Shown piece by piece: positions 1-64,000 of a stretch of 64,000 nucleotides of DNA. The position numbers and the translations under genes are program-made. Origin of the DNA: Marinobacterium mangrovicola (lineage in GTDB: Bacteria; Pseudomonadota; Gammaproteobacteria; Pseudomonadales; Balneatricaceae); NCBI RefSeq assembly GCF_004339595.1, contig NZ_SMFU01000008.1, positions 62,001 through 126,000 on the forward strand, read 5' to 3'. Every line of letters begins with the position of its first letter. The first letter of the stretch is position 1. The notes below the pieces were generated by a model. The model ran no database searches, had not been told where the DNA came from, and saw only the letters and a program-made list of their open reading frames with translations.

Positions 1-678
1 TGGGGTAATTTTGCCTCCCTGGGCGCAGCGGGGCGCTGGCTCTACATGCTGGTATGTCTTGCTGCCGTGGCGCTGCTTCATTTCGTTACGCCAGCGGTGA
101 ATACGCCTGTTCTCGTTATCGCTGTGCTGTTCTGGCTCTGGGCCTGTTATATGGTGGTCAGCTATCCCGCCAGAAAACTGGACTGCCAGAAGTTGAAGCT
201 TCTGGTCGGGCTGGTGGTGATTGTGCCGGCCTGGTTGGCGCTGGTGATGCTCAAATCCATGCAGGAGGGCGAGCTCGCGCTGGTGATGCTGATGCTGTTG
301 GTTTGGGGCGCGGATACTGGCGCCTACTGTGCTGGCAAGCTGCTGGGACGGCGTAAGCTGATTCCGAATGTCAGTCCAGGCAAGACCGTTGAGGGATTGC
401 TGGGTGGTCTGGCTACCAGTGTAGTGATCGGCCTGGCAATCGGACTGTGGCGCGAACTTCCGGCATCGGCGCTTGTCTATCTGGTGGCGTTGTCACTGGT
501 CACCTGTCTGGCGTCGGTGCTCGGCGATCTTTTCGAGAGCCTCTTCAAGCGCGAGCGCGGAATTAAAGATAGTGGTCGTATTTTGCCAGGCCATGGTGGG
601 ATTCTGGATAGAATTGACAGTCTTACAGCAGCAGCCCCCATCTTTATGCTGGGTCTGCACTGGGCGCCGATGTTTTAA
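1..678 (+). CDS. cdsA: Phosphatidate cytidylyltransferase CdsA (5' end outside window)
   Basis: CdsA makes CDP-diacylglycerol from CTP and phosphatidic acid at the inner membrane, the branch point of phospholipid synthesis. The frame is open to the left edge, so the N-terminus lies outside the window; 225 residues are visible, most of the usual 270-285. Several hydrophobic segments are followed near the C-terminus by the family signature KRERGIKDSGRILPGHGG and then DRID, which holds the metal-binding acidic residues. rseP follows after 15 bp, the classical order. dxr is not between cdsA and rseP as it is in Pseudomonas, so it should lie upstream. Confidence 0.95.
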   Translation, partial: WGNFASLGAAGRWLYMLVCLAAVALLHFVTPAVNTPVLVIAVLFWLWACYMVVSYPARKLDCQKLKLLVGLVVIVPAWLALVMLKSMQEGELALVMLMLLVWGADTGAYCAGKLLGRRKLIPNVSPGKTVEGLLGGLATSVVIGLAIGLWRELPASALVYLVALSLVTCLASVLGDLFESLFKRERGIKDSGRILPGHGGILDRIDSLTAAAPIFMLGLHWAPMF

Positions 679-693
679 CCCCCGGAGATCTTA

Positions 694-2049
694 ATGAGTA
701 TTGTGCAAACGCTGCTCGCCACGCTCGTGACCCTAGGAATACTGGTTACCATTCACGAGTGGGGGCATTTCTGGGTAGCGCGCCGTTGTGGTGTCAAAGT
801 ACTGCGTTTTTCGGTGGGCTTTGGTAAGCCTCTGTGGATGCGTACTGGGCGGGACGGTACCGAATATGCGGTGGCGATGATTCCGCTGGGCGGCTATGTG
901 CGCATGCTCGATGAGCGTGAGGGCGATGTGCCCGAAGCGCTTAGATCTCAGGCGTTCAATAACAAGCCGGTGTTGCAGCGCATGGCTGTGGTGGCGGCGG
1001 GCCCCGTCGTTAATCTGGTGTTTGCCGTATTGGCATACTGGTTCCTGTTTATCTGGGGCAGTACCGTTGTTATTCCAGTTGTCGGCAACGTCCAGACCGA
1101 CTCTCTGGCGGCGCAGGCGGGTATCACGCCGGGCGTTGAGTTGATGGCTGTGGATGGCCATGAGGTTCAATCCTGGGACGAGGTTAATCTGCGTCTGGCG
1201 GCTCGAGTGGGAGAAACCGGCTCGATTGAACTGCGCGCCGGCGAGCCGGATCGTGGCGTTGCTCGGGATTACCAGGTGCAACTCTCCGACTGGAATGTGG
1301 ATCTGGAGAAAGAGTCACCGATCAGTGCTTTGGGTCTTCGCCCCTATCAGCCGGAAATTCCGGCGGTGATCGGGGTGCTGACCGATGGCGGCGCAGCACA
1401 GGGTGCCGGGCTTGAGGTCGGTGATAAGGTGCTGGCAGTCAACGGATCACCGGTTGCAGACTGGCGAGCACTGGTCGAGACGGTGCGTTCGGCGCCCGGT
1501 GAATCGCTGCGTTTGACGGTGCTAAGAGGGAGTTCTGAGCAGGGCCTCACGGTGACTCCTGATACGCGAGTCGATGACGCTGGGCAGCAATACGGGTTCA
1601 TTGGTGCCGGTGTGCAGTCGGTGGAATGGCCGGATCATATGCTGCGAGAGATCAGTCATGGGCCGGTGGAAGCGCTGTGGATAGGGGTGCAGAAAACCGG
1701 TCAAATGATCGGTCTGACACTGGATGCCATCGGTAAAATGATCGCCGGGGCGATCTCGGTAAAAAACTTGAGTGGCCCGATTACCATTGCTAAAGTGGCG
1801 GGGGCTTCGGCGGCCTCGGGGCTGGAGTCTTTCGTCAGCTTCCTAGCTTATCTGAGTATCAGTCTCGGCGTTCTCAATCTGCTGCCGATTCCGATGCTGG
1901 ATGGCGGGCATCTGCTGTACCAGTTTGTGGAATTGGTCAGGGGGCGTCCGGTCAGCGAAAAAGTGCAGATGATGGGCCTGCGTATTGGAATGGCGTTGTT
2001 GTTTAGTCTGATGGCCCTGGCCATCCTGAATGACATTGCGAGACTCTAA
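694..2049 (+). CDS. rseP: RIP zinc protease RseP
   Basis: RseP is the inner-membrane site-2 protease that cuts anti-sigma factor RseA (MucA-like) and remnant signal peptides, releasing the envelope-stress sigma factor. The 451-residue protein begins with a membrane segment carrying the zinc motif HEWGH (His21, Glu22, His25). Two PDZ domains follow (about residues 115-190 and 220-295; the second contains GLEVGDKVLAVNG), then a second membrane region with LDGGH near residue 402 that supplies the third zinc ligand. Length and architecture match the E. coli protein. A GGAG ribosome site sits just before the ATG. It lies between cdsA and bamA as usual. Confidence 0.96.
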   Translation: MSIVQTLLATLVTLGILVTIHEWGHFWVARRCGVKVLRFSVGFGKPLWMRTGRDGTEYAVAMIPLGGYVRMLDEREGDVPEALRSQAFNNKPVLQRMAVVAAGPVVNLVFAVLAYWFLFIWGSTVVIPVVGNVQTDSLAAQAGITPGVELMAVDGHEVQSWDEVNLRLAARVGETGSIELRAGEPDRGVARDYQVQLSDWNVDLEKESPISALGLRPYQPEIPAVIGVLTDGGAAQGAGLEVGDKVLAVNGSPVADWRALVETVRSAPGESLRLTVLRGSSEQGLTVTPDTRVDDAGQQYGFIGAGVQSVEWPDHMLREISHGPVEALWIGVQKTGQMIGLTLDAIGKMIAGAISVKNLSGPITIAKVAGASAASGLESFVSFLAYLSISLGVLNLLPIPMLDGGHLLYQFVELVRGRPVSEKVQMMGLRIGMALLFSLMALAILNDIARL

Positions 2050-2095
2050 GTACGCTTCGATAAGAATTCACTATACGGAAATTAAGACCTGCAGC

Positions 2096-4438
2096 ATGAA
2101 ACGTAAGCTGGGATTGTTACTTATATCGTTCTTGTGGATTGTTCAAGCGAAAGCGGCTGAATTTCCTTTTACTGTCAACGATATACGTCTAGAGGGACTG
2201 CAGCGTGTCGAGCCCGGAGTGGTGTTTCGCTATTTTCCCATAAACGTGGGCGATGAGCTGAGTCGTAGACAGTTGTCGGAAGCGACCCGTGAGCTGTTCG
2301 CGTCCGGCTACTTTGATGACGTGGATATCCTGCGCGATGGCGACGATGTCGTGCTTCAGCTGCATGAACGGCCGTCTCTGTCGCTGATCCGTATCGATGG
2401 TAACGACTTTATTTCCGAGGACGACCTGCGTGCGGGTCTCGAGCAGTCGGGCGTTCAGGAGGGCGATGTTTTCCGCCGTTCAGCGGTAGATCAGATTCGT
2501 CTGGACCTGCTGCGACTCTATGTGAGTCAGGGCCGTTACGGCGCGGATATTCAGACCGAAGTGGAGCCGCTCTCCGGTAACCGCGTTGCGCTGAACGTAA
2601 ATATTACCGAAGGTCGTGAAGCGACAATTCAGCACATCAATATTGTGGGTAACACGGTGTTTGATGATGAAGAGCTGAAAGAACTCTTCTCTCTCAAGCT
2701 TCCCAATTTCTGGACCTTCTATACCAAGAGCGACCGCTACTCTCGCGAGAAGATGTCCGGCGACCTGGAGCGTCTGCGTTCCTATTACATGGACCGCGGT
2801 TATATCAATTTCGATATCGAATCCGCCCAGGTTTCCATCACTCCGGATAAACGTCACGTCTACATCACCGTCAATATCACCGAAGGCCAGCAGTACTCGG
2901 TCAGCAGTGTTGGTGTGGCCGGTGACCTGGTGGTGCCGCGTGAAGAGCTGGAATCGCTGTTCGTGCTGCAGCCGGGTGATACTTTCTCACGTCAGGCAAT
3001 GACCGATACCCAGGATAAACTGGTACGCCGTCTGGGTGATGAAGGCTTTATGTTTGCCAACGTCAGTCCGGTGCCGGAACTGGCCGATGATGGCACCCTG
3101 TCGGTGCGCTACTTTGTCGAGCCGGGCAAGCGGACCTACGTGCGCCGTATCAACATCCGCGGCAATACCGAGACAGCCGATGAAGTGCTGCGTCGCGAGA
3201 TGGAGCAGATGGAAGCCGGTGTGGCGACCACTGAGGCGATTGAGCGTTCCAAGGAACGACTGGAGCGTACCGGTTACTTCAAATCGGTGAACGTTGAAAC
3301 CGTTCCGGTGCCGGGTACCGATGATCAGGTCGATCTGGAGTACGCTGTTGAAGAGCAGCAGTCTGGTCAGTTCTCTGCGTCAGTCGGCTTCTCCGACAGT
3401 GACGGCATCATCTTCCAGCTCGGTGTGCAGCAGGATAACTTCCTCGGCACCGGCCGTAAGTTCGGCGTCAACCTGTCCAACAGTGATACGCTGACCGAGT
3501 ACAGCTTCAACTACACCAATCCGTATTACACCATGAACGGTGTGAGCCGAGGTTTTGAAGCCTACTACCGTGAACGTGATTACGATGAGGATGATGTCAG
3601 CTCCTACACCACCAACGAGTTTGGTGGTGGTATGAACTTCGGCTATCCGATCGACGATTATCAGCGTCTCTCTTTTGGCCTCGGTATCGATCTGACCGAA
3701 ATTAATACCTACGACGATACTGCCGACATCATCAAGGATTTTGTTGATGAAGAGGGTGAGGATTACTTCTCTTACCAGATGACCTTTGGCTGGAGCGATA
3801 ACCATCTGAACAAGGGCCTGTTCCCGACCGACGGTTACTCCCAGCGCGCGAATATCGAGATCGCACTGCCAGGCAGCGACCTGACTTACTATCGCGCCAA
3901 CTACAATGTCACCTGGTATAACCCGATCGACGATAATGAAATCTGGGTAACCGGCCTGAAGGGGCGTATCGGTTACGGTGACAGCTGGGGTGACAACCGT
4001 TATCCGTTCTACCGTAACTTCTACGCAGGTGGTCTGAGCAGCGTTCGTGGTTACCAAAATAACTCGTTGGGCCCGCGCGAGGGCTGCACCACGATCAACG
4101 GTGTCACCGACTGTAGCGATCAGGATGCTTTCGGTGGCAATCTGATACTCACCGGTAGCGCAGAATTCGTCTTCCCGATGCCGTTTGTCGGAGATAAGAG
4201 CGCCTGGCGTTCACTGTTGTTCCTCGACGCGGGTAATGTCTATTCCACCGATTGCCAGCCGGGTCAGAATAACTGTTCCAGTGATGTAGACCTTGGCGAA
4301 CTTCGCTACTCGGCGGGCTTCGGACTTAGCTGGCTGACGCCGGTCGGTCCGCTGTCGATAGCGATTGCTATGCCTCTGAATGAAGGCGAAGACGACGAGA
4401 CAGAAAACTTCCAGTTTGCACTGGGCCAAACCTTCTAA
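2096..4438 (+). CDS. bamA: Outer-membrane protein assembly factor BamA
   Basis: BamA is the central barrel of the BAM complex that inserts outer-membrane proteins. I place the start at the ATG at 2096 because it opens a typical signal peptide (MKRKLGLLLISFLWIVQAKA, cut about residue 20); the frame extends upstream into rseP only by read-through. Five POTRA domains occupy roughly residues 23-420, followed by a 16-strand barrel with the VRGY lid motif near residue 650 and a C-terminal phenylalanine (GQTF). A cysteine pair in the large loop after VRGY corresponds to the loop-6 disulfide of E. coli BamA; a second pair (DCQPGQNNC, near 4250) lies in the next loop. Skp is encoded 9 bp downstream. 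Confidence 0.97.
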   Translation: MKRKLGLLLISFLWIVQAKAAEFPFTVNDIRLEGLQRVEPGVVFRYFPINVGDELSRRQLSEATRELFASGYFDDVDILRDGDDVVLQLHERPSLSLIRIDGNDFISEDDLRAGLEQSGVQEGDVFRRSAVDQIRLDLLRLYVSQGRYGADIQTEVEPLSGNRVALNVNITEGREATIQHINIVGNTVFDDEELKELFSLKLPNFWTFYTKSDRYSREKMSGDLERLRSYYMDRGYINFDIESAQVSITPDKRHVYITVNITEGQQYSVSSVGVAGDLVVPREELESLFVLQPGDTFSRQAMTDTQDKLVRRLGDEGFMFANVSPVPELADDGTLSVRYFVEPGKRTYVRRINIRGNTETADEVLRREMEQMEAGVATTEAIERSKERLERTGYFKSVNVETVPVPGTDDQVDLEYAVEEQQSGQFSASVGFSDSDGIIFQLGVQQDNFLGTGRKFGVNLSNSDTLTEYSFNYTNPYYTMNGVSRGFEAYYRERDYDEDDVSSYTTNEFGGGMNFGYPIDDYQRLSFGLGIDLTEINTYDDTADIIKDFVDEEGEDYFSYQMTFGWSDNHLNKGLFPTDGYSQRANIEIALPGSDLTYYRANYNVTWYNPIDDNEIWVTGLKGRIGYGDSWGDNRYPFYRNFYAGGLSSVRGYQNNSLGPREGCTTINGVTDCSDQDAFGGNLILTGSAEFVFPMPFVGDKSAWRSLLFLDAGNVYSTDCQPGQNNCSSDVDLGELRYSAGFGLSWLTPVGPLSIAIAMPLNEGEDDETENFQFALGQTF

Positions 4439-4447
4439 GGAGAAAGC

Positions 4448-4945
4448 ATGAAATCTATGAAAACGCTGTGCGCAGCTCTCTGTCTTACGCTGAGCGCGCC
4501 GGTTTTCGCCGGTAAGCTGGCCGTGCTAGACGTGCGCGAAGCGCTGCTCACCTCCGATGCAGCTGAGGCTTTTCGGAACCAGATGAAACAGGACTTCGCA
4601 TCGGATCAGCAGGCGCTGGTTGATCTGGAGAAACAGGCCAAATCTCTGCAGCAAAAAATGCAGAAAAATGCTGGCCTGAGCTCCGAGGACGAAATGAAGC
4701 AGCTGCGTATGCAGTTCCAGAAAGCGTTTGGCGAGTACCAGCGTAAGGGGCAGCAGTTGCAGCAGGAACAGTCCCAGCGTGAACAGAGCTTTCTGGGTGA
4801 TATGAAACCGAAGTTGGATGAGATCATCCGCAACATGATCAAGGAAGAGGATATCGACCTGATCATCAGCAAAAATGCATCGGTTTACGTTAATCCGGAT
4901 CTGGATATTACCGACGAAGTGACCGAACTTCTGAACAAGCAGTAA
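4448..4945 (+). CDS. skp: Periplasmic chaperone Skp/OmpH
   Basis: Skp is a trimeric periplasmic chaperone that holds unfolded outer-membrane proteins on their way to BamA. The 165-residue protein has a signal peptide (cut after about residue 21, APVFA) and a long charged, Gln-rich central region without prolines, expected to form the coiled-coil tentacles, flanked by the small trimerisation body. An AAGGAGAAAGC ribosome site precedes the ATG. It lies 9 bp after bamA and 3 bp before lpxD and is surely co-transcribed with both. Confidence 0.94.
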   Translation: MKSMKTLCAALCLTLSAPVFAGKLAVLDVREALLTSDAAEAFRNQMKQDFASDQQALVDLEKQAKSLQQKMQKNAGLSSEDEMKQLRMQFQKAFGEYQRKGQQLQQEQSQREQSFLGDMKPKLDEIIRNMIKEEDIDLIISKNASVYVNPDLDITDEVTELLNKQ

Positions 4946-4948
4946 TCG

Positions 4949-6013
4949 ATGAAAAGATCATCAGGTTATACGCTCGAGGAACTGGGTCTCCGCTGCGAGG
5001 CCCGGGTGGTAGGCGACAAGGGTCGCGTTATCCACTCTCTGGCAACTTTACAGACAGCTGGCCCAGGCCAGCTGTCGTTCTTTGCGAACAGCCGTTATCT
5101 GAAGCAGCTGAAAGCAAGCGCGGCCGAGGCTGTGCTGGTGACCGAAGCGCACCTCGACGAAGTCCAGGGCTCTGCTTTGGTGGTCGCCGATCCCTACCTG
5201 GCTTTCGCCCGCCTGACCCACATTTTCGATTGGCGTGACCCGTGTTCGCCTGGGATTCATCCATCGGCGAGTATCGATCCTGGGGCGAGTGTTTCACCGG
5301 ATGCAGAGGTGGGCGCTGGTGTTGTGATAGCTGCCGGTACCCAGGTTGAGGCCGGGGTTGTTATCGGAGCCAATACCTCGATAGGTCGTGACTGTCGCCT
5401 CGGCGCCGGGACGCGGCTGGAAGCGGGCGTAACTCTTTATCGAAACGTGCAGGTCGGTGAACGCGTACTTATCCACAGCGGTGCGGTGATCGGTGCCGAT
5501 GGTTTTGGTTTTGCACCTGATAAAAAAGGTGGCTGGGTTAAAATCTGCCAGCTTGGTGGCGTCGTCATCGAGGATGATGTGGAGGTCGGTGCGGGTACCA
5601 CCATCGACCGGGGGGCTCTCGATAACACCCACATAGAGCGGGGCGTTAAACTGGATAATCAGGTCCAGGTGGCGCATAACGTCCGAATCGGTGAAGGTAC
5701 TGCGATTGCGGGCTGTACCGCCATTGCCGGAAGCACTAAAATTGGCCGCCGCTGCACGATCGCCGGTATGAGCGGCATTACCGGGCACCTCGAAATCGCG
5801 GATGGCACCCATGTGACGGCGATGACACTGGTCAGTCGTTCGATTACCCAGCCGGGTGCCTATTCGTCAGGAACCGGTATTGAGCCCCATCAGCAATGGA
5901 AGCGAAACGTTGTCCGTTTCCGGCAGCTGGATGAGCTGGCCAGGCGCGTACGTAAACTCGAAAATAGACTCGAGCATATTTCTACTGAAGGTCAAAAAGA
6001 TGATGGATGTTAA
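4949..6013 (+). CDS. lpxD: UDP-3-O-acylglucosamine N-acyltransferase LpxD
   Basis: LpxD adds the second 3-hydroxyacyl chain (from acyl-ACP) to UDP-3-O-acylglucosamine, the third step of lipid A synthesis, in the cytosol. The 354-residue protein has an N-terminal uridine-binding domain (about residues 1-100), a left-handed beta helix of hexapeptide repeats, and a C-terminal helical arm. The catalytic base is the histidine of [12 protein letters not shown] (His243 in this numbering). Its stop codon overlaps the start of fabZ, so the two are translationally coupled. The length matches the gammaproteobacterial family (about 340-355). Confidence 0.96.
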
Positions 6014-6437
6014 GGAAATCCGGGAATACCTGCCCCACCGCTACCCGTTTCTACTGGTGGACCGTGTGGTTGAGCTGGTCCCGGGAGAATCAATCGTGGC
6101 ATATAAAAACGTCACGGTAAACGAGCCCTTCTTTAACGGGCATTTTCCGGATCATCCTGTGATGCCTGGTGTTCTGATCGTCGAGGCTATGGCTCAGGCG
6201 GCGGGCATTCTGGGCTTTAAAACCATGGATAAAACTCCACAAGATGGTTCTATCTACTATTTTGTAGGAGCGGACAACCTGAGATTCAAACGTCCGGTGG
6301 TGCCGGGAGACCGTTTGCAGCTGGAAGCCAAGGTGCTTTCAGAGCGTCGTGGCATCTGGAAATTTGAAGTCCGTGCCAGTGTCGACGGTGACACCGTCAG
6401 TTCAGCAACTATTCTCTGCGCAGACAGGAAGGTGTGA
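6000..6437 (+). CDS. fabZ: 3-hydroxyacyl-ACP dehydratase FabZ
   Basis: FabZ removes water from 3-hydroxyacyl-ACP in fatty acid elongation and competes with LpxA/LpxD for 3-hydroxymyristoyl-ACP. The hot-dog protein of about 145 residues has the catalytic histidine in [14 protein letters not shown] and the catalytic glutamate 14 residues later in LIVEAMAQ. I start it at the double ATG at 6000/6003, because the protein then begins [17 protein letters not shown] exactly as FabZ does; the frame continues upstream inside lpxD but that part is a shadow. It overlaps lpxD by 14 bp and abuts lpxA. Confidence 0.96.
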
Positions 6438-7208
6438 GTGATTCATCCACAGGCTATCGTTGAACCCGGAGCAAAGCTGGCCGACAACGTCGAAGTAGGC
6501 CCGTGGAGCTATATCGGTGCCGATGTTGAAATCGGTGCCGGTACACGTATTGGTCCGCACGTTGTGATCAAGGGCCCCACCGTGATCGGTGAGGATAACC
6601 GGATCTTCCAGTTCGCCAGTGTCGGCGAAGAGTGCCAGGACAAAAAGTACAATGGTGAACCCACCGAGCTGATTATCGGGGACCGTAACGTCATCCGTGA
6701 AGGCTGTACCATTCATCGTGGCACCGTACAGGACGAGGGGATCACGCGGATCGGCAGTGATAACCTGTTGATGGCGTACGTTCATGTGGCCCATGACTGT
6801 ATCGTCGGCAGTCACTGTATTCTGGCGAACAGCACTGCGCTCGCGGGGCATGTAAAACTGGGTGACTACGCAATTCTTGGCGGCTTTACCGCCGTGCATC
6901 AGTTCTGCCAGATCGGCCCCCATGTAATGTGTGGTGCAGGTACAGTGGTACTGAAAGACATTCCTGCCTACGTGATGGCCACCGGTAACACCGCCAAGCC
7001 GCACGGCATTAACCTGGAAGGGCTGCGTCGTCGCGGCTTTACCCCGGAAGCGCTGAAAACTCTGCGTCAGGCATATAAAACTATCTATCGCAAAGGCCTG
7101 ACCACGGCCGAAGCCCTGGAGCAACTGCAGCTGCTCGCGAATGATGAACCGGCCGTTCAGCCGTTAATCGATTCGCTCAACAGCTCGGCCCGCGGCATCA
7201 TTCGCTGA
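6438..7208 (+). CDS. lpxA: UDP-N-acetylglucosamine O-acyltransferase LpxA
   Basis: LpxA catalyses the first step of lipid A synthesis, transfer of a 3-hydroxyacyl chain to the 3-OH of UDP-GlcNAc. The start is a GTG directly abutting the fabZ stop codon (TGA-GTG). The 256-residue protein is a hexapeptide-repeat beta helix over residues 1-190, with the catalytic histidine in HVAHDCIVG (about residue 119), followed by a helical C-terminal domain. It lies in the conserved lpxD-fabZ-lpxA-lpxB block. Confidence 0.96.
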   Translation: MIHPQAIVEPGAKLADNVEVGPWSYIGADVEIGAGTRIGPHVVIKGPTVIGEDNRIFQFASVGEECQDKKYNGEPTELIIGDRNVIREGCTIHRGTVQDEGITRIGSDNLLMAYVHVAHDCIVGSHCILANSTALAGHVKLGDYAILGGFTAVHQFCQIGPHVMCGAGTVVLKDIPAYVMATGNTAKPHGINLEGLRRRGFTPEALKTLRQAYKTIYRKGLTTAEALEQLQLLANDEPAVQPLIDSLNSSARGIIR

Positions 7209-7212
7209 GCCG

Positions 7213-8373
7213 ATGCGAACGCTCAGAGTAGGTATCGTCGCCGGCGAGGCGTCCGGCGATATTCTAGGCGCCGGACTGATGCAGTCGTTGCAGCGCCGCT
7301 GTCCAGGAATCCAGTTCGAAGGTATCGGCGGTGAGTTGATGCTTGAGGCCGGTTGCCGCTCGCTCTATCCCATGGAGCGTCTGTCGGTGATGGGGCTGGT
7401 CGAGGTGCTTGGCCGGGTACCGGAGCTGCTGCGCGAGCGTCGTCGTCTGGTGCGTCATTTTATCGCCAATCCGCCCGACCTTTTCATCGGTATAGATGCA
7501 CCGGACTTCACCCTGGGTATGGAACGCCAGCTGAAAGAAGCGGGTATACCGACCGTTCACTATGTGAGCCCTTCGGTCTGGGCCTGGAAGCGTAAACGCA
7601 TCTTCAAGATCAAGCGTTGTGTTGACCTGCTGCTGACGCTGTTTCCGTTTGAAGCCGGCGTGTACGAGCCGACCCAGCAGAATCTCAGGTTCGTGGGACA
7701 TCCGCTGGCGGAGATTATCCCGGCCCAGATCGATATGGATCTGGCCAAGGAGAGTTATGGGGCTGCGCCAGGACAGCAGATGCTGGCGGTTCTGCCGGGC
7801 AGTCGTGGCAGTGAACTCAAGTATCTGGCGAAGCCGTTTCTTGAAACCGCTCGCTGGCTGCAGGCGCGCCATCCCGATCTTGTCTTCGTGATGCCGGCCG
7901 CTAACCAGCGTCGTTATGACCAGTTGGCGGAAATGGTTGCCGCAGAGTATTCCGATCTGAACCTCAGGCTGGTGCGCGGCCACTCCCGTGAAGTGATGGC
8001 GGCCGCGGATGCGATTTTGATCGCCTCGGGCACTGCTACACTGGAGGCCTGTCTGCTGTGCAAGCCGATGGTGGTGGCCTACCGCATGGCGGGTCTGACC
8101 TACAAAATCTACTCGCGCATGATCGAAAGCCGCTGGATCTCTCTGCCCAACGTTCTCGCCGGTGAGGAGATGGTGCCTGAGATACTGCAGGAACAGGTAC
8201 GTCCCGAGGTGCTTGGGCCGTTGCTGCAGAAAGCGCTGGATGATGTCGAGTACCGCCAGCGAATCGAGCAGGTGTTTGGTGAGATTGGCGAGACGTTGCG
8301 GCAGAACGCCAGCGAGCGCGCGGCGGAAGCGGTGCTGGAGCTATTGGCGCAACGGGAGAAACAGAGTGGATAA
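7213..8373 (+). CDS. lpxB: Lipid A disaccharide synthase LpxB
   Basis: LpxB (glycosyltransferase family 19) joins UDP-2,3-diacylglucosamine and lipid X into the tetraacyl disaccharide at the inner face of the membrane. The 386-residue protein has the N-terminal family motif [12 protein letters not shown], the central [11 protein letters not shown] segment, and the nucleotide-sugar binding region LPGSRGSE. It begins 4 bp after lpxA and overlaps the GTG start of rnhB by 8 bp. Confidence 0.96.
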
Positions 8374-8965
8374 TCCCGGATTTGATTTTCGCCCAGCCGG
8401 CCTGGTTGCCGGTGTCGACGAGGTGGGCCGCGGCCCGCTGATCGGCGATGTGGTAGCGGCGGCGGTGATTCTGGATCCGGCCAGGCCGATTCAGGGTCTG
8501 ACCGACTCGAAAAAACTCAGCGCGAAAAAGCGCGAGCTGCTGTTCGATGAAATCCAGGAGAAAGCCCTGGCCTGGTCTATCCAGAGCGCTTCTCCGGCTG
8601 AAATCGATGAGCTGAATATCCTTCACGCCAGCATGCTGGCGATGCGCCGTGCGGTTCTGGCACTGGATCCGCAGCCGGAATACGCCATGGTCGATGGTAA
8701 CCGCTGTCCAGAGCTACCCTGCCCATCGGAACCGGTGGTTAAGGGTGACCTGCTCATCGCTGAGATCAGTGCCGCATCGATTCTGGCCAAGGTCTACCGT
8801 GACCGGCAGATGGAAGAGCTGCACGAGCAATACCCGGAATACGGCTTTGCCAGCCATAAGGGATACCCGACCAAGGCGCATCTGGAAGCCTTGGGCCGGC
8901 TAGGCCTACTACCGCATTACCGCCGTAGTTTCGGGCCCGTAAAACGCTTATTGAACCAGGAGTAG
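8366..8965 (+). CDS. rnhB: Ribonuclease HII
   Basis: RNase HII removes single ribonucleotides and RNA primers from RNA-DNA duplexes. I choose the GTG at 8366, which overlaps the end of lpxB and gives a 199-residue protein, almost the E. coli length; the frame extends further into lpxB but without family similarity. The first catalytic carboxylates are in [10 protein letters not shown] (Asp18, Glu19), and the later acidic residues lie in AMVDGN and in the [15 protein letters not shown] region. It is followed by dnaE after 2 bp, the conserved neighbour. Confidence 0.95.
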
Positions 8966-8967
8966 AG

Positions 8968-11900
8968 ATGTCTGCAGCCAACTTCATTCACCTGAGGGTG
9001 CATACCGAATATTCCCTGTTCGATGGTCTGGTTCGCATAAAAGAGCTGGTCAAGGCAGCCGCAGAGGCCGGAATGCCCGCTGTCGGCATGACCGATCAGA
9101 CCAACATGTTTGCGCTGGTTAAGTTCTACAAGGCGGCTCTTGGCGCCGGTATCAAGCCGATTATCGGTGTTGATCTCTGGGTTGAGAACGAGCAGGAACC
9201 CGAGAGCGATCCTTACCGGATCACGCTGTTGGTGCGTAACGGTGAAGGTTACCGCAACCTGATGGAGCTGGTTTCCCTGGCCTATGAAAAGGGGCAGGGT
9301 ATCGTTGCTGACCGTGCGCTGGTCAAACGTGAGTGGGTCAGGGAGAAATCCGCGGGGCTTATTGCGCTTTCTGGATCCCGTCTGGGTGAAGTGGGTCGTG
9401 CTGTCCTGTCTGAAAGCAGTGATGCTGCGGATATAGTGCGCGAGTGGATGGATATATTCCCGGACAGCTTCTACCTGGAGATCCAGCGCACCGGACGCAC
9501 GGGTGATGAAACACTGGTGCACGGCAGTGTTGCTCTTGCCCGTGAAACCGGCTGTCCGCTGGTGGCTACGAACGAAGTGATGTTCATCAACGCGGCGGAT
9601 TTTGAAGCCCACGAGGCGCGAGTCTGTATCAACATGAGCCGCGCTCTGGAAGACCCCACCCGGCCGCGCAATTACTCCGATCAGCAGTATTTCCGCACCC
9701 CGGAAGAGATGACGGAGCTGTTCTCCGATATTCCCAGCGCCCTGGCCAACACGGTCGAGATCGCCCGCCGTTGTAATATCGAGATAGAGCTCGGCACCTA
9801 CTATCTGCCGCGTTATCCGATCCCGGAAGGGATCCTGATGGACGACTACTTCCGTTACCGCTCGCGCCAGGGGCTGGAAGAACGCCTCGAATTTCTCTAT
9901 GACACCAGCTCTCCTGAGTTCGCCGAGATCCGTAAACCCTACGATGCGCGGCTGAAGTTTGAGCTCGACATCATCATTCAGATGGGTTTCCCCGGCTACT
10001 TCCTCATCGTGATGGACTTCATCAAGTGGGGTAAAGACAACGGTATTCCGGTAGGGCCGGGACGAGGCTCGGGTGCCGGTTCCCTGGTGGCGTACGCGCT
10101 GAAGATCACCGACCTGGATCCGCTGGAATACGATCTGCTGTTCGAACGTTTCCTTAACCCGGAACGTGTCTCCATGCCTGACTTCGATATCGACTTCTGC
10201 ATGGATAACCGCGACCGGGTTATCGACTACGTGGCCGGCAAGTATGGCCGTGATGCGGTGTCCCAGATCATCACCTACGGCACCATGGCGGCCAAGGCGG
10301 TGGTGCGTGACGTGGCCCGAGTGCAGGGCAAACCGTTCGGTCTGGCGGACCGTCTCTCCAAGCTGATCCCGTTTGAAGTGGGTATGACCCTCTCCAAGGC
10401 CTGGGAGCAGGAAGAGCAGTTGCGCGAATTCGTTGAGTCCAGCGAAGAAGCACAGGAGATCATGGAGATGGCGTACAAGCTTGAGGGCGTTACCCGTAAC
10501 GTCGGCAAGCACGCCGGTGGTGTGGTTATCGCACCGACCAAGCTCACCGACTTCGCCGCGACCTATTGTGACGAAGAGGGTCACGGCCTGGTGACCCAGT
10601 TCGATAAGAACGATGTGGAAGAGGCGGGCCTGGTTAAGTTCGACTTCCTGGGTCTGCGAACGCTTACCATCATCGATTGGGCGCTGGAGATTATTAACGA
10701 TCAGCGTAAGCGCCGCGGTGAGGATAACCTGGAGATCGAAGGGATCGATCTGGAGGATCCGGAAACCTTCAAACTGCTGCAGAGTGCACAGACAACCGCG
10801 GTATTCCAGCTCGAATCCAGCGGTATGAAGGATCTGATCCGCCGCCTGCAGCCGTCGCGCTTCGAGGATATTATCGCCCTTGTGGCCCTGTTCCGTCCGG
10901 GCCCGCTGCAGTCCGGCATGGTGGATGACTTCATCAACCGTAAGCATGGCCGCGCCGAACTGGCCTGGCCACACCCGGACTATCAGCTCGATTCCCTGCA
11001 ACCTGTGCTTGAACCCACCTACGGCATCATCCTGTACCAGGAACAGGTTATGCAGATCGCCCAGGTGATGGCGGGCTATACCCTCGGCGGCGCGGATATG
11101 CTGCGTCGAGCCATGGGTAAGAAAAAGCCGGAAGAGATGGCCAAGCAGCGCGCCATCTTCCTGGAGGGTTGCGAAACCCAGGGGATAGATAAAGGCCTGG
11201 CCGGCAACATCTTCGACCTGGTGGAAAAATTCGCCGGTTACGGCTTTAACAAGTCGCACTCTGCGGCCTATGCGCTGGTCTCCTATCAGACCGCCTGGCT
11301 GAAACAGCACTACCCGGCGCCGTTTATGGCGGCGGTGATGTCCTCTGATATGCAGACCACCGAGAAGGTGGTGATCTTCATTGAGGAGTGCCGCCAGATG
11401 GGGCTGACCGTGCGTCTGCCCGATGTTAACGATGGCGAGTACAAGTTCACCGTTAATGACAAAAACGAAGTGATCTACGGTCTCGGCGCCATTAAGGGCG
11501 TCGGTGAGGGCCCGGTCGATGCCATCGTTAAGGCCCGTGCCGACGGCGGCGTGTTCACCGATCTGTTCGACTTCTGTAAGCGTGTTGGCAGTAAACGCCT
11601 GAACAAACGTGTGCTTGAAGCGCTGGTGCGCTGTGGTGCGCTGGACAGCCTGGGCGCAACCCGTGCTGTGCTCTGGCAGGCGATACCGGCGGCGCTGAAG
11701 TCGGCGGACCAGGAGGAGCAGAACCAGAGCGCCGGCATGTTCGACCTGTTTGGCGAGATGGAAGCCCAGGAAGAGAGCGATCCTTACGAGAATTATCGCG
11801 ACGCCCGTGAGTGGAGCGACAAGGAACGACTCACTGGCGAAAAGGATACCCTGGGGCTCTACGTCACTGGGCATCCCATCGATGAGTATGAAGCGGAGCT

Positions 11901-12468
11901 CAGGCATTTTGTGCGCAAAAAACTGGTCGATCTGCAGCCGGCCCGGGGGCAGGCGCAGAAGATGGCCGGTCTGGTGGTCGATATGCGCATGAAGAAAACC
12001 AAAAAGGGCGCCACGCTCTGTTTTGTGACCCTGGACGATCGCAGCGCCCGTATGGATGTCACCCTCTTTGGTGATGCCTATGATGCCGCGCGCAACAAGA
12101 TCGCCAAGGATGCAGTGCTGATCATCGAGGGCGAGGTCGCTAACGATGACTACAATGGTGGCTTGAAGGTGCGCGGTAACAAGGTCTACGGCATGGCCGA
12201 TGCGCGCTCCATGTATGCCAGTCATGTGGAGGTCAGCTGCCGTCATGACCAGATCAAGCGCCAGACACTTAAGAGCCTTGCCGAGACGCTCGGACGTGAA
12301 CGCACCCAGGATGGTGGGCTGCCAGTGATACTGAACTACCGGCGGGAAGATGCTGAAGGCCCGCTCTGTTTCGGTGACAACTGGCGGGTACGGGCCAGCG
12401 ATGATCTGATCATCGCGTTGAAGGAACAGTTCGGTAACGAGCAGGTCCAACTGCGCTTTGACCGCTGA
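8968..12468 (+). CDS. dnaE: DNA polymerase III alpha subunit
   Basis: DnaE is the replicative polymerase subunit. The 1166-residue protein opens with a PHP domain (FIHLRVHTEYSLFDG), followed by the PolC-type palm with the catalytic aspartates in MPDFDIDFCMDNRDR (about residues 401-407), fingers and thumb, the helix-hairpin-helix region and an OB fold near residues 990-1070; the C-terminus is a little divergent. The length is typical of DnaE1 (about 1160-1170). It sits 2 bp after rnhB. The long open frame on the opposite strand here is a codon-bias shadow. Confidence 0.97.
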   Translation: MSAANFIHLRVHTEYSLFDGLVRIKELVKAAAEAGMPAVGMTDQTNMFALVKFYKAALGAGIKPIIGVDLWVENEQEPESDPYRITLLVRNGEGYRNLMELVSLAYEKGQGIVADRALVKREWVREKSAGLIALSGSRLGEVGRAVLSESSDAADIVREWMDIFPDSFYLEIQRTGRTGDETLVHGSVALARETGCPLVATNEVMFINAADFEAHEARVCINMSRALEDPTRPRNYSDQQYFRTPEEMTELFSDIPSALANTVEIARRCNIEIELGTYYLPRYPIPEGILMDDYFRYRSRQGLEERLEFLYDTSSPEFAEIRKPYDARLKFELDIIIQMGFPGYFLIVMDFIKWGKDNGIPVGPGRGSGAGSLVAYALKITDLDPLEYDLLFERFLNPERVSMPDFDIDFCMDNRDRVIDYVAGKYGRDAVSQIITYGTMAAKAVVRDVARVQGKPFGLADRLSKLIPFEVGMTLSKAWEQEEQLREFVESSEEAQEIMEMAYKLEGVTRNVGKHAGGVVIAPTKLTDFAATYCDEEGHGLVTQFDKNDVEEAGLVKFDFLGLRTLTIIDWALEIINDQRKRRGEDNLEIEGIDLEDPETFKLLQSAQTTAVFQLESSGMKDLIRRLQPSRFEDIIALVALFRPGPLQSGMVDDFINRKHGRAELAWPHPDYQLDSLQPVLEPTYGIILYQEQVMQIAQVMAGYTLGGADMLRRAMGKKKPEEMAKQRAIFLEGCETQGIDKGLAGNIFDLVEKFAGYGFNKSHSAAYALVSYQTAWLKQHYPAPFMAAVMSSDMQTTEKVVIFIEECRQMGLTVRLPDVNDGEYKFTVNDKNEVIYGLGAIKGVGEGPVDAIVKARADGGVFTDLFDFCKRVGSKRLNKRVLEALVRCGALDSLGATRAVLWQAIPAALKSADQEEQNQSAGMFDLFGEMEAQEESDPYENYRDAREWSDKERLTGEKDTLGLYVTGHPIDEYEAELRHFVRKKLVDLQPARGQAQKMAGLVVDMRMKKTKKGATLCFVTLDDRSARMDVTLFGDAYDAARNKIAKDAVLIIEGEVANDDYNGGLKVRGNKVYGMADARSMYASHVEVSCRHDQIKRQTLKSLAETLGRERTQDGGLPVILNYRREDAEGPLCFGDNWRVRASDDLIIALKEQFGNEQVQLRFDR

Positions 12469-12586
12469 ACGCTAAGGTACCCGGAACCGGGGTGGAGTCT
12501 ATGACCCTCTCCCGGTAGAATCTCCCTATTTCGGCAGGCCTCTATGGGCGCCGTTTAACACACTAAAAGAGCAGAAGCAGACGCGC

Positions 12587-13535
12587 ATGAATCCTAACTA
12601 TCTGGATTTCGAACAGCCGATCGCCGAGCTGGAAGCAAAAATCAACGAGCTGCGCCTCGTCGGTGAAGACAATGAAGATCTCAATCTGGCCGATGAAATC
12701 GGACGGTTGCAGGACAAAAGCCGCAGCCTGACGCAGAGTATTTTCTCTGACCTGACCGCCTGGCAGATCTCCCAGCTGGCGCGTCACCCCAAGCGTCCGT
12801 ACACCTTCGACTACGTGAAGCACGCCTTCGAAGAGTTTGAAGAGATCCACGGTGACCGTCATTTCTCCGATGATCAGGCGCTGGTCGGTGGTATCGCTCG
12901 TCTGGATGACAAGCCGGTGATGATCGTGGGCCACCAGAAGGGCCGCGAAGTGAAAGAGAAGGTGAAGCGTAACTTCGGTATGCCGCGTCCTGAAGGCTAC
13001 CGCAAGGCGCTACGCCTGATGGAGATGGCAGAGCGTTTCAACCTGCCGGTGCTGACCTTTATCGATACACCGGGGGCTTACCCGGGCATCGACGCCGAAG
13101 AACGCGGCCAGTCGGAAGCGATCGCCTATAACCTGGCGAAAATGTCGCACCTGCGTACGCCGATCATTTCCACCGTTATCGGTGAGGGTGGCTCCGGTGG
13201 TGCGCTGGCGATCGGTGTTTGTGACGAGCTGCTGATGCTGCAGTACAGCACCTACTCCGTTATCTCGCCGGAAGGTTGTGCGTCTATCCTGTGGAAGAGT
13301 GCCGAGCGTGCCTCCGATGCTGCCAAGGCGATGGGTATCACCTCTGAGCGCCTGCACGAGCTGGGCCTGGTTGACCGTGTAATCTCCGAGCCGTTGGGCG
13401 GCGCACATCGTGATCCTGCGTTGATGGCGGCGAACCTGCAGCAGGTGCTGGTAGAAACGCTGGATCGCATGCAGGGCATGTCGATCGATGATCTGCTTGA
13501 TCGCCGCTATGCACGCCTCAGGGACTACGGGCGCA

Positions 13536-13546
<11 letters not shown>
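12587..13546 (+). CDS. accA: Acetyl-CoA carboxylase carboxyltransferase alpha subunit
   Basis: AccA and AccD form the carboxyltransferase that moves CO2 from biotin-BCCP to acetyl-CoA, the committed step of fatty acid synthesis. The 319-residue protein has the expected N-terminal helical region and the crotonase-like carboxyltransferase core with DTPGAYPG and [13 protein letters not shown] 118-bp gap separates it from dnaE, so it may have its own promoter, although I see no convincing -35/-10 pair. tilS begins inside or at its 3' end. Confidence 0.96.
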
Positions 13547-16548
<3,002 letters not shown>

Positions 16549-16553
16549 GCTAA

Positions 16554-17867
<1,314 letters not shown>

Positions 17868-17883
17868 TCGCCCGGTCTTAAGG

Positions 17884-17912
17884 AAAGGGGGCTGAAAAGG
17901 CCCCTTTTTTTT
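17884..17912 (+). terminator. Intrinsic terminator after eno
   Basis: A G+C-rich hairpin (AAAGGGGGC, loop, GCCCCTTTT; arms pair with one G-T wobble) runs directly into eight T residues, 17 bp after the enolase stop codon. It should end the pyrG-eno transcript and lies before ftsB. Confidence 0.85.
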
Positions 17913-17963
17913 GCACCTTAGGTAGGATAGGACAGGTTTAGCCGGGCGCTGAGCCTGTTTAGT

Positions 17964-18296
17964 GTGCGCTCCGGCAAGAAAAAGCGTAGAGAGGCGTTTG
18001 TGTACCGCTGGCTTTTGTTAATTTTGCTGCTGATGTTCGCGGGTTTGCAGTACCGGCTCTGGTTCGGTGAGGCCAACCTGCGCCAGGTCTGGCAACTCGA
18101 GGATCAGATCGAGCAGCAGCGGCTTGAAAATGCGCGCCTGGTTGAGCGGAATACAAGGCTCGAAGCCGAGGTGCAGGATCTGAAAAAAGGGCTGGCGGCG
18201 CTGGAAGAGCGTGCGCGCAGCGAGCTGGGCATGATCCGGGAAGGGGAGACCTTTTTCCAGCTGATCGAGCCTGAGCAGGAGAAGAGCAAACGTTGA
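17964..18296 (+). CDS. ftsB: Cell division protein FtsB
   Basis: FtsB forms a complex with FtsL and FtsQ that activates septal peptidoglycan synthesis. The protein of up to 110 residues has a short basic N-terminus (RSGKKKRREAF), one membrane helix (WLLLILLLMFAGLQYRLWFG) and a periplasmic coiled coil ending in the conserved ALEERARSELGMIREGETFFQL. The start is a GTG at 17964; a second GTG at 18000 would remove the basic leader, so the start is uncertain. It overlaps truD by 4 bp. ispD and ispF, commonly next to ftsB, are absent. Confidence 0.9.
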   Translation: MRSGKKKRREAFVYRWLLLILLLMFAGLQYRLWFGEANLRQVWQLEDQIEQQRLENARLVERNTRLEAEVQDLKKGLAALEERARSELGMIREGETFFQLIEPEQEKSKR

Positions 18297-19384
18297 GCGA
18301 CTATCAAACTACACCGGCCGGTCAGGACACTGAAACGCCTCGCTGGCGGGACACCCCCGTGTGGCTCCATGGCGAACCCGGCGTCAGTGCGACCCTCAGG
18401 GCCGAGCCGGAAGATTTCCGCGTGGTTGAAAACCTGGGTTTCGAGCCGGATGGCGAGGGGGAGCACCAGTTCCTCTATATCCGTAAGACCGGTGAGAATA
18501 CCGACTGGGTGGCGCGTCAGCTGGCAAACTTCTGCCAGGTGAGCCCCCGGGATGTGAGTTACGCCGGTAAAAAAGACCGTCACGCGGTGACCGAGCAATG
18601 GTTCTGTGTACATATGCCCGGGCATCGGGCCAGCCTGAACTGGAAGCTGTTCGGTGGTGATAGCATTGAGGTGCTGCGGGCTGAAAAACATGGCCGCAAA
18701 CTGCGTCTTGGTTCATTACAGGGTAACCGTTTCGAGCTGCGTCTGCGTGATGTATCCGACGGTGCTGAACTGGAGCGCCGCTTTGCGCTGTTGGCCCAGG
18801 GCGTGCCTAACTATTTTGGTGAGCAGCGCTTTGGTCATGATTTCGGTAATATCGAGAAAGGCCTGGCGCTGATTGCCGGTCGCTTCAAAGAGCGGCAGCG
18901 GCACAAAAAGGGGCTCTATATCTCGGCGGTGCGTTCCTGGTTGTTTAACCGGCTGATTTCTGAGCGGATCGAAAGAGGTCTTTGGGATACATTGATAGAA
19001 GGCGATGTGCTGATGATCAATGGTTCGCAAAGCTGTTTCCGCTATGATAGCGCGGACGCGTCAATGGCCGAGCGCCTGCACGGCGGCGAGCTTAACTTGA
19101 CGGGGCCCTTGTGGGGTCGGGGTGAGCTAATGACCGAAGCCGCCGCCCGCGAGTTCGAACAGGATGTTTACGGCACGGAGTCGACCGTCTGTGAACAGCT
19201 GGAGCAGTTGGGGCTGAAGCAGGAAAGACGCTCGCTACGCCTGGTACCGGAGTCGCTTGCGATAGAGCGTGAGAGTGACGGACAATGGCGACTGAGTTTT
19301 GATCTGCCCGCTGGCTCCTTTGCAACCAGCGTACTGCGTGAATTATGCAACTGGCAAACACCTCAGAGTGGCGCCGGGCAGTAA
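18293..19384 (+). CDS. truD: tRNA pseudouridine(13) synthase TruD
   Basis: TruD makes pseudouridine 13 in tRNA(Glu). The 363-residue protein has the catalytic aspartate in the family motif VSYAGKKDRHAVTEQWF (about residues 83-99) and the later NYFGEQRFG motif. The start is TTG 18293, overlapping the ftsB stop codon by 4 bp, which implies coupled translation. ATG codons lie only well inside the conserved domain, which supports the TTG. Confidence 0.94.
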   Translation: MSDYQTTPAGQDTETPRWRDTPVWLHGEPGVSATLRAEPEDFRVVENLGFEPDGEGEHQFLYIRKTGENTDWVARQLANFCQVSPRDVSYAGKKDRHAVTEQWFCVHMPGHRASLNWKLFGGDSIEVLRAEKHGRKLRLGSLQGNRFELRLRDVSDGAELERRFALLAQGVPNYFGEQRFGHDFGNIEKGLALIAGRFKERQRHKKGLYISAVRSWLFNRLISERIERGLWDTLIEGDVLMINGSQSCFRYDSADASMAERLHGGELNLTGPLWGRGELMTEAAAREFEQDVYGTESTVCEQLEQLGLKQERRSLRLVPESLAIERESDGQWRLSFDLPAGSFATSVLRELCNWQTPQSGAGQ

Positions 19385-19461
19385 GTTTTAAATACGAATC
19401 TTTGACAGCAGTTTGATTGGATACAGGGCACAGAGAAGGCCCGGCGGAGTATTCCCACCCG

Positions 19462-20220
19462 ATGCATATTTTGATTTCTAACGATGATGGCGTTTACGCG
19501 CCGGGCCTTGCAGCTTTGGCCAAGGCTCTGCAGAAAGACGCCAAATCGGTTTGCGTGGTCGCACCGGATCGTAACCGTAGCGGCGCCAGTAACTCACTGA
19601 CGCTGGACCGGCCGCTGGAAGCGCATACGCACGATTCAGGATTTATCAGTATCAACGGTACGCCCACTGATTGTGTTCACCTGGGTGTCTCCGGTCTTTT
19701 CAGTGCAGAGCGTAAACCCGATGTGGTGGTCTCCGGTATCAATGCCGGCGCTAACCTGGGCGATGATGTTATTTATTCGGGCACGGTAGCGGCGGCCATG
19801 GAGGGGCGCAACTGCTCCCTACCTGCGATCGCGGTCTCGCTGTGCAGCTTTCATCCCAAGCATTTTGAAACCGCTGCCGAGATTGTGCGCGAGCTGCTAC
19901 AGCGGCTTGAGTCTTTGGTGCTGGCGCCGCGTACCGTACTGAATGTCAATGTGCCGGATCTGCCACTGGATCAGATCAAGGGGATTCACGTGACCCGCCT
20001 TGGGCATCGTTTTGCCGGTGAGGCACCGGTGCAGACCCAGGACCCCCGTGGGCGTACACGTTACTGGATCGCCGGCACCGGCGAGCCGGCGGACAGCGGT
20101 CCCGGCACCGATTTCTACGCGGTTGCCGAGGGCTATGTGTCGATCACGCCACTGCAGATCGATATGACGCATTATTCGGGTATGGATAACCTGGCGCTCT
20201 GGCTGGAGGAGATGAATTGA
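19462..20220 (+). CDS. surE: 5'/3'-nucleotidase SurE
   Basis: SurE is a metal-dependent nucleotidase and exopolyphosphatase active in stationary phase. I start at ATG 19462, giving [15 protein letters not shown], the canonical N-terminus with the metal-binding Asp pair; an upstream in-frame ATG at 19417 adds 15 unconserved residues. The [19 protein letters not shown] motif is intact and the length (252 residues) is normal. It is in the surE-pcm-(DUF368)-nlpD-rpoS block and overlaps pcm by 4 bp. Confidence 0.95.
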
Positions 20221-20885
20221 ACGACGTTCTGTTTCAGGGCATAGGGATGACCTCCCGAAGGACTCGGGACCGCCTGGTAACGCGATTACGTGAACAGGGT
20301 ATAGAAAACGACAAAGTACTGACGGTGGTGCGTGACACCCCAAGACATATCTTTATTGACGAGGCGCTGTCGCATCGCGCCTACGAAGACAGCTCTCTTC
20401 CCATCGGTTTTAACCAGACCATCTCCCAGCCCTACATCGTCGCCAGAATGACCGAACTGCTGTTAGAGGACGGACCACGGCAGAATGTGCTGGAAGTGGG
20501 CACAGGGTCCGGCTATCAAACCGCGATACTGGCTCAGCTGGTGGGCCAGGTGTACAGCGTGGAACGTATCCGCCCGCTACAGGAGAAGGCGCGCAAACGG
20601 ATTCAGCAATTGCGTCTGCATAACGTGATGCTGCGTCATACCGATGGTGGTATGGGTTGGCCCGACAGAGGCCCCTTCGATGGCATTCTGGTCACGGCAG
20701 CGCCGGAAAAAGTCCCCGAAGAGCTGCTAGAGCAGCTGACTATCGGCGGCGTGATGGTATTGCCGGTGGGTGACGGGGAGGGTCAGATATTGATGCGCAT
20801 CCGTCGTACCGGAGAGGAAACCTTTGAGCGCGAAGAGCTCGAAGCCGTTCGTTTTGTGCCGCTGCTGGCGGGGACCGTGCGTTGA
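20217..20885 (+). CDS. pcm: Protein-L-isoaspartate O-methyltransferase
   Basis: Pcm methylates isoaspartyl residues in damaged proteins with S-adenosylmethionine, which starts their repair. The SAM-binding motif [15 protein letters not shown] and the family motif [14 protein letters not shown] are present. The start may be TTG 20217, which has a strong GGAGGAG ribosome site and overlaps surE by 4 bp (222 residues), or ATG 20247 ([10 protein letters not shown], 212 residues), which also has an AGGG site. The product starts close to the E. coli length in either case. The next gene overlaps by 4 bp. Confidence 0.94.
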
Positions 20886-21838
20886 ATCAGGAAGGTGTAC
20901 GCGTGCGCAGCGCAAGGGATTATCTGAAGCTGGCCGGCAAGGGCATGATGATGGGCGCGGCCGATGCCGTGCCGGGCGTTTCCGGCGGCACCATCGCATT
21001 TATTACCGGGATCTACGAAGAACTTATCGAAAGCATCCGCCGCTGTGATCTGCAGGCGCTGCGGATTCTGTTTAGCCAGGGGATCGGAGCCTGCTGGCGC
21101 CATATCAACGGTACTTTCCTGGTCACGTTGCTTTCCGGCATCATCATCAGTCTGGTGACCCTGGCGCGGGTGGTGCTCTATCTGCTGGATAATCAGCCGG
21201 TATTGCTCTGGTCATTCTTTTTCGGCCTCATACTCGCGTCTGTCTGGAGTCTGGTGCGGCATGTGAAAGGCTGGAACCTGAACTCTAATCTGACCTTCCT
21301 GCTGGGTGCGCTGGTCGCTTACGTGATCACCTCTATGGTGCCCGGTACGGTTAGTGTCACGCCCTGGACCCTGTTTGGCTCAGGCATGCTGGCGATCTGC
21401 GCCATGATTCTGCCCGGCATATCCGGAAGTTTTATTCTGCTTTTGCTGGGGATGTACGCGCCAATACTGGCTGCAGTAAAAGGTTTCGAGTTTGTCTCGC
21501 TGGCGCTTTTTGTGGGCGGTTGTGTGATCGGCTTGATTAGCTTTTCACGCCTGCTAAGCTGGGCCTTCCACCATCATCGGCGCATGATTCTGGCGTTGTT
21601 GGGCGGGTTTATGCTGGGCTCGTTGAACAAGGTCTGGCCATGGAAGTATACCCTCTCCTACACCCTCGATCGCCATGGTGAAGCGGTCCCGCTGCTGCAG
21701 CGTAATGTCTTTCCGTCGGCCTTTAACGAGCTGACAGGTCTGCCGGCGCAGCTTTGGCCGGCGTTGGCATTGATGCTGGTAGGCGTGGTGCTGGTATTGG
21801 TACTGGATAGAAATACGGGCGGCAGCTCGGGGCACTAG
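20882..21838 (+). CDS. DUF368 membrane protein, PopT-type polyprenyl-phosphate translocase
   Basis: The 318-residue integral membrane protein has about eight hydrophobic segments and the DUF368 hallmark near the N-terminus, [21 protein letters not shown], with a second similar half motif [18 protein letters not shown] in the middle, which suggests an internal repeat. DUF368 proteins (PopT) have been reported to return undecaprenyl phosphate across the inner membrane, recycling the carrier for peptidoglycan and O-antigen. The start is TTG 20882, overlapping pcm by 4 bp, so it is translationally coupled to the surE-pcm operon. The family assignment is firm; the lipid-carrier role is taken from recent family work and not visible from sequence alone. 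Confidence 0.85.
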
Positions 21839-21895
21839 CCCGGGCTGGTAGCTCAGATGAGTCGCTCAGAGTAGCAACAACAGCAAGGAGGTTGG

Positions 21896-22669
21896 GTGCG
21901 GAGTGTGAAGCGCAATATGCAGATCTGGGTAGTTGTACTTGCTGCATGCGCTCTTGCTGCCTGCTCTGGTGGTTATGCCCCGGTCACCGAGCAATCGCTT
22001 GGCAGCCGCTACAACGGCCCAGTGCCTTCCACCTATACCGTCAGCCGTGGTGATACCCTCTATTCCATCGCCTGGCGCTACGGTCTCGATTTCAAATCCG
22101 TCGCTCGCCTCAATGGTATCGACAGCCGTTATCTTATATATCCAGGCCAGAAGCTGCGCTTGAAGGGCCAGGCGGTTGCTTCCAGCCCGCGTCCGAGTGG
22201 AACCAAAAGCTCTCCCCCGGCTCAAACTCCTTCGACTGCCAGTCGGCCAAAGAGTACCGCCAAGCCGATGCCGGCACCCGCGGTGTCATCCAGCGATATT
22301 CAGTGGCGTTGGCCTACCCAGGGTAAATTGATCGGCGGCTATTCCTCTGGCTCCAGTCCCAATAAGGGGATAGATCTGGCAGGCAATACCGGTGATCCCG
22401 TCTATGCGGCGGCCTCCGGCACGGTGGTGTATGCAGGCAGCGGACTTCTGGGATACGGGAATCTGGTTATCCTCAACCATAACCGCCAGTACTTAAGTGC
22501 TTATGCACATAACAGTCGCATCCTGGTCAAGGAAAGTGATAGTGTGAAGGTCGGCGATAAGATTGCCGAGCTTGGAAATACTGGTGCCAATCGTCCGATG
22601 CTCCATTTCGAGATCAGGCGTGACGGTAAGCCTGTAAATCCGCTGCAGTATCTGCCCAAAAAACAATAA
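21896..22669 (+). CDS. nlpD: Amidase activator lipoprotein NlpD
   Basis: NlpD activates the periplasmic amidase AmiC for septal peptidoglycan splitting. The 257-residue protein starts at GTG 21896 (a second GTG at 21905 is possible; AAGGAGG lies just upstream) and has a lipoprotein signal with two candidate LAAC lipoboxes in VVLAACALAACSGG. A LysM domain (YTVSRGDTLYSIAWRYGLD, about residues 45-88), a Ser/Pro/Thr-rich linker and a LytM/M23 domain follow. The M23 zinc motif is degenerate (NKGIDLAG instead of an HxxxD), as in E. coli NlpD, so it is an activator and not an endopeptidase. The main rpoS promoter usually lies inside nlpD. Confidence 0.93.
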   Translation: MRSVKRNMQIWVVVLAACALAACSGGYAPVTEQSLGSRYNGPVPSTYTVSRGDTLYSIAWRYGLDFKSVARLNGIDSRYLIYPGQKLRLKGQAVASSPRPSGTKSSPPAQTPSTASRPKSTAKPMPAPAVSSSDIQWRWPTQGKLIGGYSSGSSPNKGIDLAGNTGDPVYAAASGTVVYAGSGLLGYGNLVILNHNRQYLSAYAHNSRILVKESDSVKVGDKIAELGNTGANRPMLHFEIRRDGKPVNPLQYLPKKQ

Positions 22670-22711
22670 TAAGTCAGATAGCGTCAATGCTAGATGCATG
22701 GGGGAAATCAG

Positions 22712-23743
22712 ATGGTAACAGTCGGAACCAAGGACTACGACACCTTGAATTCGGGTCCAGATCAAGATGTGGATACCGACGACGAGATGGAGATGAACCA
22801 GGCGGACGAGCCCGATACCAGCGATTCGGATGACTCGAACGAAGTACCTGACTTCATCAACAGTGGCCGTGGTCGAGGAAGTATGGCGCATAAGGATCTG
22901 GTGAATGCCAAGACCCTGGATGCCACTCAGCTATACCTGAACGAAATCGGCTTTTCACCTTTGTTGACTGCGGAAGAGGAAGTTTACTTCTCACGCAGGG
23001 CTCTGAAGGGGGATGAAGCCTCCCGCAAGCGAATGATTGAGAGCAATCTCCGGTTGGTGGTGAAAATCGCCAGGCGTTATATCAATCGCGGCCTCTCTCT
23101 GCTCGACCTGATCGAAGAGGGTAACCTCGGCCTGATCAGGGCGGTGGAAAAATTCGATCCCGAACGCGGTTTCCGCTTCTCGACCTATGCCACCTGGTGG
23201 ATTCGTCAGACCATCGAACGGGCGATCATGAACCAGACCCGAACGATTCGCTTGCCGATCCATGTGGTCAAGGAGCTCAATGTCTATCTGCGAGCCTCGC
23301 GTGAGCTGGCGCAGAAGCTGGACCACGAGCCCTCAGCCGAAGAGATCGCCCAACTGGTCGATAAGCCGGTAGAGGATGTGGAGCGGATGCTGGGCCTGAA
23401 TGAGCGCATCGGTTCAGTGGATACGCCGGTGGGTGGCAGCAGTGATAAATCGTTGCTCGATACTATCGCCGACCAGGTCTCCGGGGATCCGGAAACACTG
23501 CTGCAGAACACCAATATCAGCGGTAACCTGAACAAATGGCTGGATATGTTGCCGGAGAAGCACGCCGATGTGCTATCCCGTCGTTTCGGATTACGCGGAC
23601 ATGAGATGTCCACGCTGGAACAGGTGGGACGCGAGATCGGTCTCACCCGCGAGCGTGTGCGCCAGATCCAGGTAGAGGCACTGCGTAAACTCAGAGAGAT
23701 CGTGGAGAAAAACGGTCTTTCGGGCGAAGATCTATTGCAGTGA
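22712..23743 (+). CDS. rpoS: RNA polymerase sigma factor RpoS
   Basis: RpoS is the stationary-phase and general-stress sigma factor. I use ATG 22712, which has a GGGGA ribosome site at the right distance and gives 343 residues; an ATG at 22694 lies upstream. After an acidic N-terminus come region 1.2 ([16 protein letters not shown]), region 2 ([20 protein letters not shown] and [17 protein letters not shown]), region 3 and the region 4 helix-turn-helix ([19 protein letters not shown]). The position after nlpD is canonical. Confidence 0.96.
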
Positions 23744-23751
23744 TCTCCGCC

Positions 23752-23785
23752 CACAGAAAAGGGGCCATCTGGCCCCTTTTCTGTG
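23752..23785. terminator. Bidirectional terminator between rpoS and fdxA
   Basis: A perfect inverted repeat with 15-bp arms (CACAGAAAAGGGGCC / GGCCCCTTTTCTGTG) and an ATCT loop lies between the convergent genes. The A-rich and T-rich arm ends make it able to terminate from either side. Confidence 0.9.
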
Positions 23786-23796
23786 TCTGACAGTTG

Positions 23797-24120
23797 CTAA
23801 CGCTGCAGATATTTCAGTTTGTCTTCAACCCCGTTCCACTCTTCCGCATCGTCCAGGGGCGCCTTGCGCTCGTTGATATTGGGCCAGACTTCGGCGAGCT
23901 CCGCGTTCAGCTCCACGTAGGGTTGCTGTGCGTCGTTCAGATCATCTTCCGAGAGTATCGCCTCGGCCGGGCATTCCGGTTCACAGAGACCGCAGTCGAT
24001 ACACTCATCCGGATGGATGACCAGAAAATTGGCTCCCTCGTAGAAACAGTCAACCGGGCAGACATCGACACAATCGGTGTATTTGCAGCGGATGCAGTTC
24101 TCGGTTACGACATACGTCAT
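23797..24120 (-). CDS. fdxA: 7Fe ferredoxin FdxA
   Basis: FdxA is a small electron carrier with one [3Fe-4S] and one [4Fe-4S] cluster. The 107-residue protein has the first cysteine set in [20 protein letters not shown] and the second in [12 protein letters not shown], followed by the C-terminal extension ending ...LKYLQR that is typical of the Azotobacter/Pseudomonas type. It is 63 bp downstream of mutS on the same strand, the same order as in Pseudomonas. TATACT (on the - strand, around 24156) is a possible -10 of its own promoter. Confidence 0.96.
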
Positions 24121-24183
24121 CGTAAAGACTCCCTGTAGCGGCGGTTTGAAGGCAGTATAGTCAGCCCTGCTTCTACTGGAGGC

Positions 24184-26784
24184 TTAGCGCGCCAGTTTTT
24201 TCAGCTCATAGAGCAGGTCCAGCGCTGCACGCGGGGTCAGCTCATCAGGATCGATCGCTTCCAGCTTCTGCTCCACTTCTGAGGGTACCGGCGCGATAAA
24301 CAGATCGTTCTGGATCGGGCTTTCTTTCGGTGCGTTGGTCGGCACCGGCCGCAGATCGGCAGCGCGGGAATCCTGCTCAAGCTGAACCAGTTTTTCCCGA
24401 GCCTGGCTGATCACATGGGGCGGCACGCCGGCCAGCTGAGCGACCTGAAGACCGTAACTCTGGCTGGCGGGACCGGCCTGGACCTCATGCATAAAGACGA
24501 TATGGTCGTTGTGTTCAACGGCGGTCAGATGCACATTGCTGACCCCTTCGCACTGATCGGGCAGGGCGGTCAGTTCGAAGTAGTGGGTGGCGAATAGAGT
24601 AAAGGCACGCACCTCTCGGGCAAGAAACTCGGCAGCGGACCAGGCCAGTGACAGACCATCAAAGGTGCTGGTACCGCGGCCCACCTCATCCATCAGCACC
24701 AGGCTGCGATCGCTGGCGTTGTGCAGAATGTTGGCGGTTTCGGTCATCTCCACCATAAAGGTGGAACGCCCGCCGGCCAGATCATCGGATGAGCCCATAC
24801 GGGTAAAGATCCGATCAACGATACCGATGGTGGCTTGACTGGCCGGTACATAACTGCCGATATGGGCCAGCAGCGTGATCAATGCCGCCTGGCGCATGTA
24901 GGTGGATTTACCGCCCATGTTCGGGCCGGTAATCACCAGCATGCGGCGTTCCGGATCCAGATCGAGATCGTTGGCTACGAATGGTGTATCCAGTACCGCT
25001 TCGACCACCGGATGGCGGCCCTCACGGATCTCGATACAGGGATGCTCGACCAGCGCTGGTGCCTGATAGCCCAGGGTTTCGGCGCGCTCGGCCAGGTTCT
25101 GCAGTACATCCAGTTCGGACAGGGCGGAGGCGCAGTCCTGCAACGGCGCGAGCTCGGCGGCCAGGCTTTCCAGCAGTGCCTCGTAAAGCAGTTTCTCGCG
25201 GGCCAGGGCGCGGCCCTTAGCACTCAGTGCCTTGTCCTCGAACTCCTTGAGTTCAGGGGTGATGAAGCGCTCGGCATTTTTCAGCGTCTGACGGCGCTGG
25301 TATTCCGCGGGCATATCTACAGCCTGGGCCTTGCTGACCTCGATGAAGTAGCCGTGCACCCGGTTATAACCGACCTTCAGCGTGCTGATATCGGTGCGTT
25401 TGCGCTCGCGTGCTTCCAGCTCCAGCAGATAAGCGCCGGCGTTCTCGCTGATGCCGCGCAGCTCGTCCAGCTCTTCGTCGTAGCCCTCGGCGATCACGCC
25501 GCCGTCGCGGATCAGCATCGGGGGTGTTTCGATAATGGCTTTCTCCAGCAACTGAGCAAGCGCCGGGAAGGTACCGATCTGTTCGGCCAGCTCATGGATA
25601 CGCGGCGCGTCGTCGGTGGCTAACTGCTGCTGCAAAGTTGGCAGGCAGGCCAGGGCCATTTTCAGTCGTTCCAGGTCGCGGGGACGGGCAGAGCGCAGCG
25701 CCACGCGGGAGAGGATACGTTCCATATCGCCCACTGAGCGCAGGGTGTCGGAGATATCCTCAAACTGAAATCCCTGGCGCAGCCAGCCGATGGCGCTCTG
25801 ACGGGCCAGCAGGGTGCTGCGATCACGCAGCGGGCGGTGCAGCCAGCGCCGCAGCAGACGTCCGCCCATGGGCGTGCGGGTTTTGTCCAGTACCGAGGCC
25901 AGGGTGTTTTCCGTACCGCCGCCCAGGTTCTGATCCAGCTCCAGGTTACGTCGCGTCGAGGCGTCGAGCAGTACCGCCTCCGAACGCTGTTCCACCTGAA
26001 TACGGCGGATATGGGGCAGAGCGCTGCGCTGGGTGTCGCGCGCATACTGCAGCAGGCAGCCGGCGGCGCCGATCGCCAGTTCCAGGTGGTCGCAGCCAAA
26101 GCCGCTCAGATCCTTGGTATTGAACTGCTGACACAGCAGACGCTGCGCGGTATCAAATTCGAAGTGCCAGGGCGCCTGTGGACGCAGGCCGCGACGGTTC
26201 GCCAGCACGCTGCTCAGGCCCGAGTGCTCAGGGTAAAGAATCTCCGCCGGGCGCAGACGCTCAAGCTCTGCCAGCAGGCCCTCTTCCGAGTCCACCTCCA
26301 GCAGACTGAAACGGCCCGAGCTGATATCCACAAGCGCCATACCGAAGCTGCCGTTATGGGCATCGATCGCCGCCAGCAGGTTATCTCGGGTTTCATCCAG
26401 CAGCGCCTCATCGCTCAGCGTTCCCGGCGTCACTATACGCGCTACCTGGCGCTCCACCGGCCCCTTGCTGGTGGCGGGATCACCGACCTGTTCACAGATC
26501 ACCACTGACTCGCCTGCGCGGACGATCTTGGCGATATAGGCTTCAGCGGCGTGATAGGGAATTCCCGCCATCGGGATAGGCTCACCGCCTGATTTTCCCC
26601 GCGCGGTCAGCGAGATATCGAGCAGCTTGGCGGCTTTCTTGGCGTCGTCATAGAACAGCTCGTAGAAGTCACCCATACGATAGAAAAGCAGCTGATCAGG
26701 GTGCTCGGCCTTGATCTTGAAATACTGCTGCATCATCGGGGTGTGCTTGGTGTCGGGGGCTGTTTTGACTTTGCTTGTGTCCAT
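24184..26784 (-). CDS. mutS: DNA mismatch repair protein MutS
   Basis: MutS recognises mismatches and starts methyl-directed repair. I start at the ATG at 26784 ([22 protein letters not shown]), preceded by a GGAAG ribosome site, giving 866 residues; the frame extends 21 codons further without conservation. The mismatch-reading motif [11 protein letters not shown] is near residue 45, the Walker A motif is [13 protein letters not shown] and the Walker B region [12 protein letters not shown]. fdxA follows downstream. cinA and recA, which usually lie next to mutS in Pseudomonas, are not here. Confidence 0.97.
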
Positions 26785-27195
26785 GATTCTTCCGGGGAGC
26801 GGTTGGGTGCAATGCAGCGCGTCAGAGTACCAAACCCGCTGTGGCAAAGACAGGTTCAGGTTGTGTCCTGTGTGGTAGACGGGGCTCCGCTGCCTCAGCA
26901 GTAGCCCAGGGCTTGAGCGCTCTACGGCGAGTAGAAAACTCGTTGTGAGTTATCTACAAAAGCTGTGGATAACACTGTTAAGGAACAGTGGCCCTTTGTC
27001 CCTGAGGTAGCATCGGCGGGAATTCCGCGGGTCTGGTCGAAGATTAGACGGGTCAAAGGAGGACCATCGAGTTTTGGCGATTATTTATGCACTGGAAATG
27101 AGAACTGTTTACTGTAGAGTCTTGTCCTGTCTGAGACGGTGGGCTCTGGCCCCGACCGGCTTTTATCTTTCTGTTCACTGAAGCTGGTTTCCGGC
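26785..27195. other. Intergenic region between mutS and the AraC-type gene
   Basis: These 411 bp must hold the divergent promoters of mutS and the regulator gene. I see two DnaA-box-like 9-mers facing each other (TTATCTACA at 26950, one mismatch, and TGTGGATAA at 26964, a perfect box on the other strand) and directly after them a perfect 7-bp inverted repeat (CACTGTT-AAGG-AACAGTG, 26973-26990) that is not followed by a T-run. No gene is supported; the short frames lack conservation or ribosome sites. Confidence 0.5.
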
Positions 27196-28185
27196 ATGAG
27201 GCGTTTTATGCAACCTGGTGCGCTCGAAGCCGTACGCTCTTTCCGGGAGAGTGATTTTCTCGAGTTTGGGCAGGAGTACGGTATCGATTATCGCTTTCCT
27301 GATCGGAGCCTCTCAAACAGCTCTAGCGCTCAGGCCGAGCCGAACCCAGTGATTGCCCAGGGTCGGATCGACGAGGTTTCGCTGCCCTCCGGCTTTCGTT
27401 TTACCGCGTCCGAACTGGAACTGTTTCAAACCTACAGCTCAACCTCCCGTGGGCATGCACCGCTGTTAATCGTAATCGTCTTGCAGGGGATCGTTGAGCT
27501 CTCTGTCGGTGCCCTTAGTCGTGAGTTGATAGCGGGGCAGGCGCTCAGTCTGCAGCTGCGCCCCGAGTTTGCGCTTGAGGCCCGGCAACAGGCGGGGCAA
27601 CAACTTAAGAGCCTGACACTGGCATTCGATCCCGCGTTGGTGAGCCAGTCCAGCGCCATGACCCCCTCATTAACTTCACTCCTGCAGGCGATCGAAAACA
27701 GCGTGCATGCCTGGGCGGTGCCGTCGCTGCTCCTGGCGCAATTGGATAAGTGCTTGCTGCCCAGCGTGGCTGAGTTACAGCGCAATCTTGTACTGGAGGG
27801 GCTGGCGCTGCAGTTGATCGGCCAGGGACTGCCGGAGTTTGCTTATCATCCTGCAGATACTGCACCGACCCGGCAGAGAGATTTCCGGCGGCTGGAGACG
27901 GTGCGGCAGCAACTGGAGTTTGAACCGACCCGTGACTACACCCTGGATGGTCTGGCTCAGCAGGCGGCGATGAGTGCAAGTAGCCTGCGCAGTAAATTCC
28001 GGCTGGTCTATGGTGTCTCGGTATTCGATTACCTCAGACGCTGCCGGCTTGAGTTGGGGCGTCGCTATCTGGAGCAGGGGTATAGCGTGCAGCAGGCGGC
28101 GCACCGGGCGGGTTATCGCCACGCCACCAACTTTGCCACGGCATTTCGGCGCGAGTTCGGAGTCTCCCCCCGCGGTTTTATCTAA
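27196..28185 (+). CDS. AraC-family regulator, PchR-like
   Basis: A transcriptional regulator of about 329 residues with an N-terminal ligand-sensing region and a C-terminal pair of AraC helix-turn-helices (YTLDGLAQQAAMSASSLRSK and QAAHRAGYRHATNFATAFRR, then EFGVSPRGF). The overall pattern resembles PchR/siderophore-sensing regulators. The gene directly downstream is a TonB-dependent siderophore receptor, so I infer that it activates that receptor with its ferric siderophore as inducer. The start is uncertain: ATG 27196 or ATG 27208; the open frame also has a GTG at 27139. Specific ligand unknown. Confidence 0.8.
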   Translation: MRRFMQPGALEAVRSFRESDFLEFGQEYGIDYRFPDRSLSNSSSAQAEPNPVIAQGRIDEVSLPSGFRFTASELELFQTYSSTSRGHAPLLIVIVLQGIVELSVGALSRELIAGQALSLQLRPEFALEARQQAGQQLKSLTLAFDPALVSQSSAMTPSLTSLLQAIENSVHAWAVPSLLLAQLDKCLLPSVAELQRNLVLEGLALQLIGQGLPEFAYHPADTAPTRQRDFRRLETVRQQLEFEPTRDYTLDGLAQQAAMSASSLRSKFRLVYGVSVFDYLRRCRLELGRRYLEQGYSVQQAAHRAGYRHATNFATAFRREFGVSPRGFI

Positions 28186-28256
28186 CGCCGCCGCCCACTT
28201 TTTGTCATTGCGCATACATTCCCTGTCATCTCTAATACCTTTTTGTGGATAAAAAC

Positions 28257-28275
28257 GAGAATAATTCGCATTACA
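28257..28275. promoter_or_regulatory. Possible Fur box upstream of the TonB-dependent receptor
   Basis: GAGAATAATTCGCATTACA matches the 19-bp Fur consensus at 12 positions and lies 30-48 bp upstream of the receptor start codon, where a Fur site is expected. The match is moderate, so this is a suggestion supported by context. Confidence 0.4.
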
Positions 28276-28304
28276 GTTACATAATAAGCGAAGAGGTTTC
28301 TCTG

Positions 28305-30437
28305 ATGTTCCGACCCTCCAAGATATCCCTCGCAGTCGCGCTTGCCCTGGGTGGTATCAGCTCGCCTGTCGTGTTTGCCGCAGAAACGCAGGATGCTTCC
28401 GTCACTCTGAATATGTTGGAGGTCACGACCACCCGCGGCGCTACCAAAACGGAGACCCCCTTTGTGGAGACGCCGCAGTCGATCTCCCTGGTATCCGAGG
28501 AGCAGATTGAAGAGCAGGGCGCCCGCAATGTGCAGGAAGCCACTCGCTACACCGCAGGTGTGTTCACCGGTCAGTACGGCTCCACCGCCGGGCGTTACGA
28601 CGCGATCAAGCTGCGCGGCTTTGGCAGCGACAGTATCGATAACCAGTATCTCGATGGCCTGAAGCTGCTCAACGACAAGGGCACCTACAGCATCATGCAG
28701 ATCGACCCCTATTTCCTGGAGGGGATCGAGGTGGTTAAAGGACCTTCATCGGTGCTTTATGGCCGCGCGGCACCGGGCGGTATCGTGGCGCTGACCAGCA
28801 AGAAGCCGCTGTTTGAACAGCATCGCCAGATTCAGGCGGGCATAGGTAATAACGGCACCGCCAGCCTCGGCTTCGATATGGGCGATACGATCGGCGAGTC
28901 CGGCAGTGCTGCCTACCGTGTGGTCGGGCGGGTGTACCAGTCCGATACCCAGTGGGACAAGGTGGAAGAGGAGCACTACAGCCTGGCGCCCTCGTTAACG
29001 CTGGATCTAAGCGATGCCACCACGCTGACGCTGATGGCCTATCTGCAGAAAGATCCGGAAGGTGGATTCTACGGCGGCCTGCCGGCAGAGGGGACGCTGT
29101 TTGATCATAACGGGCGCCGCATCTCCAACGAGTTTTTCGACGGCGAAGAGAACTTCGAAGAGTTCGACCGTGAACAGACCATGGTCGGCTACCAGTTGGA
29201 GCACCGCTTCAACGATGTCTGGTCAGCGCGTCAGAACGTTCGCTACGTGAATACCCAGGTGGATTATGGCCAGGTGTATAACCTGGGTTACTGGGTCGGT
29301 GATACGCTGCCGCGCACTTACTTCGGCGCCGATGAGGAGCTGGACGCCTTCGCCATCGATAACCAGCTGCTCGCAGAGTTTGAGGCCGGGGCCACCCGGC
29401 ATACGCTGTTGACCGGCCTGGATTACCAGCATCGCACCACCGATGCTTACTGGACCTCCGATTACGATGCGGCCTACAACACCGACTTCGCGCCGATCGA
29501 TGCTTTTGATCCGGTGTACGGTGCTTCAGGCCGGATCAACCCGTACCAGGATAACGAGCGCAGGCTGGAGCAGACCGGCGTCTATTTGCAGGATCAGATT
29601 GCGCTGGATCGCTGGCGCCTGACTCTGGGCGGCCGCTATGACTGGGTCGAGGTGCGCAACGAGTACGACAACATGCTCACCGGTGTACAGGGTGATGAAG
29701 AGCTGGAAGATGAACACTTCAGCGGTCGTGCGGCGCTGATGTACCTGTTCGATAACGGTGTCGCGCCCTATATCAGCTACTCCGAGTCGTTCAGCCCCAG
29801 CGCCAACGTCGATGAAAACGGTGATCTGATTAAGGCCACCGAAGCGAGCCAGTACGAGTTCGGTCTTAAGTACCAGCCCAACGGTTCAGGTGATCGCTAC
29901 AGTGTTGCGCTGTTCCAGATCGATCAGGATAACGTCGCCAACATGAACCGCACCACCTATGCCTACGAGGCGGTGGGCTCGGTGCGTTCCCGCGGTGTTG
30001 AACTGGAAGCGCTCTCACGTTTGACCGATAACCTGACCCTGCAGGCCAGCTACACCTACACCGATGTGGAAGTGCAGAAATCCACCACCGGCACCGAGGG
30101 CAAAACGCCGGTGGCGACACCGGAGCATATGGCGTCTGCCTGGGGTGCCTATGAGTTTCATGACGGCTCGCTCAACAGCCTGAAACTGGGTCTTGGGGTG
30201 CGCTACATCGGCGAAAGCTGGGTCAATGAAAGCAATACGCTGGAAGCACCGAGCTACACTCTGACCGATGCCCTGGTGAAATATGATCTCAGCAATGTGG
30301 GGCTGGATGGCGTCTCCGCTCAGCTGAACGTCAACAACCTGTTTGACAAGGAGTATGTCGGTGCTTGCTACAGCGAATCGATCTGCTACTTCGGCGCAGG
30401 ACGCAGCGTGATGGCGACACTTAGCTACGATTTATAA
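28305..30437 (+). CDS. TonB-dependent siderophore receptor
   Basis: An outer-membrane gated channel for a ferric siderophore, 710 residues from ATG 28305 (an upstream GTG at 28245 adds a non-signal sequence). The signal peptide is cut after about residue 27 (PVVFAA). The plug domain follows, with SISLVSEEQIEEQGARNVQE and VKGPSSVLYGRAAPGGIVAL, then a 22-strand barrel; the end CYSESICYFGAGRSVMATL is typical of the FhuA/FoxA/FpvA siderophore group. The final residues are YDL and not an aromatic residue. The preceding AraC-like gene and a possible Fur box point to iron- and ligand-controlled expression. The siderophore is unknown (hydroxamate types are likely in this group). Confidence 0.9.
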   Translation: MFRPSKISLAVALALGGISSPVVFAAETQDASVTLNMLEVTTTRGATKTETPFVETPQSISLVSEEQIEEQGARNVQEATRYTAGVFTGQYGSTAGRYDAIKLRGFGSDSIDNQYLDGLKLLNDKGTYSIMQIDPYFLEGIEVVKGPSSVLYGRAAPGGIVALTSKKPLFEQHRQIQAGIGNNGTASLGFDMGDTIGESGSAAYRVVGRVYQSDTQWDKVEEEHYSLAPSLTLDLSDATTLTLMAYLQKDPEGGFYGGLPAEGTLFDHNGRRISNEFFDGEENFEEFDREQTMVGYQLEHRFNDVWSARQNVRYVNTQVDYGQVYNLGYWVGDTLPRTYFGADEELDAFAIDNQLLAEFEAGATRHTLLTGLDYQHRTTDAYWTSDYDAAYNTDFAPIDAFDPVYGASGRINPYQDNERRLEQTGVYLQDQIALDRWRLTLGGRYDWVEVRNEYDNMLTGVQGDEELEDEHFSGRAALMYLFDNGVAPYISYSESFSPSANVDENGDLIKATEASQYEFGLKYQPNGSGDRYSVALFQIDQDNVANMNRTTYAYEAVGSVRSRGVELEALSRLTDNLTLQASYTYTDVEVQKSTTGTEGKTPVATPEHMASAWGAYEFHDGSLNSLKLGLGVRYIGESWVNESNTLEAPSYTLTDALVKYDLSNVGLDGVSAQLNVNNLFDKEYVGACYSESICYFGAGRSVMATLSYDL

Positions 30438-30500
30438 TCCCCTTCAGAACCGTACCTTTACAACATCGCCTTCGGGCCAGGGAATGCCCGGTTTTTCTTC

Positions 30501-30535
30501 AGCCGGCCTCGCTTTGCAGCGATGGCCGGCTTTTT
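30501..30535 (+). terminator. Intrinsic terminator after the TonB-dependent receptor
   Basis: The hairpin AGCCGGCCTCGCT / AGCGA(T)GGCCGGCT, with one bulged T and a TTGC loop, is followed by a run of five T residues 64 bp after the receptor stop codon. Confidence 0.85.
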
Positions 30536-30621
30536 CGTTTCAGGCTTTGGCTTTCCTGTCCTTGGCTGGCGCTTCAGCTATCCCATTCAAAAACGTCTGC
30601 AATAAAAAACCAAAAGCCTGC

Positions 30622-30652
30622 TTGACCTAAAGTTTACTTGAGGCAGTAAAGT
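30622..30652 (+). promoter_or_regulatory. SoxR-dependent promoter with SoxR box
   Basis: TTGACC (-35, 30622-30627) and TAAAGT (-10, 30647-30652) are separated by exactly 19 bp, the long spacer used by MerR-family activators. Inside the spacer region, CCTAAAGTTTACTTGAGG (30626-30643) matches the SoxR operator consensus CCTCAAGTTAACTTGAGG at 16 of 18 positions. The promoter points into the efflux operon whose last neighbour is soxR. Confidence 0.88.
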
Positions 30653-30822
30653 CAGCAGATCTTAGGTTAGGTGAGCAAAGATTGACCGCTGTTTGGCGGC
30701 TTTGATCGCGACTACCCGAACGACTTTTAACCCAACAGTGATTGACCCGAACAGGGCATGCCCAGAACCGGACGCTCCGGATGAAGGCCGCTGGGCAATG
30801 AAATAGTTAGGACGGATTGCCA

Positions 30823-31983
30823 ATGACGCCACAGGTGCAGAATGAGTCTTCTCCCGCCAAGGGAGCAGGGTGGAAGACACTGATCGTTGTTCTTCTCGTA
30901 CTGGCCGCGATTATCAGCGGTCTCTGGTTTTGGAAAACGCAGAACTCTGCATCCGGTGGCTGGCATGGCGGCGCGCCGGTGGATGTGACGGCAATCAGGC
31001 TGGAAAGCCAGGATGTGCCCGATACGCTGGAGGTGCCCGGTGAGCTGGAAGCGGTACAGCAGGTGATGCTCACAGCTGAGGTCTCCGGCAAGGTCGCGTC
31101 TATCGATTTTAGCGCCGGCCAGCAGGTAGCCGCCGGTGACGTGCTGGTGACCCTGGATACCTCGGTGGAAGAGGCGGATCTCTCCGCAGCGAAAGCCCGT
31201 GAGAAATTTACCCGTAACCAGTTGGCTCGTGCCCGCCAGCTGGCGCCCTCCGGCGCCATGACCCAGGAAGAGCTGCAGCAGCGCCAGGCCGAGTATGATC
31301 AGGCCCGCGCCCAGATTGCACAGTTGGAGGCGCGTATCCAGCAGAAGCGCATCATCGCGCCCTTTGATGGCGAGGTGGGCCTACGTCATATCGATCTCGG
31401 TCAGTATCTGAATCCGGGTGATACTGCAGCCTCTCTGACCAACCTGTCCGAGCTCTTTATCAACTTTGATCTGCCGCAGCGCCAACGCAGTAATATCGCC
31501 GTGGGCCAGCCGATCCAGCTGATCACAGAGGGCGCAACGCTGACCGCCAAGGTCAGCGCCCTGGAACCTCAGGTAAACCGCGATACCCGCAACCTGCGGG
31601 TGCAGGCGCTGATGGTCAACGAGGGCCAGCAACTGCGTCCCGGCATGTATGTCAGCGTGCGGCTGGATCTGCATACCGAGCCCGATGCACTGCTGTTGCC
31701 GGCCTCTGCGGTCATGACGTCCGCCTACGGCGATTCCGCGCTGGTGGTGCGTGAGCTCAACGCCGAACAGATTGGTAAACCTGAGTTTGTGCCGGTCACT
31801 GTCAGCCGCCGCATCGGTGACCAGGTGGTGATCGGCAGCGGCCTTAAGGCGGGCGATCTGGTGGTCACCGAGGGTCAGCTGCGGGTACAGCCGAACAGCC
31901 AGCTCAAGGTGGTCGGCGCCGGCTCCGATAACAGCGGTCAGAATGCGGAGGAGGCAGCGGCCGTCGAGGGTGGGCAGTCATGA
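30823..31983 (+). CDS. RND efflux periplasmic adaptor (MexH-like)
   Basis: The membrane-fusion protein bridges the inner-membrane pump and outer-membrane channel. The 386-residue protein from ATG 30823 has a single N-terminal membrane segment (TLIVVLLVLAAIISGLWFW), the lipoyl half-motifs around VMLTAEVSGKVASIDFSAGQ, an alpha-helical hairpin (residues about 115-170, rich in Ala/Gln/Glu) and a beta barrel with NRDTRNLRVQ. It is the first gene after the SoxR promoter and overlaps the pump gene by 4 bp (ATGA). Confidence 0.92.
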   Translation: MTPQVQNESSPAKGAGWKTLIVVLLVLAAIISGLWFWKTQNSASGGWHGGAPVDVTAIRLESQDVPDTLEVPGELEAVQQVMLTAEVSGKVASIDFSAGQQVAAGDVLVTLDTSVEEADLSAAKAREKFTRNQLARARQLAPSGAMTQEELQQRQAEYDQARAQIAQLEARIQQKRIIAPFDGEVGLRHIDLGQYLNPGDTAASLTNLSELFINFDLPQRQRSNIAVGQPIQLITEGATLTAKVSALEPQVNRDTRNLRVQALMVNEGQQLRPGMYVSVRLDLHTEPDALLLPASAVMTSAYGDSALVVRELNAEQIGKPEFVPVTVSRRIGDQVVIGSGLKAGDLVVTEGQLRVQPNSQLKVVGAGSDNSGQNAEEAAAVEGGQS

Positions 31984-34900
31984 CCTTTACCGATCTCTTT
32001 ATCCGGCGACCGATCCTCTCCATCACCCTGAGTACGTTGATTCTTCTGGTAGGTCTCTCCTCTCTGTTCTCGCTGCCGGTACGTCAGTATCCGAAGATGG
32101 AAAGCGCCACCATTGTGGTGACCACCCAGTATCCGGGTGCCTCCCAGGAGGTGATGCAGGGGTTTGTGACCACGCCGATCTCCCAGGCGATCGCCAGTGC
32201 CAACGGCATCGAATACCTGACATCGACCTCAACCATGGGACGTAGCGAGATCCGCGCCAAGCTGGTGCTGAACGCCGATGCCGACCGTGCCATGACGGAG
32301 GTGCTGGCCAAGGTGCAGCAGGTGAAATACCGCCTGCCGGAAGGCGCCTTCGACCCTCAGATCCAGAAGATCACCGACGGTGTCTCGGCGGTGCAGTACC
32401 TGACCTTTGAAAACGACAGCCAGACCATTCCGGAGATCACCGATTACATCTCTCGCGTGGTACAGCCTCTGATCACCTCGGTGCCCGGTGTGGCCGGTGC
32501 CGATGTGAACGGTGGGCAGACCTACGCTATGCGTCTCTGGGTTGATCCTGTGAAGCTGGCGGCTTACCGTCTCACCGCCGGCGATCTCTCCAACGCGCTG
32601 CGCGCCAACAACGTGCAGGCGGCCCCCGGTGCTTTACGCGGCAAGGACACGCTGATCCCGATCCAGGCATCCACCGAGGTGCGCAGCATCCAGGGGTTCC
32701 GCGATATGGTGGTGAAACGCGCCGATAACAGCGTGGTGCGCCTTGGCGATGTGGCCACCGTGGAGCTGGGTGGGCAGAACTACGATGCAAGCTTCCTCGG
32801 TGCCGGTAAACGCGTGGTCTCCATCGCGATCACACCAACGCCGGACGGTAACCCGCTGGAGATCGTCGCTGGGGTCGAGGCGTTGCTGCCGGAACTGCGT
32901 AAGGCGGCGCCGCCGGGGATGGAGATCGTCAACGTCTTCGATATGGCGCGCTTCGTAAACGCCTCCATCGATGAGGTGATCAAGACGCTGCTCGAGGCGG
33001 TGGTGATCGTTATCGTCGTGATCTTCCTGTTCCTCGGTTCGTTCCGCTCGGTGATTATCCCCATCGTTACCATCCCGTTGTCGCTGGTGGGCACGGCGGC
33101 GCTGATGCTGATGTTCGGCTTCTCGCTGAACCTGCTGACGCTGCTGGCGATGGTGCTGGCCATCGGCCTCGTCGTGGATGACGCCATCGTCGTGGTGGAG
33201 AATATCCACAGGCATATCGAAGAGGGGCTGACGCCGGTTAAGGCGGCGATTCTCGGCGCCCGCGAGATTGTCTGGCCGGTGATCGGCATGACCATCACCC
33301 TGGCAGCGGTCTATGCGCCGATCGGCTTGATGGGCGGCCTCACCGGCGCGCTGTTCAAGGAGTTTGCCTTTACCCTGGCCTGCGCCGTGCTGGTCTCCGG
33401 TGTGGTAGCGCTGACGCTGTCACCGATGATGAGTAGCGCACTGCTGAACAGCTCTGTATCGGAAGGGCGCCTGGCGCAGACTATTGACCGGGCGATGACC
33501 TCGCTGGCCAACGCCTACGGTCGTCTTTTGGACCGAGTCCTGCATGCCCGTGCGGCGGTGCTGCTGGTCAGCGTTGTGGTGCTGGCCGGTATCGTCTTCC
33601 TCTTCCTTGGCGTTAAGCGCGAGCTGGCGCCGGGTGAAGACCAGGGCTATGTGTTCACCGCGGTGAAGGCGCCGCAATACGCCAACGTGGATTACACCGA
33701 GCGCGCCTCCAAGGCTGTTGAAGGCCTGTTCCGTCAGCTGCCCGATTACCAGAACAGTTTCTTCCTCAACGGCACCGATGGCCAGAACAACGCCTTCGGC
33801 GGTGTGGTGCTGACCCCCTGGGAGGAACGCCAGATGAGTGCGTCCCAGGTGGAGGCGACACTGAATGGTCGCGGATCCTCGGTGACCGGGGCCTATGTCA
33901 CCGCTTTCCAGCCGGCGCCTCTGCCAGCGGGCAGCGGCGGTCTGCCGGTGCAGATGGTGTTGCGCGCGCCGGCGGAGTTCACCGAGCTCTATAGCGCGCT
34001 GGAGAATATCAAGGGTGCTGCCTGGGGCAGTGGTCTGTTCGCCTACGTGGACAGCGACCTGGCCTTCGACAGCCCGCTGGCAAAGCTGACGGTGGATGCG
34101 GCCAAGGCCGGTGAGATGGGGGTTTCCATGTCGGAGATCGCCGATACCCTGGCGATGCTGGTGGGGGAGAACTACGTCAACCGCTTCAACTGGTTCGACC
34201 GTTCCTACGATGTCATCGCCCAGGTGCCCCAGGACAAACGTCGCGGTCCCCAGGATCTGACCGGTTACTACGTGCGCTCCCAGTCCGGCGAACTGCTGCC
34301 GTTGGCGAACCTGGTGGATGTCAACATTCAGGCGGCGCCCAACCGATTGCCGCAGTTCGACCAGATGAACGCGGTGACCCTGTCGGCGGTGCTGATGCCC
34401 GGTGTCACCATGGGCCAGGCGGTGGACTTTCTGAAGAGCCAGCCGCTGCCGGCCGGTGCCAGTATCGACTGGCTCTCCGACAGTCGTCAGTTCGTGCAGG
34501 AGGGCAACCAGCTGGTGATCTCCTTCGGCTTCGCGCTGATCGTGATCTTCCTGGTGCTGGCGGCTCAGTATGAGAGCTTCCGTGATCCGCTGGTCATCCT
34601 GGTGACCGTGCCGCTGGCGATCTGTGGCGCGCTGCTGCCGATCTGGCTCGGTTACACCACCATGAACATCTATACCCAGATCGGGTTGGTGACGTTGATC
34701 GGCCTGATCTCCAAGCACGGCATACTGATGGTCTCGTTCGCCAACGATATCCAGCGCAACGAGAAGCTCGGGCCCATGGCGGCGATGCACAAGTCGGCAG
34801 TGATCCGTATGCGCCCGGTACTGATGACCACGGCGGCTATGGTGGCCGGTTTGGTGCCGCTGCTGTTCGCCGGTGGCGCCGGTTCCGCCAGCCGCTTTGC

Positions 34901-35057
34901 CATCGGCATCGTCGTGGTTACCGGGATGCTGATCGGCACCCTGTTTACGCTGTTTGTGCTGCCGACCATCTACAGCCTGATTGCGCGCAATCATGCACAG
35001 CCGTCCAAGCGTGATCTCGAAGCGGGCCTAGCCGTAGAGGAGCAATCTCATGCCTAA
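31980..35057 (+). CDS. RND efflux pump, MexI/AcrB type (HAE1 family)
   Basis: A proton-driven inner-membrane transporter of 1025 residues. It has the 12-helix RND layout with two large periplasmic domains; the proton-relay aspartate pair is in LVVDDAIVVVENIHRHIEEG (Asp400, Asp401). The N-terminus MTFTDLFIRRPILSI and the conserved FVTTPISQAIASANGIEYL resemble MexI, the pump of the SoxR-regulated MexGHI-OpmD system of Pseudomonas aeruginosa. No mexG-like gene is present. Likely substrates are redox-active or toxic aromatics, inferred from the SoxR control and from the neighbouring aromatic catabolism. Confidence 0.94.
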   Translation: MTFTDLFIRRPILSITLSTLILLVGLSSLFSLPVRQYPKMESATIVVTTQYPGASQEVMQGFVTTPISQAIASANGIEYLTSTSTMGRSEIRAKLVLNADADRAMTEVLAKVQQVKYRLPEGAFDPQIQKITDGVSAVQYLTFENDSQTIPEITDYISRVVQPLITSVPGVAGADVNGGQTYAMRLWVDPVKLAAYRLTAGDLSNALRANNVQAAPGALRGKDTLIPIQASTEVRSIQGFRDMVVKRADNSVVRLGDVATVELGGQNYDASFLGAGKRVVSIAITPTPDGNPLEIVAGVEALLPELRKAAPPGMEIVNVFDMARFVNASIDEVIKTLLEAVVIVIVVIFLFLGSFRSVIIPIVTIPLSLVGTAALMLMFGFSLNLLTLLAMVLAIGLVVDDAIVVVENIHRHIEEGLTPVKAAILGAREIVWPVIGMTITLAAVYAPIGLMGGLTGALFKEFAFTLACAVLVSGVVALTLSPMMSSALLNSSVSEGRLAQTIDRAMTSLANAYGRLLDRVLHARAAVLLVSVVVLAGIVFLFLGVKRELAPGEDQGYVFTAVKAPQYANVDYTERASKAVEGLFRQLPDYQNSFFLNGTDGQNNAFGGVVLTPWEERQMSASQVEATLNGRGSSVTGAYVTAFQPAPLPAGSGGLPVQMVLRAPAEFTELYSALENIKGAAWGSGLFAYVDSDLAFDSPLAKLTVDAAKAGEMGVSMSEIADTLAMLVGENYVNRFNWFDRSYDVIAQVPQDKRRGPQDLTGYYVRSQSGELLPLANLVDVNIQAAPNRLPQFDQMNAVTLSAVLMPGVTMGQAVDFLKSQPLPAGASIDWLSDSRQFVQEGNQLVISFGFALIVIFLVLAAQYESFRDPLVILVTVPLAICGALLPIWLGYTTMNIYTQIGLVTLIGLISKHGILMVSFANDIQRNEKLGPMAAMHKSAVIRMRPVLMTTAAMVAGLVPLLFAGGAGSASRFAIGIVVVTGMLIGTLFTLFVLPTIYSLIARNHAQPSKRDLEAGLAVEEQSHA

Positions 35058-36522
35058 GATTGTACAGATCAAGCGGCTCACTCTGCTGATAAGCCTGACC
35101 TCCCTGACCGCCGCCTGCTCGCTGGCGCCGGAGTATGAAAGACCGGCAGCGCCGGTGCCGGACAGCTGGCAGCAGCAGGAGGTTGTCGGTGCAAATACCG
35201 CTGCTCAGGCAGCTCAGCTTTTGGATTGGCAGAGCTTTGTGACCGATCCGGCGCTGGCCCGGATGGTTCAGGTGGCGCTGGATAATAACCGCGATCTGAA
35301 GCAGGCACTGCTCAACGTGGAAGCGGCCCGCGCCACCTACGGCATCCAGCGCAGCGAACAGCTGCCGGGGCTCAACCTTAACTCCGAGGGTCAGGGGCAG
35401 CGGCTGCCGGATGATCTGCGTACCCCCGGCAGTAACAATGTTCAGCACCAGTACCAGACCAACCTGGGGATGGCCGAGTTCGAGCTGGACCTGTTTGGCC
35501 GGGTGCGCAACCTCTCCGATGCTGCGCTGCAGGAGTACCTTGCCACCGAGGAGGCGGCCAACAGCGCCCGTATCAGCCTGGTGGCGGAGGTGATCCGTAC
35601 CTTCCTCGCCCGCAACGGTGCGCAGCAGCGTTATTCACTGGCCAACCGCACCCTGGAGGCACGGGAGGAGTCGCTGAAGCTGATCGCCGCCCGGCGTGAG
35701 TTTGGCGCAGCCACCGATCTGGATTACCAGGAGGCGCTGGGTCTGGTGCAGCAGGTGCGGGTGGAGCTGGAGCGGATCGACCGTGAGGTGCGCCAGGCCG
35801 GCAACGCGCTGATGCTGCTGACCGGCATCACCGAGGAGGATTCGCTGCTGCCGGCGGAGCCGGTTGCGGGCTACCTGATCCAGCAACAGCTGCAACCCGG
35901 CATGCCCTCGGAGCTGCTGGAACAGCGCCCCGATATTCGCGCTGCCGAGCGTCAGCTGATGGCGCGCAACGCCCGTATTGGCGCGGCGCGGGCGGCGTTT
36001 TTCCCGCGTATCTCGCTGACCGGTTCCTACGGCAGCGCCAGTGCCGAGTTGTCCGACCTGTTTTCCTCAGGGCAGCGCAGCTGGGCCTTTATGCCACGGC
36101 TGACGCTGCCTATTTTTGATGGCGGCCGTAACCAGGCTAATCTCGATCTCGCCGAAGTACGCAAGTCGATGGCCATCCAGGCCTACGAACAGTCGATCCA
36201 GCAGGCGTTTACCGATGTGGCGGATGCGCTGGTGGCCAACGATACTTTGCAAAGAGAGGAAAGCGCTCAGCGGGCCCTGGTAGGATCCAGTACCGAGGCG
36301 CTACGGTTATCGCAGTCACGCTATAACGCCGGTGTCGATGATCACCTGCGTTACCTGGAGGCGCAGCGTAATGACTTCAGCGCCAAGCGTGGCCTGGTAG
36401 ATGTTCAGACTCAGCGTCAATTGGCGCTGGTCGGCTTGTTCCGCTCGCTGGGCGGCGGCTGGCAGGGCGGTGGCTCTCAGACACTGAGTCCATCACTGCT
36501 TGCTAACACTGAAGGCCCTTAA
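35050..36522 (+). CDS. RND outer-membrane efflux channel lipoprotein (OpmD/OprM-like)
   Basis: The outer-membrane factor of the tripartite pump, 490 residues. The signal peptide ends in a lipobox (LTAACSLAPEYERP), so the protein is lipid-anchored as OprM is. Two repeats of the TolC/OEP fold follow; the conserved RPDIRAAERQLMARNARIGAARAAFFPRIS lies in the second half and PIFDGGRN near residue 355. It overlaps the pump gene by 8 bp, and an intrinsic terminator follows. Confidence 0.93.
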   Translation: MPKIVQIKRLTLLISLTSLTAACSLAPEYERPAAPVPDSWQQQEVVGANTAAQAAQLLDWQSFVTDPALARMVQVALDNNRDLKQALLNVEAARATYGIQRSEQLPGLNLNSEGQGQRLPDDLRTPGSNNVQHQYQTNLGMAEFELDLFGRVRNLSDAALQEYLATEEAANSARISLVAEVIRTFLARNGAQQRYSLANRTLEAREESLKLIAARREFGAATDLDYQEALGLVQQVRVELERIDREVRQAGNALMLLTGITEEDSLLPAEPVAGYLIQQQLQPGMPSELLEQRPDIRAAERQLMARNARIGAARAAFFPRISLTGSYGSASAELSDLFSSGQRSWAFMPRLTLPIFDGGRNQANLDLAEVRKSMAIQAYEQSIQQAFTDVADALVANDTLQREESAQRALVGSSTEALRLSQSRYNAGVDDHLRYLEAQRNDFSAKRGLVDVQTQRQLALVGLFRSLGGGWQGGGSQTLSPSLLANTEGP

Positions 36523-36535
36523 ATCCAGCGATTTT

Positions 36536-36572
36536 CCGGAGCGTTCCGGTTAATCGGGCGCTCCGGCTTTTT
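36536..36572 (+). terminator. Intrinsic terminator after the efflux operon
   Basis: CCGGAGCG pairs perfectly with CGCTCCGG across a 15-nt loop and is followed by CTTTTTA, 13 bp after the channel gene stop codon. It separates the efflux operon from soxR. Confidence 0.8.
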
Positions 36573-36618
36573 AGGACTAATCTAGACCAACCGAACAACG
36601 ATAAGAGAGGACAGGGCT

Positions 36619-37074
36619 TTGGATAAACCCGCAGGCCCCCCAAGAGAACTCAGCGTGGGCGAAGTATCCCAGCGCAGCGGTGTCGCCGTTTCGGCGATCC
36701 ACTTTTACGAATCCAAGGGGCTGATCATCAGCAAGCGCAACAACGGCAATCAGCGTCGTTATACGCCCAGCGTGCTGCGCTACCTGGCCATCGTCAAAGT
36801 GGCCCAGCGTGCCGGTATCCCCCTGGATGAGATCAAGGAGACCCTGGGCAGCTACGAATATGGCGTAAAGATCAGCCTGGAACACTGGAAGCAGGCGTCC
36901 TCGCGCTGGAGCGAGATTCTCAATAGCCGTATTGAAACCCTGCGTCGGCTACGTGACGAGCTGGACGGCTGCATAGGCTGCGGTTGTCTTTCACTGGACG
37001 ACTGTCCGCTGAAAAACCCGGATGACGTGCTCGGTGACGACGCCAGCGGGCCGGTGTTGCTGGAGCGCGAATAA
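36619..37074 (+). CDS. soxR: Redox-sensing regulator SoxR
   Basis: SoxR is a MerR-family dimer that senses redox-cycling compounds through a [2Fe-2S] cluster. The 151-residue protein has the winged helix-turn-helix ([21 protein letters not shown]), the dimer helix and the cluster motif [14 protein letters not shown] with Cys118, Cys121, Cys123 and Cys129 (C-x2-C-x-C-x5-C), all intact. The start is TTG 36619 with an AGAGAGGACAGG ribosome region. No SoxR box is visible directly before soxR; the one at 30626 in front of the efflux operon is the obvious target. Confidence 0.95.
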
Positions 37075-37160
37075 TGGGATGATCCCGACAGGTTGCAGTT
37101 GCCTTCTGTGGCGGCGAAAGGAAAGATAGTGAGTCAATTCCCATTCCTTGAGGCGGTTGA

Positions 37161-37466
37161 ATGGCAAAGGGTTTTTTCCCCAAGCAGCACTGGGTCGAGG
37201 TGCTCGCCCATCTGGATAGCGACAGCACAGAACCTGTAGAGATCGAGCTCAACCAGTACGGTGTGATCGTCGATCACACGATGGTGTCGTTCATCACCGA
37301 TACCGACAAGGATATCCTGCTGGAGGTTGAGCGCGCCGGTTTGCTTAAGAGTGATTTTGCAGGCCTGGTGGTGCTTGAATACCGGGCGCCAGACTGCCTG
37401 CGGATTAGCGATGAAACCGCGGGGCAGAGCGTCGATGTAAGGGTGCTGGCGCTTAAAGACGACTGA
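37161..37466 (+). CDS. Small protein of unknown function
   Basis: I do not recognise this 101-residue acidic protein. It begins MAKGFFPKQHWVEVLAHLD, has no membrane segment or signal peptide and contains a probable alternating beta pattern (PVEIELNQYGVIVDHTMVSFI). The ATG follows an in-frame TGA directly and has a GAGG at 7 bp. The same 5' region holds a separate GTG at 37129 with a stronger ribosome site (AAAGGAAAGATA), which opens only a 37-codon frame overlapping the first codons of this gene. Its good codon usage supports that it is real. It ends 24 bp from the convergent nitroreductase gene. Confidence 0.6.
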   Translation: MAKGFFPKQHWVEVLAHLDSDSTEPVEIELNQYGVIVDHTMVSFITDTDKDILLEVERAGLLKSDFAGLVVLEYRAPDCLRISDETAGQSVDVRVLALKDD

Positions 37467-37490
37467 CGGGACAGGGCGCGTTCGCCAGTA

Positions 37491-38153
37491 TTAGAAAACC
37501 GCAAACTCCTCCAGCGGAACGCGGCTGGCGCGTAGCGAGTTGATCTGTTCCTCCTCATCGACGTAACCCAGGGCCAGGCCACAGGCCAGCATCAGCTCCG
37601 GAGGAGCCTGGGTAACCTCGTTAACGCTGGTGTGGAAAAAGGACCAGTAGCCCTGGGCACAGGTGCCTAGGCCTCGTGACTCCGCCAGCAGCATCAGGTT
37701 CTGCAGATACATCCCCAGATCCATCCATTGCCCCGGCCCCAGGCGCCGGTCGATATAGGCAAAGATGCCGACGCTGGCGCCGAATAGCTGGGAGTTCTTG
37801 GCGAACTGGGCGTGCCGCCCCTGTTTGTCATCACGGGCGATGCCGATCAAGCGGTAGAGATCTTCTCCCACCTCCTTGCGGCGCTCGTTATAGAGCTCCG
37901 GCAACGGGCGTGGATAGACCTCGTACTCCGGCGTGTCCATCGGTGCGCCGGACTCCAGCCGGTCTAGCATGTTAAGTTTCAGCCGCTCCAGTTTCTCGCC
38001 GGTCAGCACATACAGCTTCCAGGGCTGGAGGTTACCGTTGGATGGAGCCCTGGCCGCCAGTGTAAGGATCTCGCGCAGCAGCTCGTCCGCCACCGGCCGG
38101 TCGGTGAAGGCGCGGATGGTGCGGCGGTTAATAATGGCTGTATCGACGTTCAT
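37491..38153 (-). CDS. Nitroreductase family FMN oxidoreductase
   Basis: An FMN-dependent NAD(P)H nitroreductase, 220 residues. The FMN-binding N-terminus RRTIRAFTDRPV, the AARAPSNGNLQPWKLYV motif and the C-terminal GYWSFFHTSVNEV/ACGLALGYVDEEE segment are as in the NfsB/PnbA-like family. It lies 28 bp after livF on the same strand and is the last gene of the long benzoate cluster. The substrate is unknown; a nitroaromatic such as nitrobenzoate, or quinones, are possible, and the DUF4863 gene at the other end makes the first of these worth testing. Confidence 0.85.
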   Translation of the reverse strand: MNVDTAIINRRTIRAFTDRPVADELLREILTLAARAPSNGNLQPWKLYVLTGEKLERLKLNMLDRLESGAPMDTPEYEVYPRPLPELYNERRKEVGEDLYRLIGIARDDKQGRHAQFAKNSQLFGASVGIFAYIDRRLGPGQWMDLGMYLQNLMLLAESRGLGTCAQGYWSFFHTSVNEVTQAPPELMLACGLALGYVDEEEQINSLRASRVPLEEFAVF

Positions 38154-38181
38154 TAAATCACCTCATCCCTGGGGCCGGGCG

Positions 38182-38889
38182 TCAGACGCCCAGCCACTGG
38201 TGCTGTGTTGCTTTGTCCTCACGGATCTCGTTGGCGCTGCCACGCCAGACCACCTGGCCCTTACCGATGATCGACACATCGTCCGCGAGGCTGGTGGCGA
38301 AACCGAAGTTCTGTTCCACCAGCAGGATAGTCAGCCCCTGCTGTTTCAGGACGCTCAACTGCTTGTGGATCTGCTTGACGATAATCGGCGCCAGACCTTC
38401 GGTGGGCTCGTCCAGAATCAGCAGTTTCGGGTTCATCAGCAGAGCCCGGGCGATGGTCAGCATCTGCTGCTCGCCGCCGGAGAGTTCGTCACCATAGTTT
38501 CCGGCGCGCTCCTTGAGACGGGGAAACGCCTCGTAGATCTTCTCCAGAGTCCAGCCATTATCACCGCCGCGGTGTTGAAACCGACGCTGGGTGAGCTCCA
38601 GATTTTCCAACACGGTTAACGATGGGAAAATATCTCGGGTTTCCGGCACATAGGCGATCCCCATATCGGCCACCTTGAACGGCTGCCGACCGGAGATCTG
38701 TTCGCCATCGAACTCTACCGCGCCCGACTTGGCTTTCAACAGTCCCATCACGGTTTTCAGCGTGGTGGATTTACCCGCGCCGTTTCGACCCAGAATGGCG
38801 TGCACACGGCCGGGTTTAACCTGAAGGGAAACATCGAACAGAACCTGAGTCTCGCCGTATCCTGATTGCAGTTCGTTAATATCAAGCAT
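38182..38889 (-). CDS. ABC importer ATPase, LivF family
   Basis: One of two ATPases of a branched-chain-amino-acid-type (HAAT) importer; 235 residues from the ATG at 38889 (MLDINELQSGYGETQVLF). Walker A is GRNGAGKST, the ABC signature LSGGEQQM and Walker B LLILDEPTEGLAP. It overlaps livG by 8 bp. The whole importer lies inside the benzoate cluster, so I infer benzoate or a related aromatic acid as its substrate, as for Hba-type importers of Rhodopseudomonas. Confidence 0.92.
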   Translation of the reverse strand: MLDINELQSGYGETQVLFDVSLQVKPGRVHAILGRNGAGKSTTLKTVMGLLKAKSGAVEFDGEQISGRQPFKVADMGIAYVPETRDIFPSLTVLENLELTQRRFQHRGGDNGWTLEKIYEAFPRLKERAGNYGDELSGGEQQMLTIARALLMNPKLLILDEPTEGLAPIIVKQIHKQLSVLKQQGLTILLVEQNFGFATSLADDVSIIGKGQVVWRGSANEIREDKATQHQWLGV

Positions 38890-39625
38890 CGTCCCAAGCC
38901 CCAAGATAGATTTGCTGTAACATCTCGCTTTCGCGCGCCTCGCCGGGCGTGCCTTCAAACACCACTTCGCCGTAGTTGAGCACGGTCATGCTGTCGGCCA
39001 CATCGAAGGCCAGGTCCATATCGTGTTCGATAATGACGATGGTCAGTTCCCGCGACAGGCGCCCGAGCAGGCGGTGAAAAGCGCCGATCATCTCCGGGCC
39101 AACGCCGGAAGTGGGCTCATCCATCAGCAGCACGCTGGGCCGGGTCGCAAGCGCGAGGCCAACCTCCAACTGACGCCGGATACCGTAGGAAACATCCGAT
39201 ACTCTGGCACCCAGGTTATCTTCCAGCCCGACCTGTTCGGCGGTATCGCGTACGATCGCCTTAACGTCCGCATCCTGGAGTGAATCTTTCCAGAACCACA
39301 TCGACTTTGAAGTGGATACCGCGGCCGCCAGCCCCAGGCTCTCTCCGATGGTGATGCCGTCAAACAGGGTGTTCTGCTGGTAGCTGCGGGAGAGGCCAAA
39401 GCGAGCCCGCTTCTCCACTGACCAATCGCCAACCTCCTGACCATTGACCTTGATTGAGCCGGAGTCAGGAATGATTTCGCCCACCAACTGGTTGAACAGA
39501 GTGGTCTTGCCGGCGCCGTTAGGTCCGAGAATCACGCGGCGTTCACCCTTTTCCAGGCGCATGCTCACGTTCTTGGTGACTTCCAGAGCGCCGAAGCGTT
39601 TACATAGATCGGACACCTCTAACAT
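38882..39625 (-). CDS. ABC importer ATPase, LivG family
   Basis: The second ATPase of the HAAT importer, 247 residues. Walker A is LGPNGAGKTTL; the LivG-type insertion and the signature region DVSYGIRRQLEVGLALATRP and Walker B VLLMDEPTSG are present. The signature deviates from LSGGQ (SYGIRRQ), which is normal for LivG. It lies between the permease gene and livF with 1-bp spacing upstream. Confidence 0.92.
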   Translation of the reverse strand: MLEVSDLCKRFGALEVTKNVSMRLEKGERRVILGPNGAGKTTLFNQLVGEIIPDSGSIKVNGQEVGDWSVEKRARFGLSRSYQQNTLFDGITIGESLGLAAAVSTSKSMWFWKDSLQDADVKAIVRDTAEQVGLEDNLGARVSDVSYGIRRQLEVGLALATRPSVLLMDEPTSGVGPEMIGAFHRLLGRLSRELTIVIIEHDMDLAFDVADSMTVLNYGEVVFEGTPGEARESEMLQQIYLGAWDDA

Positions 39626-39626
39626 C

Positions 39627-40664
39627 TCAGTGCTCCTTTTTCAGTCCGGCGTGGGAGAGGCTGTGCTCTTTGGTTTTCTCTTTGGCCTGCTTTGGGGCTT
39701 GTTCTTTTTGCACTCTCTTGGCGCATCTTTTGGCAATACGGTGCTCGATTTCGCCATAGATACCGCGGGCTCCGGCCATCACTACGATGATCAGGATAAT
39801 GCCGACGATCAGATGCCAGTGATCGGTGTAATTGCTGACTTCGTGCTTGAGCAGGACGAAGGCCGCAGCGCCGATAATCGGCCCGATCAACGTGCCGAGC
39901 CCACCCAGAATAACGATTACCAACGCTTCACCTGAGTGGGTCCAGGAGAGCAGGTTGGGTGAAATGAACATGATGTGCTGGGCACTCAGGGAGCCGGCCA
40001 GACCTAAAATCAGACCAGACAGAGCGAACACCTGGGCTTTGATCTGCACCACATTCTGTCCCAGTGCGCGGGAGCGTTTCTCGTTGTGCATGATGCCAAC
40101 AAGGCTGCGGCCCAGGCCGGAGGTGAGAATGCGCCAGGCAAACAGGTAGGCGACCAACAGGCAGGCCAGGCAGAGCAGGGCAAACTGCTTGGAGTCGAAC
40201 AGATCAATGCCGATCATGCTGAGGTCCAGGCGTGGAATGCCAGCCATGCCGTTGTCGCCGCCGAGGTAAGAGGACTCAAACACAAAGGAGTAAGCCATCT
40301 GACCGAAGGCGAGGGTGGCCATGATGAAGTAGATACCATGTGTCTTGGAGCAGATGGTGCCGATCACCCAGGAAACCGCGCCGGTAATCAGTGCCGCTAT
40401 GCCCATGGCGAGCAGCGGGTGCAGACCGAGCTTGGCGGTAAATATCGCAAAGATATAAGCGCCCACGCCGGCCAGGGCGCCATGACAGAGTGAGACCATG
40501 CCGCCAAAGCCGGCCACCAGGTCAAGCGCCAGAACGATCATCGCCAGTATGATGATCTCGGTGAGTATTTCGACACCGAAGTACTCGGCGGTGAAAGCAG
40601 CGTAGATGCAGGCAAGCGTGAACAGCAGAAGGACCGCAGTGCGCAGTGGTGTCTGGTAAAACAT
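39627..40664 (-). CDS. ABC importer permease, LivM family
   Basis: A membrane permease of 345 residues with about nine hydrophobic segments and the family motif GFGGMVSLCHGALAGVGAY; the cytoplasmic coupling region EKRSRALGQNV is present. The C-terminus carries an unusual Lys/Glu-rich tail of about 40 residues (AKRCAKRVQKEQAPKQAKEK and beyond), which is not part of the permease fold. It is 3 bp from the livH-type gene. Confidence 0.9.
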   Translation of the reverse strand: MFYQTPLRTAVLLLFTLACIYAAFTAEYFGVEILTEIIILAMIVLALDLVAGFGGMVSLCHGALAGVGAYIFAIFTAKLGLHPLLAMGIAALITGAVSWVIGTICSKTHGIYFIMATLAFGQMAYSFVFESSYLGGDNGMAGIPRLDLSMIGIDLFDSKQFALLCLACLLVAYLFAWRILTSGLGRSLVGIMHNEKRSRALGQNVVQIKAQVFALSGLILGLAGSLSAQHIMFISPNLLSWTHSGEALVIVILGGLGTLIGPIIGAAAFVLLKHEVSNYTDHWHLIVGIILIIVVMAGARGIYGEIEHRIAKRCAKRVQKEQAPKQAKEKTKEHSLSHAGLKKEH

Positions 40665-40667
40665 CGC

Positions 40668-41534
40668 TTATCCTCCCTTAGCCGGAAAGAGACCGCTTGG
40701 GCGCATGACCAGAACCAGTGCCAGTAGCACATAGATCATCACCGAAGCGAGTTGAGGCGCGAAAACGGCACCGAAGGTCTGCACAAAGCCGTAGATCAGT
40801 GAGCCGACGATGGCACCTTTCAGGCTGCCGAGACCTCCGATTACGATCACGATCAGTGTGGGAATCAGGATATCCACACCCATCTCCGGCACCACGGAGA
40901 GCAGTGGTGCGGCCACTGCTCCTGCAAGGCCAGCCAGTGCACAGCCGACACAGAACACCAGGAAGAAGAGACGCTCCACGTTGATCCCCAGGCAGGCGGC
41001 CATTTTGTCATTATCGACACCTGCGCGGATCATCGCACCCAGCTGTGTTTTGGTGAGCATCAGGTGGAGTACCACCAGGGCTACCAGTCCCACTGCCATC
41101 ACGAAAAAGCGGTATACCGGGTATTCGATGCCACCGATGCTGACGCGGCCGGCCAGCAGTTCTGGCACATCAAGGGCCAGTGCGAGATCACCCCAGATCA
41201 GCCGGGTGATATCGAGCAGCGCAAAGATTAGGCCGAAGGTTACCAGCACCTGAGCCATGGGACCGCTGGAGCGCATCCGCTTGATCAGGAACTGATAGAG
41301 GATCAGCCCCAGCACGGCGACCGCGAAAGGCGCCACCAGAACCCCCGCCCAGTAGCCCATCGATGCGGCGACACTGGCGGCGATGTACGCGCCCAGCGCA
41401 TAGAGTGCACCGTGCGCGAGATTGACGAAGTGCATGAGTCCGAAAATAACCGTCAGCCCGACGGATAACAGAAACAGCAACATCGATAGCTGCAGAGCAT
41501 TAAGCAGCTGCAGTATCCAAAAACTGATATCCAT
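40668..41534 (-). CDS. ABC importer permease, LivH family
   Basis: The first membrane permease of the importer, 288 residues from the ATG at 41534 (MDISFWILQLLNALQLSML, preceded by GGGGAAAG). It has eight or so hydrophobic segments and the LivH motif VIFGLMHFVNLAHGALYALGAY. The in-frame upstream extension to 41585 overlaps no coding similarity. It lies 66 bp after the binding-protein gene and just before livM. Confidence 0.9.
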   Translation of the reverse strand: MDISFWILQLLNALQLSMLLFLLSVGLTVIFGLMHFVNLAHGALYALGAYIAASVAASMGYWAGVLVAPFAVAVLGLILYQFLIKRMRSSGPMAQVLVTFGLIFALLDITRLIWGDLALALDVPELLAGRVSIGGIEYPVYRFFVMAVGLVALVVLHLMLTKTQLGAMIRAGVDNDKMAACLGINVERLFFLVFCVGCALAGLAGAVAAPLLSVVPEMGVDILIPTLIVIVIGGLGSLKGAIVGSLIYGFVQTFGAVFAPQLASVMIYVLLALVLVMRPSGLFPAKGG

Positions 41535-41600
41535 GAAACTTTCCCCAGGAACTTTGCCCAGGGCCGGACACGAGGTCCGACCCATTGCTTGTGAGCTAGC

Positions 41601-42758
41601 TTAGAGAGAACAGCCGTCTGCCGGAGCCTTGGTGGTAGGCAGCTGGGCAAGTACCTTCTGCGTCAGGCCATCGCCCTCGGCAACGGTCTCATACACGTAC
41701 AGGGGTTGGACGATGTTGTTGCTGGCCGGGTCGATGTGGACCTCGCCACGGGGGCCGGTGAAGGAGACCTTGGAGATCGCCGCGGCGATCGACTCGCGGT
41801 CATCAGCTCCACCCTTGATCGCCAGTGCGAGCGCATGGGCGGCATCGTAGCCCGCCACCGAGTATTCGGAAGGTGAGCGGCCCTCGTTCAGCTGCTGAAA
41901 CTTCTGCACGAAGCTGTTGTTCATGTCGGAGTCGATGGTGGGCACATAGTGCAGCACGGTCTTCACACCAATAGCGGCGGGGCCTTCGGCGTTAACGTAC
42001 AGCGGGGAGGTGAGGAAGCCCGAGCCCATCAGCGGCAGGGATGACTTCAGGCCGAAGCTGTCGTACTGCTTGACGAAGGAGATTGCCTCGCCGCCGGCAT
42101 AGAAGGTGTAGATCGCTTCGGCGCCGGAGGATTTTGCCTTGGCCAGGTACGGGCCGAAGTCCTTGGTTTTACGGAACGGGGTGTATTCGCTGCCGACCAC
42201 CTGGCCGCCAGCGGCCTCGAAGGTCTTGGTGAACGCCTCGATCATCTCATGGCCGGCGGTGTAGTCCGGCGCCATGGTGTAAACCTTGGTGATGCCCTGG
42301 TCGTAAACCCACTGGCCCATGGGGCCGTTGACCTGGCTGTTGGAGAAGGAGAAACGGGAGATATAGGGGCTGCAGCTGGAACCGGTGATGCTGTCGTTAC
42401 CGGCGTTGGTCACCATCAGCGGGACCTTGGCGCCGTGGACGAAATCACGCAGTGCGCCGGCAACGGCGGAGGAGACGATACCGGTCATCACATCGACCTT
42501 ATCCTGCAGCACCAGCTTGCGGGCCTTGGCCAGGGACTTGCCCGGGTCCGCTTCACTGTCTTCCTTGACGATCTCTATATCGAGGTCTGGCCCAAACTCC
42601 TGAAGTCCGAGGTTGAAACCTGCTTCGATCTCGTTGCCCAGTGCGGCGTAAACGCCGGAATAGGGCAGCAGCATACCCACTTTGACAGTCTCGGCACTGA
42701 CATTTGCTACGTTAAACGCGCCCAGGGTCAGTGCAGCGGCGATGGCCACTTTCTTCAT
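41601..42758 (-). CDS. Periplasmic substrate-binding protein of a HAAT importer
   Basis: A type I periplasmic binding protein of 385 residues (ATG at 42758), with a signal peptide cut after about residue 22 (NVANVSA) and the family start VKVGMLLPYSGVYAALG. It has the usual two-lobe LivJ-like layout with AGYDAAHALALAIKGG near the C-terminus. The location between boxR and the permeases makes benzoate or another aromatic acid the likely ligand. Its leader carries a repeated AAN motif (AATAAGAATAA) directly before the AGGAG ribosome site, shared with several genes of the cluster. Confidence 0.88.
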   Translation of the reverse strand: MKKVAIAAALTLGAFNVANVSAETVKVGMLLPYSGVYAALGNEIEAGFNLGLQEFGPDLDIEIVKEDSEADPGKSLAKARKLVLQDKVDVMTGIVSSAVAGALRDFVHGAKVPLMVTNAGNDSITGSSCSPYISRFSFSNSQVNGPMGQWVYDQGITKVYTMAPDYTAGHEMIEAFTKTFEAAGGQVVGSEYTPFRKTKDFGPYLAKAKSSGAEAIYTFYAGGEAISFVKQYDSFGLKSSLPLMGSGFLTSPLYVNAEGPAAIGVKTVLHYVPTIDSDMNNSFVQKFQQLNEGRSPSEYSVAGYDAAHALALAIKGGADDRESIAAAISKVSFTGPRGEVHIDPASNNIVQPLYVYETVAEGDGLTQKVLAQLPTTKAPADGCSL

Positions 42759-42789
42759 GTGTAGACTCCTTATTCTTATTTTCGTCATA

Positions 42790-42832
42790 GGCCGGTTGTT
42801 CCAGCGCAGCAGGACCCGGCCGATCCGCTGCG
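42790..42832 (-). other. Hairpin-forming spacer between boxR and the importer genes
   Basis: Within the 108-bp gap, two mutually exclusive stems can form: GGCCGG/CCGGCC (42790-42821) and CGCAGC-GGA/TCC-GCTGCG with one bulge (42805-42832). Neither is followed by a U-tract on the - strand, so a processing or stabilising hairpin is more likely than an intrinsic terminator. Confidence 0.4.
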
Positions 42833-42866
42833 TGTTTATCGATACTCGGTATCGCCTGTTATGGCT

Positions 42867-43766
42867 TCAGTGATCTCCTGTTTCGAGATAGGGCTGTACG
42901 ACGCGCTTGAGCTCCTGAGTGCAGTCGCCGATATCGCGTCGCGAGGTATTGAGTACGTAATCTGCCTGGCTGTAATCGATCTCGCGCTCCTCAAGAATCA
43001 GTCGCAGATCCTCGATCGCCTCGTCGAAGCCGGCCATGGGGCGGGTATCCCCCTGGGACATCACCCGGGAGAGATGCTCTTCCGGTGAGGTTTTCACCCA
43101 GATGGAGAAAAAGTTTTCCAGCAGCTGATTGAAGGTTTCGGTCTGGGAAACCAGGGATCCGCCGGTTTCGAGGATCACCGGCTCGCCCATATCCAATACT
43201 TGCTGGAGCGCCTGGGACTCGATGCGGCGGAATTTTTTCTGTCCGCCCAGGTCGAGAATCGCACCGATCTTCATGCCGGCAAGCTCTTCTATCAGAGATG
43301 ACAAGCGTACAAAGGGGCGTCCGGTCTGCTCGGCGAGTTGTTGTCCGAGGGTGGTCTTGCCCGCGCCCCTGAGGCCGATCAGGGCGATGCCGTGGCCGGT
43401 AGACACCTGGTCGTTGAAGCGGCGCTTGAGAATCTGCAGCGCCGTGGTCTGCTGGTCCGCATTCAGTGAAGAGATAAACCGTGCCAGCACCGGGCTGATC
43501 TGGTCCCGCTGCAGATCGGGAATCAGCGCTGAAAACGGAATATCGAACGCCTCGGCCACGCGCCAGAGGATCGCCAGGGTGATATTCGATTTGCCGGTTT
43601 CCAGCTGCGCCAGGTAACGCTCGGATACATCCGAGTGCTTGGACAGGTCCTTGCGCGTCATGCCGCGCTTGGCCCTGAGGCCACGAACCCGGCTGCCTAT
43701 ATCGTCGATATAGCGCTGCAGAGTTTCCTCGTTATCGAGAACGTTGTCGTTCGCTCGATCATCCAT
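42867..43766 (-). CDS. boxR: BoxR/BzdR-type regulator: XRE domain fused to shikimate-kinase-like domain
   Basis: BoxR/BzdR represses benzoate genes and is released by benzoyl-CoA. The 299-residue protein (ATG at 43766) has an N-terminal helix-turn-helix of the XRE type (LRAKRGMTRKDLSKHSDVSE and LAQLETGKSNIT), a linker, and a C-terminal shikimate-kinase-like P-loop domain (LIGLRGAGKTTLGQQLAEQ) thought to bind benzoyl-CoA. This two-domain layout is the hallmark of the family. It overlaps the thioesterase gene by 8 bp and is transcribed with boxCBA. TGCA repeats at three promoters of the cluster are candidate operators. Confidence 0.93.
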   Translation of the reverse strand: MDDRANDNVLDNEETLQRYIDDIGSRVRGLRAKRGMTRKDLSKHSDVSERYLAQLETGKSNITLAILWRVAEAFDIPFSALIPDLQRDQISPVLARFISSLNADQQTTALQILKRRFNDQVSTGHGIALIGLRGAGKTTLGQQLAEQTGRPFVRLSSLIEELAGMKIGAILDLGGQKKFRRIESQALQQVLDMGEPVILETGGSLVSQTETFNQLLENFFSIWVKTSPEEHLSRVMSQGDTRPMAGFDEAIEDLRLILEEREIDYSQADYVLNTSRRDIGDCTQELKRVVQPYLETGDH

Positions 43767-44196
43767 GTTTACTGCCTCCGGCATCCATGTAGTTCTGGAT
43801 ACGCTCACGGATATCCGTGGGGATATCGATCTTTTTCATATTCTTGTCGACGAAGACGTTGACGGTACGACCGTCCACCGCCTTGGTGCCGTCTTCCAGG
43901 AATATCTCTACATGGAAGATTACCGAAGAAGTACCGAGCTTCTCCACCAGAATCGGGCAGCGCAGCGGGCCACGCGGCGTGATCGGTTTGTAGATGTCGT
44001 AGCTGACCGAGACGAACGGGGTTCCCATGTTGTGGTCCATGTTCATCTCGAACCAGGCGATACCGACCACTTCGCGCATGAAGTGGTCAATTGCTTCGAT
44101 CACGTAATCAGCGATACGTCCGGTGAAGACAATATGTGCCGCGTCGGTGTCGCTCCACTGCGGCTGTCTCAAATACTCAACGGGAGCCTGGGTCAC
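43759..44196 (-). CDS. Hot-dog acyl-CoA thioesterase, 4HBT type
   Basis: A 145-residue single-domain thioesterase of the 4-hydroxybenzoyl-CoA thioesterase family. The conserved WSDTDAAHIVFTGRIADY segment holds the catalytic Asp17, as in the Pseudomonas type. The start is a GTG at 44196. It lies 24 bp after boxA and overlaps boxR. In this context it probably hydrolyses dead-end CoA esters (non-metabolised benzoyl-CoA analogues) to free CoA; that role is inferred. Confidence 0.85.
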   Translation of the reverse strand: MTQAPVEYLRQPQWSDTDAAHIVFTGRIADYVIEAIDHFMREVVGIAWFEMNMDHNMGTPFVSVSYDIYKPITPRGPLRCPILVEKLGTSSVIFHVEIFLEDGTKAVDGRTVNVFVDKNMKKIDIPTDIRERIQNYMDAGGSKHG

Positions 44197-44220
44197 GGTC
44201 TGGCCTCTAATCCGGTTAAC

Positions 44221-45441
44221 TCAGTAAGTCTCGATATGGTAGCGGCCGTCATTTCTCAGTTGCTGGCGCAGCTGCGGCCAATCCAGCCCTCTATCAGCAC
44301 ATAGGCTGTTAAAGGTTTCCTCAACACCTTGCTCCATCCCCTTTAGTCCACAGACGTAGATATGGGTGTTTTCGTCGTTCAGCAGAGCCGCCAGGTCTTC
44401 CGCACGCTTGGCCATGCGGTGCTGGACGTACTCCTTATTGGAGTCATCGATGTTGCTGATACGTGAAAATACCAGCTCCTGGTCGAGCAGTGATTTAGGC
44501 AGCTTCTGCAGTGGGCCGAAGTAGGGCAGCTCACTGGGTGAACGGGCGCCGAAGAACAGCAGCATTTTACCCTTGCCGTGGCCGCCAAGGCGACGGCGGC
44601 GTTCGGTCATGCCGCGGAACGGTGCCGCGCCGGTGCCGGTGCATATCATGATCAGGTTGGCGTCCGGATCATTGGGCATCAGGAAGGTGCTGCCGAACGG
44701 GCCGGTAACCATTACCTCATCGTTCTTCTTCAGGTTGCACATGTAGCCGGAGCCCAGGCCCTCTTGGGTGGCGCCATCGGCCTCGAAGGTGACCCGCTTT
44801 ACTGTCAGCGCCAGGTTGTTGTAGCCCGGGCGCTCACCGTCACGAGGGCTGGCGATGGAGTAAAGACGCACCTGGTGCGGTTTGCCCTTGGCATCGGTCC
44901 CGGGCGGGATAATGCCGATGGACTGGCCTTCCAGCACTGGGAAAGACTGGGCGCCGAAGTCCAGCACGATATGGTGGATATCGGACTCGGTGCCCTCTTC
45001 GGTAATGCGGTAGTTACCGGTAACCGTGGCGCGGGCAGGTTTCTCTCGCGTCCAGAGATTAATTCGGGGTTTGGAGGACGTAGCAGGTGCAGGCACTATG
45101 CCGTTACCGGCATGGGCGATCTCAAGGATATCGGTGGCTTCGCTTTCGCTGGCCTCGCTGCCATCTTCGGCACCGGAATCCTGGATTTCGATCTGCTCGG
45201 GCAGCTCGTCCCAGGAGTATTGATCGTCGAGAGAGTAAGCGTTCTCTACCACCCGCCAGCTATCGATAGCACCGGTGGGGCAGGGAGAAATACAGCTCAT
45301 GCAGTAGTTACACAGATCCGCGTTAACAACGTAGTTGTCCTCGTTGTGCTCGATGGCTCCCTCGATCGGACAGTTCTCTTCGCAGGTGTTACAACGGATA
45401 CAGACTTCAGGGTCGATTAGATGCTGACGTAGCGCTGTCAT
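44221..45441 (-). CDS. boxA: Benzoyl-CoA epoxidase reductase subunit BoxA
   Basis: BoxA passes electrons from NADPH through FAD and two [4Fe-4S] clusters to BoxB. The 406-residue protein has two N-terminal ferredoxin motifs (CIRCNTCEENCP and CNYCMSCISPCP), a charged linker of about 60 residues, an FAD-binding fold with RLYSIASPRDGE, the GYMCNLKKNDEVMVTGPFG motif, an NADP-binding MICTGTGAAPFRGM motif and the terminal aromatic residue (IETY). It lies 70 bp after boxB; a stable hairpin and an A-rich motif occupy the gap. Confidence 0.96.
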   Translation of the reverse strand: MTALRQHLIDPEVCIRCNTCEENCPIEGAIEHNEDNYVVNADLCNYCMSCISPCPTGAIDSWRVVENAYSLDDQYSWDELPEQIEIQDSGAEDGSEASESEATDILEIAHAGNGIVPAPATSSKPRINLWTREKPARATVTGNYRITEEGTESDIHHIVLDFGAQSFPVLEGQSIGIIPPGTDAKGKPHQVRLYSIASPRDGERPGYNNLALTVKRVTFEADGATQEGLGSGYMCNLKKNDEVMVTGPFGSTFLMPNDPDANLIMICTGTGAAPFRGMTERRRRLGGHGKGKMLLFFGARSPSELPYFGPLQKLPKSLLDQELVFSRISNIDDSNKEYVQHRMAKRAEDLAALLNDENTHIYVCGLKGMEQGVEETFNSLCADRGLDWPQLRQQLRNDGRYHIETY

Positions 45442-45472
45442 AACGGGCTCTCTCGATTCTTATTATTTGGGT

Positions 45473-45496
45473 GCCCCACCGGATTGCCGGTGGGGC
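45473..45496 (-). other. Strong hairpin between boxB and boxA
   Basis: GCCCCACCGG and CCGGTGGGGC form a perfect 10-bp stem with a 4-nt loop, 15 bp after the boxB stop codon. On the transcribed strand it is followed by ACCCAAATAATAAG and not by a U-tract, so it is better explained as an mRNA-stabilising or processing structure than a terminator. Confidence 0.6.
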
Positions 45497-45511
45497 GTTC
45501 TCAGCGATGGA

Positions 45512-46963
45512 TCAGGCGAGACGAACGTATTCGAAATCACCCGGCTGGCTGTTGATGCCAACCTTGGGTTCCTTGATCCAGCCGGCATACTGACCGCGTT
45601 CATAACAGGGCTTCATCAGGCCGTTGATGAACACCAGGTCCGCTTCGCTAGGCATGTAGTTCTCCAGGTTGGCGGTGAAGGTGTCTGCGTCTACAACTTC
45701 ACCTTCAGGGGTCACATTGATATCGGAGAACTGACCGATCTTGCGGTTGAATGCCTTATGCGGTGCCTTCAGTTCAAAGTCGATACCCAGCTTGGCGATC
45801 GCCTTGTTCCAGCGCTTGATGCCTCCCTTGGCATCGGTGATGTAGTCATCCAACAGGCGACTGTTGATAGCGGCGATGGCGTTCTCATCCTTCTCTACCA
45901 GCTGGCCGTCGACCACCTGCATAACCGGATAGGTTTCGTTGTAGAGCTGGTGATCGTCTTCCAGTTTCTCCTCCTTGAAGCGGCCCTTGAGACCCGCCTC
46001 GAAGGCCGCTGCCGCGTTGGTGGAGAGCTCGGCGCCGAACAGGTCGTGGGTCACCGACATGTGGAAGTTGAGCTTCTTCTGGATCGTCGGCAGATCGATA
46101 ACGCCCAGGGCACGGATCGCCTCGATATCGTACGGATCGCTGATACCGGCTTCGTTCATCGCATCGCAGGTACGCTCCAGCACACGTTGAACGCCGGACT
46201 CGCCGACAAACATGTGGTGGGCTTCTTCGGTCAGCATGAAGCGGGTGGTGCGCGATAGCGGATCGAAGCCTGACTGAGCCAGAGACTCGAGCTGCATCTT
46301 GCCATCACGGTCGGTGAAGTAGGTGAACATGAAGAACGACAGCCAGTCCGGCGTCTCTTCGTTGAAGGCACCGAGAATACGCGGTTTGTCATCGTTACCG
46401 GAACGACGCTCCAGCATCATCTTGGCTTCTTCACGACCGTCCTTACCGAAGTATTTCACCAGCAGGTAGACCATCGCCCAGAGGTGGCGGCCCTCTTCCA
46501 CGTTGACCTGGAACAGGTTACGCATGTCATACAGGGAAGGTGCGGTGGCACCCAGGTGACGCTGCTGCTCAACGGAAGCGGGTTCCGTATCGCCCTGAAT
46601 CACGATCAGGCGGCGCAGCATGGAACGGTACTCAGCGGGAACCTCTTCCCAGACCGGCTCGCCCTTGTGCTTGCCGAACGGGATGGTGCGGCCTTCTACC
46701 TTCGGTGCCAGCAGCACACCCCAGCGGTAATCGGGCATCTTGACGTGGTCGAATACGGCCCAGCCCTTGGGGTCTACGCCGACGGCGGTGCGCAGGTAGA
46801 CCTCTTTGTCGTTCCAGCCCTCGGGGCCCATATCTTTCCACCAGTCGATGTAGCCGGGGTGCCACTCTTCCAGTGCTTTCAACAGACGACGATCGCTCGA
46901 GAGGTTGACGTTGTTGGGGATCAGGTCGTCGTAATTTACTTCTACGCGTACGGATTCACTCAT
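45512..46963 (-). CDS. boxB: Benzoyl-CoA 2,3-epoxidase catalytic subunit BoxB
   Basis: BoxB is the di-iron oxygenase that forms 2,3-epoxybenzoyl-CoA from benzoyl-CoA and O2. All six metal ligands known for Azoarcus evansii BoxB occur here at a constant +7 offset: Glu127, Glu157, His160 (VEEGRH), Asp218 (YFTDRD), Glu247 and His250 (TEEAHH). The length (483 residues) is that of the family. It lies 27 bp after boxC; a GGTAGGA ribosome site precedes the ATG and an A-rich motif overlaps it. A second, separate copy is not present. Confidence 0.97.
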   Translation of the reverse strand: MSESVRVEVNYDDLIPNNVNLSSDRRLLKALEEWHPGYIDWWKDMGPEGWNDKEVYLRTAVGVDPKGWAVFDHVKMPDYRWGVLLAPKVEGRTIPFGKHKGEPVWEEVPAEYRSMLRRLIVIQGDTEPASVEQQRHLGATAPSLYDMRNLFQVNVEEGRHLWAMVYLLVKYFGKDGREEAKMMLERRSGNDDKPRILGAFNEETPDWLSFFMFTYFTDRDGKMQLESLAQSGFDPLSRTTRFMLTEEAHHMFVGESGVQRVLERTCDAMNEAGISDPYDIEAIRALGVIDLPTIQKKLNFHMSVTHDLFGAELSTNAAAAFEAGLKGRFKEEKLEDDHQLYNETYPVMQVVDGQLVEKDENAIAAINSRLLDDYITDAKGGIKRWNKAIAKLGIDFELKAPHKAFNRKIGQFSDINVTPEGEVVDADTFTANLENYMPSEADLVFINGLMKPCYERGQYAGWIKEPKVGINSQPGDFEYVRLA

Positions 46964-46990
46964 TTTTATTTTTCCTACCTTGCGTGATCG

Positions 46991-48637
46991 TTAGACACGG
47001 TTGAAGTCGAAGTTGGGGCGGGTACCCGTGCCGTAAAGCTTCAAAGCCCCCTCTTCGGATACAGCGTTGGGACGCTGGAAGATCCAGTTCTGCCAAGCTG
47101 TCAGGCGACCGAAAATCTTGGTCTCCATGGTTTCGGGGCCGGCGAAGCGCAGGTTGGCTTCCATCCCCGTGAGTGCGTCTGGTGAGAAGCTGGCGCGCAG
47201 GTCGATAACCGCGGGTACTTCATCTTCCCAGTCGATGTCATCCAGGGAGTCGGTGACCAGTCCCAGAGATTTGGCCGCGCTGGCGTCCAGCGCTTTACCA
47301 ATCTGTGCTTCTGCGCGGGTCACGGATTCCGGCTCGCCAAGGAAACGGGTTTCCAGTCGGCTGATACCATTGCTCATCGGCAGTGGCCCGAAGTTCATTG
47401 CGCTGAGTTCGATGCTGGCGGCGGGACGGTCATCATCTTCGAACTGACCATCCAGCATGTAGGTGCGGTCGGAGGCGAACAGGAGCTCGGCGATGAAGCC
47501 ACCGAAGCAGCTGCCCGGTTCCACCAGGGTGAACAGCGAGCGCGAGGACATGTCGACACGCTTCATGGTGCGCTTCCAGTAGGCGATCACTTCGCGGATA
47601 AACCAGTTATCGGCGTTGGCCTGCAGGAAGGCATCGGCGGCCATTACGGCGCTCAGATCGCCCTGGGTTTTCAGGCTGATCACGCCTTCGAGGGTTTCAT
47701 TGGTACGCAGATGCAGCAGTGCATCGTCCAGCTCGCGAGTCAGGCGCAGCGGCCAGAACTGATCGCCCTGGGCCAGCGCCGCAGCGGCATCGGCGGGCAT
47801 CTCGGCGGCGTTGGTTTTCAACGTGATGCTGGCAGTGCGCTTGTCATGATCAATGGATACGGAGACGGTGGAGTACTCGACACCGTTGTCGCTGATCTCG
47901 CGCTGCAGCGGGCTTAACTGACAGCCTGCACCGCCGGGGCGGTCGCTCAGTGCGGCCAATTCAGTGGCGCGGGTGAGCACCGCTTCAGCGAATTTGGAAC
48001 GCGGAATGGACTGATCGACCAGACGCCAGTCTACGGCGCGCTGACCGCGGGCGCCCTCTTCGATGGAGCAGAAGATATCGGCATGGTCGCGACGCACCTT
48101 ACGCTTATCGACCACGCGGGTCAGGCCGCCGGTACCCGGCAGTACGGCCAGCAGCGGCACTTCCGGCAGAGAAACAGCAGAGTTGCCGTCATCAATCAGC
48201 AGGATTTCGTCGGTGGCCAGGGCCAGCTCGTAGCCGCCGCCGGCAGCGGTGCCGTTAACAGCGGCAATAAATTTCATGCCGGAGTTTTCGCTGGCGTCTT
48301 CGATGGAGTTACGGGTCTCGTTGGTGAACTTACAGAAGTTAACCTTGTGGGCGTGGGTGGAGAGACCCAGCATGCGGATGTTTGCGCCAGCGCAGAAGAT
48401 CTTTTCGTTGGCAGAGGTCACGACAACCGTTTTGACTTCCGGATGTTCGAAGCGCAGACGTTGAATGGCATCGTAAAGCTCGATATCCACACCAAGGTCA
48501 TAAGAGTTCATCTTCAGCTCGTAGCCCGGCTTGAGCGTCGCTTCTGGGGAGACGTCCATCACCAGGGTGGCAATGTCACCGTCAAACTTCAGCTTCCAGT
48601 GCTTGTACTCAGAGGGTTGGGTTTGGAAATCGATCAT
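46991..48637 (-). CDS. boxC: Benzoyl-CoA-dihydrodiol lyase BoxC
   Basis: BoxC opens the ring of 2,3-epoxybenzoyl-CoA with water to 3,4-didehydroadipyl-CoA semialdehyde and formate. The 548-residue protein (ATG at 48637, MIDFQTQPSEYKHWKL) is a two-part crotonase-fold enzyme; AGANIRMLGLST and AAVNGTAAGGGYELALATDE are the CoA/oxyanion-hole segments of the first half. The first gene of the boxCBA block, it has a promoter of its own in the 153-bp gap upstream. The in-frame upstream ATGs at 48718 and nearby fall in that promoter. Confidence 0.95.
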   Translation of the reverse strand: MIDFQTQPSEYKHWKLKFDGDIATLVMDVSPEATLKPGYELKMNSYDLGVDIELYDAIQRLRFEHPEVKTVVVTSANEKIFCAGANIRMLGLSTHAHKVNFCKFTNETRNSIEDASENSGMKFIAAVNGTAAGGGYELALATDEILLIDDGNSAVSLPEVPLLAVLPGTGGLTRVVDKRKVRRDHADIFCSIEEGARGQRAVDWRLVDQSIPRSKFAEAVLTRATELAALSDRPGGAGCQLSPLQREISDNGVEYSTVSVSIDHDKRTASITLKTNAAEMPADAAAALAQGDQFWPLRLTRELDDALLHLRTNETLEGVISLKTQGDLSAVMAADAFLQANADNWFIREVIAYWKRTMKRVDMSSRSLFTLVEPGSCFGGFIAELLFASDRTYMLDGQFEDDDRPAASIELSAMNFGPLPMSNGISRLETRFLGEPESVTRAEAQIGKALDASAAKSLGLVTDSLDDIDWEDEVPAVIDLRASFSPDALTGMEANLRFAGPETMETKIFGRLTAWQNWIFQRPNAVSEEGALKLYGTGTRPNFDFNRV

Positions 48638-48676
48638 CTCTTGTCCTCGGTTATTATTTTTAAGAGCGTGATATGT

Positions 48677-48717
48677 AATATAGTGCATGCTTCTTTGATG
48701 TTCCACAATAAAGTGCA
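48677..48717 (-). promoter_or_regulatory. Likely boxC promoter with TGCA sites
   Basis: On the - strand TATATT (48682-48677) is a good -10 for boxC, with TGCA directly before it (48684-48687) and a second TGCA 30 bp away (48714-48717). The same order (TGCA or TGTA, C, TATAWW) recurs at two other promoters of the cluster, so BoxR is the candidate binder; no strong -35 is visible. Confidence 0.5.
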
Positions 48718-48790
48718 ATATGTTTACTTGAAAATGACTAATAGTTCCTATCTGGTCGTTGAGTGGGGCTCAAAGTGGTACCGGAAGTAC

Positions 48791-49996
48791 TCAGACGCGC
48801 TCGATAATCGCTGCGATACCCTGGCCTACACCGATACACATGGTGCAAAGTGCATATCGGCCGCCGGAGCGATGCAGCTGGTAGGTGGCGGTGGTCACCA
48901 GGCGGGCGCCACTCATGCCAAGCGGGTGACCCAGCGCAATTGCGCCTCCCTGGGGATTGATGCGGGGGTCTGCCGGGTCCAGATTCAGTCCTTTCATAAC
49001 GCCCAGGGCCTGGGACGCGAATGCTTCGTTGAGCTCGATAAGGTCCATCTGCTCAAGGCTGAGGCCGGTCAGGCGTAGCACCCGTTTGACCGCATCGATG
49101 GGGCCTACTCCCATGATGCGCGGGTCGACTCCCGCGGTGGCCATGCCCAGTACGCGGGCCTTGGGCTCAAGCTGATGACTGTTGCAGGCCGACTCGCTCG
49201 CCAGTAGCAGCGCACAAGCGCCATCATTGATACCGGAAGCGTTGCCGGCGGTGACCGAGCCGCCCTCGCCGTTGACCGGTTTCAGGCTGGCCAGTTTTTC
49301 CAACTGGGTGTCCGGGCGCAGATGCTCGTCGCGATCGACACGCAGAGGATCCCCCTTGCGTTGCGGAATCTGGATCTCCAGGATCTCATCGTCGAACAGC
49401 CCCTTGCTTTGCGCAGCGTGGGCCTTCTGCTGACTGTTAAAAGCGAACAGATCCTGGTCTTCTCTGGATATCTGATATTCCGCGGCCACGTTGTCCGCGG
49501 TCTGCGGCATGGTGTCGACGCCATGCATCTGCTTTAGCAGCGGGTTGATAAAGCGCCACCCCATGGTGGTGTCTTCCAGCTTGTGGCTGCGCGCGAAAGC
49601 ACTTTCCGCTTTGCCCATGACGAAGGGCGCACGGGACATGGACTCGACACCGCCCGCCAGGGCGATCTCCAGCTCGCCGGCCTTGATCGCCCGTGCCTGG
49701 GTGCCGACAGCATCGAGGCCTGAGCCGCACAGACGGTTGACCGTGGCAGCGGGCACGCTGGAGGGCAGCCCCGCCAGCAGTGCCGACATGCGCGCCACGT
49801 TGCGGTTGTCTTCGCCGGCCTGGTTGGCGCAACCCATCAGAACATCATCGATGGCGGCCGGATCAAAGCTGGGCAGCGTCTTGAGTGTGCCGGCGATCAC
49901 CTGTGCCAGGAGATCATCAGGTCGAATACCGGCCAAAGAGCCTGCGTAACGGCCAATGGCAGAGCGTTTGGCCGCGCAAATAAAGGCTTCAGACAT
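48791..49996 (-). CDS. 3-oxoadipyl-CoA thiolase (PaaJ/PcaF type)
   Basis: This thiolase cleaves 3-oxoadipyl-CoA to succinyl-CoA and acetyl-CoA, the last step of the pathway. The 401-residue protein begins MSEAFICAAKRSAIGRYAGS and has the nucleophile in NRLCGSGLDA (about residue 90), the GHPLGMSGARL His motif and the second Cys in ALCTMCIGVGQG. It follows paaH with a 1-nt stop/start overlap (TGATG). The strain has beta-ketothiolases elsewhere presumably, but this one belongs to the benzoate block by position. Confidence 0.92.
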   Translation of the reverse strand: MSEAFICAAKRSAIGRYAGSLAGIRPDDLLAQVIAGTLKTLPSFDPAAIDDVLMGCANQAGEDNRNVARMSALLAGLPSSVPAATVNRLCGSGLDAVGTQARAIKAGELEIALAGGVESMSRAPFVMGKAESAFARSHKLEDTTMGWRFINPLLKQMHGVDTMPQTADNVAAEYQISREDQDLFAFNSQQKAHAAQSKGLFDDEILEIQIPQRKGDPLRVDRDEHLRPDTQLEKLASLKPVNGEGGSVTAGNASGINDGACALLLASESACNSHQLEPKARVLGMATAGVDPRIMGVGPIDAVKRVLRLTGLSLEQMDLIELNEAFASQALGVMKGLNLDPADPRINPQGGAIALGHPLGMSGARLVTTATYQLHRSGGRYALCTMCIGVGQGIAAIIERV

Positions 49997-51555
49997 CAGA
50001 GTTCTCCTTGAGCTGCATAAAACGACTGGCCCAGACGGGACTGAACACGCAGCGCCGGCGACAGGCGATAGCGGTCGTCGGCATAAAAACGTGCGGTGTT
50101 TTCCAGCACCTCGGCTACATAGGCCGGGCGCAGCTGGTCGGCCCATGCAAACAGACCCTGTGGATAATTGAGGCCTGCCTGCATCGCATCGTCGATACCC
50201 TGGGCGCTGGCGATTCCCAGGTGCAGTGCATCGCAGGCTTCGTTGATCAGCATGGCAACGGTGCGCATCACTACCAGTCCGGGCATGTCCTTGACGCGGA
50301 TGCTTTTGATACCGAGGAAGTCGAGCAGAGCGTAAACCTCGGTCCAGACCTCTTCTGGCAGTTCCGGTCGGGCACTGATCGCCAGGGCGGTGCAGCTGGT
50401 GTAGTCCTGGGCCAGATCCATCTGAATCAGGAAGGGATCGTTCATCGCCTGGCTGCGCTCCAGCGTGGTCTGGCCGTTCGTCAGCATCAGGCGGGCGCCG
50501 TTGGCAAAGCGGATCTCGCCGGTTTCGCCCTCGGACAGTTGGGGGATAACGACCCCGCTATCCTGAATCCGTGTCACTAGGGCACCGATTGCCGGCGAGT
50601 TGACCACTTCGCGAATCTGGAAAAAACCGCCGAAGCGGATTTCGTCCCATTCCGGTTCCTCTGCCTGTTGTTTGCCCTCTTCGTAGCGGTAGAAGCCACG
50701 GCCGGACTTGCGTCCCAGCCAGCCGGCATCGACCAGCTCTTTCTGTACCAGTGAAGGTTTAAAACGGGGGTCGTTGTAGTAGGACGCGAACACCGAGCAG
50801 GTGACGGCGTAGTTCACATCCTGACCGATCAGATCGGTGAGCTCGAACGGCCCCATGCGGAAGCCGCCGCTCTGGCGCATCAGTGCATCGACCAGGGCGG
50901 GTTCGGCAACGCCCTCTTCAACCAGTCGCATCCCCTCGGCATAGAAGGGACGGGCGACGCGGTTGACGATAAAGCCAGGAGAAGACTTGGCAGCGACGGC
51001 CACCTTGCCCCAGCCTTTGGTAAGCTCGAGCAGCGTATCGATCACCGGCCCGGCCGTGGCCAGGCCATGAATCACCTCGACCAGCTTCATCACCGGCGCG
51101 GGGTTGAAAAAGTGCAGACCGGCAAAGCGCTCCGGGTGTTTCAGTGCCGAGGCGATGGAGGTGATGGATATCGATGAGGTGTTGCTGGCAAGAATCGTGG
51201 TATCGCTGCAGATGGTTTCCAGCTCGGCAAACACCGACTGCTTCACCTCCAGCTTCTCTACGATCGCCTCAACTACCAGCTGGGTGTCGGCCAGAGCGCT
51301 GAGCTCCTGGGCGGGGTTGATGCGGTTGCCGATCTCATCGGCTGCAGCCGCAGTGATCTTGCCTTTCTCGGCCAGTCGGCTCAGGGCCTTACGGATGCCT
51401 GCGATGCCGCGCTCCAGCGCTTCGGCGTTCATATCCACGAGGATCACCGGATGACCGGCCTGGGCCGCCACCTGGGCGATGCCGGCACCCATGGTGCCTG
51501 CGCCGATAACGCCGACGGTTTTAATGGCGTCGGCGGTGAGATAGTTAGTTGTCAT
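49996..51555 (-). CDS. paaH: 3-hydroxyadipyl-CoA dehydrogenase PaaH
   Basis: PaaH oxidises 3-hydroxyadipyl-CoA to 3-oxoadipyl-CoA with NAD. The 519-residue protein has the Rossmann motif VGVIGAGTMGAGIAQ, the SNTSSISITSIA segment, the catalytic HFFNPAPVMKLVEV region and a second 3HCDH domain at the C-terminus, all as in PaaH/PaaC. An A-rich motif lies just upstream of its ATG, at the 3' end of paaG. The gene lies between paaG and the thiolase gene. Confidence 0.93.
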   Translation of the reverse strand: MTTNYLTADAIKTVGVIGAGTMGAGIAQVAAQAGHPVILVDMNAEALERGIAGIRKALSRLAEKGKITAAAADEIGNRINPAQELSALADTQLVVEAIVEKLEVKQSVFAELETICSDTTILASNTSSISITSIASALKHPERFAGLHFFNPAPVMKLVEVIHGLATAGPVIDTLLELTKGWGKVAVAAKSSPGFIVNRVARPFYAEGMRLVEEGVAEPALVDALMRQSGGFRMGPFELTDLIGQDVNYAVTCSVFASYYNDPRFKPSLVQKELVDAGWLGRKSGRGFYRYEEGKQQAEEPEWDEIRFGGFFQIREVVNSPAIGALVTRIQDSGVVIPQLSEGETGEIRFANGARLMLTNGQTTLERSQAMNDPFLIQMDLAQDYTSCTALAISARPELPEEVWTEVYALLDFLGIKSIRVKDMPGLVVMRTVAMLINEACDALHLGIASAQGIDDAMQAGLNYPQGLFAWADQLRPAYVAEVLENTARFYADDRYRLSPALRVQSRLGQSFYAAQGEL

Positions 51556-51559
51556 GGCA

Positions 51560-52345
51560 TTACTTCTTATTATTCAGAAAAGCGTTAACGCGCTCCCAGA
51601 ACGCCGGGTTGCGTCCGGCCAGCTTCTGGCAGCTGCTCTCGAGTTCGAGCTGGGTCGCGAAGTCGTTTTCAAACGCCAGGTACATGGAGCGCTTGATCAG
51701 CTCCATACCCAGCGCCGGACGACCGGTGAGTTTGGCGATCATCTCCTGCAGGTAGGTATCGAACCGGTCGTCGTCCACCGCCGCCCAGATCAGGCCCCAG
51801 CGTTCAGCCGTTTCCGCATCCACCGCTTCGCCGAGCAGTGCTATCGCCAGCGCCCGGGACTGGCCCAGGTTACGTACCAGTGTTGAGGTGCCGCCGGCAT
51901 CCGGTATCAGTCCCAGATGGCTGAACGGGAAGGTGAACTTGGCGGAGCGCTTGGCAATCACAATATCGGCGGCCAGCGCCAGAGAGGCGCCAGCACCGGC
52001 CGCAACGCCATTGACGGCAGCGATCACTGGCACCGGCAGATCGCGCAGGGCGGCTACCAGCGGGCTGTAGGTCTGTTTCAGAGAGTCGCCCAGGTCTGGC
52101 TTGGGCTGACCTTCAGGAATGCGGCGCTCCTCCAGATCCTGGCCGGCACAGAACGCCCGTCCTTCGCCGGTCAGCACCAGAACCCTGAGGCCCTCCATCC
52201 TTTTGATCTGCTTGATCGCCTGTTTCAGCTCGCGGTGCATCTCGCTGCTGAAACTGTTCAGGCGGGCCGGACGGTTGAGGCGTAGCTCCGCTACGCCCTC
52301 CGCTTCGCTGAGAATCAGCGTTTCAAATGCCGGGGCTTCGCTCAT
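51560..52345 (-). CDS. paaG: Enoyl-CoA isomerase/hydratase PaaG
   Basis: PaaG is a crotonase that in the phenylacetate route isomerises ring-1,2-epoxyphenylacetyl-CoA and 3,4-didehydro- to 2,3-didehydroadipyl-CoA. The second activity is what the box pathway needs after BoxD. The 261-residue protein has GEGRAFCAGQDLEERR, AAVNGVAAGAGASLALAAD and HLGLIPDAGGT with the catalytic aspartate. Close resemblance to E. coli PaaG is seen along the whole length. It lies 2 bp after the boxD-type gene and 4 bp before paaH. Confidence 0.92.
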   Translation of the reverse strand: MSEAPAFETLILSEAEGVAELRLNRPARLNSFSSEMHRELKQAIKQIKRMEGLRVLVLTGEGRAFCAGQDLEERRIPEGQPKPDLGDSLKQTYSPLVAALRDLPVPVIAAVNGVAAGAGASLALAADIVIAKRSAKFTFPFSHLGLIPDAGGTSTLVRNLGQSRALAIALLGEAVDAETAERWGLIWAAVDDDRFDTYLQEMIAKLTGRPALGMELIKRSMYLAFENDFATQLELESSCQKLAGRNPAFWERVNAFLNNKK

Positions 52346-52347
52346 TA

Positions 52348-53895
52348 TCAGAGCTCCTCACCTAGCAGGGTGCTGGCGCGGGCAGCATTGGTCTGCACGG
52401 CGGTGCGTACATGGTAGAAGGCGAGGCCGCGCAGACCGCCCAGCTCCTGGCCGCCACCGGCCCGGCCCGGACCACCGTGGTTACACATCGGCATCACGTT
52501 GCCGTGGCCGGAGTGGCTGCGGGCGATGCTGTCATCGACGATCAGCAGACGGCCGTGGCTTGAGGCCAGTTCGGTCACGGCGCTGATGGCAAAGCCGTCA
52601 TCGTTGCTGAATACGGAGCTGACCAGCGAGCCACCGCCGCGACGCACCAGGTCGAAGAGCTGGGCGTCATCGTCGTAAGGCAGTAGCGTGGCCACCGGGC
52701 CGAACACTTCGGTCTCATGCACCAGGCTGGCCTCGGCCGGGTTGGCGCAGAGCATCAATTTCGGGGTGAAATAGTACCCGCCCGCTTCGCCATCGATGCT
52801 GCCGGAATCGCCCTCAAAGACCAGCTCGCATTCGCCGGCGAGGCGAGTGCTGCCTTCGATAGCGGCGGTTTTCTGGGCTGCGCTCACCAAAGGCCCCAGG
52901 GTGACGCCTTCCCGTTTAGGATCGCCGGCTTTGGCTTTAGCAAGCTTCGCGATCAGCGCACTCTGTGCGGCTTCAAGCTGGGAGCGGGGCACAAAGATAC
53001 GGCGGATGGCGGTGCACTTCTGGCCAGCCTTGATGGTCATCTCGCGGGAAACTTCGTGAATGAAGGATTTGAAACCGTTGGATTCCGCATCCAGGTCGGG
53101 GCCAAGAATCGACGAGTTGATGCTGTCCGCCTCGGCGTTGAAGCGCACGTTCTCGCTGATCATGCGCGGATGGCTCGCCAGCGCTGCGGCTGTTTCCGCA
53201 GAGCCTGTGAAGGCGACCGCATCCTGGCCGGTGATGTGATCGAGGATATCGCGACCGCCACCGGCAACCAGGCTGATGGCGCCCGGCGGCAGAATCTCGG
53301 CATCGACGATATCCTTCACCATGGCATAGGCCACCGGCAGCGTGGAGGTCGCCGGCTTGATCAGCATGGGGACGCCGGAAAGCAGCGCCACGGCCACTTT
53401 CTCCAGCATCCCCCAGCCGGGGAAGTTGAAGGCGTTGATATGTACGGCAACGCCGCGCAGCGGTGTCATCAGGTGCACGGCGCGGAAGTTTTCATCCTTG
53501 GTGACCTGCTCGGCGGCACCATCGGTGAGCCAGTGACGCTCGCCCAGCCCCTTGGCTAGCGACGCGTAATATTTCACCGTGCCGATACCACCCTCCACAT
53601 CGAGAAAAGTGTCCATCTCGGTGGCGCCGTTGTTACGGTAGCTGAGATCGGCGTAGTGCTCTTTGTTGGCCTCCAGGGTCTTGGCGATGCTGCGCAGCAG
53701 CTGGCCGCGTTCGGCATAGCTGAGTTTTCGCAGGGCGCTGCCGCCCTCGCTGCGGGCGTATTCCATCGCCTGGCCCATGTCCGCGGAACAGGCGGCAACT
53801 TCACCCATCTCCGACCCATCCAGGGCGCAGTAAACTTTTGCAGCAAGATCGCCGTTGTCCTGCCATTGGCCCGAGAGATAGCTACTGATACGCAT
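52348..53895 (-). CDS. boxD: 3,4-didehydroadipyl-CoA semialdehyde dehydrogenase BoxD
   Basis: BoxD oxidises the BoxC product, 3,4-didehydroadipyl-CoA semialdehyde, to the acid with NADP. The 515-residue single ALDH domain resembles the PaaZ N-terminal half; the base is Glu255 (NAEADSIN) and the nucleophile Cys294 (AGQKCTAIRR). Substrate-specific motifs HINAFNFPGWGMLEK and PATSTLPVAYAM are typical of PaaZ/BoxD and there is no hydratase domain, so BoxD is the better name. It lies 17 bp after the hydrolase gene and 2 bp before paaG. Confidence 0.9.
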   Translation of the reverse strand: MRISSYLSGQWQDNGDLAAKVYCALDGSEMGEVAACSADMGQAMEYARSEGGSALRKLSYAERGQLLRSIAKTLEANKEHYADLSYRNNGATEMDTFLDVEGGIGTVKYYASLAKGLGERHWLTDGAAEQVTKDENFRAVHLMTPLRGVAVHINAFNFPGWGMLEKVAVALLSGVPMLIKPATSTLPVAYAMVKDIVDAEILPPGAISLVAGGGRDILDHITGQDAVAFTGSAETAAALASHPRMISENVRFNAEADSINSSILGPDLDAESNGFKSFIHEVSREMTIKAGQKCTAIRRIFVPRSQLEAAQSALIAKLAKAKAGDPKREGVTLGPLVSAAQKTAAIEGSTRLAGECELVFEGDSGSIDGEAGGYYFTPKLMLCANPAEASLVHETEVFGPVATLLPYDDDAQLFDLVRRGGGSLVSSVFSNDDGFAISAVTELASSHGRLLIVDDSIARSHSGHGNVMPMCNHGGPGRAGGGQELGGLRGLAFYHVRTAVQTNAARASTLLGEEL

Positions 53896-53912
53896 ACTGG
53901 CTCCTTGAGGTT

Positions 53913-54698
53913 TTAAACTGTCTGGTATTTGCTGATGAATCCGCTGATGGCGCCGATCAGTTCGGCGGGCGCATCGCGATGAATGGCGTGGCGGCAGTTG
54001 GGCAGAAGTACCGGTTCACAGGCGCCTCCGGCCTGTCTGCAGATCGCGTTGATCTGGTCGGTGGTGCCGTATTCGTCGTTTTCACCCTGCACCGCCATCA
54101 GAGGCACACGGATGCCGGGGAGGTATTCCTCGATGTTCCATGCCATGAAGTCAGGGTGCAGCCAGGCCTGGTTCCAGCCCCAGAACGCCACGTCCACGTT
54201 GTCGCCGTGGTAGCGCGCCAGAGAATCCCGTAACCCGCCCTGTTCGTAGACCTCTTTGGCCTGCTCGATGCTGGCCACGCAGACCGGTTCATTGAACACA
54301 TGGGCGGCCAGGGTGATGACGCCGCTGATGCGGGGATCGGCACAGGAGCCGGCATGGATCAGCGCGATCGAACCGCCATCGCTGTGGCCCACCAGCATCA
54401 GCTTTTTATAGTCGAGACTGGCCAGAATTTTCGGTAGCCAGACCTCGGCTTCCTCATGCATGTAGCTCAGCGGGCGTGGCACCTTCACCGGGGAGGAGTC
54501 GCCGTAACCTGCGCGGCTGTACGCCACCACATCCATGCCGGTGGCATCGGCCAGTGCCTGGGGAAAGTTTTTCCACAGGGCGACACAGCCCAGACCTTCA
54601 TGCAGAAGTACAAAGGCGCTGTCAGGAAACAGGTAGGCTTCAGGCGTGAATACCCTGGTTTCGTGGCGGCGGCCATCGATATCGATAAACATGCTCAC
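53913..54698 (-). CDS. Alpha/beta hydrolase of the benzoate cluster
   Basis: A 261-residue alpha/beta hydrolase. The nucleophile elbow is VGHSDGGSIA (Ser106), with Asp in QGENDEYG and the histidine in PNCRHAIHRD completing the triad. Related genes are found in box clusters of other proteobacteria, where the product is thought to remove unwanted lactones or CoA esters, but the exact reaction is unproven. It overlaps the benzoate-CoA ligase gene by 4 bp, so the two are translated together. Function is otherwise unknown. Confidence 0.85.
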   Translation of the reverse strand: MSMFIDIDGRRHETRVFTPEAYLFPDSAFVLLHEGLGCVALWKNFPQALADATGMDVVAYSRAGYGDSSPVKVPRPLSYMHEEAEVWLPKILASLDYKKLMLVGHSDGGSIALIHAGSCADPRISGVITLAAHVFNEPVCVASIEQAKEVYEQGGLRDSLARYHGDNVDVAFWGWNQAWLHPDFMAWNIEEYLPGIRVPLMAVQGENDEYGTTDQINAICRQAGGACEPVLLPNCRHAIHRDAPAELIGAISGFISKYQTV

Positions 54699-56290
54699 TC
54701 TTCCAGCTGACGCAGTTTGAAACGCTGGATCTTGCCGGTGGCGGTCTTCGGCAGCTCCTCGACATAGACAAACCAGCGCGGGTACTTATAGGGCGCCAGC
54801 TGCGATTTAACGAAATCCTTCAGCTCGGCGTTGAGCTCGTCGCTGGCCTCGAAACCTTCGTTGAGCACGATGTAGGCCTTGGGCTTGATCAGCTCATCTT
54901 CCTGTTTGGCACCGATGACCGCTGCTTCCAGCACCGCCGGATGCTGGATCAGCGTGGCTTCCACTTCAGCGGGTGAGACGTAGATGCCGCTGACCTTGAG
55001 CATGTCATCGCTGCGACCGGCATAGACGTAGGATCCCTCGTCGTTGATGTAGTACTTGTCGCCGCTGTGGGTCCAGCGTCCCTTGAAGGTGGCGGTGGTT
55101 TTGCCGCGGTTATTCCAGTACATGATGGCGCTGCTGGGGCCTGATACCTCCAGGTCGCCGATCTCGCCCTTGGGTACCTCGTTGCCGTCGATATCCACCA
55201 GACGGATCTCGTAACCGGGTACCGGTGTGCCGGTGGTGCCCGGGCGCACATCGTCGATACGGTTGGAAAGATAGACATGCAGCATCTCGGTGGAGCCGAT
55301 GCCGTCGATGATTTCGGTGCCAAAGGCGTTGCGCCAGCGGGTCTGCAGCTCTGCCGGCAGTGCTTCGCCGGCGGAGGTGCCGATGCGAATCGCCAGCTCC
55401 TCTTTATTGGGGATCTCCTTGGAGGCGAGCATGCCGGCGTAAAGTGTAGGCACGCCACAGAACACCGTAGGCTGGTGTTCGACCAGACGCTTGAACACCG
55501 CATCAGGTGTGGGGCGTTCCGCCATCAGGACGGTGGTAGCGCCAAATGCCAGCGGAAAGCTCAGGGCGTTGCCGAGTCCGTAGGCGAAGAACAGTTTCGC
55601 TGCGGAGAAGATACGGTCGTTTTCGTCGATCTTGAGAATCTGGCGGCCGAACAATTCGGCGGTGTAGATCATTGAGGAGTGGATATGGACTGTGCCTTTT
55701 GGGGCGCCGGTGGAGCCGGAAGAGTAGAGCCAGAAACAGGGATCGTCGCTGGTGGTGGCCGGGCTCTCAAACTGATCGCTGCCGCGCTCCTCAAGCTGAT
55801 GGATTGATATATGGCTGTCGATCCCTTTCTTGTCCGCGATGATCAGTGCTTCCAGAGTGGGGATCTCTTCCAGAAAGGGCTCGAACTCATCGCAGAGATG
55901 CGGGGAGATCACCGCCACCTTGGCGCGGCAGTCCCTGAGCATGTAGGCGTAATCTTTAGGTGTCAGCAGGGTGTTGACCGCCACCGGAACCACGCCGGCC
56001 TTGATGGCGCCAAGAAAGGCTACCGGCCAGTCGATGCTATCCAGAGCACAAAGAAACAGGCGCTGCTCCTGCAGCAGTCCGAGTGAGGCTAGGGCGGAAC
56101 CAAAACGGTTGGAGCGACGGTCGAGCTCGCCGTAGGTGCATTCACCGTTATCGTCGATGTAAGCCAGTTTGTCGCTGCGACCGGCCTGGATATTTCTTTC
56201 CATCAGGTCGCGGGCGGCGTTGTAGATACGCGGTATATCGATTTCAGGGGGAGTCTGCGTGTGATCACACACGCTGATAGCGTTTGCCAT
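54695..56290 (-). CDS. bclA: Benzoate-CoA ligase
   Basis: The ligase activates benzoate with ATP and CoA to benzoyl-CoA, the first step. The 531-residue ANL-family protein has the AMP-binding motif YSSGSTGAPKGTVHIHS, the adenine-binding GIGSTEMLHVYLSN, and the C-terminal lysine in LPKTATGKIQRF. The GSTEMLHV segment is the form typical of BadA/BclA-type benzoate ligases. The start ATG at 56290 is preceded by an A-rich motif. It lies 51 bp after the DUF4863 gene in the same transcript. Confidence 0.94.
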   Translation of the reverse strand: MANAISVCDHTQTPPEIDIPRIYNAARDLMERNIQAGRSDKLAYIDDNGECTYGELDRRSNRFGSALASLGLLQEQRLFLCALDSIDWPVAFLGAIKAGVVPVAVNTLLTPKDYAYMLRDCRAKVAVISPHLCDEFEPFLEEIPTLEALIIADKKGIDSHISIHQLEERGSDQFESPATTSDDPCFWLYSSGSTGAPKGTVHIHSSMIYTAELFGRQILKIDENDRIFSAAKLFFAYGLGNALSFPLAFGATTVLMAERPTPDAVFKRLVEHQPTVFCGVPTLYAGMLASKEIPNKEELAIRIGTSAGEALPAELQTRWRNAFGTEIIDGIGSTEMLHVYLSNRIDDVRPGTTGTPVPGYEIRLVDIDGNEVPKGEIGDLEVSGPSSAIMYWNNRGKTTATFKGRWTHSGDKYYINDEGSYVYAGRSDDMLKVSGIYVSPAEVEATLIQHPAVLEAAVIGAKQEDELIKPKAYIVLNEGFEASDELNAELKDFVKSQLAPYKYPRWFVYVEELPKTATGKIQRFKLRQLEE

Positions 56291-56341
56291 GATTAGAACC
56301 CTACTTATTTTTATATCGTCTTAAACAGGCGTGGCAGGTGA

Positions 56342-56809
56342 TCAGTTACGCGTGAACTCGATAGCACCTTCCGGGAGTAGATAGAGCACAAAGGCTTCGC
56401 CACCGGTGACGGTGGGTTTGTGGGCTGACCCTGGTGGATAGACCTTCCAGCCCTCAGAGGTGCCATCAAAGGCGGCGCCATCGGTGAGAGGGAGGATCAG
56501 GTCGATCTCGCCATTGGGGTGGGCGTGATGAGGTCCGACAACGTCTTTCATCAGGACAATATCGACGCTGAGGTTATGCAGGTCAGCGGACGGTTTGATA
56601 ACGCGGCCAAAACGGATGCCGCCGGCCTCGTGCTGGCAGATCCAGCCCTCTTCGGTGCCGCGGTTGCAGATGGAGAGGAGGTTTTGATACCACTCGCCGT
56701 CGTGGGGGAAGTGGGTGTTCAGTTCGTCAGCCAGTGCAGGATCAATGGTTTTACCGTTGATAAAATTGGCCACAGGCTCGATCAGATCGTGCAGTAGTTG
56801 GGTGCTCAT
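56342..56809 (-). CDS. DUF4863 (PnbB-like, cupin-type) protein
   Basis: A 155-residue protein (ATG at 56809, MSTQLLHDLIEPVANFIN) of the DUF4863 family, whose one characterised relative that I recall is the p-hydroxylaminobenzoate lyase PnbB. The metal-binding look of GPHHAHPNGEIDLILPLTDG and the following beta-rich region suggest a cupin-like fold. It is the first gene after a strong sigma-70 promoter and is co-transcribed with benzoate-CoA ligase, an arrangement I believe is common in box clusters. Its role in benzoyl-CoA metabolism is unknown; the PnbB-like activity is an inference. Confidence 0.75.
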   Translation of the reverse strand: MSTQLLHDLIEPVANFINGKTIDPALADELNTHFPHDGEWYQNLLSICNRGTEEGWICQHEAGGIRFGRVIKPSADLHNLSVDIVLMKDVVGPHHAHPNGEIDLILPLTDGAAFDGTSEGWKVYPPGSAHKPTVTGGEAFVLYLLPEGAIEFTRN

Positions 56810-56855
56810 AGACTCAGCTCTTGTATTATTTTTCTGGTTCGCGCTGGTATCACTG

Positions 56856-56914
56856 TGCAATGTGAATTGATTTATAGTGCATAATCGTAATTTGTGTCAA
56901 TGCATGATAATGCA
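56856..56914 (-). promoter_or_regulatory. Promoter of the DUF4863-bclA operon with TGCA repeats
   Basis: On the - strand TTGACA (56900-56895) and TATAAA (56876-56871) are separated by 18 bp, a near-consensus sigma-70 promoter pointing into the DUF4863-bclA operon. TGCA occurs at 56856, 56878, 56901 and 56911; the last two form TGCA-N6-TGCA, the direct repeat described for BzdR operators. The sites surround the -35 and -10, as a repressor operator would. Confidence 0.75.
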
Positions 56915-57715
56915 TCATTTGCCGCTGTAGCTTGCAGGCCGTTTCTCCCTGAATGCGGCAATACCCTCCTGTTTATCAGTGCTGGAGAGCAGTTTTGCGA
57001 ACTCCTCGCGCTCAATCATCAGACCCTGATCCAGGAGCTGATCTGAAGCGGCATTGACTGCACGCTTGATGCTGGCCGTCGCAAGGGGCGCTTTTTTACT
57101 GATCAGTCCGGCTACTTCGAGACTGCGTTCCAGTGTCAGTTCCGGTTCACAGAGTTCAGTGACCAAGCCGATATTCAGAGCTTCTGAAGCGTTAATAAAC
57201 TCTCCTGTCAGTATCCAGCGCATCGCTTTCGCCTTGCCGGCAAGCTGGGTCAGGCGCTGGGTACCGCCGGCCCCCGGCAGTATCGCCAAGTTCACTTCCG
57301 GCTGGCCGAACTGAGCGTTATTGCCCGCAATCAGGAAGTCACAGAGCATCGCCAGCTCGTTGCCGCCGCCCAGACAGAAGCCGTTTATCGCACCGATCAG
57401 TGGTTTGTTAAGCGAGCGGATTACGGCCCAGTGCTGGTTGCGTGGATCCGTGGCGACCATCTCGCCAGTCTTGTTTGCCAGCTCATCGATATCGGCGCCA
57501 GCGGCAAAGGCACGGTCGCTGCCGGTGATTACCATCACCGCAACGCTGGGGTCCTGGTCTGCCGTTGTCAGTGCGTCGGCGATCTGACCGAGCATGGCGT
57601 TTGACAGGGCGTTCAGTTCCCGTGGCCGGTTCAGCTGGATAAGAAGCACCGCCTCCTGTTGCATGAACAGGAGGTTGGGGAAGCGTTCGGCAGAGTAGGG
57701 CGACTGGGCCGTCAT
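56915..57715 (-). CDS. paaF: Enoyl-CoA hydratase, PaaF-like
   Basis: A crotonase-fold hydratase of 266 residues, with GSDRAFAAGADIDELANKTG, GAINGFCLGGGNELAMLCD and VNLAILPGAGGTQRL carrying the oxyanion hole and catalytic glutamates. It should hydrate 2,3-didehydroadipyl-CoA to 3-hydroxyadipyl-CoA, the step between PaaG and PaaH. A separate promoter with TATATT lies upstream and the DUF4863 promoter begins immediately after its stop codon, so it is its own transcription unit at the head of the cluster. Confidence 0.88.
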   Translation of the reverse strand: MTAQSPYSAERFPNLLFMQQEAVLLIQLNRPRELNALSNAMLGQIADALTTADQDPSVAVMVITGSDRAFAAGADIDELANKTGEMVATDPRNQHWAVIRSLNKPLIGAINGFCLGGGNELAMLCDFLIAGNNAQFGQPEVNLAILPGAGGTQRLTQLAGKAKAMRWILTGEFINASEALNIGLVTELCEPELTLERSLEVAGLISKKAPLATASIKRAVNAASDQLLDQGLMIEREEFAKLLSSTDKQEGIAAFREKRPASYSGK

Positions 57716-57763
57716 AGGGAAACTCCATCACTTTTTATGGTTGTATTTGTGTACGGAAGATGA

Positions 57764-57773
57764 AATATAGTAC
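57764..57773 (-). promoter_or_regulatory. Possible paaF promoter -10 element
   Basis: TATATT (- strand, 57769-57764) sits just after TAC in GTACTATATT, matching the TGCACTATA(A/T) element at the boxC and DUF4863 promoters except TGTA for TGCA. No good -35 is visible, so the call rests on the shared pattern and on its place between the divergent paaF and paaY genes. Confidence 0.4.
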
Positions 57774-57812
57774 ATGTTAGAGTGTCGAATAAACTCAAGG
57801 ATAATAAGAACT

Positions 57813-58421
57813 ATGCCTTTCTATCGACTCGACGGGGTTACGCCCGTTGTAGATCCCTCCTCCTATGTGCATCCAACCGCCGTCATCATCGGTGATGTCA
57901 TTATCGGCCCGCACTGCTATATCGGCCCGCTGGCCAGCCTGCGTGGTGACTTCGGCCCGATCCGTCTGGGATATGGTGTGAATATTCAGGATGCCTGCGT
58001 GGTACACAGCTTTCAGGACCTGACTGTTCAGGTTGATGACTACGCCCATATAGGTCATGGAGCTACGCTGCATGGCTGTCAGATCCGCTCCGGTGCCATG
58101 GTGGGCATGAGCGCCACTGTCATGGACAAGGCTGAAATAGGCGAGCGCTGCTTTGTCGCCGCCCACAGCTTTGTCAAAACCGGCGATCGATTTGAGGCGG
58201 GGCAGATGATTATGGGCACTCCCGCCAAGGCGGTACGAGCGTTGGCCGAAGAGGAGATGGCCTGGAAGCACTCGGGTACCGAGGCCTACATCGAACTGGC
58301 CGATCGCTGCTTGCGATCCTGTGTCGAAACCGCACCGCTAAGCCAGGTTGAGGAAAACCGGCCCAGCATCCATTTCGACACCAAGGTAGCCACCAAGCAG
58401 GACACACTCAATAACAACTAA
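57813..58421 (+). CDS. paaY: PaaY-type gamma-carbonic-anhydrase thioesterase
   Basis: PaaY is a hexapeptide-repeat protein of the gamma-carbonic-anhydrase family that hydrolyses dead-end CoA esters in phenylacetate catabolism. The 202-residue protein (ATG 57813, MPFYRLDGVTPVVDPSSYVHP) shows the left-handed helix repeats, the NIQDACVVHSF region and the metal-binding AHIGHGATLHG, closely following E. coli PaaY. It is divergent from paaF; an AAGGATAATAAGAACT leader precedes the ATG. Upstream ATG 57774 is not conserved. Confidence 0.9.
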   Translation: MPFYRLDGVTPVVDPSSYVHPTAVIIGDVIIGPHCYIGPLASLRGDFGPIRLGYGVNIQDACVVHSFQDLTVQVDDYAHIGHGATLHGCQIRSGAMVGMSATVMDKAEIGERCFVAAHSFVKTGDRFEAGQMIMGTPAKAVRALAEEEMAWKHSGTEAYIELADRCLRSCVETAPLSQVEENRPSIHFDTKVATKQDTLNNN

Positions 58422-58437
58422 TTCGGAGGTGCATCCA

Positions 58438-59466
58438 ATGGGACTCAACACTCTGGGCGGTCAGCCCGTCTCCAAACTCTGCCTGGGCACCATGACCTGG
58501 GGCGAACAGAACACTGAAGCCGAAGCGCATTCGCAGATCGACTTCGCGCTGGAACGCGGAATCAATTTCATGGATACCGCGGAGATGTATCCGGTGCCGC
58601 CGGTGGCGGAAACCGCGGGGCGCAGCGAGGAGTACATCGGCAGCTGGATCGAGAAATCCGGCAAGCGCGACCGCTGGATCATCGCCAGCAAGGCGGCAGG
58701 TCCGGGCCGCGCCCTGGAATACATGCGCGGTGGTCCCAAGCATACCCGAGACCAGTTGAAGGCAGCGGTCGACGCCAGCCTGAAGCGGCTGAAAACCGAT
58801 TATCTCGATCTCTATCAGCTGCATTGGCCTGACCGGAACACCAATATCTTTGGCCAGCTGGGGTATCGCCATAAAGAGATCGATGAAACCCCGGTGGATG
58901 AGATTCTGCGCGGGCTTCAGGACCTGGTGCAGTCCGGTAAGATCCGCGCCTTTGGCCTTTCCAACGAGAATCCCTGGGGCGTGATGAAGTTTCTGCATTA
59001 CGCCGAGGTAGAGGGGCTGCCCAGGGCAGAGACGGTGCAGAACCCTTACAGCCTGCTCAACCGGACCTATGAGAGCGGGCTGGCCGAGATATCCCATCGC
59101 GAGGATATCGGTCTGATGGCCTATTCGCCGCTGGCGTTCGGCATGCTGAGCGGCAAATACCGTCATGGTCAGCAACCGGAAAACGCCCGCCTGACCCTGT
59201 TTGAGCGTTTCGCCCGTTACTCGGGGCCGGAGGCGGTTGCGGCAACCGAAAAATACTGTCTTCTGGCAGAACAGAACGGCTTGAACCCGGCGCAGATGGC
59301 GTTGGCGTTCGTAAACAGCCGACCGTTTCTACTGTCGACCATTATCGGCGCTACCTCACTCGAACAGCTCGAAATCAATATCGGCAGCCTCGATGTTGAA
59401 CTGGATCAGGATCTCTTAAAAGCCATTGAGGCAATCCATCGGGGCTTTCCGAATCCGGCTCCTTAG
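58438..59466 (+). CDS. Aldo/keto reductase, Tas-like
   Basis: An NADP(H)-dependent aldo/keto reductase of 342 residues. ATG 58438 has a GGAGGTG ribosome site at the proper distance; an in-frame GTG at 58429 is unlikely. The family pattern GTMTWGEQNTEAEAHSQIDFA and MDTAEMYPVPPV, the DYLDLYQLHWPD segment with LGLSNE-like AFGLSNENPWG and the NADP-binding IIGATSLEQLE are present. It follows paaY by 16 bp, in the same transcript. A link to benzoate metabolism (for instance reduction of aromatic aldehydes) is only possible, not shown. Confidence 0.88.
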   Translation: MGLNTLGGQPVSKLCLGTMTWGEQNTEAEAHSQIDFALERGINFMDTAEMYPVPPVAETAGRSEEYIGSWIEKSGKRDRWIIASKAAGPGRALEYMRGGPKHTRDQLKAAVDASLKRLKTDYLDLYQLHWPDRNTNIFGQLGYRHKEIDETPVDEILRGLQDLVQSGKIRAFGLSNENPWGVMKFLHYAEVEGLPRAETVQNPYSLLNRTYESGLAEISHREDIGLMAYSPLAFGMLSGKYRHGQQPENARLTLFERFARYSGPEAVAATEKYCLLAEQNGLNPAQMALAFVNSRPFLLSTIIGATSLEQLEINIGSLDVELDQDLLKAIEAIHRGFPNPAP

Positions 59467-59491
59467 GCTGATTCACTGATAATTCCCATAT

Positions 59492-59536
59492 AGCGCCAGT
59501 CCCTGCTTATATCGAGGCTGGTGCTGCTGATTTTTT
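59492..59536 (+). terminator. Probable terminator after the aldo/keto reductase
   Basis: AGCGCCAG pairs with CTGGTGCT (one G-T wobble) across an 18-nt loop and is followed by GCTGATTTTTT, 26 bp after the stop codon. Moderately stable because of the large loop. Confidence 0.6.
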
Positions 59537-59605
59537 AAGTCTTCTGAACTCGTCTCTTTTTGATTTTCGTATAAACCTGAGATTTTTATCCTGCGTGTTT
59601 TATCT

Positions 59606-59643
59606 GTCTCAGAATGAGACGCTGCAATGAGACACCTGTCTCA
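59606..59643 (+). promoter_or_regulatory. Two palindromic activator sites (UAS)
   Basis: GTCTCAGAATGAGAC (59606-59620) and TGAGACACCTGTCTCA (59628-59643) are both perfect palindromes built from the same half-site TGAGAC(A), with centres about 22 bp (two helix turns) apart. They lie 75-112 bp upstream of the sigma-54 -24 element, the normal place for a sigma-54 enhancer-binding protein such as a Fis-type-HTH activator; its gene is not in the window. Confidence 0.8.
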
Positions 59644-59717
59644 AACCGAGATAACCGACATGGATAAATAACTGCAAATTTTTTATAACCAGATGAAAAT
59701 TAAAAGTTTTTACTGAA

Positions 59718-59735
59718 CGGCACAGAACCTGCTTT
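59718..59735 (+). promoter_or_regulatory. Sigma-54 (RpoN) promoter
   Basis: CGGCACAGAACCTGCTTT has the invariant GG (59719-59720) and GC (59731-59732) with the exact 10-bp spacing and the GGCAC and TGCTTT flanks of the -24/-12 consensus. It points to the operon that starts 40 bp downstream at 59775, so the transcription start should be near 59744. Confidence 0.88.
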
Positions 59736-59774
59736 TTACTGACGGCCAAACAACAAATATAAAAAGGTTAAACA

Positions 59775-60671
59775 ATGAGCCGACACACTATGCCAACCTT
59801 CGCCCTCTCGGCGATAGCCTCCTCGTTGCTGATGATGCCTGTTGCCGGTCAGGCCGCGCAGATTGCTACCGACTCGGGCGACTACAGCCCGCTCCCCGCC
59901 GGTATCGACCTGGGTATCATCTACTACCAGCACACCCGCCACGATGAATTTTATGCCTCCGGCGATGAGATCTCCGACTTAGCCGGCATCGAAGAGCTGA
60001 AGACCGATATCGGCCTGCTGCGTTGGGTTCATTACATCGATGTGGGTGGTTATATCGTCGATCCTCAGATCATCATCCCGTTCGGTAAGGTTACCCTGGA
60101 TACGGTGGCTGGTAGCACCAGCAGCTCGGGGGTTGGCGATCCCATCGTCGGTGGTACGGTCTGGCTCTACAACAACCAGGAGTCCAAGCGAGCCTTTGGT
60201 TTGACAGCACTGGCATCCATCCCCATCGGCCAGTACGACGCCGATAAGGGCCCGGTCAATATCGGTGAAAATCGCTGGAAATTGATCACCCAGGCGGCCT
60301 ATGTAACCCCTCTGACCGAAACCTTTTCCCTGGAGCTGATCGGCGAATATACCTTCTTCGGCGATAACGACGACTTCGTAGGCATGGACCGCGAACAGGA
60401 CGATCAGTACGGCGTTCAGGCTCACCTGAGCAAGAGTTTCGGCCAATCCACCAAAGCGGTGTTGAGCTACTACCATGACTTCGGCGGTGAAAGCAGTCTG
60501 GATGGTATCGATCAGGATGACGAGCTGGATAACAACCGCTGGCAGGCCAGTCTGCAGCACTTTATCACCCCTGATATGCAGCTGCAGTTCCAGTACGGTC
60601 GCAGCATCGACGTTGAAAACGGCTTCTTTGAGGACAACCGTTTTAACTTTCGTTTCGTCAAAGTTTTCTAA
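59775..60671 (+). CDS. Outer-membrane barrel, MetA-pathway-of-phenol-degradation type
   Basis: A putative outer-membrane channel of 298 residues for uptake of a hydrophobic substrate. The signal peptide is cut after about residue 28 (MMPVAGQA). The rest is rich in alternating polar/aromatic beta strands (IYYQHTRHDEFYA, NRWQASLQHFITPD) and ends FNFRFVKVF, with the final aromatic residue of an outer-membrane barrel. The phenol_MetA family (PF13557 as I recall) and its usual neighbours are aromatic catabolic genes. It is the first gene after the sigma-54 promoter. Alternative ATG 59790 would cut the signal peptide slightly. Confidence 0.78.
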   Translation: MSRHTMPTFALSAIASSLLMMPVAGQAAQIATDSGDYSPLPAGIDLGIIYYQHTRHDEFYASGDEISDLAGIEELKTDIGLLRWVHYIDVGGYIVDPQIIIPFGKVTLDTVAGSTSSSGVGDPIVGGTVWLYNNQESKRAFGLTALASIPIGQYDADKGPVNIGENRWKLITQAAYVTPLTETFSLELIGEYTFFGDNDDFVGMDREQDDQYGVQAHLSKSFGQSTKAVLSYYHDFGGESSLDGIDQDDELDNNRWQASLQHFITPDMQLQFQYGRSIDVENGFFEDNRFNFRFVKVF

Positions 60672-60766
60672 TAAGGGGTGTTGACTCTTAGCGCGTTAAA
60701 ACTCCCTTACTCAAAGCCCTCTAATAAACGCTCTGCAAACAGAGCTCTAATAAAAAACGGACGCTT

Positions 60767-61315
60767 ATGAATAACCTGATGATAAGCCGACGCAAGTTCC
60801 TGCAAACAGCGTCGATGGTGGCCGCCGCGGTAAGCGTGTTACCCGGCATCAACGCCTTCTCTGGTGTACTCACCGAAGACTCCCGCATGACCGACCTGGA
60901 GCGGCAGGTATTCGGCAAAATGTTGCAGATAGCCCTGCCCACCGACGGCAGCAGCCTTGTTGCTCCCTCATCACTGCCGGTGCAGCCCACGCTGGAGCAG
61001 GCGCTCCTGGCTGGCATGGCACCTCACATCCGTCAGGGGCTGCGCGGCGGCATCGGTTATTTCAACGAGGGGCCGGTGGAGCAGTTTGGTGGCACCTTTG
61101 TGGAGCTAAACGACGCAGACGCGAGCCGCTTTGTGGATCAGTGGGCCGATTCCAATGAGGTGCCGCAGCGGGCGCTGGCCATGGGCCTGAAGAAGCTGAC
61201 CGTACTTGCCTACTGGGCGATTCCGGATACCTGGGCGCCGCTCGGCTACGACGGCCCCGTCTCCGACAAATGGAATCTTCCCTCGCTGGGCAACACGCCC
61301 GAGCCCCAGGCCTAA
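60767..61315 (+). CDS. Tat-exported small subunit of a GMC dehydrogenase
   Basis: A 182-residue protein with a clear twin-arginine signal (ISRRKFLQTASMVAAAVSVLPG; Arg8-Arg9). The mature part resembles the gluconate-2-dehydrogenase subunit 3 (gamma) family, which is exported folded and carries the GMC flavoprotein partner with it by hitch-hiking. The GMC gene lies 18 bp downstream and itself lacks any signal peptide, in full agreement. An A-rich AATAAAAAAC motif is 15 bp upstream of the ATG. Confidence 0.75.
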   Translation: MNNLMISRRKFLQTASMVAAAVSVLPGINAFSGVLTEDSRMTDLERQVFGKMLQIALPTDGSSLVAPSSLPVQPTLEQALLAGMAPHIRQGLRGGIGYFNEGPVEQFGGTFVELNDADASRFVDQWADSNEVPQRALAMGLKKLTVLAYWAIPDTWAPLGYDGPVSDKWNLPSLGNTPEPQA

Positions 61316-61333
61316 AGCAGAAGGTTGTAAGTT

Positions 61334-62881
61334 ATGGCTAATCAGAACAATACGTTGAATATCCAGACCGCCACTGACATCGCCGGGCCAGAGGTCAATA
61401 TCGATGCCGATGTGGTGGTGATCGGTTCCGGGGCTGGTGGCGCCATCAACGCCTATGAGCTGGCCCGCCAGGGTAAGAAGGTTGTGGTACTGGAGGCGGG
61501 TCCCTATGTACCTTCATCACAGTTTGCCGAGATGCTCGCAGTGGCCATGGGCACGCTTTACCAGGATGAAGGTGGTCAGGCCAATACCCATGGTGATATC
61601 TCGGTGCTTCAGGGCGCCTGCGTGGGTGGTTCCACCGTGGTCAATGCGGCCCTCTGTTTCCGCACGCCTGAATATTATCTCTCTCTTTGGGCCAAGGAGT
61701 TTGGCCTGAGCAACCTGACGCCTGAGCTGATGGCCGGCTATTTCGACAAGGTGGAAAAAAACCTCAGTATCAGTGAAAACGGCCCCCAGGAAACAAGCAT
61801 TGGCGCCGAGCTGATCTCCAAGGGGCTGGAAAAGCTCGATATACGCAAAGGTGTTGCACACCGAAACATTCGTGACTGTGCCATGACCGGCTTCTGCTTC
61901 GCCGGCTGCAAGACCGATCGCAAGCAGTCGATGCTGGTGACCTATCTACCCTGGGCCTGTAACCACGGCGCGAAAATCTACGCCGACACCCGGGTGACAC
62001 GGATAATCACCGAAAACGGCCAGGCCAGCGGTGTCGAGGCGCAGGTGATCGATCCGAAGACCAAGCAGCTCAAGGCGAGCATGAAGGTCAAGGCGCCGAT
62101 CGTGGTTCTGGCAGCGGGTCCAGTGCAGTCGCCGATCATTCTGCAGCAGTCCGGCATCGCCAATTCCAGTGGCCAGGTTGGCAAGAACTTCGCCTGTCAC
62201 CCGACCCTGTCTGTGACCGCGGTCTATGACCGCGAAGTGGATGACTTTCACGGTGCAACTCATTCCCTTTACGTGGATACACATACCCTGCCGGAAGAGG
62301 GCGGTTACCTGCTGCTGAACGCGGTTCAGGAGCCGGTGGAAGCGAGTTTCCAAGCGGAGCCGGGGACCGGTAAACCCTATGTCGCCTACATGGAGAAGTA
62401 CCGCAATACCATCCGTCTGATCACGCTGATCCACGATAAAAACGTCGGTGAAGTGCGCTGGAAAGAGGGTGCCAAAGAGATCATCTACGAGGTTGACGAT
62501 TACGATTTCGAGGCGATGAAAAAGGGGCTGAAGTACAACGCCCGTATCCTGTTCGCGGCCGGCGCAAGCTTCCTTTACCTGCCCACTTCCGACAAAACGC
62601 TGATCGAGAGTGAAGGCGATATCGACCGGGTAATCGATGCGTTGGAGAATGAGCCGGCCCGTTACCGCTATGTCTCTTTCCACCCCCAGGGTACGTGCCG
62701 CATGGGTGCAGATCCGGCCAGGTCAGTGGTGAACCCCTATGGCGAAACCCACGATGTGAAACGCCTATATATCGCCGACGCAAGCCTGTTGCCGACCTCC
62801 ATCGGCTACAACCCGTCCGAAACCGTGTATGCGTTGGCCACCTATATTGCCGACCAGATCGCCAAGGCGAACTTTAGCTGA
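61334..62881 (+). CDS. GMC-family FAD dehydrogenase with Cys-rich cluster motif
   Basis: A 515-residue flavoprotein that oxidises an alcohol. The FAD-binding motif VVVIGSGAGGAINAYELA (near residues 27-44), the GGSTVVNAALCFR segment and the C-terminal HPQGTCRMGADPARSVV with the SIGYNPSETVYALATYIAD catalytic/FAD end are present. Unlike oxygen-using oxidases it has Cys182-x5-Cys188-x3-Cys192 (DCAMTGFCFAGC), the pattern that holds a [3Fe-4S] cluster in bacterial FAD-glucose dehydrogenase. That suggests a dehydrogenase that passes electrons on. No signal peptide is seen; its Tat partner lies upstream. Substrate: likely an aryl or aliphatic alcohol (inferred from the adjacent benzaldehyde-dehydrogenase-like gene). 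Confidence 0.85.
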   Translation: MANQNNTLNIQTATDIAGPEVNIDADVVVIGSGAGGAINAYELARQGKKVVVLEAGPYVPSSQFAEMLAVAMGTLYQDEGGQANTHGDISVLQGACVGGSTVVNAALCFRTPEYYLSLWAKEFGLSNLTPELMAGYFDKVEKNLSISENGPQETSIGAELISKGLEKLDIRKGVAHRNIRDCAMTGFCFAGCKTDRKQSMLVTYLPWACNHGAKIYADTRVTRIITENGQASGVEAQVIDPKTKQLKASMKVKAPIVVLAAGPVQSPIILQQSGIANSSGQVGKNFACHPTLSVTAVYDREVDDFHGATHSLYVDTHTLPEEGGYLLLNAVQEPVEASFQAEPGTGKPYVAYMEKYRNTIRLITLIHDKNVGEVRWKEGAKEIIYEVDDYDFEAMKKGLKYNARILFAAGASFLYLPTSDKTLIESEGDIDRVIDALENEPARYRYVSFHPQGTCRMGADPARSVVNPYGETHDVKRLYIADASLLPTSIGYNPSETVYALATYIADQIAKANFS

Positions 62882-62895
62882 CAGGAGAGCAGGTT

Positions 62896-64000
62896 ATGAA
62901 TCTATCAGTCATTCATCAGGACAACGGAAGTTTTGAATTCGCCAACGGCTTCACAGGGTCGCCGTTCGATATTACTGAACCGGCCACCGGGCAGAAGCTT
63001 GGACAACTCAATTCGACCAGCATCGCCGAACTGGATCGGTTGGTTGAACAGACCGCTGCAGCACAGACAGCATGGGCAGCCACCGACTTCGACAGAAGGG
63101 CCCGAGTGTTACGCACCTTCGGCGGTCTGCTGGAGCAGAATGCCGAGTTGATCAACGCCTGGAACGCCCGCGAATGCGGCTCCATCGCCGGCAAGGCGGG
63201 CTGGGAACTGCAGGCGTGTATCGAACAGAGCTTCATGTGTGCGGCGATGCCGATGAACCCCTATGGTGAGGTTTACCCCTCCAGTATGCCGGGGCGAGAG
63301 AACATCTGTATCCGCGTCCCCCTCGGTGTGGTCGGCGTCATATCCCCCTGGAACTTCCCGCTGCTACTTTCGCTGAGGGCGGTGCTGCCGGCGTTGGCGA
63401 TGGGCAATGCCGTCGTGCTCAAGCCTGATCCGAACAGTTCGGTAATCGGCGGCGTGTTGATCGCGGAGCTGCTGCAACAGGCGGGCCTGCCGGAGGGCGT
63501 CTGTTCCCTGGCGCTGGGTGGCGCCGATGTGGGGCAGCATCTGGTGTCTCATCCGCAGGTCAACATGATCGCTTTCACCGGCTCTACGGCTGTGGGGCGA
63601 CAGATCGGTGAAGTCTGTGGTCGGCAATTGAAGAAAGCTGCGCTGGAGCTGGGTGGTAACAACGCGCTGCTGATTATGGATGACGCCGATATCGCTGCGG
63701 CATCTTCATGCGCCGCCTGGGGCTCCTTCCTGCACCAGGGGCAGATCTGCATGCAGTCCGGGCGTCATATCGTGGAGCGCTCGGTGGCGGATGCCTATAT
63801 CGATGCCCTGAGTGAACGGGCCCGGAAGCTAGTGGTCGGCGATCCCTACAGGGAAAACGTGCACCTGGGGCCAATCATCAGCGAGCGCCAGGCAGATCGG
63901 GTGATGAGCCTGATTGAACAGTCTCTAGCCATGGGCGCGCGGATCGTCTGTGGTGGCAAACGCGATGGGCTTTTCATCGAGCCCACGGTGATCGCCGATG
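62896..64000 (+). CDS. Aldehyde dehydrogenase, benzaldehyde-dehydrogenase-like (3' end outside window)
   Basis: An NAD(P)-dependent aldehyde dehydrogenase truncated by the window end; 368 codons are visible from ATG 62896, behind an ACAGGAGAGCAGG ribosome region. The general base is Glu251 (LELGGNN) and the nucleophile Cys285 (HQGQICMQSGR). The PWNFPLLLSLRAVLPALAMG and KPDPNSSVIGG segments resemble XylC-type benzaldehyde dehydrogenases. It is 14 bp after the GMC gene in the sigma-54 operon and would turn an aldehyde to an acid; benzaldehyde to benzoate would connect the operon to the box cluster. Confidence 0.85.
   Translation, partial: MNLSVIHQDNGSFEFANGFTGSPFDITEPATGQKLGQLNSTSIAELDRLVEQTAAAQTAWAATDFDRRARVLRTFGGLLEQNAELINAWNARECGSIAGKAGWELQACIEQSFMCAAMPMNPYGEVYPSSMPGRENICIRVPLGVVGVISPWNFPLLLSLRAVLPALAMGNAVVLKPDPNSSVIGGVLIAELLQQAGLPEGVCSLALGGADVGQHLVSHPQVNMIAFTGSTAVGRQIGEVCGRQLKKAALELGGNNALLIMDDADIAAASSCAAWGSFLHQGQICMQSGRHIVERSVADAYIDALSERARKLVVGDPYRENVHLGPIISERQADRVMSLIEQSLAMGARIVCGGKRDGLFIEPTVIAD

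Follow-up and report, generated by a model that had tools for sequence, protein, structure and literature searches.

The 64,000-nucleotide stretch of Marinobacterium mangrovicola DNA analysed here (the window) ends in a set of dehydrogenase genes lying beside a benzoate pathway, and the question is which alcohol these genes oxidise, how they are switched on and whether their product is delivered to the neighbouring pathway.

The gene cassette and its enzymes

The cassette is read from the forward strand. An outer-membrane barrel of the PF13557 family (59775..60671; 117 bits against a cut-off of 22), presumed to serve the uptake of a hydrophobic substrate, is followed by a Tat-signal small subunit (MNNLMISRRKFLQ...) resembling gluconate 2-dehydrogenase subunit 3 (60767..61315), a GMC flavoenzyme of 515 aa (61334..62881) and an aldehyde dehydrogenase of PF00171 (62896..64000), which is truncated by the window end. 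Gene order and reading frames are thus those of the initial annotation. The full aldehyde dehydrogenase gene (L027:6897-8351, 484 aa) ends at 64350 on the window scale, and the next gene after it, outside the window, encodes a sigma-54 activator of the AcoR/DhaR type (L027:8624-10546, equivalent to 64623-66545, forward strand), and so provides the activator gene that the annotation had placed beyond the window. The annotation also knew of no system with this exact gene combination, and no description of the cassette was found in the open PMC literature, subscription papers being outside the scope of the search.

The small subunit, presumed to be the hitchhiker carrier of the flavoenzyme, exceeds the cut-off of the Tat-signal model TIGR01409 (19.8 against 16.7 bits), and the RR pair of the signal is invariant in all 18 aligned small-subunit rows. 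With PF13618, gluconate 2-dehydrogenase subunit 3, the window protein stays below the gathering score (21.6 against 23.4), while 13 of the 18 rows match this family at E<=0.001 and a homologue on an Alteromonas plasmid carries the corresponding annotation. Neither Foldseek nor VIA-align gave a fold relative of the small subunit, a null result of little weight.

The flavoenzyme contains both GMC domains over their cut-offs (PF00732, 160.8 bits; PF05199, 87 bits), with H450/N493 and a C182-x5-C188-x3-C192 motif, and is presumed to be a benzyl-alcohol dehydrogenase. The three cysteines are invariant in the 14 aligned enzymes (an alignment of 14 loci, with L030 left out), and their spacing is that of the 3Fe-4S ligands in the Burkholderia glucose dehydrogenase, as given in a passage of PMC6719666. 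A 3Fe-4S cluster is suggested by the cysteine spacing alone; in the structural model the cysteine loop has a pLDDT < 50 and falls outside the structurally aligned stretches. The top fold matches, at about 20% identity, were the Burkholderia glucose dehydrogenase and fructose dehydrogenase. These nearest structures had prompted sugar oxidation as a candidate function, which was rejected, no gene seen in the neighbourhood favouring a sugar. The combination of a GMC catalytic subunit with a Tat small subunit is shared with the FAD glucose dehydrogenase of Burkholderia cepacia, which also has the same cysteine spacing, and with the Gluconobacter fructose dehydrogenase, but the module differs from both in its benzoate-degradation context and in lacking a cytochrome c subunit in the operon; no gene for such a multihaem subunit was present in the cassette or the adjoining genes.

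For the aldehyde dehydrogenase, the nearest PDB entries are benzaldehyde and 4-hydroxybenzaldehyde dehydrogenases, and it is presumed to act on benzaldehyde; none of the best 25 of 45 NCBIfam models rose above its cut-off. Inspection by eye revealed no export signal on this protein.

Promoter, activator and upstream sites

A sigma-54 -24/-12 promoter had been placed ahead of the operon, and the site CGGCACAGAACCTGCT at 59718..59733 (forward strand), agreeing in 9 of the 11 specified positions, bears this out. A score of at least 9 was also reached in 14 of 1000 dinucleotide shuffles of the window's intergenic region, a site is missing from L056, and the top score does not exceed 8 in L048 or, ahead of the barrel, in L042 and L047. 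On these grounds the genes might be real and the site fortuitous, another regulator being in control, an explanation which is nevertheless highly unlikely: sites scoring 8-11 of 11 precede module genes in 14 of the 15 loci examined, despite their rearranged gene order, compared with one of seven regions before activator genes, and the activator gene itself is found in 16 of the 19 close loci. The scan left out the near-duplicates L046, L049 and L057, together with L062 and the distant clade; the region scanned in L063 was that before the small subunit, not that before the separate aldehyde dehydrogenase, and in L042 a candidate at 11266 (score 10), to which the shuffle figure of that locus belongs, was set aside by position for the one at 11361 (score 9). 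The genome of the window also contains the gene for RpoN. The linked activator and the retention of promoter sites across gene orders thus favour the control proposed initially, and the operon is probably switched on through sigma-54.

The activator combines a sigma-54-interacting AAA+ domain (PF00158, 207 bits) with a helix-turn-helix domain (PF02954, 48 bits) of the Fis type. Its AAA+ domain carries GAFTGA, variants of which occur in L043, L044 and L050, and its N-terminal half (profile positions 26-252), a sensor of the GAF type, matches the DhaR structure 4lrx with an E value of 3e-17. In these three features it resembles the AcoR/DhaR-type activators, from which the operon it would control and its presumed inducer set it apart; it is presumably also akin to AcoR itself. 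No match to the Pfam GAF domain was found with the single sequence, and no NCBIfam cut-off was reached among the best 25 of 31 models. An aromatic sensor of the XylR/DmpR type was ruled out, since the Pfam scan gave no V4R match at E<=0.001, and in this respect the module departs from the XylB/XylC systems. XylR-type systems use sigma-54, as is proposed for this operon. The initial annotation had called for an enhancer-binding activator, often responsive to aromatics or alcohols; the activator is there, but it belongs to the AcoR/DhaR type and not to the aromatic-sensing XylR type.

Upstream of the promoter, a candidate activator site of the TGT-N11-AC type, TGTCTCA-GAA-TGAGACG (TGTCTCAGAATGAGACG), lies at 59605..59621 (site A), with perfect inner arms of 6 bp. 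Sites resembling TGT-N11-ACA are known from many activators, according to a passage of PMC6615313. Taken alone, the window dyad is unremarkable (p 0.29 for the best 7-3-7 palindrome in 170 nt, against mononucleotide shuffles), and what backs site A is the recurrence of its half-site, together with the motif search and the related loci, not the palindrome statistic of a single locus. In the search, it is the sole match to TGTCTCAN{3,5}TGAGAC in 20 kb of L027, and none of 200 shuffles contains one. Two perfect palindromes with the same half-site had been described here at the outset. The first is site A. The second is present at 59628-59643 as a palindrome with a spacer of 2, TGAGACA-CC-TGTCTCA, but the site may lie in another register, TGTCTCA-AAC-CGAGATA at 59637..59653 (site B), 32 bp from site A and imperfect, with two mismatches to the dyad; it would then be the weaker of the two. 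This register is suggested by the N3 spacer (TGTYTCA-N3-TGARACA) retained at related gammaproteobacterial loci.

In pooled counts, which overlap in sites and rest on mononucleotide shuffles and preselected promoters, palindromes with spacers of 1, 3, 5 and 7 number 19-22, against shuffle maxima of 11-13; the figures are 11 against 10 for a spacer of 2, a slight excess for the register described at the outset, and 13 against 12 for a spacer of 9. Locus by locus, the palindrome p exceeds 0.1 in 11 of 17 promoters and is <=0.02 in six. When the dyad was held fixed and no more than 3 mismatches were tolerated, 8 of the 25 loci scanned had it close to the module promoter (L027, L042, L046, L047, L048, L049, L057 and L063); it also matches away from that promoter in L042, L046, L048, L056, L057 and L065. 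The exact dyad, TGTCTCAN{0,12}TGAGACA, which the window site itself fails through its terminal G, has no match elsewhere in the genome, so that no regulon can be drawn.

Association with benzoate degradation

The box benzoate cluster occupies 42867..57715 on the reverse strand and comprises BoxR, BoxA, BoxB, BoxC, BoxD, a thiolase, a benzoate-CoA ligase, enoyl-CoA hydratases and a hydroxyacyl-CoA dehydrogenase; the five Box proteins, the thiolase and the ligase were recognised by models above their cut-offs. It had been placed 1.1 kb from the module; its end at 57715 lies 1.9 kb before site A, with two genes between. Moreover, a sister genome, G003, lacks positions 37069-66578 as a single piece. 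This block of 29.5 kb (37069..64000 within the window, continuing to about 66578 on its scale) ends 33 bp behind the activator and holds the box cluster, the module and the activator together. Its sole remaining contents are genes for a nitroreductase, an ABC transporter and a hexapeptide protein, together with one for an aldo-keto reductase, over the NF007912 cut-off, just upstream of the module. The difference is either a gain in G000 or a loss in G003.

Four of the components, namely the small subunit, the flavoenzyme, the aldehyde dehydrogenase and the activator, are found again in both Gammaproteobacteria and Betaproteobacteria, while the barrel is confined to the gammaproteobacterial loci and missing from the betaproteobacterial ones. 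Alteromonas oceani and Hydrogenophaga taeniospiralis are among the cultured carriers. Among the 19 close loci the small subunit is found in 18, the aldehyde dehydrogenase in 17, the activator in 16 and the barrel in 11, in varying order; the activator is absent from L052, where the contig ends, from L056 and from the partial L062. The 18 genomes with a close enzyme exclude L042, a plasmid record, and count G115, the genome of L062, itself a partial match of 193 residues; of 17 plasmid matches, the one at 74% was used. Nine of them have benA, eight boxB, none both and one (G109) neither, as against benA or boxB in 23 of the 95 relatives used for comparison (Fisher 2e-8, a value overstated by near-duplicate loci: L047/L049, L048/L057, L042/L046 and L053-L055). 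In the clade at 52-56%, neither gene occurs in any of six genomes.

In eight of the nine ben genomes benA lies on the same contig as the module, at 3.6-15.7 kb, and the remaining one (L045) has benE next to the module. The ben cluster of L048 was identified by models, and in Alteromonas oceani curated models find BenA-E and CatA, with BenA below its cut-off. The boxB gene is on a separate contig in seven of the eight box genomes, including all seven betaproteobacterial ones; for this reason, and because box is common in betaproteobacteria (a passage of PMC6449761), the betaproteobacterial box rows are weak. In the tree, the window's enzyme is sister to the ben-linked enzyme of Amphritea and nested among ben-linked ones, though it stands beside box. 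The proposal that aryl-alcohol oxidation feeds the benzoate pathway thus gains support from the ben linkage in other bacteria and from the shared block.

Proposed substrate, working and alternatives

Since benzoate is the node common to ben and box, benzyl alcohol is the likeliest substrate, and the cassette is rather likely to be a transferable module oxidising benzyl alcohol to benzoate. As to substrate, export, RpoN dependence, cluster, electron acceptor, inducer and binding, we infer the following working from the sequence. The barrel would admit benzyl alcohol across the outer membrane, and the small subunit, by its Tat signal, would carry the folded flavoenzyme into the periplasm, where the alcohol would be oxidised to benzaldehyde and the electrons taken up by FAD would reach the respiratory chain by way of a 3Fe-4S cluster at the protein surface. 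The aldehyde would then enter the cell, to be converted by the NAD(P)-dependent aldehyde dehydrogenase into benzoate, which the neighbouring box genes would degrade. The activator would sense an alcohol or an aldehyde and, bound to the dyads some 100 bp upstream, open the sigma-54 promoter. Initially, the whole conversion of alcohol to acid had been assigned to the periplasm; the alcohol step alone is retained there, and the acid is probably not formed in that compartment, since the aldehyde dehydrogenase has no visible export signal.

It is rather unlikely that, with architecture and control unchanged, the module acts mainly on a hydroxybenzyl, substituted benzyl, furfuryl, aliphatic or terpene alcohol instead, the benzoate genes being near through the clustering of aromatic catabolic genes. 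Such a reading would account for the LigAB ring-cleavage genes that in L043 separate ben from the module, and for the different neighbours of the betaproteobacterial loci, in which boxB is never on the module contig, and known benzyl-alcohol dehydrogenases are promiscuous, accepting furfuryl alcohol (a passage of PMC9162472) and hydroxybenzyl alcohols (a passage of PMC12918735). Against it, one enzyme clade alternates with two non-homologous benzoate pathways, and the block absent from the sister genome unites box and module with few other genes. Least probable of all is a module guarding against aromatic aldehydes and alcohols, with the benzoate linkage merely a matter of product disposal: the aldo-keto reductase of the block would fit such a role, but the barrel family is named for phenol degradation, the dehydrogenase is of an energy-linked type and the module has its own activator.

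Returning to benzyl alcohol, the chances are about even for the fuller proposal that the periplasmic, Tat-exported Fe-S GMC enzyme is a respiratory benzyl-alcohol dehydrogenase and that, with the aldehyde dehydrogenase, the AcoR-type activator and the gammaproteobacterial barrel, it forms a self-contained module which has been transferred among Gammaproteobacteria and Betaproteobacteria, to be plugged into ben or box. If right, this would represent a second, non-homologous route for benzyl alcohol, with an extracytoplasmic, NAD-free first step, and would provide a substrate hypothesis for enzymes so far annotated merely as GMC family oxidoreductases. One upstream module serving two unrelated ring-degradation pathways would also illustrate how catabolic pathways are built from interchangeable blocks. 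In relation to box and ben, the module is an upstream extension found with either. The proposed reactions, from benzyl alcohol through benzaldehyde to benzoate, and their position upstream of a benzoate pathway are those of XylB/XylC and the AreB-type enzymes; XylB, however, is NAD-dependent and belongs to the zinc alcohol dehydrogenase superfamily (a passage of PMC9162472), whereas the enzyme described here is a GMC flavoenzyme accompanied by a Tat small subunit.

Gene content and conservation of the module

Downstream of the box cluster, in the 4.98 Mb genome (15 contigs) of M. mangrovicola, four genes follow one another on the plus strand: an outer-membrane barrel (PF13557; 59775-60671), a 182-aa small subunit with a twin-arginine signal (60767-61315), a GMC flavoenzyme of 515 aa (61334-62881) and an aldehyde dehydrogenase, which starts at 62896 and runs past the window end, finishing at L027:8351 of the extended locus L027. 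The sigma-54 activator gene, expected by the initial annotation outside the window, is the next one, adjoining the 3' end of the aldehyde dehydrogenase gene (L027:8624-10546 from the likelier ATG, 8480-10546 as the longest frame), and is followed by a LysR gene on the opposite strand. The gene set observed in that annotation is real, and its interpretation is in the main supported: as judged from sequence, the module would act under sigma-54 control as an upstream route for the use of an aryl alcohol, in the way that XylB/XylC serve benzoate degradation, but with another class of enzyme. Between box and module (57774-59466) there are also a hexapeptide-repeat protein and an NADP(H)-dependent aldo-keto reductase; the latter scores above the NF007912 cut-off and no counterpart of it was found in the related loci.

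Related loci were collected by a pattern scan with one genome per species (23 loci), and one close locus was added from a plasmid search. There are 19 close loci (the window's own, L042-L057, L062 and L063), L062 being only a partial match and the L052 contig stopping a little upstream. Of these, 18 have the small subunit, 17 have the aldehyde dehydrogenase and 16 have the activator, while the barrel is limited to 11 loci that are gammaproteobacterial by record title. Six distant loci (L058-L061, L064 and L065; 52-56%) have the small subunit and lack the aldehyde dehydrogenase, activator and barrel, and a tree of 24 rows splits them from the 18 that include the window (100/100). A search of 95 genomes related to the window's gave no close GMC enzyme, the best match being 54% over part of the protein. 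Four of the distant loci (L058, L061, L064 and L065) carry the pair near putative etfA/etfB genes, read from ORF starts, which suggests that another electron route or substrate may be used there. In a Gallionellaceae bin (L056, 2431-9530) the ORFs suggest that a further GMC/small-subunit pair, divergent from the first, may be present, the two pairs being separated by the gene of a 758-aa protein. On the Alteromonas macleodii plasmid pKD02 the module lies between Tn3-family transposases and a methyl-accepting chemotaxis gene adjoins that of the barrel. Full-text searches of open-access papers in PMC gave no description of the cassette.

Sigma-54 control

RpoN is encoded in the genome, where the sigma-54 activator domain has 26 matches, the last four weak. 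Upstream of the barrel, the -24/-12 site CGGCACAGAACCTGCT (59718-59733) agrees at 9 of the 11 specified positions of the consensus, a score of at least 9 being reached by 14 of 1000 dinucleotide shuffles of the intergenic region. Taken alone this match is modest, but the comparison across loci strengthens the case for a promoter. A site of at least 8/11 precedes module genes in 14 of the 15 loci scanned (L056 being the exception), with 1 to 76 per 1000 shuffles matching the site score in the 12 regions tested, whereas in the same scan only one of seven regions before activator genes had a coding-strand site of this score. Moreover, the sites are kept despite differing gene orders: the barrel comes first in the window and in Amphritea; in Alteromonas the activator gene is inserted behind the barrel and a site stands before each half, those on the barrel side scoring only 8; in Hydrogenophaga and Ramlibacter the aldehyde dehydrogenase comes first and the activator gene is divergent.

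Concerning the two upstream palindromes first described, the second stands as a candidate site, its register TGAGACACCTGTCTCA being doubtful. Since related loci have dyads spaced by three bases, TGTCTCA-AAC-CGAGATA at 59637-59653 is tentatively suggested instead. The spacing between this site and the first (59605-59621) is 32 bp, so that both would lie on one helix face. Alteromonas-type loci have TGTYTCA-N3-TGARACA dyads before barrel and small subunit alike, related half-sites occur in Amphritea (TGTCCC...GGGAC) and in an Oceanobacter bin (TGTTGCA...TGCAACA), and betaproteobacterial loci present half-sites in other spacings. Sites of a similar kind, with TGT and ACA repeats at a distance of 10-12 bp, have been described for fifteen activator groups (PMC6615313). 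As for the activator itself, a XylR type was ruled out, since XylR has a V4R sensor, whereas a Pfam scan gave no V4R match here and the N-terminal half matches DhaR. In the activators of L043, L044 and L050 the loop that contacts sigma-54 departs from GAFTGA, being GTFTGA, GSFTGA and GAYTGA, respectively.

The enzymes and their likely substrate

The GMC protein is distant in sequence from every solved structure (best, 56.9 bits), and its structure model is modest (mean pLDDT 71); profile and model alike rank first the Burkholderia FAD glucose dehydrogenase and the Gluconobacter fructose dehydrogenase. H450 and N493 are presumably the catalytic positions. In the Burkholderia enzyme, Cys212, Cys218 and Cys222 bind a 3Fe-4S cluster, and the small subunit is a hitchhiker partner with a Tat signal (PMC6719666). 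C182, C188 and C192 of the window enzyme are spaced likewise and invariant in 14 of 14 aligned rows; a 3Fe-4S cluster is a prediction from this spacing, because the cysteine loop is modelled with very low confidence and falls outside the aligned stretches of the structure comparison. The small subunit scores 21.6 with PF13618 against a cut-off of 23.4, and 13 of 18 small-subunit rows match at E<=0.001. Unlike the Burkholderia dehydrogenase, which has a cytochrome subunit, the module operon contains none. In the PDB the aldehyde dehydrogenase comes closest to dehydrogenases of benzaldehyde and 4-hydroxybenzaldehyde, and only slightly less close to salicylaldehyde dehydrogenase, but none of the best 25 of 45 curated NCBIfam models reaches its cut-off.

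The genomes of the related loci were searched for benA (strong at E below 1e-180) and boxB (counted at 1e-100 in relatives). With the plasmid record set aside, the 18 close-enzyme genomes comprise nine with benA, eight with boxB, none with both and one, the Gallionellaceae bin, with neither; both genes are absent from all six distant-clade genomes, and the 95 relatives give 23 (benA 20; boxB 3, one below its cut-off). The Fisher tests (2e-8 and 5e-5) are too good, since some rows are near-duplicates, the groups come from different lineages and the box pathway is widespread in betaproteobacteria (PMC6449761). Physical linkage of benA is a better argument: in eight of nine ben genomes benA and the module share a contig at a distance of 3.6 to 15.7 kb, and in the ninth (L045) benE adjoins the module, with benA on another small contig. 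In Alteromonas oceani, benE, benD, benC, benB, benA and catA directly follow the module, BenA being below its strict cut-off and the other ben/cat products above theirs. Against linkage counts that boxB and the module are on different contigs in all seven box genomes besides the window's. The box-adjacent window enzyme is sister to the ben-adjacent Amphritea enzymes (94/88; set of four, 96/95). LigA- and LigB-family ring-cleavage genes were also seen between ben and module in Amphritea (L043, 2545-3929).

Both ben and box start at benzoate, so the parsimonious reading would be benzoate as module product and benzyl alcohol as GMC substrate. XylB/XylC likewise serve benzoate degradation, but the predicted alcohol dehydrogenase is of another class, XylB being dependent on NAD and belonging to the zinc alcohol dehydrogenase superfamily (PMC9162472). 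A betaproteobacterial comparative study places COG1062 benzyl-alcohol and COG1012 benzaldehyde dehydrogenases under CatM/BenM (PMC6449761).

A 29.5-kb block absent from the sister genome

Neither boxB nor the close GMC enzyme was found in G003, the genome of a sister species whose proteins from two flanking genes are 98% identical to those of M. mangrovicola. Nucleotide comparison showed its flanks, 92 to 97% identical, joined from window position 37068 to 66579 with 37 bases between. The 29.5 kb present only in M. mangrovicola (37069 to ~66578) comprise the box cluster in full and the module with its activator, whose gene ends 33 bases from the block edge, besides genes for a nitroreductase, an ABC transporter, the hexapeptide protein and the aldo-keto reductase. 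As G003 is without the whole block, the pathway and the module were gained or lost together; near the block edges no direct repeat longer than 10 bases was found. Of the seven congeners, six carry benA and G003 has neither pathway marker, whereas M. mangrovicola has box instead, which looks like an exchange of the benzoate pathway inside one genus. A smaller length difference between the two genomes lies further right, at 68252-68735 on the window scale.
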